Shown in pieces: positions 1 to 35,557 of a stretch of DNA of 35,557 nucleotides. Location: the IMG/VR virus record IMGVR_UViG_3300009161_000125, positions 1 to 35,557 of that record; one strand, written 5' to 3'. Source of the stretch: a virus. Within the stretch, counting starts at the first letter, position 1. Each line of letters begins with the position of its first letter. A model generated the notes under the pieces. The model was given only the letters and a program-made list of their open reading frames with translations, had not been told where the DNA came from and did not search any database. A program made the position numbers and the translations under genes.

Positions 1-1
1 C

Positions 2-790
2 GGCGGCAAGTCTCCAAACCAAGGCGTAAATCCGGATGAAGTTGTTGCTATTGGTGCAGCCGTTCAGGGCGGCGTGTTAAAGGGAGAGGTTACTGATATA
101 TTACTATTGGATGTAACTCCACTCACTCTTTCTATAGAAACTGCGGGTGGTATATCTACCGCAATGATTCCGAGAAATACAACAATTCCAGCAAAGAAAT
201 CACAAGTATTCTCGACCTACAGCGACAATCAATCCCAAGTTGACGTTGTTGTTCTCCAAGGCGAGCGCCCAATGTCCAAGGATAATAAAAAGCTTGGCAA
301 TTTTAAACTCGACGGTATCCCACCATCACCACGCGGAGTGCCCCAAATCGAAGTTTCATTCGACATCGATGTAAATGGCATCTTACATGTTTCCGCAAAA
401 GACCTCGGTACAAATAAAATTCAGAATATAACTATTCAAGGTTCGTCTGGACTATCGGCAGATGAAATTGAGCGTATGAAAAAAGAAGCCGAAATAAACG
501 CCGATAAGGACAAGGAACTTAAAGAAAACCTTGAAACCAAGAATTCCCTAGATAATATAGTATATGGATGGGAAAAACAACTGAGGGACAATAAATACGA
601 AGACTCGGTTGTTACTGAAATCAAAAAAGGTATTGACAAAGGTAAGGAAGCATTGCAGAGTAGCGACGTTGGAAAGATGAAAGACGTTATATCCGAACTC
701 AGTAAGTTGGGCGAACTTGTTTACAAAAACAAATCGTCTGGTCAAAAGGGTACGCCCGATGATCCGATTGAGCCGGAAATAGTAAATTAA
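2..790 (+). CDS. dnaK: DnaK (Hsp70) chaperone, C-terminal part, 5' end outside window
   Basis: The open frame enters from the left edge (first full codon at base 2) and covers the last 262 residues. The start reads [19 protein letters not shown], the conserved end of the Hsp70 ATPase domain. The linker [14 protein letters not shown], the beta substrate-binding domain ([36 protein letters not shown]) and a helical lid of about 110 residues follow. Hsp70 binds exposed hydrophobic peptides and releases them on ATP turnover with DnaJ and GrpE. The tail ends [10 protein letters not shown], unlike the DDVVDAEFEEV-type end of many bacterial DnaKs. The gene is followed by an intrinsic terminator and then only phage genes, so it is probably phage-encoded and may help fold virion proteins or replication proteins. 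Family call is very secure; phage ownership is inferred from context. Confidence 0.96.
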
Positions 791-804
791 AGGTTATAGA
801 AGGT

Positions 805-821
805 TCCTCACCTATTGAGGA
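805..821 (+). other. Small stem-loop after dnaK
   Basis: TCCTCA (805-810) can pair with TGAGGA (816-821) around a 5-base loop. It lies between the dnaK stop and the terminator and has no T-run of its own. It could stabilise the 3' end of the dnaK mRNA or be chance. The remaining bases 822-859 contain nothing I recognise. Confidence 0.25.
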
Positions 822-859
822 TGGTGGAGGGTAATGGTTAAATCCAACTGCCCCTAATT

Positions 860-892
860 CAACCCCCGACGAAAGTCGGGGGTTGTTTTTTT
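860..892 (+). terminator. Rho-independent terminator of dnaK
   Basis: An 11-bp perfect GC-rich stem, CAACCCCCGAC (860-870) with GTCGGGGGTTG (875-885), is closed by a GAAA tetraloop and followed by seven T residues (886-892). This is a textbook intrinsic terminator and the strongest one seen in the window. It separates the dnaK transcript from the membrane-protein gene at 962. Confidence 0.93.
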
Positions 893-922
893 ATCATCAC
901 ACCGAGTTTTTGTGTATATATA

Positions 923-931
923 CTATTTATT
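923..931 (+). promoter_or_regulatory. Candidate late promoter, CTATTTATT
   Basis: This site shares the core TATTTAT with nine other sites in front of genes here, but differs from ATATTTATA at its first and last base, so it is the weakest of the set. It ends 30 bases before the ATG at 962 and lies in a very AT-rich stretch where chance matches are likely. Confidence 0.35.
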
Positions 932-961
932 ATATACATCAATTCAACTATTATATAAAGA

Positions 962-2530
962 ATGAAATTACTGACGTATTCTGTATTGCTAACTGCGCTT
1001 ATCATAGCGGCGTGCGGTGCTTACTTTAGTATTATTGGACTGACATTGCTGTTCGTTGGCGGTGGAGTTTCAATAATAGTAATGGGCACGGCTCTGGAAA
1101 TTGGAAAACTAGTGGCGGCGACATTCCTGAAACAAAAATGGAATGACATAAGTGTTTGGATGCGAACTTACTTATTAGTCGCAACATTAGTGTTGATGGG
1201 TATAAATTCAATTGGGATATACGGGTATCTTAGTGCGGGCTATACCGCAACATCGTTGAGTGTCCAAGGCTATGAGCGTCAGATAGAAATAAACGCCGTT
1301 AAAATAAAAGACATCGACAAAGAAATATTGGATTTACGTCAGGACACGTACAACCAAAACGAAATAGTTGATATAAACGAAAACAGAAAAAAATTTACAG
1401 ATCAGCGATTGCAGTTGATAAGTCAACGGAATCAACAAATAGAAAAGTTGAGATCCTCTGAAAATAGTAATAAAGATGCTTCCGGCGACATTGCGTCTGC
1501 AAAACAGGCACTCGACGTTTCAAAAGCGTCATTGGATTCCGACTCTGTGAAAGAGTTGGAGCAAATAAAGATGTACAATTCCCGTCTTGAAATATTGGAC
1601 CAAGAGGTGAAGAGATGGATGGACGAGGGTAGCGGTAACTTGTTTAAAAAGAATGGAATGGACAAGGCGAGGGAAACCAAAGACTTGCAAAAGAAAGAAC
1701 GTGATGCAATAGATTCTCAAATAAAATCTTCCCAAGATAGAATAGAAAAACTTCGAATTCAATACAATGATCAAGTTAAAGAGTATAACGACCGAGTAGC
1801 TTCAATAGAATTGCGCGCCAAAGCGCAGCGTGCCGAACTTGATGGAAATATAAAGTTGCTAGAAAAAGAAAATTCGGACGTAGTGGCTGCTATATCGGCT
1901 TATAACAAAGAGTGCGACGATAAGATTTCAAACTTAAATGGTAAAAAAAATGAAATGGTCGAGCAAAATAAAAATAAAATATTAAAGAATCAAGACACCA
2001 TACAGCAATTGCATGTTGAAACCGACCAGATAAAAGAGAAGATAGTGCATACGGATGTTGGAACCTTTAAGTTTATTGCCAAAAGTTTGAACATTCCATT
2101 AGACGATGCGGTTAATTATTTTATATTAATGATCATGAGCGTATTTGATCCGTTGGCGGTGGTGTTGGTTTTAGCATATAATATAATGATTCATAAAGAT
2201 AAAAAGGAAACCGGTAAGACGTTTCCACCGACACTAGACGATAAAGAAAAAAAATCGGAATATATTACAACCACGACAACAAACTTACCGGTTTCTCATA
2301 TAGAGGGGTCGGTAGTTACATCTGCACCGGAAGAATCGGAGGTAGTTGTTACAACGGTTGAGCCGAATACAACTGAAACAACCACTACCGCCGATCCTAT
2401 AGAAACTATAGAGGAAACGACAACCACTGTACAGCCGGATCCATATAGCGAAAAATTGAAAAGAAGAGCGCCTTTACCACCGTCGCAGGTTCAAATGAGA
2501 GATTACGAACATTTCAGTCGCCCATCATAA
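962..2530 (+). CDS. Membrane-anchored coiled-coil protein with Thr-rich C-terminal tail
   Basis: A 522-residue protein. The N-terminal 95 residues are strongly hydrophobic with about three membrane segments (roughly 4-31, 33-55 with GTALEIGKLVAATF, and 68-90). Residues about 100-370 form a long charged helical/coiled-coil region rich in Glu, Lys, Gln and Asn. Another hydrophobic segment near 387-408 contains FDPLAVVLVLAYN. The last 100 residues are rich in Thr, Glu and Val with repeated TTT runs, ending in a basic Pro-containing segment. The layout suggests an integral inner-membrane protein of the infected cell with a large soluble coiled coil. I have the impression that similar architectures recur in marine T4-like phages, but I know of no assigned function; exclusion, lysis control or membrane remodelling are guesses. 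It stands alone between the dnaK terminator and a sigma70-like promoter. Confidence 0.8.
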   Translation: MKLLTYSVLLTALIIAACGAYFSIIGLTLLFVGGGVSIIVMGTALEIGKLVAATFLKQKWNDISVWMRTYLLVATLVLMGINSIGIYGYLSAGYTATSLSVQGYERQIEINAVKIKDIDKEILDLRQDTYNQNEIVDINENRKKFTDQRLQLISQRNQQIEKLRSSENSNKDASGDIASAKQALDVSKASLDSDSVKELEQIKMYNSRLEILDQEVKRWMDEGSGNLFKKNGMDKARETKDLQKKERDAIDSQIKSSQDRIEKLRIQYNDQVKEYNDRVASIELRAKAQRAELDGNIKLLEKENSDVVAAISAYNKECDDKISNLNGKKNEMVEQNKNKILKNQDTIQQLHVETDQIKEKIVHTDVGTFKFIAKSLNIPLDDAVNYFILMIMSVFDPLAVVLVLAYNIMIHKDKKETGKTFPPTLDDKEKKSEYITTTTTNLPVSHIEGSVVTSAPEESEVVVTTVEPNTTETTTTADPIETIEETTTTVQPDPYSEKLKRRAPLPPSQVQMRDYEHFSRPS

Positions 2531-2548
2531 AAAATTTCTTATTATATA

Positions 2549-2576
2549 TTGACATAAACTTTTTAATGTATATATC
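2549..2576 (+). promoter_or_regulatory. Candidate sigma70-type promoter before def
   Basis: A perfect -35 hexamer TTGACA (2549-2554) is followed after 16 bases by TATATC (2571-2576); TATCTA at 2573 is an alternative. It lies 30 bases upstream of the deformylase ATG. No TATTTAT motif precedes this gene, so the def-to-sigma run may be transcribed early by host RNA polymerase. The AT-rich context makes the -10 call loose. Confidence 0.45.
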
Positions 2577-2605
2577 TATGTAAGCATCGCATTAGATGTC
2601 TATAT

Positions 2606-3220
2606 ATGAAGTATAAAATAATAAAAGACAAAGACTATCTGCATAAAAAAACCGAACCGGTTTCTTCTCTACAAGAGGGTGAAGAAATTGCAGCAAAGCT
2701 GATCGAGGTTCTCGACGAAGTAAAATTTGCTATAGGAATATCGGCAAATCAAATTGGGATTCCAAAAAGCGTATCCGTCGTTCGAGTTAAAAAAGATAAA
2801 CCACCAATCATTTTAATAAACCCAATAATCACGGACAGAAGTGCGGAGAGGGTTCAATATGTTGAAGGATGTTTGAGTTTACCAAGTAAACAAACTCGTA
2901 CAACAAGAAGTCTAAAAGTGACCGTATCTACTCTAAATCATGCAAATCCAATTCCGTTTGGACCGGACGTGGAGCCAATAACACAAGATTCGTTTGGGCA
3001 GGACTACGGAATACTTGAATCCGTGTGCGTTCAACACGAGGTAGACCATTTAAATGGCGTTTTGATGACCGACGAAGGTGTCAAAGTCGGCGTTGTCCCT
3101 GTAAAAGTAATAAAACACGGAAGAAATGATAAGGTTGTCGTGGAAAAAAATGGGGAAACTCAATATATAAAGTATAAAAAAGCTTTAGAATTAGTGAATG
3201 CTGGTTGGAAAATCATATGA
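2606..3220 (+). CDS. def: Peptide deformylase with C-terminal extension
   Basis: A metalloenzyme that removes the formyl group from the N-terminal Met of new proteins. The three family motifs are present in order: motif 1 as GISANQ (residues 44-49, usually GxGxAAxQ), motif 2 as EGCLS with metal ligand Cys89, and motif 3 as HEVDH with His144, catalytic Glu145 and His148. The core should therefore be active. Known phage deformylases are often shorter than bacterial ones; this one has 204 residues and about 40 residues beyond motif 3 that I do not recognise (GRNDKVVVEKNGETQ onward). The start is an ATG with no clear ribosome binding site. The next gene overlaps its stop in ATGA, indicating translational coupling. 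The expected role is processing of phage or host proteins during infection. Confidence 0.93.
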   Translation: MKYKIIKDKDYLHKKTEPVSSLQEGEEIAAKLIEVLDEVKFAIGISANQIGIPKSVSVVRVKKDKPPIILINPIITDRSAERVQYVEGCLSLPSKQTRTTRSLKVTVSTLNHANPIPFGPDVEPITQDSFGQDYGILESVCVQHEVDHLNGVLMTDEGVKVGVVPVKVIKHGRNDKVVVEKNGETQYIKYKKALELVNAGWKII

Positions 3221-3402
3221 GTAAAAAATCAAATTATTCGGATATAAACCCAGATATTCTCGAAGAAATTCGAGAGATCTTATTAGATGCCATTGACGAG
3301 AGAAAATGGATCAATGTTGAAGAGGCATTGGAAATAATAAACGAGGAGTTGGGATACGACAACGAACGCGCAGCTGATTCCACCGAAACTAACGAGGAAT
3401 GA
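3217..3402 (+). CDS. Small acidic protein of unknown function
   Basis: 61 residues starting MSKKSNYSDINPDILEE. I chose the ATG at 3217, which overlaps the deformylase stop as ATGA, over an upstream in-frame TTG at 3205. The protein is highly acidic and helical (LEEIREILLDAIDER, then VEEALEIINEELGY) and ends in a Glu/Thr-rich tail. No recognised domain. It sits in a tight run with def, a small membrane protein and the sigma-like gene, so it probably shares their transcript. Confidence 0.7.
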   Translation: MSKKSNYSDINPDILEEIREILLDAIDERKWINVEEALEIINEELGYDNERAADSTETNEE

Positions 3403-3403
3403 T

Positions 3404-3661
3404 ATGGATATTTTAATTGTTACAATAATTACTCTATTACTAATCGTCATCGCTTCTCTCGCATACGCTTGCTTTAATCTAGTGAAGAAGCTTGAGGTAT
3501 ATGAAGAGTGGGTGACTAAGTTTAGAACGGAATCTGATTCTTTATACACTCGTCTCAAAATGGTCGATGATAAGAATTTATTCGAAAAAGACGACGACGT
3601 TGGTTTCGTTTTTTCAGAAGTTGTGAGAATAACGAAAGAATTCAACGAAGCGGTAAAATAA
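3404..3661 (+). CDS. Small single-span membrane protein
   Basis: 85 residues. The first 26 form one hydrophobic segment (IVTIITLLLIVIASLAYACF), followed by a basic stop-transfer KK and a charged soluble region. It reads as an N-terminal anchored protein with most of its length in the cytoplasm. It starts one base after the preceding stop, with a plausible GAGG ribosome site in the end of the upstream gene. Function unknown. Confidence 0.72.
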   Translation: MDILIVTIITLLLIVIASLAYACFNLVKKLEVYEEWVTKFRTESDSLYTRLKMVDDKNLFEKDDDVGFVFSEVVRITKEFNEAVK

Positions 3662-3664
3662 AAC

Positions 3665-4510
3665 ATGAAGAAAAAATTAAAACAAAAAGCGGCTAAAAAA
3701 AATCCTAAACCGATTTCTAAAAAAATAAAAAAGGTAAAGAAGGAGCCAACTTTAAAGAATACAAAAAAAGTTAAACCCTTGGAAGTGGCGAATGAGCCGG
3801 TGATAGCCGCAATTGAAAAAACAGGACCAAATGTTTATTTCACACGTGATACCGAGCAAGGTATAATTGAATATAATATGGCAACGGAATCGGCTGAAAA
3901 AAACCGAATTTATAATGAGAAAATACAATACGCTTTTGAAAAAATAGCGGAAAACGTATACAACACATTTAAATTTAGTTATTCCGATGTAAGTCCACTT
4001 GAAGTGCAGAAACAAGCCATATCTCATATGGTTGCTAATATAGACAAGTTTGAAGCGGGTAAAGGAAAGGCGTTCAGTTATTTTTCAATTGTTGCTAAAA
4101 ACTGGTTTATATTAGACAATAATAACAATTATCGCAGATTCAAGAAACATATAGAAATATGCGAACATCCAAGTGATTCAGGTGAATTCGTGATTGAACC
4201 GGAACATCAAAAACGCGACACCGAAGTGAAAGAGTTTATAGGACTCATGGTTGATTTTTGGGATAATAACGTAAACAAGTATTTTACAAAACCGCGAGAT
4301 CTTGAGATTGCGAATGCAGTGATAGAGATATTTAGAAACAGTGGAAGAATCGACGTTTTCAATAAAAAGGCTCTTTATTTGTATATCAGAGACATTGCGG
4401 GTTGCCAAACACAACATATTACCAAAGTAATAAATCGAATGAAAGCGGCCCAAAAAGAAATAGCGGACCAGTATTTCTCCAGAGGTACGATAAATTCTTC
4501 TTTATCTTAA
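3665..4510 (+). CDS. Sigma-factor-like late transcription protein (gp55-type)
   Basis: 281 residues. The N-terminal 40 are extremely Lys-rich. Residues about 85-160 resemble sigma region 2 as seen in T4 gp55-type factors: helices around QKQAISHMVANIDKF, then AFSYFSIVAKNWFI and a basic NYRRFKKHIE. A second helical section near 238-265 (LYIRDIAGCQTQHITKVIN) looks like a helix-turn-helix that could act as region 4, which T4 gp55 lacks. The likely role is to direct RNA polymerase to late promoters, perhaps the TATTTAT sites found before the virion genes. It ends the def-led gene run and directly precedes the late tail block, as expected for a middle-to-late switch. Similarity was judged by eye only. 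Confidence 0.65.
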   Translation: MKKKLKQKAAKKNPKPISKKIKKVKKEPTLKNTKKVKPLEVANEPVIAAIEKTGPNVYFTRDTEQGIIEYNMATESAEKNRIYNEKIQYAFEKIAENVYNTFKFSYSDVSPLEVQKQAISHMVANIDKFEAGKGKAFSYFSIVAKNWFILDNNNNYRRFKKHIEICEHPSDSGEFVIEPEHQKRDTEVKEFIGLMVDFWDNNVNKYFTKPRDLEIANAVIEIFRNSGRIDVFNKKALYLYIRDIAGCQTQHITKVINRMKAAQKEIADQYFSRGTINSSLS

Positions 4511-4532
4511 TATAATAAGTAAAGATCTACAT

Positions 4533-4564
4533 GTCCAATATCTCTGAAAACAGAGATGTTGGAC
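4533..4564 (+). terminator. Long hairpin after the sigma-like gene, possible terminator or processing site
   Basis: GTCCAATATCTCTG (4533-4546) pairs with CAGAGATGTTGGAC (4551-4564) around an AAAA loop: 14 bp with a single G-U wobble. It follows the sigma-like stop by 22 bases and directly abuts the candidate late promoter CTATTTATA. There is no continuous T-run, only TATTTATATATA, so termination may be weak. It may instead protect or process the mRNA. Its presence argues against the upstream ATG at 4531 being a real start. Confidence 0.6.
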
Positions 4565-4572
4565 TATTTATA
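4564..4572 (+). promoter_or_regulatory. Candidate late promoter, CTATTTATA
   Basis: One difference from ATATTTATA. Only 6 bases separate it from the ATG at 4579, the same spacing as at 7063-7071, so transcription would begin at or next to the start codon. It overlaps the last base of the hairpin described at 4533-4564. Confidence 0.5.
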
Positions 4573-4578
4573 TATACA

Positions 4579-4965
4579 ATGGAAAATGATTTTGAAATAT
4601 TCAAGGGTAAGAATTTCTCCGATCTTTGCAAAGATATTGTAAAGAATTCGGAGGAGAAGAAAAACACTTTGGACATTTTGGTGACCGACTTGAGAGAAAT
4701 GATAAAAACTATCAACGACGCAACCATGATTGTCCCTTTATTGAAGGAGTATTTTGACGTGGGAGTAAGAAATGACGAACAGCTTATTAAATTGGCTGCG
4801 ATAATCCAAAGATTGATGGCTGGTAAGGCCGGTGGAGAAGATTCGGGTAATATGTTGCTTACGGACGAAGAAAGAAAACAATTAATGGCAAGTGTCGAGC
4901 AAGTAGTCGCAGCTTCAAAAGAACCGATGGAAGTGACGACAAAATCGTCGAAAGACAAAAAATAA
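4579..4965 (+). CDS. Unknown protein at the head of the tail operon
   Basis: 128 residues beginning MENDFEIFKGKNFSDLC. An in-frame ATG lies 48 bases upstream at 4531, but those bases are occupied by a hairpin and a promoter-like motif, so 4579 is preferred. The sequence is mostly helical (KNSEEKKNTLDILVTDLRE, then IVPLLKEYFDVGVRNDEQL) with a Lys/Ser-rich tail. No known domain. Its stop overlaps the hub/spike start as TAATG, so it is translationally coupled to a baseplate gene and may be a small baseplate or chaperone protein. Confidence 0.72.
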   Translation: MENDFEIFKGKNFSDLCKDIVKNSEEKKNTLDILVTDLREMIKTINDATMIVPLLKEYFDVGVRNDEQLIKLAAIIQRLMAGKAGGEDSGNMLLTDEERKQLMASVEQVVAASKEPMEVTTKSSKDKK

Positions 4966-6491
4966 TGGCATACGAAAAAATCAAAAAGAATTTTGAATCT
5001 GCTCGGATACAAGAAGATAAGCTTGCATCGCAAAGATTCGTGCGTGAATATAAACACGATAAGATTGAATTCTATGAATTTGAGCCAGCCGTTGTGTTGG
5101 ATATAATACTTGACAGAGAACATCCTGTATTTCAAGAACAGTATACGGATGCATTGGATTTCCCACCGGATATAAATGGGGGGATTCCACTTGTGGAACA
5201 ATACGATTACTCGTGGATAGGCAGAATAAAATTTAGATTCTATTATAGTCAAAAAGGGCAACGAAAAGAAACTCTGTATTGGGCTTTACCGTTGGAGAAT
5301 ACCGGTATAATAGAATATCCACTGTTAAACGACGTTGTGTCGGTTGTAAAATACATAGACACTTATTATTATACAAGAAAAGTTAACTTAAAAAGTTTAA
5401 CAAATGCGAGTGTCGATTTTGCAATTGAACGTAGAGCCGGTTTAGTTGAAGAAAATTTTGATGAATTCTCCGGTCAGCCGGATTCGCCAATGTTTGGACC
5501 GAGGTCGAAAATGAATGCGCTTGGTGGTCCAAATTACGAAGGAGTGCTGGGAAGTTATTTTAAGTTCAATCCTAAAATAAGAACTTTGAAAAAGTATGAA
5601 GGTGACCTATCACTTGAATCCAGATTTGGTTCTTCAATACGGTTCGGTGCATACGATGAAAACAGGTCTATAGACAATGGTTTGGGAGAATATTCTGAGA
5701 ACGGTGGAAATCCATACGTACTGTTTAGAAATAGGCAAGCCACGGTATCCACGTATAAGTACGGTCCAGGATTTACTGCCAAGGGATACGTAACCGAGTC
5801 TATCAACCAAGATGGATCTTCTATACACATGACATCCGGAAAGACCATATCGGAGTTCATAACTACGTGTAATAAAGTATTGTTTCAATCCGGCATAAAA
5901 GAAGAACAACCAAATTTTTCTCCAACCGGATCGACCAATTTTAAATATCCAACGTTGGACGGCGACCAAGTTGTTATAAACAGCGATAGACTCATATTCT
6001 CTTCGCGTGCAAAAGAAACTTTCCATTTCTCCAAGAAGAGATTGGCGATGGTCACCGATGATGAATTTACTATAGATGCCCACAAACAAATAGTCTTAAC
6101 AACAAACGACAAAACCACAATTAATTCTCCAAAAATATATCTGGGGGCATTTGAGGATGCTGACGAACCCGTTCTCTTGGGTAGAACGAGTGTATTTTGG
6201 ATATATCAATTGTGCAACTGGATGATTGCTCAGACAGACCTGTTGATTTCCCAAGCCGAAGAATGGCATGCGGTACATATACACGAAAAAGACTCTCACA
6301 AAGACGACCAAGTTGCGCCAAAGGCGGACTGGTCGAATAAGATGAAAGAATATGCCACAAGTCTTAGGCAGATGAAGCAAGACCTCATAGATCTGAGAGA
6401 CAAGTTACCAACATTGATGAGCACTCGTGTATTTACGGTTGGTGGGGGTGGAGCACCTGGGTATGATGGTGGAGAATTAAAAACAAAATAA
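4965..6491 (+). CDS. Baseplate hub/spike protein, gp5-like without lysozyme domain
   Basis: 508 residues. An N-terminal region with an OB-like beta section is followed by EGDLSLESRFGSSIRFG (212-228), a signature of tail-spike/hub proteins in T4-like marine phages. Residues from about 336 (VVINSDRLIFSSRAKETFH) to about 395 look like the repetitive beta-helix of a membrane-piercing spike. A helical stretch near 400-480 and a Gly-rich tail (FTVGGGGAPG) follow. The protein should sit at the centre of the baseplate and contact the cell envelope. Unlike T4 gp5 I see no lysozyme catalytic segment. It is coupled to the preceding gene and precedes the Pro-rich protein by one base. Confidence 0.75.
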   Translation: MAYEKIKKNFESARIQEDKLASQRFVREYKHDKIEFYEFEPAVVLDIILDREHPVFQEQYTDALDFPPDINGGIPLVEQYDYSWIGRIKFRFYYSQKGQRKETLYWALPLENTGIIEYPLLNDVVSVVKYIDTYYYTRKVNLKSLTNASVDFAIERRAGLVEENFDEFSGQPDSPMFGPRSKMNALGGPNYEGVLGSYFKFNPKIRTLKKYEGDLSLESRFGSSIRFGAYDENRSIDNGLGEYSENGGNPYVLFRNRQATVSTYKYGPGFTAKGYVTESINQDGSSIHMTSGKTISEFITTCNKVLFQSGIKEEQPNFSPTGSTNFKYPTLDGDQVVINSDRLIFSSRAKETFHFSKKRLAMVTDDEFTIDAHKQIVLTTNDKTTINSPKIYLGAFEDADEPVLLGRTSVFWIYQLCNWMIAQTDLLISQAEEWHAVHIHEKDSHKDDQVAPKADWSNKMKEYATSLRQMKQDLIDLRDKLPTLMSTRVFTVGGGGAPGYDGGELKTK

Positions 6492-6492
6492 C

Positions 6493-7053
6493 ATGCCAAG
6501 TCTATCAATACCGACAATAGCAGCCCCATCGGTTCCGACTGTGAGCTTACCTAGCACCCCCGCGCTCCCATCGGCGGCATCTATACCAAGTCTTCCATCG
6601 GTACCAAATATCCCATCCGCACCGAAGTTGGATATACCAAAAATAGAAGCTCCAAAACTTGCAGTTCCCGGCGCCCCGAAGGTAGAGATACCAAAACTAT
6701 CGGTTCCAAAGGTTGAAATTCCGAAGGTTGATGTAAAAATGCCATCTGGATTGGGTGGCATCATGGGTGGGATTAAAAAACCGGCATTTTCGGAAAATAC
6801 GGTGGGTAGTATCGGTGGTATAGTAAAATCATTTAGTAAAGGGTTGCCGTCCTTACCGAAATTTCCGTCGGTACCGGCGTTGCCAAAATTACCAACCGTA
6901 CCGTCAGTGCCAAGTATCGCATCGCTTTCGCCCAATCTACCTCAAATGCCTTCTATTGGAGGGTCCGCGATATCCTCCACGGTTGCGGTTGCGGCTGGAA
7001 AAGCACAGTCGGCGACTACATCACTTAATGTGCCCAAAATTGGAATAAAATAA
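6493..7053 (+). CDS. Proline-rich repeat protein in the baseplate cluster
   Basis: 186 residues dominated by short Pro-spaced repeats, with patterns such as PKVEIP, PKLSVP, PSVPSVP and PALPKLP recurring at 3-6 residue intervals. The repeats are interrupted near residues 85-115 by a Gly-rich section (GLGGIMGGIKKP) and near 150-175 by an Ala/Ser-rich helix-like section. No catalytic domain is visible. Such low-complexity Pro-rich sequence tends to form extended rods or linkers. It follows the spike gene directly and precedes further wedge genes, so a structural role is likely, for example a spike extension, tip or tail linker. The antisense strand is open over much of the gene only because of the repeat composition. 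Confidence 0.78.
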   Translation: MPSLSIPTIAAPSVPTVSLPSTPALPSAASIPSLPSVPNIPSAPKLDIPKIEAPKLAVPGAPKVEIPKLSVPKVEIPKVDVKMPSGLGGIMGGIKKPAFSENTVGSIGGIVKSFSKGLPSLPKFPSVPALPKLPTVPSVPSIASLSPNLPQMPSIGGSAISSTVAVAAGKAQSATTSLNVPKIGIK

Positions 7054-7062
7054 AACAACTCT

Positions 7063-7071
7063 ATATTTATA
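7063..7071 (+). promoter_or_regulatory. Candidate late promoter, ATATTTATA
   Basis: An exact copy of the shared nonamer, only 6 bases before the ATG at 7078 in a 24-base gap between genes. No Shine-Dalgarno sequence fits in the remaining space. Confidence 0.55.
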
Positions 7072-7077
7072 GTATAT

Positions 7078-7524
7078 ATGAAAAAGAATGAATTAGTCGA
7101 TATAATTAGAACCTTAGTAAAGGAAGAAGTGAATAACGCACTTCCACAGTTATTGATGGAAGTTTTGGCTGAGAGACTATCCGAGAATTCGGCGGCAATA
7201 TTGGAAAATAGAGCTGCTACAATACAACAATCGGTTAAGAGTAAAGTGGAGGTATTCATGGAGCAGCCGGATGCACCAGCCCCCGTCGCACAACCGCAAA
7301 AAATGTATTCTAAGAATCCATTATTGAATCAAGTTCTCAATGAGACTACAGGGGGAGTGCCAAACGAGTCAACCATGCAAAGTTCAGTTGATATTTTACA
7401 ACAACTGACTCCGCAGCAGTTGAATGAAAACAAGGAAGTTGCCGCTGTGGCCAACGCTTTGAAAAAAGATTATAGATCACTTTTAAAAGCAATGGACAAG
7501 AAAGTCAGCGAAAAGCGTCGTTAA
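7078..7524 (+). CDS. Helical protein of unknown function in baseplate cluster
   Basis: 148 residues starting MKKNELVDIIRTLVKEEV. The N-terminal 60 residues are amphipathic helix. A Pro/Ala-rich linker (DAPAPVAQPQ) and a second helical region (SSVDILQQLTPQQLNE, then KKDYRSLLKAMDKK) follow. No recognised domain. The opening resembles that of the protein encoded at 34608 (LIRELVEEVLDEM). It lies three bases before the gp25-like gene and so is very likely co-expressed with the wedge. It may be a small virion component or assembly chaperone. Confidence 0.75.
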   Translation: MKKNELVDIIRTLVKEEVNNALPQLLMEVLAERLSENSAAILENRAATIQQSVKSKVEVFMEQPDAPAPVAQPQKMYSKNPLLNQVLNETTGGVPNESTMQSSVDILQQLTPQQLNENKEVAAVANALKKDYRSLLKAMDKKVSEKRR

Positions 7525-7527
7525 TCA

Positions 7528-7938
7528 ATGTCCACCGCAGTAAAAACTCCAATCGGGTTAACCTTTCCCATATCGCACGGGCCTATGGGGTATTTTAACC
7601 AAAGTTTTGATGTGGTCGATCAAGTAAAAGCAAATCTTTATCTTTTATTAAACACTAAAAAGGGAGAAAGAAGATTTAATTTGGACTTTGGTTCTTCATT
7701 GTGGGATGTTTTGTTTAATTTCAATAACGAAGAATTACAATCTATTTTAGAAAGTGCTATAAAAAAGGATGTAAAACAATGGTTGCCATTTGTCAATATA
7801 AAAAGTGTGACGGTAGGTAACTCAGACGAAGAGAAAGATGGGTATTATGTAAAAATATCCGTTGTATTTACCGCAGACAATGTTGGTATAACATCCCCAC
7901 AAAATATTACATTGGTTGCCGCACAAGGAAATATATGA
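7528..7938 (+). CDS. 25: Baseplate wedge protein, gp25-like
   Basis: 136 residues, almost exactly the size of T4 gp25 (132). The family signature KGERRFNLDFGSSLWDVLF is at residues 45-63, followed by helices (ELQSILESAIKKDVKQWLP) and a beta strand pair. In contractile tails this protein sits at the wedge core and links to the sheath initiator ring. Its stop overlaps the gp6-like start as ATGA, matching the usual 25-6 pairing of myovirus baseplates. Confidence is high. Confidence 0.9.
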   Translation: MSTAVKTPIGLTFPISHGPMGYFNQSFDVVDQVKANLYLLLNTKKGERRFNLDFGSSLWDVLFNFNNEELQSILESAIKKDVKQWLPFVNIKSVTVGNSDEEKDGYYVKISVVFTADNVGITSPQNITLVAAQGNI

Positions 7939-9821
7939 TACTAGAAACGCAAAAATCATTTCAACCGGCAAAAAAAGATGTAAAATATCTAAACAAAGAC
8001 TTTTCACAGTTGAAAAAGTCCTTGGTTGATTTTGCCAAGGTATATTATCCTAACACGTATAAGGACTTCAACGAAGCGTCCGTGGGTATGATGTTTATCG
8101 AAATGGCAGCCTACGTTGGAGATGTTTTGTCTTATTACGTAGATTATCAATTCAAGGAATCGATGCTTGTAAATTCGGAAGAAAGACAAAACATTATAGA
8201 CTCGGCGCGTTCACTTGGATACAGAGTAAAAGTATCAACTCCGTCTGTGACTTCACTCGATGTTTATCAACTCGTACCATCTAAAACAGATGCAAACGGA
8301 GAAATTGTACCCGACTTAACGTATGCTCAGATAATAAAGCCTGGTATGACTGCGGTCAGCGACAACGGCGTAAGTTTCATAACAAACTTCCCTGTCGATT
8401 TCACAGTTGACACGAAAAATGATCCGTTGGAAATATCGGTCTATCAAAGAAACTCCTCCGGTCAACCTGAATTTTATGTTTTAAAAAAGACCGTTGTAGC
8501 CTCCGCCGGACAAATAATAACAAAGACTGTCACCGTGTCGGACCCGACATCATTCTACAGATTCGAATTGGCCGAAACCAACGTTGTCGGTATAATGGAT
8601 ATGTACGATTCTGACGGAAACCGTTGGTACGAAACGGAGTATTTGGCTCAAGACATGGTTCCTATAGATTCGGAAAACATATTCAAAAATGACATGGTGA
8701 TGTCAAAATACAGAGACACTACTCCATTTTTGATCAAGTTCTTAAAAACATCAAGAAGGTTTGTCACCGGCACAAATTCGGACGATACAACTTTCATAGA
8801 ATTCGGAGCCGGTACGAACGTAAAAGACGACGAAATAATAATCCCAAATGTAAACACAGTTTCAAACCAATCTTTATTTAGAACGGAAAATGTTTCGTAT
8901 GATCCAGCAAACTTTCTATCATCAAAATCATACGGGCAAGCGCCCGCCAACACGACGTTGACAATACGATACGTGGTCGGTGGCGGCGTGGCGAGTAATG
9001 TAAATGCAAACTCGATAACAAACGTAACATCCGTCGAATTTTTCGGAGATATAACCGAACTTCCAAACTTGGAGCAAAATCTAACAAGTACGGTAAGACG
9101 CTCCATAAAAGTTAATAATTCTATACCCGCCGTTGGTGGTATGGGTAGTGAATCAAACGACAGTATTAGAACAAACGCACTTGCTAACCATTCCGCTCAA
9201 AATAGAGCGGTGACCCAGCAAGACTATATAGTCAGATCGTATGCGATGCCTTCAAAGTACGGATCTATCGCGAAGGCATATGCAATAGCAGATCAAACTG
9301 TAGATACTTCGAAGACCAACTACAACCCTTTCGCGGTCAATCTTTATATACTCTGTTACAATAGTCAAAAGAAACTAATAACGTCAAATATCGCCATTCA
9401 AGAAAATTTAAAAACTTATCTGAATCAATATAGAATGTTAACGGATTCGGTTAACATAATAGATGGATATATTATAAACATCGGGGTGGATTTTGGAATA
9501 ATCGTATATAAAAATTACAATAAGAGAGACGTACTGACCAATTGTTTAACAACAGTTCAAGCATATTTTAATATAGACAATGCTCAATTCTGTCAACCAA
9601 TCAATCTAAGTAGATTAGAGTTGGAAATAAGTAGAGTTGACGGCGTACAGTCTGTAAATTATTTAAAACTAAAAAACTTAACGGTCAGGGATGGTGATTA
9701 TTCCCCATACGAATACAATATTCAAAGTGCGACTGTGGACAAGATCATATATCCCTCATTGGACCCCTCGGTTTTTGAAGTAAAATATCCAACTAAGGAT
9801 ATTGTCGGAAAAGTGCTATAA
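7935..9821 (+). CDS. 6: Baseplate wedge protein, gp6/BaseplateJ-like
   Basis: 628 residues (T4 gp6: 660). The N-terminal region has the typical helical segment with YYPNTYKDFNEASVGMMF and FIEMAAYVGDVLSYYVD (54-70), then ARSLGYRVK (91-99), all hallmarks of gp6/J proteins. A beta-rich middle with a Gly-rich section (TLTIRYVVGGGVASN) and a C-terminal J-type region with NRAVTQQDYIVRSYA and SRLELEISRVDGVQSVNYL complete it. The protein forms the inner iris of the baseplate wedge with gp25. It is translationally coupled to gp25. Assignment is secure. Confidence 0.92.
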   Translation: MILETQKSFQPAKKDVKYLNKDFSQLKKSLVDFAKVYYPNTYKDFNEASVGMMFIEMAAYVGDVLSYYVDYQFKESMLVNSEERQNIIDSARSLGYRVKVSTPSVTSLDVYQLVPSKTDANGEIVPDLTYAQIIKPGMTAVSDNGVSFITNFPVDFTVDTKNDPLEISVYQRNSSGQPEFYVLKKTVVASAGQIITKTVTVSDPTSFYRFELAETNVVGIMDMYDSDGNRWYETEYLAQDMVPIDSENIFKNDMVMSKYRDTTPFLIKFLKTSRRFVTGTNSDDTTFIEFGAGTNVKDDEIIIPNVNTVSNQSLFRTENVSYDPANFLSSKSYGQAPANTTLTIRYVVGGGVASNVNANSITNVTSVEFFGDITELPNLEQNLTSTVRRSIKVNNSIPAVGGMGSESNDSIRTNALANHSAQNRAVTQQDYIVRSYAMPSKYGSIAKAYAIADQTVDTSKTNYNPFAVNLYILCYNSQKKLITSNIAIQENLKTYLNQYRMLTDSVNIIDGYIINIGVDFGIIVYKNYNKRDVLTNCLTTVQAYFNIDNAQFCQPINLSRLELEISRVDGVQSVNYLKLKNLTVRDGDYSPYEYNIQSATVDKIIYPSLDPSVFEVKYPTKDIVGKVL

Positions 9822-9866
9822 TATCTTACCATTCGCCTTTAGGATGTATATTTTTCGGTGGGTTGT

Positions 9867-9875
9867 ATATTTATA
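9867..9875 (+). promoter_or_regulatory. Candidate late promoter, ATATTTATA
   Basis: An exact nonamer 17 bases before the preferred ATG at 9893, inside the 71-base gap after the gp6-like gene. Its position is incompatible with translation starting at the upstream in-frame TTG (9863), which supports the ATG as the start. Confidence 0.55.
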
Positions 9876-9892
9876 TAGTATTAACCACAGTC

Positions 9893-11143
9893 ATGCATTA
9901 CTTTTTATATCCAACCAAAGACGCATTTATTTCAAGTAACCCCGTTTTAATGTTCAAGAACACTGGGTTGGATGAGATACTCGAAATCGAAAAGAGAACA
10001 AGTTACTATGCGTGCGGTAGTACCGAAGGAAACTTAGGTTCCGTTTTAACTAGAGCTTTATTATATTTTGATCTAACACAGATATCTCAGTCGATAGCAT
10101 GTGGCCAAGTAACAAATCCGAGATTTTACCTCAACTTGAAGGTTTGCGAATCTATGGAAGTACCGAGTGCATATACGCTCGCGGCGTATCCTGTATCAGA
10201 ATCTTGGCAAATGGGAACTGGGTACAAATTTGATGAAAACGATTACTCCGATGGTGTAAGCTGGAAATTCAGAGATGGTCAATCGCAATATTGGTATAGC
10301 GGATCGATTTCAAGTTGCGAAGGCGGCGGGCTTTGGTGGGTATCTGGTAGCTTAATTGGGTCTGGCTCTGGTTATGTTGAACCACCTTTTGTGAGTCCAA
10401 ATCCATACGATTTATATCCAGACTGCCCGAGTACGACTACGACCGCAGCACCAACTCCGCCAGTCGCTCCTATCACCGGCGGATTGGCTTGTTCTCAATC
10501 TTTTTACTATCAATCATCGGACGTGCGCATGGATGTAACAAACATCGTAAATGCGTGGATATCCAATACAATCGTAAACAATGGATTGATAGTTATGCAC
10601 AGTGATGAAACCAGTTCCGTGGATTATGGAACATTGCGCTTTTTCTCAAAGGAAACTAATACTATATATTCACCGTACTTAGATGTTGCTTGGGAAGATT
10701 CTGAAATAGCTTGGATGACGCCTGGGTTCAATACGTCAAGCGCAGAACCAATTCAAATACGAGACGCGGTCGTGTCTATGAAGAATATGTCCAAGGAATA
10801 TAAGTATGGGTCGATACTAAGAATGGATGTTACTCCTAGAAAGCGTTACCCTGTTAAAACTTTCGCTAGAGGACCGGGGGATATCCAAAGATTTTCGGAC
10901 TATCTATATCCATATTACCTACCGTCATCCAGCTACTATGTGATAAAAGACGCGGAGTCCGAAGAAGACGTTATACCATACGACGCATACACTCAATTGA
11001 GCTTTGATTCCTATGGAAATTATTTCATGTTGGATACAAGTGGATTGCCACAAGAAAGATACTTTAAAGTTCAAATACGAGCCGAGCAAAGCGGTTCTAT
11101 AATGACATTTGACATTCCCACTCCATTCAAGATTTCGAGATGA
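9893..11143 (+). CDS. DNRLRE-like (CBM96-type) beta-sandwich tail/baseplate protein
   Basis: 416 residues from the ATG at 9893; a TTG at 9863 in frame is rejected because a promoter-like motif overlaps it. Residues 1-110 and 200-268 together read like a DNRLRE sandwich: NLGSVLTRALLYFDL (47-61), FYLNLKV, SAYTLAAYPVSESW (92-105), then MDVTNIVNAWI (213-223) and YGTLRFFSKET (245-255) ending PYLDVAW. Between them sits an insert with aromatic and Gly-rich sequence and a linker PSTTTTAAPTPP (179-190). The C-terminal 150 residues are beta-rich and unassigned. DNRLRE/CBM96 domains bind polysaccharide or stabilise surface proteins, so a glycan-contacting role at the tail is plausible. Its stop overlaps the next start as ATGA. 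Confidence 0.7.
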   Translation: MHYFLYPTKDAFISSNPVLMFKNTGLDEILEIEKRTSYYACGSTEGNLGSVLTRALLYFDLTQISQSIACGQVTNPRFYLNLKVCESMEVPSAYTLAAYPVSESWQMGTGYKFDENDYSDGVSWKFRDGQSQYWYSGSISSCEGGGLWWVSGSLIGSGSGYVEPPFVSPNPYDLYPDCPSTTTTAAPTPPVAPITGGLACSQSFYYQSSDVRMDVTNIVNAWISNTIVNNGLIVMHSDETSSVDYGTLRFFSKETNTIYSPYLDVAWEDSEIAWMTPGFNTSSAEPIQIRDAVVSMKNMSKEYKYGSILRMDVTPRKRYPVKTFARGPGDIQRFSDYLYPYYLPSSSYYVIKDAESEEDVIPYDAYTQLSFDSYGNYFMLDTSGLPQERYFKVQIRAEQSGSIMTFDIPTPFKISR

Positions 11144-11358
11144 ACGTAAATCCATACTTATCTAGTTATTCTCAAGATGATATTCTGAGTTTATATTCCA
11201 GTGGATCTATTCAACCGAGAATAGACGAGTCTGCAAACTTAATATTAGAAAACACACGGTCTTTGTTCGTGTCTTCAATAACGATCCCTTTAAAAAACAC
11301 ACAAGCAAACAATGTAAAAGTAGAAACAAAATACTCGCTTGCATTCACGGAACTATGA
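11140..11358 (+). CDS. Small virion-cluster protein, unknown
   Basis: 72 residues. The ATG overlaps the preceding stop (ATGA) and its own stop overlaps the next start (ATGA), so it is coupled on both sides between two tail genes. The sequence (SQDDILSLYSSGSIQPRID, then SLFVSSITIPLKNT) suggests a short helix followed by beta strands. No domain recognised. It may be a small peripheral baseplate subunit. Confidence 0.7.
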   Translation: MNVNPYLSSYSQDDILSLYSSGSIQPRIDESANLILENTRSLFVSSITIPLKNTQANNVKVETKYSLAFTEL

Positions 11359-14300
11359 ATTTAGAAAACATTAAATATACAATACCATCTACATCGTCAT
11401 TGACGATTGGGTCGTATATTGAAAAAGATAATTGGGACTATATAAAGGATAGTACCGAAGTATACGGATTTCCGTTTGGTAAGTCGGACAAAGATTATTT
11501 TGATGTAAGTGTGTATGCTTTGGATGATACTCTTATCACCGAATCCGTAGTAAAGCCAAGTGGGATTTATAAACCTTTTACCGGTTCATACTACGACGTT
11601 AGAAACAACCCGGTAACATACAGTCACGAATATTTTGTAACGGATCTAGTTATTTCTGGTAAAGATACACAGTCCGTCCTGATAAATCTGGCACAAGAAC
11701 TTGATAAGCTTTCTGTGACCGACGGTAATTATAAAGTTGGAATCCAACTCAACCGAGACTTAGTCGGAAGCTCTTTTGATTCTTCGCAACGTTTGATGAT
11801 AGATGAAATTTCTCCATCTAGAACGGAAGTATCTATAATTCCCATAAGTTTAAGAACTAGTATCAGAGAAAGTGATATAAAATTATTGCGCGAATTTGAA
11901 TCTTTTTCTACGGGAAAACTCCAAATAAAAGAAGTATTGGATCAAATAGTCAGTGCTATAGAATCGCCGGAGATATACAATATCTATTATTACGCAAAGA
12001 ATGAAAACACGAAAGCGGCAAACGATTTTCTTTTTTATTACGGATTAAAGCAAAACGTAGATGCTATAAAATTTATAACAGATTTATATTACGGAGTTAA
12101 GAAGGAGAATCAACTCGCCGTAGGAACGTATAACAGAGACATTCTCGGTATCTATGACCAGTTTTATAATTGGCTTCATCAAAATTACAATACGATTGTA
12201 TCTTTCCAAGAATTGAAAGATGTGTATTATTCTTTGTTCTCTTTCATAGTAGAAAAAGAACTGGCTGCTATCAATGCATATAAGCCGGAAACATATCAAA
12301 ACATAGTCCAGTTTTTATCTGACATATACTATTCGTTGATATTTTTCCCAGCCATATCCAAGATAGAAACTAATTACAACAATTTATTGGTTGGTTATTT
12401 TAAGAATTATTTGAATTTTGGAAATGGAAAGATGCTTCCAATAATGAACTCCAAGTTCATTGAGTCGCAAGATCCTAAATTCCACGACAAATTGATAGTA
12501 AAGCTGTCATCTCCACTGGATAACTCCATTCCCGTAGGATCCATGTTATGGATAGTCAACATGTTTGCATCGGCACCGATTGTTCAGAACACATATTATT
12601 TTACAAAGAAAGAAATACAGACCATCCCGTTGAGAGGTCCAAACTTTACAGTTAAGATAGAGAGCAAGGGAAATTCGACGGAGACACTGTCTAGCGCCGA
12701 ACTTATGGGGGAGACTGGTAGTTTATATCAGGAACTATTTTCAAAAGTCAATGCAAAATTGAACAATGAGTTCTTGGACACCGTAGATTATAGATATTTT
12801 GAAAATTTTATAAATTTTTCAACCGCAACATTGCGACTGAGTGCTTTCGATGAAAAGCTGTCGGGAATAAACTTGTTAGAAAAAGAAATTTCGGATTTAG
12901 AAATCAAGTTGTTAGTACAGCCGAGTGATATTTTTTATACAAAAGATAAAGCTACGGCGGAAGACGCCATCAATGAAATAAAAGCATCATTCGACGGTTA
13001 CGAAAATTTCTTATACAAAAACCCGAATTGGTATTCGGAACACGTAAACGCATACGAGTCTCAAAGTTCAGCTTCAATCTACGACCAATCGAACGGTGAC
13101 AGTTTAATAAACAATCTCCCAGAATTCATAGGAACGGGTACTGGAAATGAAGAGTATGTCAAGTTTGTCGGAATGATAGGACATTACTTTGATAATTTAT
13201 CTGTGTTCATAAAACAGTTCACAAATAAAAATGACAGTTCTAATTCTCCCGCGAGAGGAATATCCCCCAGTATAGTTTCTGACATGCTTACGTCACTTGG
13301 ATGGGAATCTGAGATATCCAAGGAAAATTTACCGTTGCTGTTGTCGTCTCTTTCCAAGTCGGACTTTTCACCGTCTTCTTCATTCTATAACAAAGTTGGT
13401 ACCATATCAGAAACTGATAGAAATCGCGTAATTTGGAGAAGAATTTTAAACTCGCTACCATTCATTTATAAAACAAAGGGGACCGAGGCTTCTATAAATG
13501 CTATCATATCTTGCTTCGGTGTACCTAAAAATTTGATAAAGATAAAAGAATACGGTGGTATTGACAGTGTAATAGACTCTTCAGACAAATCGTATTATAT
13601 ATTCGATCACGTTAAATACGAACCATACTTCAGTGGAAGTGGAGAATATTTTGAATCAAGTTGGACTGGCAGCATTCAGACTGTCGAATTCAATGTAAGT
13701 TTCGACGAAAACAAAATAGAAGAAGAAAACAAGATATTTTATATCGCGGGATCGCCTGGTTATTGGAACATTGGAGCGATCCGCGACAGAGGAAAACAGT
13801 GGGGACGGTTGTTCTTTACGATAGACGATGGAGTTAGCTCCAAGAGCGTTTCAACAACAAAAATACCAATTTTTGACGGAAAAACATATAGCGTGATGTT
13901 GAGACGGAATGATCCGTATTATAAATTTAATATCGCAACGGCTTCGAACGCGGTGATAGACCAATACTCCATCCAATACGATTTGGTGGTAAAACGCGCC
14001 GAAGACTCGCGCATAGTTTACTCGGCGAATGGAAGTACGTTGATAAGTGGTAGTCTGAATACAACTTTCAGAAACGGGACGACTGTTCAATTTGGTGATA
14101 ACTGGTATGGATCAACCGGATCGTTCTGGGGAAGTATCGATGAAATAAAGCTCTGGGAGATAGCATTAACAGACGAGCGGTTTAATAACCATACTATGTA
14201 CAGAGGCGCTTACGATTCATCTACTCCGCACGAAATGGTGGAAAAGAATTTATTGCATATCTCGTTTGAACGCCCGATTGACCTATATGCCAGCGGAGGT

Positions 14301-16016
14301 GCACTGCCTCTCAACAATCTTTCGTTTAGAGACGACTTTCCAATATTCACCGCAAACAATTTTGTTCCGGTGCTGGAAGTATTATACGACGGTAACGGAT
14401 GCCCATACAACCAATCGGTTTTCCCATATCAATTCTTGCAAAAGAACATGCGGCAAACCGTCCAAGTTCCATCATACGGAGCATCTAGATTCAGAAGCAA
14501 TAAGATAAATAAAATCGATCAATTTTTGAGTAGCCCACTGTCGTCGGATAGTAGATCTTCAATACCATTAGAGTCCGTGAGTGGCAAGAACTCAAATAAA
14601 CTAGGAGTATTTTTCTCGCCGATAGATATTCAAAACGAAGAAATTTTAAAGTTTTTTGGTAGTTTTGAAATAGGCGATTTGATAGGCGACCCGCGCACTG
14701 TTTACGCCGCCACCTATAAAAAATTTGAAAAATTTAGAGAGATATATTACGAACAAGGGTTGGGTACAATCGACTATCAGTCATTTATGAATCTGGTCAA
14801 GTCTTATTTTGACAAATCAATGTTCAATTATATCAAGACGGTCATACCGGCTCGATCAAAATTGATCGAAGGTTTGATGTTGGAACCTTCTATATTAGAA
14901 AGACCAAAATTACAATTAAAGCCAATATTCAAAGAGAATGTAGAAATGCCAACGGGGTCTGTTTACAATATGGGGTATGGTATTTCTGGAAACAAAAATA
15001 CATATTACACACAGAGTTTGGATATAGGAACGAGTGGGACATCAATCTTGAACGATATAACCCACACACGTTTCAACGACGTGCCTGACGACTATGGGTT
15101 TGGAGTATATTCTGAAAATGGAGTAGCTTACTACAAGGGAGAGTATTATCGGGCTGATGTCATCCGCAATAAGAAATCATATCAGGTAAAAAGAAAATAT
15201 AATCTAGCTGGCACGGATAAGAACGAGTATGAGAAACAAGTAAATTTGGAAGGAACCGTTCAAACTATATCCAGATCTTACGATGAAGTTAGTTTGGCCG
15301 CATTACCATTGATAACAGAATTCCCAATGTATTTGATATCGGGCGGCGGCACTATGTATTATTCTGGTAGCATATCATTTGATATCGGAGCAAATGGATA
15401 CACGTCGAGTGTTCAAACGTCTGCACATTTATTGGACGGGCTTTTACTTGGAACTATTACCGGCATACCATATGATCAAAATCCATCGACGACGAGTGGT
15501 GGACAAAATGGCACGATTCTTGATTATCTGCATATTTCCGGAAGTTTCGTTCCGCAGTCGCTGGGTTCTGTGGTTTACAACGGGTTCTTTGATTCTAATG
15601 AATACGCCACCGAATTTTATTTTAGCGGAAGTATCAATTTCACCTCAGCACCGGTTGCGTCCCTACGCGGATATTATAATATCAAGTTTATATCCCAGAA
15701 TCCAACTGGCTCTTTGATTGAAGAATTCGCAATCAAAACGAGTGGAGCACTCTTTGGAACGGCAAACAACGGTATTGCTTATAAAAAGGCAGTTTCTTTG
15801 CAAAACGTACCGATAAACAGTGAACGGTTGACTGGATACTTCCCCACGCATTATATATATAAAAAGAGAGTATTCTCACAAAAAGAGATAAATTCATATG
15901 ATCAGCAAAATGCTCCGCAAAAATGGAAACGTGGAAGTCAGAATAAAAAAACAACCGTTGATGAAAAAACGGGTCTTTTAAATAACACTTACCCAGTTGA
16001 AACAAAAGCTACATAA
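11355..16016 (+). CDS. Very large tail/baseplate protein with tail-protein segment and LamG-like domain
   Basis: 1553 residues, the largest gene here. The N-terminal half is a mix of beta strands and long helices rich in Tyr, Asn and Lys. Residues about 690-725 (NRVIWRRILNSLPFIYKTKG then INAIISCFGVP) match the pattern seen in phage tail proteins near the baseplate. Residues about 765-955 look like a concanavalin/laminin-G jelly roll, ending with WGSIDEIKLWEIALTDERF, a typical LamG final strand. The remaining 600 residues are beta-rich with repeated SGS/GSI motifs and end in a basic tail. By position after gp6 it may replace T4 gp7, but I cannot show homology. The LamG-like part suggests carbohydrate or receptor binding. 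It is coupled to the upstream small gene. Confidence 0.75.
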   Translation: MNLENIKYTIPSTSSLTIGSYIEKDNWDYIKDSTEVYGFPFGKSDKDYFDVSVYALDDTLITESVVKPSGIYKPFTGSYYDVRNNPVTYSHEYFVTDLVISGKDTQSVLINLAQELDKLSVTDGNYKVGIQLNRDLVGSSFDSSQRLMIDEISPSRTEVSIIPISLRTSIRESDIKLLREFESFSTGKLQIKEVLDQIVSAIESPEIYNIYYYAKNENTKAANDFLFYYGLKQNVDAIKFITDLYYGVKKENQLAVGTYNRDILGIYDQFYNWLHQNYNTIVSFQELKDVYYSLFSFIVEKELAAINAYKPETYQNIVQFLSDIYYSLIFFPAISKIETNYNNLLVGYFKNYLNFGNGKMLPIMNSKFIESQDPKFHDKLIVKLSSPLDNSIPVGSMLWIVNMFASAPIVQNTYYFTKKEIQTIPLRGPNFTVKIESKGNSTETLSSAELMGETGSLYQELFSKVNAKLNNEFLDTVDYRYFENFINFSTATLRLSAFDEKLSGINLLEKEISDLEIKLLVQPSDIFYTKDKATAEDAINEIKASFDGYENFLYKNPNWYSEHVNAYESQSSASIYDQSNGDSLINNLPEFIGTGTGNEEYVKFVGMIGHYFDNLSVFIKQFTNKNDSSNSPARGISPSIVSDMLTSLGWESEISKENLPLLLSSLSKSDFSPSSSFYNKVGTISETDRNRVIWRRILNSLPFIYKTKGTEASINAIISCFGVPKNLIKIKEYGGIDSVIDSSDKSYYIFDHVKYEPYFSGSGEYFESSWTGSIQTVEFNVSFDENKIEEENKIFYIAGSPGYWNIGAIRDRGKQWGRLFFTIDDGVSSKSVSTTKIPIFDGKTYSVMLRRNDPYYKFNIATASNAVIDQYSIQYDLVVKRAEDSRIVYSANGSTLISGSLNTTFRNGTTVQFGDNWYGSTGSFWGSIDEIKLWEIALTDERFNNHTMYRGAYDSSTPHEMVEKNLLHISFERPIDLYASGGALPLNNLSFRDDFPIFTANNFVPVLEVLYDGNGCPYNQSVFPYQFLQKNMRQTVQVPSYGASRFRSNKINKIDQFLSSPLSSDSRSSIPLESVSGKNSNKLGVFFSPIDIQNEEILKFFGSFEIGDLIGDPRTVYAATYKKFEKFREIYYEQGLGTIDYQSFMNLVKSYFDKSMFNYIKTVIPARSKLIEGLMLEPSILERPKLQLKPIFKENVEMPTGSVYNMGYGISGNKNTYYTQSLDIGTSGTSILNDITHTRFNDVPDDYGFGVYSENGVAYYKGEYYRADVIRNKKSYQVKRKYNLAGTDKNEYEKQVNLEGTVQTISRSYDEVSLAALPLITEFPMYLISGGGTMYYSGSISFDIGANGYTSSVQTSAHLLDGLLLGTITGIPYDQNPSTTSGGQNGTILDYLHISGSFVPQSLGSVVYNGFFDSNEYATEFYFSGSINFTSAPVASLRGYYNIKFISQNPTGSLIEEFAIKTSGALFGTANNGIAYKKAVSLQNVPINSERLTGYFPTHYIYKKRVFSQKEINSYDQQNAPQKWKRGSQNKKTTVDEKTGLLNNTYPVETKAT

Positions 16017-16043
16017 AAATAGTAAAAAAAGACAAAGTTCTGT

Positions 16044-16052
16044 ATATTTATT
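16044..16052 (+). promoter_or_regulatory. Candidate late promoter, ATATTTATT
   Basis: One difference from the nonamer, 16 bases before the ATG at 16069. The 52-base gap after the 1553-residue protein gene contains no hairpin terminator that I can see. Confidence 0.5.
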
Positions 16053-16068
16053 ATCAAACTAACATATT

Positions 16069-16695
16069 ATGGCATACATCAATAATGAAATAGTCACGGT
16101 AGATGCCGTTCTTACCAAGAAGGGCAGAGAACTTCTTGCTGCTAAGGGAGGGTTAAATATCGTTTCCTTTGCACTTGCCGACGACGAAATCGACTATCGT
16201 CTGTATCAACCAAATCATCCACAAGGATCGGCATACTACGATTTGGCTATTCGCAATACACCGGTATTCGAAGCTTTCACCGACGAAACTCAAGTTTTGA
16301 AATATAAGCTAGTGAGCTTACCATCGGGCGTAACGTCTATCCCAGTTATATCTTTGGGTCAAAGCTCTATCAATGTAAGCAAAAATTACACCGGCGAGTC
16401 CGTGATTGTTCCAGCCACAAATCCGACATACAACACAACACTTGGATATACCGCAATTCTTGCAAATAAGAATGCCGGTACAGTGATCGGCGAGCAATTG
16501 TCAACAAATACGACGGCAACCATCCCAAGTTTCATCGGCGATGTAAACTCAACAACTGCACAAGTTGCAATTGGACTAAGATTCCGATTTGTACCAAATT
16601 CGGCTTTAACTCAGACCATCACAACCAATCTAACAATTGTTGGAAATGAAAGTGGTGGATCAGTGACAATCCCAGTAACCGTAAACGCAGAATAA
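16069..16695 (+). CDS. Virion structural protein, beta-rich
   Basis: 208 residues. The N-terminal part (TVDAVLTKKGRELLAAKGG, then FALADDEIDYRLYQPNHPQG and YYDLAIRNTPVFEAFTDETQ) gives me the impression of a block seen in tail-cluster proteins of large marine phages. The C-terminal 120 residues are Thr/Ser/Asn/Val-rich and look like one or two Ig-like beta sandwiches. No enzymatic motif. It has its own candidate late promoter and is followed one base later by the next virion gene. A tail or baseplate decoration role is likely but unproven. Confidence 0.72.
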   Translation: MAYINNEIVTVDAVLTKKGRELLAAKGGLNIVSFALADDEIDYRLYQPNHPQGSAYYDLAIRNTPVFEAFTDETQVLKYKLVSLPSGVTSIPVISLGQSSINVSKNYTGESVIVPATNPTYNTTLGYTAILANKNAGTVIGEQLSTNTTATIPSFIGDVNSTTAQVAIGLRFRFVPNSALTQTITTNLTIVGNESGGSVTIPVTVNAE

Positions 16696-16696
16696 T

Positions 16697-17830
16697 ATGA
16701 TATTTAAGGCATTCGAAACTACAGATTTGGTCGCTGGAAGAACTCAACCGGTATCAACTGGTATTTGGAGTGACGGACAAACAAATTGGTCCGTGTTCCA
16801 CACAAGCAGCAGACAAACACAACTTTCATCGTCTGCATACGAGCCACTGAATGGTTTGTATTATACAAACGTGTATGATGGTTCACCAACCGGCTCCGAC
16901 TCAGATGTTTACTTTTCAATGACCTACGGCCATTACGCCGGTTTGGGATCTTCAACTTTCGACTCCAACGCGTCGATTGGAAGTTTACTTTACCCGACAA
17001 AAGCTGTTTACAACCAATATCGCAATTTGTTATTGTCACCGGGCGATGTTAAATTTTCTTTCTTGACAGGATCGGTTTCTACAGCCGCCGAAGATTCGGA
17101 CGACATATACGTGATCAATTTCAGAAGTACAAAATTTAAAGACAGACTTGATCCGGGCCAATTTGAAATGTCTCTTTCCGGTTCTTCAACAACAATCTCT
17201 ATCATAGACGATTCCAGAGATAACCCAACTACAACCACCGAAACGGGCGGCAAACGTTACAATCTGATACGTGGTACCGTTGCAAGCGGTTCGCTAGAGA
17301 CCAGAAAATATGAAGGTATTGGATCCATGTATCCAGACTTGGGAATAGTAGTATTGAATCCGAGAGCTATCCAATCTTTGATTGGAAAGGTTTCTGATAA
17401 AAACGTGGGTCCAAGATCGCCCGGCGACTTGGATTATTTAAACGCGTGGAATCCGGAGTTTGCACAATTGACTAAATTATTATTTCAGTCTCTACAAACT
17501 GCATCCAGTGTGAATGGTTCGAATAAACCGATGAAAGCCAGAGTCACGGAATATGTCCCAGCTCGCCACTTTTTTGTGAGAGTAAAGAATCAAGACTTCA
17601 ATTATTCCAACAATCCAACATTCGTTATCACCGACAGTGACAACCCAGCAAGTTCGCAAGATATTGGAAAATTAAGATTTGCTGATTTCTCGACCGATCC
17701 AAAAGTGTACGTCACAACTGTTGGCTTGTACAACGAGAGTAATGACCTCGTTGCCGTAGCAAAATTGAGCCAACCAGTGTTAAAAGACTTCACCAATGAA
17801 TGCCTAATACGCATACGTTTGGACTTTTAA
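16697..17830 (+). CDS. Baseplate/tail protein with shared C-terminal module
   Basis: 377 residues, beta-rich. Its last 90 residues share a module with the end of the next protein: here HFFVRVKNQDFNYSNNPTF (Asp300 starts DFNYS) followed by VTTVGLYNESNDLVAVAKLS (from 339) and a closing LIRIRLDF. The neighbour has EFNYSTNP and MTTIGLYDEDGELAAIGKL. The module probably mediates attachment of both proteins to the same baseplate site. The rest contains many Ser/Thr strands and no catalytic motif. It resembles wedge-type proteins by position after gp6, but I do not assign a T4 equivalent. It is followed by a 69-base gap with a candidate promoter. Confidence 0.75.
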   Translation: MIFKAFETTDLVAGRTQPVSTGIWSDGQTNWSVFHTSSRQTQLSSSAYEPLNGLYYTNVYDGSPTGSDSDVYFSMTYGHYAGLGSSTFDSNASIGSLLYPTKAVYNQYRNLLLSPGDVKFSFLTGSVSTAAEDSDDIYVINFRSTKFKDRLDPGQFEMSLSGSSTTISIIDDSRDNPTTTTETGGKRYNLIRGTVASGSLETRKYEGIGSMYPDLGIVVLNPRAIQSLIGKVSDKNVGPRSPGDLDYLNAWNPEFAQLTKLLFQSLQTASSVNGSNKPMKARVTEYVPARHFFVRVKNQDFNYSNNPTFVITDSDNPASSQDIGKLRFADFSTDPKVYVTTVGLYNESNDLVAVAKLSQPVLKDFTNECLIRIRLDF

Positions 17831-17848
17831 TTATAATAATTAAAATAT

Positions 17849-17868
17849 TGTAGGTGGTTGTAGGTGAA
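17849..17868 (+). repeat. Tandem 10-bp direct repeat
   Basis: TTGTAGGTGG (17849-17858) is followed immediately by TTGTAGGTGA (17859-17868), in the intergenic gap upstream of the propeller protein. It sits 17 bases before the promoter-like motif at 17886, where an activator could bind. It may equally be chance. Confidence 0.5.
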
Positions 17869-17885
17869 ATAACTGCTCCTTCAGA

Positions 17886-17894
17886 ATATTTATG
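17886..17894 (+). promoter_or_regulatory. Candidate late promoter, ATATTTATG
   Basis: One difference from the nonamer. Only 5 bases separate it from the ATG at 17900, the closest spacing in the window, leaving no room for a ribosome binding site. Confidence 0.5.
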
Positions 17895-17899
17895 GTTAT

Positions 17900-20800
17900 A
17901 TGATCAAGCAGTTTTCGGCAGGAGACATAACCGTAAGACCATTCCAAACATTTAAAAATTGGAATATACAAAGCGTTGTGTCTGGAGCACTTGATCAACA
18001 TGGGTATCCCACGTATTTTCAGAATCTTGTAGAAATAAACGAGGGCATAAAATTTGAAGCGTCTTTTAGTATAGACGACGAAGTTAATCCATCTGGAAAA
18101 TACAAGCGTGTGGTGTACGGAACCACCGACGCTATGTTTTATAAAAACAAAAATAATCCGGCAGAGTTGTTTGGTCTGGAAGTATTTGGTGCAGACCCAT
18201 TCACCGGAAAGCGGGAGATACGCAACCTTCAAGGAAGATTTGTTGGTATGCGAATTGCGCAAAGTTATTGGGGCGAAAAGATTAAACCAAATACAGTACA
18301 AATAATAGACAATTCAAATTTACATCAAACATACAAAATTTTTGACGACGGCTTGACAAACTTGTATATAACTGGCTCATATTTCAACCACAACGACTTG
18401 ATACAAGCGGTAAAAACCAATCCGCCGCCGTCATATTGGGACACAAGTAGTGGACAATTTACATATACTCATGCTGATGGTAGGGTTGAAATACTGGGCG
18501 TAACTACGGCGAAGGAATATATGGCGATGGGATTGGCCGTTGTATACGCGGAAGATACTGGCTCGTGGAAGTACAATGTTTCCGGCGCAATTGATATATT
18601 TGAACCAGCCAACGAACATTTCGGAGAATCCGTTGACTTGTGGGACAGATACTTGGTGGTCGGTTCTCCAATGGACACGTTTAATTTATCAGCAAGTTAT
18701 CATGGCTATGCCGCGTTGTTTAAGTATGACGAAAGCCGTCATACACACAGACTGATGAGAAGATTTCATTCTCCTTTTTCATATGAAGGAATCGTTGATG
18801 AATACGGACAAAACCAAGACACGATAAATTTTGTTATATCCGGCGGATATCTATCTCCTGCAAATGAGGATGGTTACGGAACCTCGGTTTCTATAGACGG
18901 CGGATTCTTGGCGGTAGGATCGCCGCTTGGGTCAACGCCAACCGGAAGTCAAACTGGGTTGGTGCATGTATACGACAGAAACAAGGGCGGCATCGACAAT
19001 TGGGGAATAATAAACGTTCTTCAAGGAGAAACTTACGAAGATAAATTTGGAAATAGTGTCTCTATAGATGGAGATATATTGGCGGTTGGTGCACCAGGAA
19101 CGAGTGGTAGTATTGGGGCTGTGCATATCTATAGAAAAAAGAGATACGAAGAGAGTGGATCGTGTGAAAACGTATTAACAAGCTCATTAGTTTTACCATA
19201 CCCAGTCCCGACTTATATTTCCGGAAATTATACATGGACTAAGGAAGCATCGCTAACATCAAGCGCGGCACAGAGTGGTGATCGTTTTGGATGGTGTTTA
19301 AAAACAAACAATAACAGAGTGTTGATTGGATGCTATAGCGAGGAGCGTGATGGTTTTGCAACACTTTACACATGCTCATATTACTCAGCGTCGGTGGACG
19401 CATGCCCGACGGCGTCGTGGGGAGAATACAGAATTTATTACGCCGACGGATCAAATGGAGACCTCGGAATTTCTCCCGAATATGGTACCGAAGTAAGTCT
19501 ACCATACGACGGATTTGGTATGTCGGTGGCGATGGACGGTGACAATTTTGCAATTGGAAGCTATTTCGACAAGGGGTTTACTCCATATACAGGGGCGTCG
19601 CCCGAATTGGAAAAAATACTTGGTGCGGTCTATTTTTACAACTATCGTTATATCCCAGAATGTGATGCGTTCGAATATGCTATGATCAAAAAAACATTCG
19701 GTGACAGAACGTTTGAGTCGGTGAATAATTTTGGAAGGGCAATTGATATTGACTCGCTCAAAGCCGTTGTAAGTTATGAGTCAGATACGTTGGTAAGAAA
19801 TGTATATTATAACTATTCAACTGCGGAATTTAGCCTCGACGGATATTTATATCAGTCGTCGGGGTCCGATGATAGTGTACTCGGCAGAATTGAGTTATAT
19901 TCCTACGATACCTCACAGAAGAACTGGTGTTCCGACGTTGTATTGAGGCATAATAAGGAGAAGGATAGTCCATACGGTGTTTATGGGAAATCCGTTGCTA
20001 TAAATTCGAGTTATTTGGCGGTGGGATCACCAACATACAACTTAGCAAATGCCGCATCTAGGTCCGCGATTATAGATCCGTATGTTCAATCCGCTTCATA
20101 TTTTCCATACAATTGTAGTGGATCGGTATTCCTATATGACTATGCCGAATATAACAAGAATCCATACATAGGAAACATATTCTATAGGAATGGATATGTC
20201 ACGGCGACAAACACATCTTCCAATTTTTACGATATTCTTACGATGTCTGGTAGTCGTGGATTCGATATGAAATACCAAGGGACTCATACAATATACGAAC
20301 ATGAGTATTTGGTTTCAATAAAACCTGGTGAATTTAATTACAGCACAAATCCATCCGCGCTAATTTCAGACCCACTGCTATTTGATGTCAACCAAGACGG
20401 TGTGTTTGATTTATACGACGTTGATTTTATAATGAGGTATCTTAACAAAAAAAGATTTGAAGACAATTCTGTGTTTTTTGATAACGGTATGACGTTAGAA
20501 CAAGATACGTTGAATGATTATAGTTGGTGGGGCAACGATCTGCTACAGACAGAAGCCGAAGACGTGTTGCTGTTGGAGTCTGCGTATCAAGAATTCTTTG
20601 CAAGCGGGTCTTATACAATTTTCACAAAGAAAATTTTTGATTATATTGAAACCAACCTAGTAAAGACCGGAATATTGGATATTGATGGTGACGGTGACAT
20701 AGACCTAAAAGATGGTGCGATGCTGGTTGCCTACTATACCAACAAACTGACCCCATCGCTTTTAGAGACTTATATCGATGCTAGTTCAACAAGACGCCAT

Positions 20801-21046
20801 GTGAACGATATAATAAGTTATTTGGACCGTTATTGCGGTAAGAAGCTGTTCAATGTGGATCCAAACTTCTTTAACTATCAACTGTCGTCGTCCTATGACC
20901 GTACAGGGTCATATCTAGCCCCGTACATGACAACTATCGGATTGTATGACGAAGATGGGGAATTGGCAGCAATCGGCAAGCTCGGAAAGCCTATAAAAAA
21001 TTTAATTGATTGGCCGATTAATATTATCGTCCGTTTTGATACATAA
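17900..21046 (+). CDS. FG-GAP beta-propeller virion protein with dockerin-like insert
   Basis: 1048 residues. Residues 1-235 are a beta-rich N-terminal region (MIKQFSAGDITVRPF). Seven FG-GAP-type repeats follow, with FG/YG signatures at about residues 241, 325, 383, 463, 539, 611 and 695 (for example FGESVDLWDRYLVVGSP, FGNSVSIDGDILAVGAP, YGKSVAINSSYLAVGSP). Seven is the blade number of integrin-type propellers. The C-terminal module shared with the upstream gene (EFNYSTNP at 811-818, MTTIGLYDEDGELAAIGKL from 1010) is split by an insert carrying two dockerin-like calcium loops: DVNQDGVFDLYDVDF from 829 and DIDGDGDIDLKDGAML from 927. A receptor-binding or adhesive tail role is inferred. The spacing of the two loops, 98 residues, is far greater than in true dockerins. 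Confidence 0.8.
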   Translation: MIKQFSAGDITVRPFQTFKNWNIQSVVSGALDQHGYPTYFQNLVEINEGIKFEASFSIDDEVNPSGKYKRVVYGTTDAMFYKNKNNPAELFGLEVFGADPFTGKREIRNLQGRFVGMRIAQSYWGEKIKPNTVQIIDNSNLHQTYKIFDDGLTNLYITGSYFNHNDLIQAVKTNPPPSYWDTSSGQFTYTHADGRVEILGVTTAKEYMAMGLAVVYAEDTGSWKYNVSGAIDIFEPANEHFGESVDLWDRYLVVGSPMDTFNLSASYHGYAALFKYDESRHTHRLMRRFHSPFSYEGIVDEYGQNQDTINFVISGGYLSPANEDGYGTSVSIDGGFLAVGSPLGSTPTGSQTGLVHVYDRNKGGIDNWGIINVLQGETYEDKFGNSVSIDGDILAVGAPGTSGSIGAVHIYRKKRYEESGSCENVLTSSLVLPYPVPTYISGNYTWTKEASLTSSAAQSGDRFGWCLKTNNNRVLIGCYSEERDGFATLYTCSYYSASVDACPTASWGEYRIYYADGSNGDLGISPEYGTEVSLPYDGFGMSVAMDGDNFAIGSYFDKGFTPYTGASPELEKILGAVYFYNYRYIPECDAFEYAMIKKTFGDRTFESVNNFGRAIDIDSLKAVVSYESDTLVRNVYYNYSTAEFSLDGYLYQSSGSDDSVLGRIELYSYDTSQKNWCSDVVLRHNKEKDSPYGVYGKSVAINSSYLAVGSPTYNLANAASRSAIIDPYVQSASYFPYNCSGSVFLYDYAEYNKNPYIGNIFYRNGYVTATNTSSNFYDILTMSGSRGFDMKYQGTHTIYEHEYLVSIKPGEFNYSTNPSALISDPLLFDVNQDGVFDLYDVDFIMRYLNKKRFEDNSVFFDNGMTLEQDTLNDYSWWGNDLLQTEAEDVLLLESAYQEFFASGSYTIFTKKIFDYIETNLVKTGILDIDGDGDIDLKDGAMLVAYYTNKLTPSLLETYIDASSTRRHVNDIISYLDRYCGKKLFNVDPNFFNYQLSSSYDRTGSYLAPYMTTIGLYDEDGELAAIGKLGKPIKNLIDWPINIIVRFDT

Positions 21047-21050
21047 CATT

Positions 21051-21059
21051 ATATTTATA
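21051..21059 (+). promoter_or_regulatory. Candidate late promoter, ATATTTATA
   Basis: An exact nonamer in the 36-base gap after the propeller gene, 23 bases before the ATG at 21083. A good Shine-Dalgarno sequence AGGAG (21069-21073) lies between it and the start, an exception in this window. Confidence 0.5.
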
Positions 21060-21082
21060 ATAAACAATAGGAGAACACATAT

Positions 21083-21364
21083 ATGCCAGCACCAAAAGAA
21101 ACAATCCAAAGAACATCATTGACCACCGATCTTGAATCGAGATATAAACAAACCGCCGATCTGGCCAACGTTGGAGGCGGAAACGCCAAAGACGTGGGTA
21201 CATCCAAAGCAGCAACAAACATGGTGGATGTCGCAAACGAATTCTCAGATCAATTTAAAATAAACAATCCGTCCGGATTTACTGCTGCTGCTGGGCAATA
21301 TTCCACAGACGTATTGAAACTCAACAACAAGCCGTATGCACCGGGTGGTCGCATTGCCATTTAA
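21083..21364 (+). CDS. Small structural protein, unknown
   Basis: 93 residues, Asn/Ala/Gly-rich (LANVGGGNAKDVGTSKAATN, then NNKPYAPGGRIAI). It has the clearest ribosome binding site in the window, AGGAG nine bases before ATG, which suggests strong translation and an abundant product. No recognised domain. It lies at the end of the tail block just before the replication genes. A virion or capsid-decoration protein is possible; I cannot say more. Confidence 0.7.
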   Translation: MPAPKETIQRTSLTTDLESRYKQTADLANVGGGNAKDVGTSKAATNMVDVANEFSDQFKINNPSGFTAAAGQYSTDVLKLNNKPYAPGGRIAI

Positions 21365-21380
21365 TATATAATAAGGTTAC

Positions 21381-21872
21381 ATGAAAATACTCGGACTGGA
21401 CTTGTCATGTTCGACATGTGGCTATGCTATAACCGAAAACAAAATTATATTGTTTGCTGGGTTTGTAGATATCTCAGACGCGGTCACGTATGATGATAAA
21501 GTTGCGTTGATTATTACCGCACTAAAAGACCAAAAATTTGATAAAATAATCATTGAAGAGAGTTTGTCTGGGTTTGCATTTGGAAGAACTTCACAACAAA
21601 TTTTGTTAAAGTTGACAAAAAACAAGGCAGTTATTGCTTATATTCTGGAGAAGTATTATAAAATGAACGTCCAGTCTATAAACGCAATGACTGCAAGAAA
21701 GGTGGCGCTGGGGGCTGCTCGCGTTAAAGGGATAAAACCCAAGGAGTATGTTAAAGCTAGAATTGAACAGATGTATGACATGACTCCGTGGTGGATATAC
21801 AATAGTAAAAAGAATTTAGACAAGCGAAACGAGGACATGTATGATGCTATCGTATTGTCTTTGTCGTCATGA
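21381..21872 (+). CDS. RuvC-like Holliday-junction resolvase
   Basis: 163 residues with an RNase H-type fold. LGLDLSCSTCGYA gives catalytic Asp7, KIIIEESLSG gives Glu59/Glu60, and RNEDMYDAIVLS gives the final acidic residues Asp152/Asp155. A central basic helical region (TARKVALGAARVKGIKPKEY) fits the RuvC pattern. The enzyme would cut branched DNA formed by phage recombination-dependent replication before packaging, a role taken by gp49 (endonuclease VII, a different fold) in T4. The ATG is preceded by a plausible AAGG site. The next gene overlaps its stop (ATGA). Confidence 0.85.
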   Translation: MKILGLDLSCSTCGYAITENKIILFAGFVDISDAVTYDDKVALIITALKDQKFDKIIIEESLSGFAFGRTSQQILLKLTKNKAVIAYILEKYYKMNVQSINAMTARKVALGAARVKGIKPKEYVKARIEQMYDMTPWWIYNSKKNLDKRNEDMYDAIVLSLSS

Positions 21873-22525
21873 CCAAGACATCGGCCATAAATGTTGCTAA
21901 AAAATTAAAGGCACTTGCCGAAAAAGCCACCGGGGCCGAGGCCGAATCGGCGAAGGTAAAGTTGAGATCGTATTGCATAAAACACAATATAGATCCGGAA
22001 GATTACAGCACGGATTTTTTAGAAGCGGCAATTTCTTTTAAAAACAATCAAGAAAAAATTCTGTTGAATAATATCATTACCATGATTCTTGAGTCAAACA
22101 GAGTTCCGGCTGATACCAAGAATATGAAGGTATATTTTAAATGCACTCAGAAACAACTCAAAGACATAAGAGATGCTTATGAACATTATAAAAAAGTTTA
22201 CTACGACTACGCAGATGCGTTGGCAATTGCATTGATAGCGAAGAATAAAATACAAAACAATGCGGCGTCTACGGAACGAGACATGGGATACGAAATGACG
22301 GAGGAAGAACGTCAAGAATTTGACAAAATAAAAAAAGACTTGGAAAAAGAATTCGAGAAAGAAATATCCGAGATGGATAAAGAATCTACCGAGACCGATA
22401 CCGTGACTCCCGATAAATCTACGATTGACAAAAACAAACAACGTGAGATGATAGAAAAACTACTGTATGTCATGGATGAAACTCCATGGGTTCCATCAAA
22501 AAGCAGTGGGCTATTTCTTAATTGA
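21869..22525 (+). CDS. DUF2786-like protein with acidic coiled-coil tail
   Basis: 218 residues. The N-terminal 45 (AKKLKALAEKATGAEAESAK, then IKHNIDPEDY) match the pattern of DUF2786, a short helical domain of unknown function found in phage and bacterial proteins. The middle is helical. Residues about 135-190 are very rich in Glu, Lys and Asp and probably form a coiled coil or disordered segment. The gene overlaps the RuvC-like stop by ATGA and precedes the primase, so a DNA-transaction role is likely by association. The domain call was made by eye. Confidence 0.65.
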   Translation: MTKTSAINVAKKLKALAEKATGAEAESAKVKLRSYCIKHNIDPEDYSTDFLEAAISFKNNQEKILLNNIITMILESNRVPADTKNMKVYFKCTQKQLKDIRDAYEHYKKVYYDYADALAIALIAKNKIQNNAASTERDMGYEMTEEERQEFDKIKKDLEKEFEKEISEMDKESTETDTVTPDKSTIDKNKQREMIEKLLYVMDETPWVPSKSSGLFLN

Positions 22526-22558
22526 CAAGTTTAATTAAATCTGCACACTGGCAGGTTA

Positions 22559-23542
22559 ATGGCAACTTTAAAAGTACTAGATCTCATAGGGTTTGTGGAC
22601 AGTACCCTAAAACAATCCGGCAAAAAGCGGAAGGATAATAACTTACAGTACTTTTGCCCATTTTGTAATCACCACAAGCGAAAACTGGAGGTTCGCGTTG
22701 AAAGTCCGTATCAATGGCACTGTTGGGTGTGTAACGCTAAAGGCGTTGGTCTATTTTCACTTCTACAGAAGATGAAAGCGGGTCAGACGGAGTTTTCTGC
22801 ATTGGAGAAAATAGTGGGACGACCAGAGCCAAAGTTTGTATCAAATGAAAACTTCTCGGACCAGATTGTAATGGAATTAGAGCCAGAAGATGTGACCAAG
22901 TCTAAAGACGCAGAGGTATCTTTTCCCAGCGAATTTAAACGACTATTTGACGACGATGGTAGCTATGGCTATAAACACGCAATAGCATATGCAAAGAAGC
23001 GGAAGATTGGTCTACATGACATTATAAAATACAACATAGGATATTGTAACAGTGGGCCATTTGCAAGCAGATTAGTATTTCCGTCATACGACGCAAGCAA
23101 CCATTTGAATTTCTATTCGTGTAGAAGCTATTACGATGGTAACGGACTAAAATATAAAAACAGTGAAACATCTAAAGATATCATAGGATTTGAGAATCTA
23201 GTAGATTTTTCTTATCCAATACATCTCTGCGAAGGTGCCCTTGACGCAATATCGTTAAGGAGAAATGCCGTACCGTTATTTGGTAAAACCATGAGTCCAA
23301 GTTTAAAAGCGGCGATAATTTCAAATAACTGCCCCGAAATCAACATCGTGTTGGATGACGATGCGCTTAAGAGTTCAATATACATATCGGAATACTTACT
23401 TAGTCTTGGTAAGCGAGTTAAGCTAGTAAGGTTGGAGGGTAAAGATCCAAACGTTTTGGGGTTTGAAAAAACAATGTGTGCAATTAAAAACACTGATTAC
23501 CTTGACTTCAGAGGTATTATGATGCTAAGATTGGGGAAATAA
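22559..23542 (+). CDS. DnaG-type DNA primase
   Basis: 327 residues. The N-terminal zinc-binding domain has FCPFC (Cys33, Cys36) and WHCWVC (Cys55, Cys58). The TOPRIM catalytic domain has IHLCEGALDAISL with Glu225, NIVLDDDA with Asp266-268, and a KDPN turn at Asp296. Primases make RNA primers for lagging-strand synthesis. At this length it lacks a C-terminal helicase domain, as in T4 gp61 (342 residues). It lies 33 bases after the DUF2786-like gene and immediately before the Mre11-Rad50 fusion. Confidence 0.88.
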   Translation: MATLKVLDLIGFVDSTLKQSGKKRKDNNLQYFCPFCNHHKRKLEVRVESPYQWHCWVCNAKGVGLFSLLQKMKAGQTEFSALEKIVGRPEPKFVSNENFSDQIVMELEPEDVTKSKDAEVSFPSEFKRLFDDDGSYGYKHAIAYAKKRKIGLHDIIKYNIGYCNSGPFASRLVFPSYDASNHLNFYSCRSYYDGNGLKYKNSETSKDIIGFENLVDFSYPIHLCEGALDAISLRRNAVPLFGKTMSPSLKAAIISNNCPEINIVLDDDALKSSIYISEYLLSLGKRVKLVRLEGKDPNVLGFEKTMCAIKNTDYLDFRGIMMLRLGK

Positions 23543-23545
23543 CTT

Positions 23546-26500
23546 ATGACAGACACTTACACAGAGCTAGAAATCGGATTTGATACGGTTGAAAAAATGG
23601 TGCACATCGCAGACGTGCATATTCGACTAGTCAAGCGTCACGATGAATATCGTGAGTCATTTGAGCGAGTGTATGAGTATGTTAAAACTACACCCGAAAA
23701 AACAATCGTGTTGATTGCCGGAGATTTGTTACATTCAAAAATAGACTTGAGTCCAGAAGCAATCCAGTTGGCAAGTGAATTCTTGAAAAACTTGGCCGAC
23801 GTTAGACCCACAATTTTAATCAGTGGTAACCACGATTGTTTGCTTACAAATAAGACGCGCCTTGATAGTTTGTCTCCAATTGTTCAAAACCTAGACCATA
23901 GTAAACTTTTTTACTTGAAGGACACCGGTTTGTATGGGTGCGGCAACATACTGTTTAATAACATGAGTGTGTTCAGCGATCCTATCGATTTCGTTGACAT
24001 AAACAAAGTTACAAAGAAGATAAAGAATCAGTTCGATACAAAGATTGCTCTGTATCATGGCGGTGTTCATGGTGCATTGACGGACATTGGTTATATAATC
24101 GAAAATAAGATTATATCTCCGATACTGTTCGATGGGCATGACATCGTTGCTCTCGGGGACATTCACAAAGCCCAAACTTTCTATATAGACAAGCTGCAAA
24201 CACTTGAAGAGTATAACTTTTTCTCTAAAGAACCGGATTTTGATCAATGGGAAGTTATTGACGATCAACTTTTACCCGACAAGGTTCATCTGCGAAAGAA
24301 GAAGTCTCCCATATTCAGATTTCCGTCAAGTTTAATTCAACAAAACCACGGCGAAGACCTGTTGAACCATGGTCTTTCGTTTTGGGATATTCAAACGAGA
24401 ACTTTCTCGCACGTTGAAATACAAAATGACTATGGATATTTTACGATAGAAATTGATGACGGTAAGTTGATTACTGATATATCAACGATGCCACTTAAGC
24501 CAAAACTGCGTGTGAAATGCAAAGACAGCGTTGCTACCGATATCAAGCGAATCGTTGCGGAAATTAGAACTTCCAAGAATATATCCGACCTAGTGTTCAT
24601 GCGGGTAGACGGCGATGACGCCAAGAGGCAGATAAATTCGCAGATTCAGACAAATCTGAATAAGATTTCTGATGTAGAATATCAAAATAAACTTCTGGAA
24701 GACTATCTAAAGAACAAGTATTCGGAGGTCATGGACGATGATACAGTGAATTCCGTAAAAGCCATAAACAAGAAAATAAATGATCTTGTTGTCGGTGGAA
24801 ATGCGTCCAAAGGTATACGATGGAAGCCAGTAAAGTTTGAATTCTCCAATATGTTCAGCTACGGGGAAGAAAACGAGGTTGATTTCACAAAGTTATCCGA
24901 CGTGTATGGATTGTTTGCGGCAAACGCAAGTGGAAAGTCCTCGTTGATGGATGCTCTGTGTTTCACGGCGTTTGACAAGAGTTCTCGCGCTTTTAAAGCG
25001 GTGCATGTGATGAATTCGCAGAAGAATACATTTGCTGGTAAATTTACATTTGAAATCAATGGAACGGAGTACGTCATAGAAAGAAAAGGTACTCGTGACA
25101 AGAAGAACAACGTCAAGGTTGATGTAAATTTCTACAAGATAGTAAACTCCGAGCAAATTTCACTGAACAGTGAAGCTCGTCGTAGCACAAATGAAATAAT
25201 CCGAGACTACCTCGGTGATTATGAAGATTTTGTGTTAACTTCACTCGCATTACAAGGCAACCAAGGTTCATTCATCGAAATGGGTCAGACCGAAAGAAAA
25301 GAATTGTTATCTCAATTCATCGGGTTAAACATATTTGATTCTTTGCATAAGGTTTCAAACGATCAATCGAGAGACTTGTCCGGTGTAATCAAGGCTTTTA
25401 ACAAGGAAGATACATCCAAAAAAATATTAGATATACAATCTATATTGGAAGTATTGGAATTGAAGATTGCGGATTTGTCTTCTCAGAAAGAAAAATTTGA
25501 AGTTGATATGGACAGAGTGAAGAAATCGATAGATGACGAAAAATTAAAAATAGTCAATGTTGATAATGTCCCGACCAACGTCGATAGATTGAAAACCGAA
25601 AAACTAGACTTGGAGTCCAAGTTGGTTTCGGCTAAATCCAACGTTGAAAATATCGTCAGAGATTTAAAATTGCTGGCGGAATCCAAGGTTACAATCGAAA
25701 AAGAATTGTTGATATACAACCCAGAAAAATTAGACGCGGATTATAAATCTTACAGTTCAAAATCGTCTTTATTAAACAAGCAAGAAATTGCATTGAATAG
25801 ATTAAAAGACTCGGTGGCAAACAAATTGGCAAAGATCAAGCACTTGGAATCGCATAGCTATGACCCAAATTGCAAATATTGCTGCGATAATGTATTCGTA
25901 AAAGATGCAATGTCTGCACGCGAAGGGTTGATCGAAGACAAAAAACAAGTTTTGGAATTAAAAACTTCAATCGAGACACTTGCATCCGAAGTATCAACTC
26001 TCAAGTCCTCCACCGAGTCCAGAGATAAATATTTGGGTATCGCGAACAAGAAGACGACTGCCGAGACGCAATATTTCAAGAAAGACTTGGAGAAGGCAAA
26101 CGCGATGATGCTTATTGAAAAGGCGACAACTCGTATTAGCGAATTGTCAACGGCAATAGAACTGTATGAAAAATCCAAAGAAGTAATAGAAAAAAATAAA
26201 ATCATACGATCCGCAATAGAAAAATTTACTACCGAGTTATATAATTTGTCGCAGAGTAAAAAAGCGGCAGAATCCGAATACACATCTGCATACAGCAAGA
26301 AAGTTTCGTTTACCGACCAAGTTGCATCTTTACAAAAGAGAATTGACGAAGTTGAAGCGGCGGAAGAAGAATATGGAGCATATCAATATTATTCCGACGC
26401 TGTTGGTAAGGACGGTATTCCATACAGAATAATATCCGACGCAGTTCCTAGAATTGAAAACGAAGTCAACAATATTTTGTCTCAAATCGTGGAGTTTAGC

Positions 26501-26854
26501 ATGAGCATTGAAACCGATGGTAAAAACGTGAATGTTTTTATAAGATACGAAGATAAAAAGTGGCCTCTAGAACTTTGCTCTGGTATGGAACGGTTTGTTT
26601 CTTCGTTGGCACTTCGTGTGGCACTAATAAACATCAGTAACCTACCACGCGCACCGTTCTTGATTGTGGATGAAGGCTTTGGTGCACTAGACGCGGACAA
26701 TATCGCAATGATACATTCGCTGTTTGACTACTTGAAGACTAATTTTGACTTCATAATAATCATTAGCCATTTGGATGCAATGCGAGACATGGTCAACAAG
26801 CATCTGGAGATTAAGAAAGAAAACGGGTTTAGTAAGGTCGATAATAGCAAGTAA
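23546..26854 (+). CDS. Fused Mre11-Rad50 (gp47-gp46) recombination nuclease
   Basis: 1102 residues in one frame. The N-terminal metallophosphoesterase has D23-x-H25, GD at 59-60, GNHD at 94-97, H171/H175 and GDIH at 204-207, so all metal-binding motifs of Mre11/SbcD/gp47 are present. From about residue 435 comes the Rad50/SbcC/gp46 part: Walker A in ANASGKSS (Gly463-Lys464-Ser465), long coiled coils around a zinc hook CKYC (776-779), the ABC signature CSGME (1011-1015), and Walker B FLIVDEGFG (Asp1042, Glu1043). The complex resects DNA ends for recombination-dependent replication. In T4 and most hosts these are two genes. A GGGGA ribosome site lies 8 bases before the ATG. No internal stop or frameshift is visible at the join. 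Confidence 0.93.
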   Translation: MTDTYTELEIGFDTVEKMVHIADVHIRLVKRHDEYRESFERVYEYVKTTPEKTIVLIAGDLLHSKIDLSPEAIQLASEFLKNLADVRPTILISGNHDCLLTNKTRLDSLSPIVQNLDHSKLFYLKDTGLYGCGNILFNNMSVFSDPIDFVDINKVTKKIKNQFDTKIALYHGGVHGALTDIGYIIENKIISPILFDGHDIVALGDIHKAQTFYIDKLQTLEEYNFFSKEPDFDQWEVIDDQLLPDKVHLRKKKSPIFRFPSSLIQQNHGEDLLNHGLSFWDIQTRTFSHVEIQNDYGYFTIEIDDGKLITDISTMPLKPKLRVKCKDSVATDIKRIVAEIRTSKNISDLVFMRVDGDDAKRQINSQIQTNLNKISDVEYQNKLLEDYLKNKYSEVMDDDTVNSVKAINKKINDLVVGGNASKGIRWKPVKFEFSNMFSYGEENEVDFTKLSDVYGLFAANASGKSSLMDALCFTAFDKSSRAFKAVHVMNSQKNTFAGKFTFEINGTEYVIERKGTRDKKNNVKVDVNFYKIVNSEQISLNSEARRSTNEIIRDYLGDYEDFVLTSLALQGNQGSFIEMGQTERKELLSQFIGLNIFDSLHKVSNDQSRDLSGVIKAFNKEDTSKKILDIQSILEVLELKIADLSSQKEKFEVDMDRVKKSIDDEKLKIVNVDNVPTNVDRLKTEKLDLESKLVSAKSNVENIVRDLKLLAESKVTIEKELLIYNPEKLDADYKSYSSKSSLLNKQEIALNRLKDSVANKLAKIKHLESHSYDPNCKYCCDNVFVKDAMSAREGLIEDKKQVLELKTSIETLASEVSTLKSSTESRDKYLGIANKKTTAETQYFKKDLEKANAMMLIEKATTRISELSTAIELYEKSKEVIEKNKIIRSAIEKFTTELYNLSQSKKAAESEYTSAYSKKVSFTDQVASLQKRIDEVEAAEEEYGAYQYYSDAVGKDGIPYRIISDAVPRIENEVNNILSQIVEFSMSIETDGKNVNVFIRYEDKKWPLELCSGMERFVSSLALRVALINISNLPRAPFLIVDEGFGALDADNIAMIHSLFDYLKTNFDFIIIISHLDAMRDMVNKHLEIKKENGFSKVDNSK

Positions 26855-26857
26855 CGA

Positions 26858-26866
26858 ATATTTATA
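26858..26866 (+). promoter_or_regulatory. Candidate late promoter, ATATTTATA
   Basis: An exact nonamer just 3 bases after the stop of the Mre11-Rad50 gene and 21 bases before the ATG at 26888. It marks the return from DNA-metabolism genes to virion genes. Confidence 0.55.
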
Positions 26867-26887
26867 CCATAAGCGTATATATAACTT

Positions 26888-28966
26888 ATGGCAGATATTC
26901 TAGACACAGACCCGCAATCTAACGATTTCTTTTTTATAACCAACTTTGATAGCATTTTTGGTTTAGGCAAGAACTCTTTTGTTGTAAATCCGACCGATAG
27001 AATACTACCAAACGCAACTTCCAGCGTTAGTGTGTATTCCGCCGATGGGACAAAGTTGTTTACTCAATTGGCTAGGGCAAAGGACGCCAAGTATGGCGAT
27101 TCTACGCCGAATGGGATGACGTACTACACCAAGGTAGAGGAAGATGCTTATTCCGGTATAGGATACATTGAAATCGTTTCTACAGCGGCGGATCTAGGAA
27201 ACTATGATGGCAAAATTGCATATTATAGAAATGTTCCATATAAGGTCACGGCCACGACAAAACTTCCGTTGATCTCGGCACCAACCTCCGGTGAATTGCC
27301 TACCGGAACTGTCACGTGGAAAAGAAAGATACTGATAGACACGACAATATCAACCACATCTGCGGTTAGATTTTTTGAATATCCAAAGTTTATAGCAACG
27401 CCGAAGATATACAGTGTTCCAGAATATCCATCTCAGCCATATGGCGTTGCATCTGGGAGCTTTTATTCGACCGCAGTTACACCGAAACACAATAGTAATG
27501 GTGATTATAATATAGAATCTTCCAACATTGTATATCAAATATACAGAAATTCTGGGACTGAGTTTACTTCGGTTATGTCGGGTGAAGAAATTCGACTGAA
27601 ATCCATAAGTGTGTCAAAATTTGTTTATTCCGATTTTGGCGGCTATGAACTCGTACATGTTGGGAGTTTGAACACGGACTTTATTGCAAAGATAAAAAAA
27701 ATCGTAAACAAGAATTCTTTACTTTTAGACATACCATTTGTAACGGTGTCTGAGATTATAGGATTGACCAACCAAGATTCCGAATATGCTAAGAATAATT
27801 TAACAAATATACACGGATATGTTGTGTCGGATGATCCCGCGAAACAAAATTCTTACCACAAGAAGAACTTTTATTGTTTGAGTTTGGATTCTGGCCAATA
27901 TGAAATAGTATATAAAAATATTTCGATCAGTCTTCCAAGAAAAAATCCACAGGTTTACAGGTCTGTTTTGGAATTAGACTTTACTAAGCTAAGAGCACTG
28001 TGTGGGAAAGTAAATTCTTATAAAATATACGGTAGAAGTTTAAGTTACCCGCAGTCCAAAGTTTTAATGTCCGAGGGAAAAATTGAATCTAACGAATTAG
28101 TACGCGGTTCTGGGTTTGATAACGGATTGACGGAGGTCGCCGGTAAATTTTATTCGTCTCAACATTTGGCAAAATACTGGGTGACAAGCGGAGGATCTTT
28201 GAATTTTTCACAGAGCAGCGACGTTTTAATTGACGGCGCAATTATTTCGCACTCATACAATTCTAGCAAGACGGACTATGTAATTTTCAAAGATAACACA
28301 ATTGAATCATCTCGATCCGCCACATACGTGTACCCAACGATTGTGAGTGAATCGTATTGGTACGCAACTAATGGGGCTTTCAACAACAAACTTGCATATC
28401 CATCCTCTTCATTTTCTACACCGTCGGTGTTAACTCCATATGCAAGTTCGCAGGAGAATTTAATAAATGGGTCGGCGCATAACAGCAATCCCATAAAATT
28501 AAATGGGAGTTCTCTATACCAGTTCTCTATGAATGTTAAGTCTACGGCGAATAATAGCGACTTATCCGCGATGTATGTATATTTCTTGAGTGGGGATGAG
28601 AGAACTCAGATAGGCTATATTGGAGAAGATTACAATTTTGGTGCCGACAGAAATTACACCAATCAATTCTTTGTATCAAGTACAAAATTTGGAACTATCA
28701 TACTTGTGCCGGTTTCCGGTGGATGGAACATTTCGGATATTTCTATAAAGCCATATGACTCACTCGCATATTCGGTTGACACTTTTTCCGTAAGTATTCC
28801 TATAAAAAATACATTGAAGAACGAGCTATTTGAGATAGAAGCGGAGTTATATGACGGCAACAACAAACTGGCATATGGAGTCGGTTCATACAACTTTATA
28901 TACAACAAGTCATATCTTCCGTTGAATCAACATGTTTTCGTTGATATCGACGGTATTACTCTCTAA
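26888..28966 (+). CDS. Large beta-rich virion protein, probable tail or fiber protein
   Basis: 692 residues, rich in Ser, Tyr, Asn, Thr and Val, with no membrane segment and no catalytic motif. The pattern of short strands throughout, including a section near 560-620 (MYVYFLSGDERTQIGYIG, then TIILVPVSGGWNISDISIKP) like a carbohydrate-binding jelly roll, suggests a fiber or baseplate decoration protein. The end (AELYDGNNKLAYGVGSYNF, then VFVDIDG) loosely resembles the C-terminal module of the proteins at 16697 and 17900, so it may be a distant third copy. It has its own candidate late promoter. It is separated from the tail block by four replication genes. Confidence 0.7.
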   Translation: MADILDTDPQSNDFFFITNFDSIFGLGKNSFVVNPTDRILPNATSSVSVYSADGTKLFTQLARAKDAKYGDSTPNGMTYYTKVEEDAYSGIGYIEIVSTAADLGNYDGKIAYYRNVPYKVTATTKLPLISAPTSGELPTGTVTWKRKILIDTTISTTSAVRFFEYPKFIATPKIYSVPEYPSQPYGVASGSFYSTAVTPKHNSNGDYNIESSNIVYQIYRNSGTEFTSVMSGEEIRLKSISVSKFVYSDFGGYELVHVGSLNTDFIAKIKKIVNKNSLLLDIPFVTVSEIIGLTNQDSEYAKNNLTNIHGYVVSDDPAKQNSYHKKNFYCLSLDSGQYEIVYKNISISLPRKNPQVYRSVLELDFTKLRALCGKVNSYKIYGRSLSYPQSKVLMSEGKIESNELVRGSGFDNGLTEVAGKFYSSQHLAKYWVTSGGSLNFSQSSDVLIDGAIISHSYNSSKTDYVIFKDNTIESSRSATYVYPTIVSESYWYATNGAFNNKLAYPSSSFSTPSVLTPYASSQENLINGSAHNSNPIKLNGSSLYQFSMNVKSTANNSDLSAMYVYFLSGDERTQIGYIGEDYNFGADRNYTNQFFVSSTKFGTIILVPVSGGWNISDISIKPYDSLAYSVDTFSVSIPIKNTLKNELFEIEAELYDGNNKLAYGVGSYNFIYNKSYLPLNQHVFVDIDGITL

Positions 28967-28997
28967 TTACAGATAAAATAAAGTAGTTTTGGTATAA

Positions 28998-29012
28998 AAC
29001 TCCACCGGAGTT
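28998..29012 (+). other. Short intergenic hairpin
   Basis: AACTCC and GGAGTT pair around an ACC loop in the 79-base gap after the 692-residue protein gene. There is no T-run, so it is at best a weak terminator or mRNA end structure. The gap lacks a TATTTAT motif; only AT-rich sequence precedes the ATG at 29046. Confidence 0.3.
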
Positions 29013-29045
29013 CATATATATAGGAAAGGTTATAACTAAAATATT

Positions 29046-29684
29046 ATGAAGCACGGTCAAAACATGTCAAATATAGAGATGGTTGGTAAAATGCTCAAGG
29101 GCGAACGACCATTCTTACAAGTCGGATATACTGGTGATAAAGACAAATATATCATCCGCCAAGTCGGAGAAACTTGGACGGATCATCTTGGAAAACAATG
29201 GATTCAAAAAGAGAATGGTGCACAAACTGTTACTAAAGTTATGGATATTGTCCGCACCGAGATGAACCAAAAATGCACATCGTGCAACTGTGAAATCCGA
29301 TGGGGGACTAAACAAGATCGTAAGATGTTTTTTAAAACAAATAAGTGCTTGGATTGTTTGGTCGAGGAGGAAACGAACCTCAGAATCAACGGCAAATTTA
29401 AATTGTATGAGACCAAAAAGTTAATTGAGAACGAAATATCTTATTTGAATGATATTCGGCAGAAACTAAAAGAAAGCAAAGATTACTTGGCAAGTGAAGA
29501 TTCCAAAACCCTTACATATGCCAATTCAAATGGTATGGTAGAAGAATGGTCTAATGAAGCTCGTGACGACCTGATTAAAAAAATAAACAAAGATTTTGTC
29601 ACATGCTTAAAGAAAATAAAATCGGCTCAAAAAGAACTGAAGAAAACAGATGCAGAAATTAACAAAGTTCTTGCCACAAAATAA
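29046..29684 (+). CDS. Zn-ribbon coiled-coil protein, candidate small terminase
   Basis: 212 residues. A basic N-terminal half carries a probable zinc ribbon: Cys77-x2-Cys80 (plus Cys82) and Cys101-x2-Cys104. From residue 110 on it is nearly all charged helix (LIENEISYLNDIRQKLKESK, then IKKINKDFVTCLKKIKSAQ), a likely coiled coil. It lies two genes upstream of the large terminase, the usual place of a small terminase subunit, and T4 gp16 is also coiled-coil and DNA-binding. A transcription regulator is the main alternative. I see no sequence match to gp16, so the role is only positional. Confidence 0.55.
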   Translation: MKHGQNMSNIEMVGKMLKGERPFLQVGYTGDKDKYIIRQVGETWTDHLGKQWIQKENGAQTVTKVMDIVRTEMNQKCTSCNCEIRWGTKQDRKMFFKTNKCLDCLVEEETNLRINGKFKLYETKKLIENEISYLNDIRQKLKESKDYLASEDSKTLTYANSNGMVEEWSNEARDDLIKKINKDFVTCLKKIKSAQKELKKTDAEINKVLATK

Positions 29685-30039
29685 TATAATACTGGCGATT
29701 GCAGAAAGAGTTAATCGCAAATATCCAAATGCGTTTGGGTATTGTGGGGTTATGGCTAAAGATTTGACCGAAGAATTGACAAAATACAAAATAAACGCAA
29801 CGCATGTAATGGGAGAATTTGCGTTGGATGAACCAAATGCCGAGAAGTATATGGAATGCGATGAGTTTTCTGGAGATGAATATAAAGTGAGTCACGACTG
29901 GGTTAGTGTAGAAGGAAAAATACTCGACATATCAGCTCGGCAGTTCCGCGAGGATGTACATGAAGATATACCGGATGTTTTGTTTATTGATCATACGTCT
30001 CCATTGTATTTGAGATACGACGAATTGGGAGAAGCATAA
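29650..30039 (+). CDS. Cysteine-peptidase/transglutaminase-like small protein
   Basis: 129 residues. The start overlaps the previous gene by 35 bases; the next in-frame Met would remove the conserved Cys, so this ATG is kept. The order Cys32 (NAFGYCGVMAKDLTEEL), His82 (SHDWVSVEGKILDIS) and Asp93 is that of papain-fold and transglutaminase-like enzymes, with the H-x-W-V then GK-I-x-D spacing typical of them. It could be a protease, an amidase or an inactive structural relative. It ends one base before the terminase start, so it is translated together with packaging. The fold call rests on motif spacing alone. Confidence 0.6.
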   Translation: MQKLTKFLPQNNIILAIAERVNRKYPNAFGYCGVMAKDLTEELTKYKINATHVMGEFALDEPNAEKYMECDEFSGDEYKVSHDWVSVEGKILDISARQFREDVHEDIPDVLFIDHTSPLYLRYDELGEA

Positions 30040-30040
30040 T

Positions 30041-31672
30041 ATGGCAACTACTCAAAATTTAAAAGATATAATCAAGTTAGAATACTCGAAGTGTCTTAAA
30101 GATCCAATATACTTCATGAAGAAGTATGTCAAGATTCAACATCCTACACGTGGAACTTTGCCTTTCTTGACATATCCGTTCCAAGATCTTGCACTTGAAG
30201 ATTTCGTTAAGCACAACCAAAATATTATTTTAAAATCTCGTCAAATGGGTATCACTACCCTCGTCGCTGGCTATTCGATGTGGCTGATGACGTTTCACAG
30301 CGACAAGCAAATATTGTGTTTGAGTATTACGCAAGAAACATCCAAAGCGATTGTAACCAAAGTTCGTTTTGCCAATGATAATCTTCCAAGCTGGTTGAAA
30401 GTTCCGGCTGTCGAAGACAATCGATTGTCTCTGAAGTTAAAGAATGGGTCGGAAATTAAAGCGGCATCTTCTGCCGGTACATCCGGTCGTTCTTCTGCGC
30501 TATCTCTACTAATCATAGACGAAGCCGCATTCATCGATGGTATTGAAGAAATCTGGTTGTCTGCACAGTACACATTGTCCACTGGTGGTAAGGCTATTAT
30601 TCTATCTACACCAAACGGTGTAGGTAATTTCTTTCATAAATTGTGGACCGAATCTGAACAAGGATTAAACGACATGAATCGTATTAGTCTTCCGTGGCAC
30701 ATGCATCCGGAGCGAGATCAGAAATGGCGCGATGAACAAACAAAGCTATCTGGAGAAAAGGGCGCGGCACAAGAATGCGATTGTGAATTCAGTACATCCG
30801 GTAATACGGTTATTGATATTCCAGTTCTCGACTGGTATGCAAAAACTCATGTGTTGGAACCAATAGAAAAACGTGGAATAGATAAAGGATATTGGATATA
30901 CAAATATCCAGAACCGGGCAGATCATACATGGTTTCTGCCGACGTTGCACGCGGAGATGCCCAAGATTTTTCAGCCGCGCAGATTCTTGATATTGAAACG
31001 ATGGAACAAGTTGCCGAGTACAAAGGTAAATTGCCAACCAAAGATTATGCAAGAGCACTGATGACGATGTCAACCGAATACAATTCCGCGTTGTTGGTCA
31101 TAGAAAATGCAAACGTTGGTTGGGCGGTGATACAAGAAGTGTTGGATTCAAACTATCCAAATCTTTTTTATAGTTCTTCTGATCTACAGTATGTTGATGT
31201 AGAAAATCAAATGACGAACAAAATCAACAGTTTGGAAAAAAAGATGACGCCTGGGTTTACCACGTCTAACAAGACTAGACCGCTTGTTATATCAAAACTT
31301 GAAAGTTATATAAGAAATAAAGAAGTTATTATACACAGCAAAAGACTAATCGAGGAACTAAACGTTTTTATATGGAAATCTTCGGGTACATCGTCCAAGG
31401 CAGAGGCTATGCAAGGTTATAATGACGACTTGGTTATAGCCATGGGAATAGCGCTGTGGATTAGAGACGTGGCATTGCGATTACGCAAAGACAGCGATAG
31501 TATAATGAAAACCATATTGGGTAAGGTGGGGTCGTCGTCAAGCGACGCCATCAAAAGTAATTTTAAGCCACTTATGACACAACAATCAAACAACGTATAT
31601 GGCATACCACAGGACTCGTGGAAAATGCAGATTCGGGGTGGTGATAAAATGGATCTTCGGTGGTTAATATAA
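30041..31672 (+). CDS. 17: Terminase large subunit, gp17-like
   Basis: 543 residues. The ATPase part has the Q/Walker A segment SRQMGITT (66-73), Walker B LLIIDEAA (Asp160, Glu161) and coupling motif STPNG (189-193). The C-terminal RNase H-type nuclease has SADVARGDAQDFS (Asp301), VIENANVGW (Glu355) and YNDDLVIA (Asp462/463). It pumps DNA into the prohead and cuts the concatemer. Notably the Walker A lysine position is Ile71; Lys65 or Arg67 may substitute. A GGGAGAAG ribosome site precedes the ATG. The portal gene follows after 90 bases, without the sheath and tube genes that lie between them in T4. Confidence 0.95.
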   Translation: MATTQNLKDIIKLEYSKCLKDPIYFMKKYVKIQHPTRGTLPFLTYPFQDLALEDFVKHNQNIILKSRQMGITTLVAGYSMWLMTFHSDKQILCLSITQETSKAIVTKVRFANDNLPSWLKVPAVEDNRLSLKLKNGSEIKAASSAGTSGRSSALSLLIIDEAAFIDGIEEIWLSAQYTLSTGGKAIILSTPNGVGNFFHKLWTESEQGLNDMNRISLPWHMHPERDQKWRDEQTKLSGEKGAAQECDCEFSTSGNTVIDIPVLDWYAKTHVLEPIEKRGIDKGYWIYKYPEPGRSYMVSADVARGDAQDFSAAQILDIETMEQVAEYKGKLPTKDYARALMTMSTEYNSALLVIENANVGWAVIQEVLDSNYPNLFYSSSDLQYVDVENQMTNKINSLEKKMTPGFTTSNKTRPLVISKLESYIRNKEVIIHSKRLIEELNVFIWKSSGTSSKAEAMQGYNDDLVIAMGIALWIRDVALRLRKDSDSIMKTILGKVGSSSSDAIKSNFKPLMTQQSNNVYGIPQDSWKMQIRGGDKMDLRWLI

Positions 31673-31720
31673 TAGTTTTAACGTTAATCTTTATTATCTA
31701 GATAAAAATAGTCCAATTAT

Positions 31721-31729
31721 ATATTTATA
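31721..31729 (+). promoter_or_regulatory. Candidate late promoter of the portal gene, ATATTTATA
   Basis: An exact nonamer 33 bases before the ATG at 31763, the longest spacing of the set. The palindrome TTATCTAGATAA lies just upstream at 31694-31705, and a partial copy, TTATCTAG, occurs upstream of the next such site at 33696-33703. Confidence 0.55.
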
Positions 31730-31762
31730 TAGTAACCGCTTCATATATATACAGACAAACTT

Positions 31763-33685
31763 ATGGCTGATTCAAAAGACTTATTTAATAGACTGAAGAA
31801 GATGTTTTCTACGGACGTTATCGTTCGTAATGTGGGCGGTAAAAAGATAAAGGTTGTAGATACGGATGAAATTCAATACGCAACAGACAGAAATAGTTTG
31901 CGTGATCGTTTCAATCGTTTAAGAAGTTCGACTTATAATCTACATAATCGAGACATGTCGATGGCATATCAAGCCGCTCGACTTGAGTTGTTCCGAGATT
32001 ACGACGTGATGGACATGGATCCAATTATTGCAAGTGCACTCGACATTTATGCAGATGAGTGTTTAGTCCCAAGCGAATTTGGTCATGTGTTGACCATTCG
32101 TTCTCAGAATGAGAACATCAAGAAGATTCTGGAAAATTTGTTCAATGATATTTTAAACATTGAATTCAATTTGTGGTCATGGACGCGCAACATGTGCAAG
32201 TATGGAGATTTCTTTTTAAGATTGGAAGTGTCACCGGAATATGGTGTATACCTAGTACATCCAATCAGCCCATATGAGCTTACTCGTGTAGAAGGTTCGG
32301 ATCCAAAGAATATCAATTATGTAAAATTCCAACATGACGGATTGGGCGGCGGAATGGAATATGAAAATTTCGAAATAGCACACTTTCGTTTGCTGAGTGA
32401 TAGTAACTTTTTGCCATATGGCAAGAGCATGATTGAACCAGCACGTCGTGTGTGGAAACAACTGAGTTTGATGGAAGACGCGATGTTAATTCACCGTATC
32501 ATGAGAGCGCCGGAAAAACGTATCTTTTCCATCGACGTTGGCAATCTAGCGCCGTCGGAGATCGACGGCGCAATGCAAAAGGTAATCTCTCAAGTAAAGA
32601 AAGTTCCTTACATCGACGAAAGAACTGGAGACTATAATCTACGATTTAATTTAAATAATATGGTGGAAGATTTTTATCTACCAGTTCGCGGCGGCGATAG
32701 CGGCACCAAGATTGATACATTACCAGGCATGGATTTTACCGGTATCGAAGACTTGGAGTATGTTCGCAACAAAATGATGGCCGCGCTCAAGATTCCAAAA
32801 GCTTTCTTGGGTTACGATGAAACCATTTCTGGAAAAGCGACCTTGGCGGCAGAAGATGTTCGTTTTAGTAGAACCATTGGTCGCATTCAACGCATTCTAG
32901 TTTCTGAATTAACAAAGATCGCCATTGTCCACTTATATGTACAAGGATACCAAGACGCATCACTAGTTGATTTTGAATTGGAATTAAGCAACCCGTCCAC
33001 AATATTTGAACAAGAGAAGATCGCGATATGGCAAGACAAGATGACCGTTGCATCGGATATGATGGACTCTGAGATGTTTAGTCGCAAGTGGATATATAAT
33101 AAGATATTTAATATGTCATCGGACGACATTGAAGGCATTGAAGACGATGTTATCAAGGACAAGAAGCAAGAATGGCGTCGTCAGCAAATTAAAGATGAGG
33201 GTAATGATCCGGCAACAAGCAATCAAAAGGTTGGCGGCGACGCTGCTCCAGAAGATTTGGGTGGAGGAATGTCGGACCTCGGCGGGGGTGGTGGCGACGA
33301 GATGGATGCTGGTGGTGGAGCTGATGCCGGTGCCGACGCTGGCGGCGGAGATGCCGGTGAACTGCCTCCATTAGAAGAAGAAACTCAAAAAGATCGTGAC
33401 CGTGGAAAGCGTGACCAAACGGGAAATAAAGAGAAATATACGTCCAGAAGTGAAAAAAACTGGGGAGAAGACCCGCTTGGAGCTAAAGAAAACAAAGAAA
33501 AGTCTAAATCCGACCGTTCTATTCGACATACATATAGAGGATCCTCGTTGTCTTTGGAAGAAGATTTGAAGAGTATAACAAGTACCTTAAAGAAAAGGTA
33601 TAACACCCAATCCAAAACCGTAATAACCGAAAAAAGATCGCTATTGGACGAGTCTAATATCATTTCGGAAGATAAACCTATATAA
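31763..33685 (+). CDS. 20: Portal protein, gp20-like, with long low-complexity C-terminus
   Basis: 640 residues; T4 gp20 has 524. The core matches the family: RDYDVMDMDPIIASALDIYA, LWSWTRNMCKYGDFFLRLEV, ARRVWKQLSLMEDAMLIHRI, RAPEKRIF, and ALKIPKAFLGYDE with GKATLAAEDVRFSRTIGRIQ. The portal is the dodecameric ring at the head vertex that docks terminase and later the neck. After about residue 495 the protein becomes Gly/Asp/Ala-rich (GGGGGDEMDAGGGADAGAD), then highly charged to the end, an extension of roughly 120 residues beyond the usual portal. This tail may contact the scaffold or the terminase. Core assignment is very secure. Confidence 0.95.
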   Translation: MADSKDLFNRLKKMFSTDVIVRNVGGKKIKVVDTDEIQYATDRNSLRDRFNRLRSSTYNLHNRDMSMAYQAARLELFRDYDVMDMDPIIASALDIYADECLVPSEFGHVLTIRSQNENIKKILENLFNDILNIEFNLWSWTRNMCKYGDFFLRLEVSPEYGVYLVHPISPYELTRVEGSDPKNINYVKFQHDGLGGGMEYENFEIAHFRLLSDSNFLPYGKSMIEPARRVWKQLSLMEDAMLIHRIMRAPEKRIFSIDVGNLAPSEIDGAMQKVISQVKKVPYIDERTGDYNLRFNLNNMVEDFYLPVRGGDSGTKIDTLPGMDFTGIEDLEYVRNKMMAALKIPKAFLGYDETISGKATLAAEDVRFSRTIGRIQRILVSELTKIAIVHLYVQGYQDASLVDFELELSNPSTIFEQEKIAIWQDKMTVASDMMDSEMFSRKWIYNKIFNMSSDDIEGIEDDVIKDKKQEWRRQQIKDEGNDPATSNQKVGGDAAPEDLGGGMSDLGGGGGDEMDAGGGADAGADAGGGDAGELPPLEEETQKDRDRGKRDQTGNKEKYTSRSEKNWGEDPLGAKENKEKSKSDRSIRHTYRGSSLSLEEDLKSITSTLKKRYNTQSKTVITEKRSLLDESNIISEDKPI

Positions 33686-33710
33686 TCTGTCGTTTTTATC
33701 TAGCTATAAT

Positions 33711-33719
33711 ATATTTATA
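33711..33719 (+). promoter_or_regulatory. Candidate late promoter, ATATTTATA
   Basis: An exact nonamer 11 bases before the ATG at 33731, in a 45-base gap after the portal gene. Confidence 0.55.
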
Positions 33720-33730
33720 ATTAAAATTGT

Positions 33731-34606
33731 ATGAAGAAACTCAAGCATTCCAAGTTTAAAAACGCCGGAATTTTGTTCGAACTACTCGTTCGTCAAGTTA
33801 CCGCCGACATTCTTGCCGGAAAAGAAGAATCTACCGCAAATCGTATTCTTCGTAAGTATTTCACCGAATCAACCGACCTTGGAAAAGAAAATCGACTGTA
33901 TCGTATCATTCTAGAAGATAAAGTAAAAGACCAATTCGCCGCAGACAGACTACTTGAGACAATCGTAAGAACTAGAAACAAGTTGAATGAAAGAGCACTA
34001 AATCAACAAAAATATGAGTTGATCAAGGAAATCAAAGAAAATTATCCAATTGAAGCATTTTTAAATGGTAGCATATCAAACTACAAACTACTTGCATCTA
34101 TATATAAAGTATTTGAAGAAAACATAAATGAAGTAGCGTGCGATCCAAGAGAAGTTTATAAAGCTCGCAATTGTATCACCGAAAGCATGTTGTTGTCCAA
34201 GAATCCCACCAGAGTCATTTCCGAAGACGAAAAGAAAGACATGGTCAAGATATATCAGCAACAAAACGAAGATGTTCGTCTATTGGCTTATAAACTATTG
34301 GTCGATTCTTTCAACGAAAAATACAAGAATTTGGACGACAAGCAGAAGATTTTGATTCGCGAGTACATCAATAATGTAAGCAATACAAATTCACTAAGAG
34401 AGTATATCAACCAAGAAGTTCCCGAAGTACGTAAGCAAATAACTGAGCTGAAGAACAGCATAGATAACGACGTTGTCAAAATAAAGATCGAAGAAACTTT
34501 AAACCAATTAGAGAAGATTACCAAGGGTACGTTGGTCAAGGAAAATCAAATCATGGCACTTATGTTGAGTTACGAACTGGTTAAAGAGTTGAAGAATTTT
34601 AAATAA
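33731..34606 (+). CDS. Helical protein downstream of portal, head-assembly candidate
   Basis: 291 residues, almost all helix and strongly charged (KFKNAGILFELLVRQVTADI, NRILRKYF, LYRIILEDKVKDQFAADRLL, then long Glu/Lys helices to the end). No catalytic residues stand out. In T4-like genomes the genes after portal encode prohead core, protease and scaffold, and a helical composition fits a scaffold or core protein. I do not recognise a specific family. It has a candidate late promoter and is followed after one base by the next gene. Confidence 0.7.
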   Translation: MKKLKHSKFKNAGILFELLVRQVTADILAGKEESTANRILRKYFTESTDLGKENRLYRIILEDKVKDQFAADRLLETIVRTRNKLNERALNQQKYELIKEIKENYPIEAFLNGSISNYKLLASIYKVFEENINEVACDPREVYKARNCITESMLLSKNPTRVISEDEKKDMVKIYQQQNEDVRLLAYKLLVDSFNEKYKNLDDKQKILIREYINNVSNTNSLREYINQEVPEVRKQITELKNSIDNDVVKIKIEETLNQLEKITKGTLVKENQIMALMLSYELVKELKNFK

Positions 34607-34607
34607 C

Positions 34608-35099
34608 ATGTCAACTGACACAAACCAACTTATTCGTGAACTTGTAGAAGAAGTGCTAGATGAAATGACTTCTACGGGAGCTGTTGGTGGATATATGACA
34701 CCGGCTGCATTCCGTGGTCACAAAAGCAAAAAGAAATCTGCTGAACGCAGTATGCCCGGTGGTAAAGTTGTTGGTAAAGAAGATACAGACGATACTACGG
34801 TCGGTGAAGGTGAAAGACTAACTGTTCGTCGCGACGTTGATATAATGGAAGGTCGTAGCCGTTATCGTAATTTTAAAGAAAATGACATGATGAAGAATCA
34901 TGCTAAGATTTCGTATGGAATCAACCAAGCCAAAAAGATGCTTGGTGAAGTCGAATATTTAGTTGAGTTGTGTGAAAAACTAAAAACTGAATGTGGATAT
35001 TCCACTCAGAATTTGTGGGCTAGAACACAACCGGACATGAAAGAAATACATGCTCGTTTGAAAGAAATTGCCAAGAAAATAAACAGAATGGGAAAATAA
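34608..35099 (+). CDS. Unknown protein of the head gene run
   Basis: 163 residues. The N-terminus is an amphipathic acidic helix, NQLIRELVEEVLDEM, followed by GAVGGYMTPAAFRGHKSKKK, a basic Lys-rich stretch, a disordered-looking Gly/Asp/Thr region, and a helical C-terminal half (ISYGINQAKKMLGEVEYLVE, then IHARLKEIAKKINR). The opening helix resembles that of the protein at 7078. The position between a scaffold candidate and another small gene suggests a prohead component. Function not identified. Confidence 0.7.
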   Translation: MSTDTNQLIRELVEEVLDEMTSTGAVGGYMTPAAFRGHKSKKKSAERSMPGGKVVGKEDTDDTTVGEGERLTVRRDVDIMEGRSRYRNFKENDMMKNHAKISYGINQAKKMLGEVEYLVELCEKLKTECGYSTQNLWARTQPDMKEIHARLKEIAKKINRMGK

Positions 35100-35102
35100 T
35101 AT

Positions 35103-35557
35103 ATGAACCTCAAAGATATCGCTGTAAAAATTTTAAATGAAGATACTTGGGGAAATAACCCAGCTGCTGCCGGAAACATGAGTCCTGGCGCAGAACCAAC
35201 TGCTGTATCTCCAGCTCCAAGTCCAGACGTTAAATTCTATAGTGTAGTTAAAGACTTCGTAGCATTTCAAACAAAAGTCAGCGCAGAAGAAGAATCTGCA
35301 AAAAGAGAATTTAGCCAAAATCTAAAAAAGAATTTAGTAAATAAAGAAGTTGCCGTTAGAGCATCCAAAGGATCTATCGGACAAGAAAAAGACTATACTA
35401 TCACTGTTAAGGATGTGGATATTTCTTATGTAAAAGACAAATATTATATTGTTCTAAAAGCAGACGACAGAAAAGATTATTATATCAACTCTTCATTTAA
35501 AATAAAGATTTTGGGTGCAGGTAAAACTGAAACTCCTCCAGCAACAATTTTGGAACC
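35103..35557 (+). CDS. Unknown protein, 3' end outside window
   Basis: The frame opens at ATG 35103, three bases after the previous stop and with GGGAA upstream, and stays open for 151 codons to the edge. It begins MNLKDIAVKILNEDTWGNNP, then a Pro/Ala/Ser-rich linker (PTAVSPAPSPDVK), a helical section (KVSAEEESAKREFSQNLKKN) and a beta-rich section with KDYTITVKDVDISYVKD and YIVLKADDRKDYYINS. It continues the head gene run. No family recognised; the missing end may decide. Confidence 0.75.
   Translation, partial: MNLKDIAVKILNEDTWGNNPAAAGNMSPGAEPTAVSPAPSPDVKFYSVVKDFVAFQTKVSAEEESAKREFSQNLKKNLVNKEVAVRASKGSIGQEKDYTITVKDVDISYVKDKYYIVLKADDRKDYYINSSFKIKILGAGKTETPPATILE

Follow-up and report, generated by a model that had tools for sequence, protein, structure and literature searches.

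A predicted FG-GAP propeller on a two-slot chassis protein in a phage tail gene cluster: a candidate baseplate-mounted adhesin

The window analyzed here, a stretch of 35,557 nucleotides from a distantly T4-like aquatic phage, comprising positions 1 to 35,557 of the IMG/VR virus record IMGVR_UViG_3300009161_000125, contains a tail gene cluster that is closed by a gene for a 1048-aa protein. The open reading frame of this gene spans exactly positions 17900-21046 and is preceded by genes for gp25 and a gp6-like protein, and then by genes for proteins of 426, 1553, 208 and 377 aa. The relevant features of the cluster are the following.

7528..7938, + strand, gp25-like baseplate wedge / sheath initiator (PF04965, 2.8e-12)
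7935..9821, + strand, gp6-like baseplate wedge subunit (PHROG 219, 3.7e-18)
11355..16016, + strand, 1553-aa tail-cluster protein, with homologs in immuto, Mel-JY01 and LR756508
16069..16695, + strand, 208-aa neighbor, adjoining the chassis gene in cultured relatives; tree marker
16697..17830, + strand, upstream paralog, 377 aa, with the same FNYSNNP and TTVGLY C-terminal module
17900..21046, + strand, whole gene, 1048 aa: chassis, FG-GAP propeller (slot A), dockerin-like loops (slot B) and conserved C-tail

Homologs of the 1553-, 208- and 377-aa proteins are encoded by Flavobacterium phage immuto, Microcystis phage Mel-JY01 and the 484-kb LR756508, and the gene order is kept in immuto (gp113, gp112 ... 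gp105) and in Mel-JY01. The gp25 and gp6-like genes, together with this synteny, bear out the contractile-tail gene cluster proposed in the first-pass annotation and locate the propeller gene in a T4-like baseplate cluster of conserved order. Downstream of gp105 in immuto lie genes annotated as tail fiber and tail spike, and downstream of the propeller gene in the window a 93-aa ORF, a RuvC-like gene, a 218-aa gene and a primase. The portal protein is 52-53% identical to those of Mel-JY01 and immuto, with RM378 next at 32%, values that would put this phage close to the RM378 / Far-T4 group (PMC4360716), in which Roux et al. (2015, PMC4360716) detected no virus-host interaction genes of T4 type.

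Several other features of the window and of related records were recorded along the way. The C-terminal part of a DnaK/HSP70 gene lies near the record start (74-790), a peptide deformylase gene at 2606-3220, and an 1102-aa ORF fusing a metallophosphoesterase domain with an SbcC-like ATPase at 23546-26854; in contig L004 the counterpart of the latter consists of two ORFs, of 311 and 1069 aa. Contig L004 also has the 1553-aa neighbor in two pieces (ORFs of 817 and 735 aa, 3457-8118), owing either to a sequencing error or to a real split. In LR756508 (L084), ORFs that by eye resemble homing-endonuclease or transposon-type genes lie between tail genes (9123-10127, 12474-13829 and 15590-16807).

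The 1048-aa protein can be divided into the following parts.

17900..18370, + strand, chassis N-terminal part (residues 1-157), predicted beta-sandwich ending in DDGLTNL (profile-profile match)
18371..20149, + strand, slot A, predicted seven-bladed FG-GAP_2 propeller (residues ~158-750), with an N-terminal strand closing blade 7
18620..18625, + strand, FG motif, blade 1 (residue 241; motif scan)
18875..18880, + strand, YG motif, blade 2 (residue 326; motif scan)
19046..19051, + strand, FG motif, blade 3 (residue 383; motif scan)
19286..19291, + strand, FG motif, blade 4 (residue 463; motif scan)
19514..19519, + strand, FG motif, blade 5 (residue 539; motif scan)
19730..19735, + strand, FG motif, blade 6 (residue 611; motif scan), weakest by sequence
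19982..19987, + strand, YG motif, blade 7 (residue 695; motif scan)
20150..20359, + strand, chassis middle part (residues 751-820): GNxFYxxG ... HTIYEHE ... EFNYSTNP
20360..20914, + strand, slot B (residues 821-1005), dockerin-like, with two calcium-loop motifs 98 residues apart
20384..20419, + strand, first dockerin-type loop DVNQDGVFDLYD (829-840), ligand positions kept in 35/35 orthologs
20678..20713, + strand, second dockerin-type loop DIDGDGDIDLKD (927-938; motif scan), conserved in 35 orthologs
20915..21043, + strand, C-tail (residues 1006-1048), YMTTIGLYDEDGELAAIGKLGKPIKN..., common to neighboring tail genes

The first-pass annotation had described seven FG/YG repeats, and these proved real: FG/YG-x-[SACT]-[VIL] motifs number seven in the protein, compared with a mean of 0.52 and a maximum of 5 in shuffled copies (n=5000), and in the 35 orthologs the respective columns keep the motif or near forms. 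Six of the repeat positions given there (241, 383, 463, 539, 611 and 695) stand and the remaining one shifts from 325 to 326; the VGSP/VGAP-like ending said to follow each repeat is present after 241, 326, 383 and 695 but not after 463 (IGCY), 539 (IGSY) or 611 (VSYE). Columns 241, 383 and 463 are FG in 35/35 orthologs, column 695 is YG or FG in 32/35, and column 611 is FG in 25 and FA in 10. A profile search, proposed at the same time, assigns the protein to the FG-GAP_2 repeat family (PF14312; E = 1.1e-31, 109.2 bits against a curated cut-off of 23, in six stretches), and the same profile matches all 35 orthologs. When each blade in turn was left out of the HMM, five blades were recovered clearly (4e-7 to 1e-10), the blade at 463 weakly and the one at 611 not convincingly. 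No PHROGs family was found for the protein.

The structure of the protein was predicted with AlphaFold2 from a 35-row alignment. The pLDDT values are mostly 80-94 across residues 240-750, with a low-confidence loop at 423-442, and the strand order is that of seven four-stranded units, the last of which is completed by an upstream strand near residue 160; the propeller thus spans residues ~158-750 rather than the 230-760 given previously. In a Foldseek search of the PDB, the top ranks are occupied by integrin alpha chains (best E 1.4e-11), and VIA-align comparison with integrin alpha headpieces gives Z of 27-29 over about 350-380 residues (best alignment: Z 29.0, rmsd 3.3, 353 residues), in which model residues 159-749/776 cover the entire integrin ring. 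The earlier proposal of a seven-bladed, integrin-like propeller, together with the structure comparison suggested to check it, is accordingly backed by the predicted model. In VIA-align, WD40 proteins with seven blades (CIAO1, G-beta) do as well as integrins, so the alignment favors a closed seven-bladed propeller over an integrin specifically. The model supports a closed seven-bladed beta-propeller of integrin-alpha topology in the slot A region, sharing with the integrin alpha head the seven four-stranded blades and the closure of the ring by an N-terminal strand. Unlike the integrin head, to which it is about 15% identical, the window propeller is without DxDxDGxxD calcium loops in its blades (motif scan) and has no known beta partner. 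The two such loops of the protein, at 829 and 927, sit outside the ring, and only 2 isolated matches were found in the propellers of the 35 orthologs.

A wide homolog search brought up proteins of 276-427 aa that occupy the same locus and contain neither the propeller nor the dockerin-like region. In a profile-profile comparison, the window-type proteins match these homologs over residues 1-158 with a probability of 100% (E 4.7e-56). The chassis is small and conserved (about 280-430 aa) and has two insertion slots. Both immuto gp105 (357 aa) and a 304-aa ORF of LR756508 have the N-terminal, middle and C-tail parts and the gene position of the window protein but, unlike it, contain no propeller and no dockerin-like region. 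Mel-JY01 WWT39517 (591 aa) has the chassis middle part, the C-tail and a beta-rich, binding-type domain in slot A which is LamG / concanavalin A-like, in contrast to the propeller in the window. The chassis shell was modeled with a pLDDT of 81.5; there is no sequence match to it in the PDB, and the best fold match, a phage P1 head protein, has a low score that is not decisive (Z 5.4). Among 84,980 cellular genomes, no relative of the full-length window protein was found, and the chassis search yielded three MAG contigs, too few and too uncertain for naming a host.

Slot A, measured as the distance between DDGxxNL and GNxFYxxG, falls into discrete length groups (7-36, 81-145, 274-307, 551-672, 874-882 and 1414 residues), and across the relatives it is empty (7-36 residues) or contains a longer linker, a LamG lectin-like domain or the propeller. 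LamG goes with the 274-307 group, PF13385 being matched by 14 of the 21 proteins scanned; it was shown individually for L078 (residues 261-423) and lies at 180455-180970 in Mel-JY01, inside the 591-aa ortholog. Two propeller-type relatives of 2620 and 2047 aa (L064, 3323-11185, and L065, 10001-16144) have a further expanded slot A, with sequence additional to the FG-GAP repeats. Slot B, the stretch between FNxSxN and TTIGLY, is 27-92 residues long in proteins without dockerin, 183-195 in those with two loops and 296-327 in those with dockerin and LysM, the latter domain being confined to one subclade. The Dockerin_1 profile is found in 30/35 orthologs (best 1e-6); dockerin type I (PF00404) scores 20.3 bits with the window protein, under the Pfam cut-off of 22.9, which some relatives exceed. 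The loop spacing of 98 residues in the window protein is far wider than in a canonical dockerin. No cohesin (PF00963) was detected in 12 records of related phages, mostly fragmentary ones, and we therefore read the dockerin-like loops as calcium-stabilized structure, slot B being probably a calcium-stabilized element. Among the proteins sampled, the propeller profile goes together with the dockerin profile, and the short and LamG forms have neither.

The C-tail is the most conserved part of the protein, with a median identity to the window of 76% among orthologs versus 43% for the propeller; the upstream paralog also has it, as do five tandem genes in Mel-JY01. This module of ~40 residues (T-T-[IV]-G-L-Y ... 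AVAKLxKPxxK) recurs in adjoining tail genes (L082-L084, L168 and window 16697-17830), with five copies in tandem in Mel-JY01, two in immuto, two in LR756508 and one in RM378.

The use of such an adhesin-like protein had been regarded as not commonly described for T4-like tails, which overstates the rarity, given that FG-GAP proteins are annotated in the cyanophages S-TIM5, S-MbCM6 and S-H9-1, where they are labeled virion, structural or baseplate, and in Vibrio phage nt-1 (VPFG_00309, an FG-GAP repeat protein). Like the window protein, those of S-TIM5 (AEZ65754), S-TIM61, S-MbCM6 (YP_007001806), S-H9-1 (YP_010669571) and nt-1 have FG-GAP_2-type repeats and come from T4-like phages, and the S-MbCM6 gene adjoins baseplate wedge genes. 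The differences lie in the architecture: the S-TIM5 and nt-1 proteins are stand-alone propellers of ~400 aa whereas the window propeller is mounted on a chassis, and the S-MbCM6 protein, unlike that of the window, is very large (gene of about 21 kb). Profiles of the chassis, C-tail and dockerin region found no match at the cyanophage or Vibrio phage FG-GAP loci examined. The only whole-protein match among 50,697 phage records, XYS97267 of Sinorhizobium phage Phosso (3692 aa; 22.7% over the propeller), differs in having dozens of FG-GAP_2 repeats and no chassis match. Phosso (PV764938.1, 48338-68978 and 92124-94532) encodes two giant FG-GAP_2 proteins and two of about 400 aa, with 64 repeat matches altogether. 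BFVD contains many predicted viral propellers of FG-GAP type, and a literature search found no paper on FG-GAP in phage tail fibers. Since FG-GAP proteins are already present in cyanophage baseplate clusters, the propeller itself is not new; what seems undescribed, in the libraries and papers searched, is the two-slot chassis. The first-pass annotation had missed this chassis, the relatives in which slot A is lectin-bearing or empty, and the dockerin-type calcium loops.

In a phylogenetic tree built on the 208-aa neighbor rather than on the propeller gene itself, the propeller-bearing phages form one clade (100/99), and the propeller state requires one change compared with a mean of 29.5 after shuffling; the propeller form arose once on this tree. 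LamG-bearing phages, labeled by slot-length group and not by individual LamG matches, fall elsewhere. The simplest reading would be that an ancestral short protein acquired the propeller by one insertion and that LamG entered the same place independently; an alternative history would involve domain swap or loss. Comparison does not separate the roles of the propeller and slot B, as both arose on a single branch. The whole gene evolves under strong purifying selection (dN/dS 0.036-0.040 versus two 94%-identical orthologs), and for the propeller, rapid adaptive change was rejected (dN/dS 0.03-0.04, strongly purifying). Among near relatives, DNA identity drops to 75% in the propeller compared with 83-94% elsewhere in the gene; the more diverged segment (window 18800-20000) differs mostly at silent sites, and this extra divergence may reflect exchange of propeller alleles.

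Taken together, the sequence comparisons suggest that the window protein is probably a baseplate-mounted adhesin with putative host-surface binding. Mounting on the baseplate is the well supported part of this prediction, given the synteny and the shared C-tail, whereas presence in the virion, outward display and binding are what we infer, the latter two from the nature of the exchangeable domains. A propeller at one fixed site where relatives have a lectin-like domain or nothing looks like an exchangeable host-gripping part, and recognition of host surface polymers by the modeled propeller is plausible. Under the proposed mechanism, the N-terminal beta-sandwich, the middle part and the ~40-residue C-tail of the chassis would anchor the protein among its paralogous contractile-tail neighbors. 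A loop of the sandwich (slot A) would have received the closed seven-bladed FG-GAP_2 propeller, to be displayed as an adhesin, and one face of the disc would bind a host-surface polymer or glycoprotein, helping the tail to dock. A second chassis loop (slot B) would hold the two dockerin-type calcium loops, and LysM in slot B of one subclade would add likely wall or glycan binding. Virion proteomics naming the chassis protein was not found in the immuto isolation paper.

Elsewhere, the role of FG-GAP propellers can also be purely one of protein-protein contact, and propellers of the integrin and WD40 types are classic platforms for binding proteins. The propeller could thus be a structural connector, an intravirion hub that attaches another tail protein, for instance a long fiber, to the baseplate and has no contact with the host, a reading we consider unlikely. 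It would fit the position of the gene at the end of the baseplate cluster, where fiber and spike genes start in immuto, and the separate S74 fiber-type ORFs of two related propeller-bearing records (1517 aa in that of L030 and 2095 aa in that of L042), which imply that the propeller protein need not be the only receptor binder and that the main one may be a different protein; the immuto fiber gp104 has one short match, in the record of L030 only. The purifying selection also favors a connector and counts against an adhesin, because receptor-binding tips often show rapid amino-acid change. However, relatives at the same locus either do without a slot A domain or carry the lectin-like LamG there, a pattern more in keeping with an exchangeable surface module than with an obligatory connector. 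Less probable still, the propeller, and LysM in one subclade, might bind extracellular polysaccharide, mucilage or particles, keeping the phage near its hosts and not triggering infection: LamG and LysM, which are carbohydrate or surface-binding domains, occupy the same slots and other fiber candidates exist for specific recognition, but the sequence looks the same under this reading and under that of an adhesin. A cellulosome-like docking of slot B into a cohesin, by which enzymes would be attached or host cohesins gripped, would agree with the conserved loops and the Dockerin_1 matches but is highly improbable in view of the absence of a cohesin from the 12 related records, the wide loop spacing and the sub-threshold dockerin score.

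Returning to the adhesin reading, it is possible, although we advance this tentatively, that Far-T4 / RM378-related phages mount exchangeable adhesin domains (propeller, LamG, LysM or nothing) at fixed insertion points of a two-slot baseplate chassis. In the window protein, a predicted integrin-type propeller is joined to a tail baseplate chassis via loop insertion rather than by fusion to a fiber tip. The idea is testable in cultured relatives, namely immuto, which has no propeller, and Mel-JY01, which has the lectin-like domain. If it is true, the exchangeable slot domains would constitute a host-recognition device unlike tip-swapped tail fibers. The propeller protein is a concrete candidate for host contact by widespread, largely uncultured aquatic relatives of T4.

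Follow-up and report, generated by a model that had tools for sequence, protein, structure and literature searches.

Gene order and modular layout of the locus

The window, i.e. the whole stretch of 35,557 nucleotides that was analysed, is an IMG/VR record (35.6 kb) that is probably partial and has the gene content of a T4-related myovirus. Baseplate-wedge homologues are located at 7528-9821, and a RuvC-like resolvase, a primase and an SbcC-like gene are found downstream. The gene at 17900-21046 encodes a modular protein of 1048 aa, for which, together with its upstream neighbour, we list the following features:

16697-17830, + strand: upstream neighbour carrying the same C-terminal module uninterrupted (BLASTP)
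17900-21046, + strand: 1048-aa protein with N-core, FG-GAP propeller and split C-terminal module with dockerin-like insert (open reading frame; orthologues in conserved synteny)
17900-18394, + strand: N-core, about residues 1-165, boundary approximate; a gene of its own in some relatives (e.g. L132, 5731-6360)
18602-20164, + strand: FG-GAP (integrin-alpha-like) beta-propeller at insertion site 1, about residues 235-755, boundary approximate (Pfam FG-GAP_2, E 1.1e-31; FG motif repeats)
20330-20356, + strand: first half of the C-terminal module, EFNYSTNPS
20357-20899, + strand: dockerin-like insert occupying site 2, limits approximate (difference in length between insert-bearing and insert-free orthologues; family alignment)
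20912-21043, + strand: second half of the C-terminal module, ...APYMTTIGLYDEDGEL...IIVRFDT

Several FG-GAP repeats in five stretches (PF14312, E 1.1e-31) identify the central part of the protein as an FG-GAP propeller. PHROGs and NCBIfam gave no name to the 1048-aa protein or to its neighbour at 16697-17830, homologues of which occur in Flavobacterium, Microcystis and Rhodothermus phages, and our literature search found no virion proteomics paper for the 1048-aa protein. Homologues of the window's 1553-, 208- and 377-aa proteins, of the 17900-21046 gene, of the primase and of the SbcC-like gene follow each other in the same order in relatives with and without the insert; both groups are therefore positional orthologues. 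From the position of the gene between baseplate-wedge and replication genes we infer a location of its product in the virion, as a probable baseplate or tail-fibre protein. At 21083-21364 in the window, and in the reading frame immediately 3' of the orthologue in most relatives, a small, apparently disordered and mosaic protein (mostly 56-190 aa) is encoded, of which the start (INRESLxxSLxxRY...AGGAF) and the end (NNKKY or KYAPSGR) are conserved while the middle is highly variable; it is a possible partner of the large protein.

The original prediction described a C-terminal module that is continuous in the neighbour and interrupted by about 180 residues in the 1048-aa protein. EFNYSTNP indeed begins exactly at 20330, the reading frame stops at 21046, and the module is unbroken in the neighbour (BLASTP E 1e-6 for the TTIGLY half and 0.017 for the FNYS half). 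Thus the split itself stands, but its length has to be corrected: from the EFN/FNYS motif to the TTIGLY half we count 197 residues in the 17900-21046 protein and 37 in the neighbour (which reads TTVGLY there), and the insert therefore comprises about 160 residues. Among the first set of IMG/VR relatives the distance between the module halves is either at most 93 or 164-199 residues, with no intermediates, and the carriers of the second set fall between 163 and 199 residues; this gap marks the insert as a discrete unit of about 130-160 residues. Module homologues without insert are present in Flavobacterium phage immuto, Microcystis phage Mel-JY01, Rhodothermus phage RM378 and LR756508. When bacterial genomes were scanned for the C-module, just two distant matches came up, both in Flavobacteriales MAGs, too few for assigning a host.

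In several relatives the orthologue is divided among two or three neighbouring genes, with the breaks at module borders. L132 (5731-8654), L142, L131 and L123 (5765-8648) have an N-core gene, a propeller gene (in L132 with a Pfam FG-GAP_2 match of 7.9e-18) and a third gene, which starts with what are apparently the last propeller strands and continues with the C-core and its insert; a two-gene form is found in L133 (5704-8639). The junctions are four-base overlaps or gaps of 3 to about 55 bases. These split genes support the reading of the 1048-aa protein as a modular assembly, and suggest that the propeller may be closed in trans by strands of another chain.

Putative calcium loops, predicted fold and the insert family

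Within the insert, the following features were located:

20384-20419, + strand: putative calcium loop 1, DVNQDGVFDLYD (Pfam Dockerin_1 5.1e-6, 27.0 bits against a cut-off of 22.9, with the segment scanned alone)
20411-20467, + strand: predicted helix after loop 1 (AlphaFold2)
20525-20530, + strand: WW motif of the inter-loop linker, its first Trp invariant in 55 aligned sequences
20627-20662, + strand: predicted helix before loop 2 (AlphaFold2)
20678-20713, + strand: putative calcium loop 2, DIDGDGDIDLKD (ligand positions 1, 3, 5 and 12 retained by the whole family of 72)
20705-20737, + strand: predicted helix after loop 2 (AlphaFold2)

Both loops named in the original prediction are present, as residues 829-840 and 927-938 of the protein, and each carries Asp at position 1, Asp or Asn at positions 3, 5 and 9, and Asp at position 12. 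In the window's reading frames of at least 60 aa, the loop pattern matches nowhere else. When the 1048-aa protein was shuffled 100,000 times, at least one loop match occurred in 61 of the shuffled sequences and two matches in none.

The helix that was claimed to follow each loop is confidently predicted by AlphaFold2 for the insert alone (model residues 18-36 and 116-126), with block pLDDT values of about 86-94 around both loops and low confidence for the linker; the surrounding C-module was likewise predicted with low confidence. A first model that included part of the C-module was discarded, its core pLDDT being under 50 and its structural matches meaningless. In a VIA-align comparison of the insert model one chain alone reached a Z of 2, namely the Clostridium thermocellum dockerin 4fl4_G, and this match is weak (Z 3.8, rmsd 3.3 for 65 of 67 dockerin residues); it extends over model residues 6-156 and hence across both loops. 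Foldseek with the insert model alone returned no PDB matches and only BFVD matches with E above 1. An FG-GAP_3-type identity of loop 2 (18.2 bits, below the cut-off) was set aside because the model is helical.

The insert family, collected by scanning viral contigs, comprises 72 distinct sequences including that of the window (a further sequence, L168, carries an unrelated long loop), and the other members are 31-97% identical to the window's insert. Loop 2 is kept in all 72, with Asp at position 1, Asp or Asn at positions 3 and 5, Asp at position 12 and mostly Asn or Asp at position 9. Loop 1 is intact in the sub-group of the window and present in altered form in the L123/L133 and L145 types; its ligands are lost in the L174-L211 type, and the loop is deleted in L144, L212 and L214. 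The spacing between the loops, 98 residues in the window, ranges from 69 to 100 across the family. Invariant in 55 aligned members are the linker Trp, Asp 1 and Asp 12 of loop 2 and one Phe; there are conserved Arg and Phe positions.

It is hardly credible that the motif arose by chance or that the arrangement is an assembly artefact. Although the window is a single metagenomic contig and lone loops of the same kind occur elsewhere, as in the relative L229, not one shuffled sequence held a double match, and 71 other distinct sequences from many metagenomes have the same nested arrangement, for which reason we rejected an assembly artefact. The original prediction offered two roles for the element, a calcium switch and a docking site for another subunit. 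As a switch, the insert would reposition the propeller arm upon gain or loss of calcium during adsorption, for which the two complete loops of the window's own sub-group and the conserved calcium ligands can be cited. However, loop 1 is dispensable across the family whereas loop 2 is kept throughout, and calcium in dockerins is mainly structural. We therefore consider a switch improbable, as structural calcium fits better; a docking site is possible.

Relation to dockerins

Dockerins are the plugs of bacterial cellulosomes. The profile search that was suggested as a check favours the likeness: Pfam Dockerin_1 matches 19 of 23 members of the insert family. On the window protein one loop is matched, with 27.0 bits (cut-off 22.9) on the C-terminal segment and 20.3 bits, i.e. 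below the cut-off, on the full protein. Searching all PDB sequences with a profile of the family inserts retrieved dockerins first (4fl4_A, E 1.6e-7), ahead of calmodulin-type EF-hands. With type I dockerins (PF00404; e.g. the GH9 dockerin of Clostridium thermocellum, 4fl4) the insert shares two D-x-[DN]-x-[DN]-G-x-[hydrophobic]-[DN]-x-x-D loops and a helix after each, the helices of the insert being predicted. Twelve-residue calcium loops are also common to the canonical EF-hand pairs of calmodulin and centrin, and loop 2 of the phage insert is helix-flanked on both sides in the model. However, canonical EF-hands have Glu at position 12, where the phage loops have Asp; in addition, phage loop 1 has no predicted preceding helix, and with the insert profile EF-hand proteins score below dockerins.

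In other respects the insert differs from type I dockerins, whose loops are 33-36 residues apart (2y3n, 4fl4) in a module of about 60-70 residues, compared to 98 residues between the loops of the phage insert. The dockerin of C. thermocellum has a Ser-Thr cohesin-contact pair at loop positions 10-11 (PMC4728124); the window has LY and LK instead, and these positions are variable in the family, though the pair varies between species and is thus weak as a criterion of membership. Type I dockerins are appended to a secreted enzyme or a scaffoldin, whereas the phage insert is nested inside a protein and its loop 1 is not universal in the family. A profile search for cohesin gave no match in the 35.6-kb record and none above the cut-off in 15 relatives, all of them fragments. 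Two matches below the cut-off were dismissed: the one in G010 concerns a protein with hydrophobic stretches resembling membrane segments, and the one in G003 (14.1 bits) lies at the position of the homologue of the upstream neighbour, the window's own copy of which has no cohesin match at E 1.

Taken together, the designation as dockerin-like in the original prediction holds for the sequence and the predicted arrangement, but the insert departs from true dockerins in the spacing, the cohesin-contact residues, the internal position and the lack of a cohesin match above the cut-off in the record and 15 relatives. Because of the spacing, the missing Ser-Thr pair, the internal position and the cohesin search, we call the insert dockerin-like rather than classing it as a dockerin. 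That it is nevertheless a true dockerin, with a cohesin domain as its partner in a second virion protein or on the surface of the host cell, seems to us quite improbable. Dockerins are its best PDB match, its loops are of the dockerin type with Asp at position 12, and a dockerin has been engineered with flexible inter-helix inserts of up to 16 residues for use in force spectroscopy (PMC4728124), so that the fold may accept linkers; these points are opposed by the distance between the loops, by the residues at positions 10-11 and by the outcome of the cohesin search, the last of which covered a record that is a fragment.

Propeller linkage and proposed role of the insert

All 79 carriers of the insert also have an FG-GAP propeller: 74 were counted by script, and 5 more have split or cut genes, with propeller repeats in the reading frame just upstream in L131, L128 and L203 and one or two repeats in L141 and L145. 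No FG-GAP repeats were found in the 63 orthologues without insert; at the position of the propeller these have a LamG domain or nothing. The propeller occupies site 1, between the N-core and a GNxFYxxG motif, and the dockerin-like insert lies at site 2. The content of site 1 varies: an FG-GAP propeller in the window and in the L086, L132 and L133 types, a LamG-like domain in L085, L047, L044, L088 and L053, and little or nothing in e.g. LR756508. Domain exchange of this kind is typical for host-recognition proteins, and we infer that the propeller is a swappable host-recognition domain. In L149 (3551-6250), RCC1 repeats (PF13540, 1.9e-36) make up the first part of a split orthologue and the FG-GAP part follows, i.e. 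two propeller types are found in tandem.

The orthologues immuto35A_165 (Flavobacterium phage immuto), WWT39517 (Mel-JY01) and LR756508, which are hypothetical proteins or unannotated, have the same N- and C-core and a similar gene neighbourhood; in contrast to the window protein, their site 2 is empty and their site 1 is empty or LamG-like. To the FG-GAP repeat protein of Vibrio phage nt-1 the likeness is limited to the propeller region (26.7% identity, query 199-477 alone), with the C-module and the insert unaligned. At 9765-11120 and 12881-14098 of LR756508 (L008) we noticed by eye a GIY-YIG-like reading frame between the two C-module genes and a TnpB-like transposase reading frame immediately after the second of these genes.

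In a tree of the core the carriers can form one clade (the tree holding them together is better by 14.5 log units, p-AU 0.844), and probably they do. As the carriers are compatible with a single clade, insert and propeller may go back to one historical event, and their linkage is therefore weak evidence for a functional link. The RuvC-like gene, at 21381-21872 in the window, lies near the orthologue in 72 of the 79 relatives with the insert, whereas all 63 relatives without it lack such a neighbour; being confined to carriers in this comparison, the gene serves as a marker of the clade.

We propose, with a probability of roughly 55%, that the insert is a calcium-stabilised dockerin-type domain whose role is docking or bracing in a propeller-bearing, probable baseplate or fibre protein. 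Its two loop-helix (F-hand) units would pack together, with a long, mostly disordered linker between them, into an autonomous predicted calcium-binding domain that sits in a loop within the C-terminal module of this probable baseplate or tail-fibre protein. Calcium would chiefly maintain the fold, above all at loop 2, and the domain would most likely dock or brace the FG-GAP propeller of site 1, or a subunit holding the propeller arm. The calcium might instead be purely structural, the insert serving as a spacer to stiffen the C-module loop, in contact with nothing but its own chain. This is possible if doubtful: two sub-groups have an eroded or deleted loop 1 but retain loop 2, the known cohesin-contact positions are unconserved and a cohesin partner was not found in the window and 15 relatives, but the size of the insert, the invariant linker Trp and the conserved Arg and Phe positions suggest a specific surface. 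The docking or bracing role can also be extended to a phage-own lineage of dockerin-like plugs, in which an F-hand pair of expanded form, lying within the C-terminal module, would dock in a calcium-dependent manner to a phage socket that is not related to cohesin and so couple a swappable propeller adhesin to the baseplate; we offer this tentatively and regard it as rather unlikely.

In the literature we found no account of a dockerin that functions within a phage particle. Similarity to dockerin is mentioned in passing for gene 40 of phage VvAW1 (PMC3558961) and for a template-based domain in a phage gene (PMC5967307), and a BFVD entry 'Dockerin domain-containing protein' already exists for an uncultured tailed phage. 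New are the conservation of this nested, expanded form and its association with the propeller, i.e. a dockerin-like domain conserved across a large group of uncultivated phages, at a fixed nested site and with a propeller always present. It provides a handle on cell attachment and on the exchange of host-recognition domains in phages whose adsorption proteins are mostly 'hypothetical'. In an insert-bearing relative, a 270-aa protein (L229, 1602-2414; G012, about 86.1-86.9 kb) also has one loop of the dockerin type, DINNDGKVNKQD; it is encoded upstream of a reading frame that by eye is a probable prohead protease.
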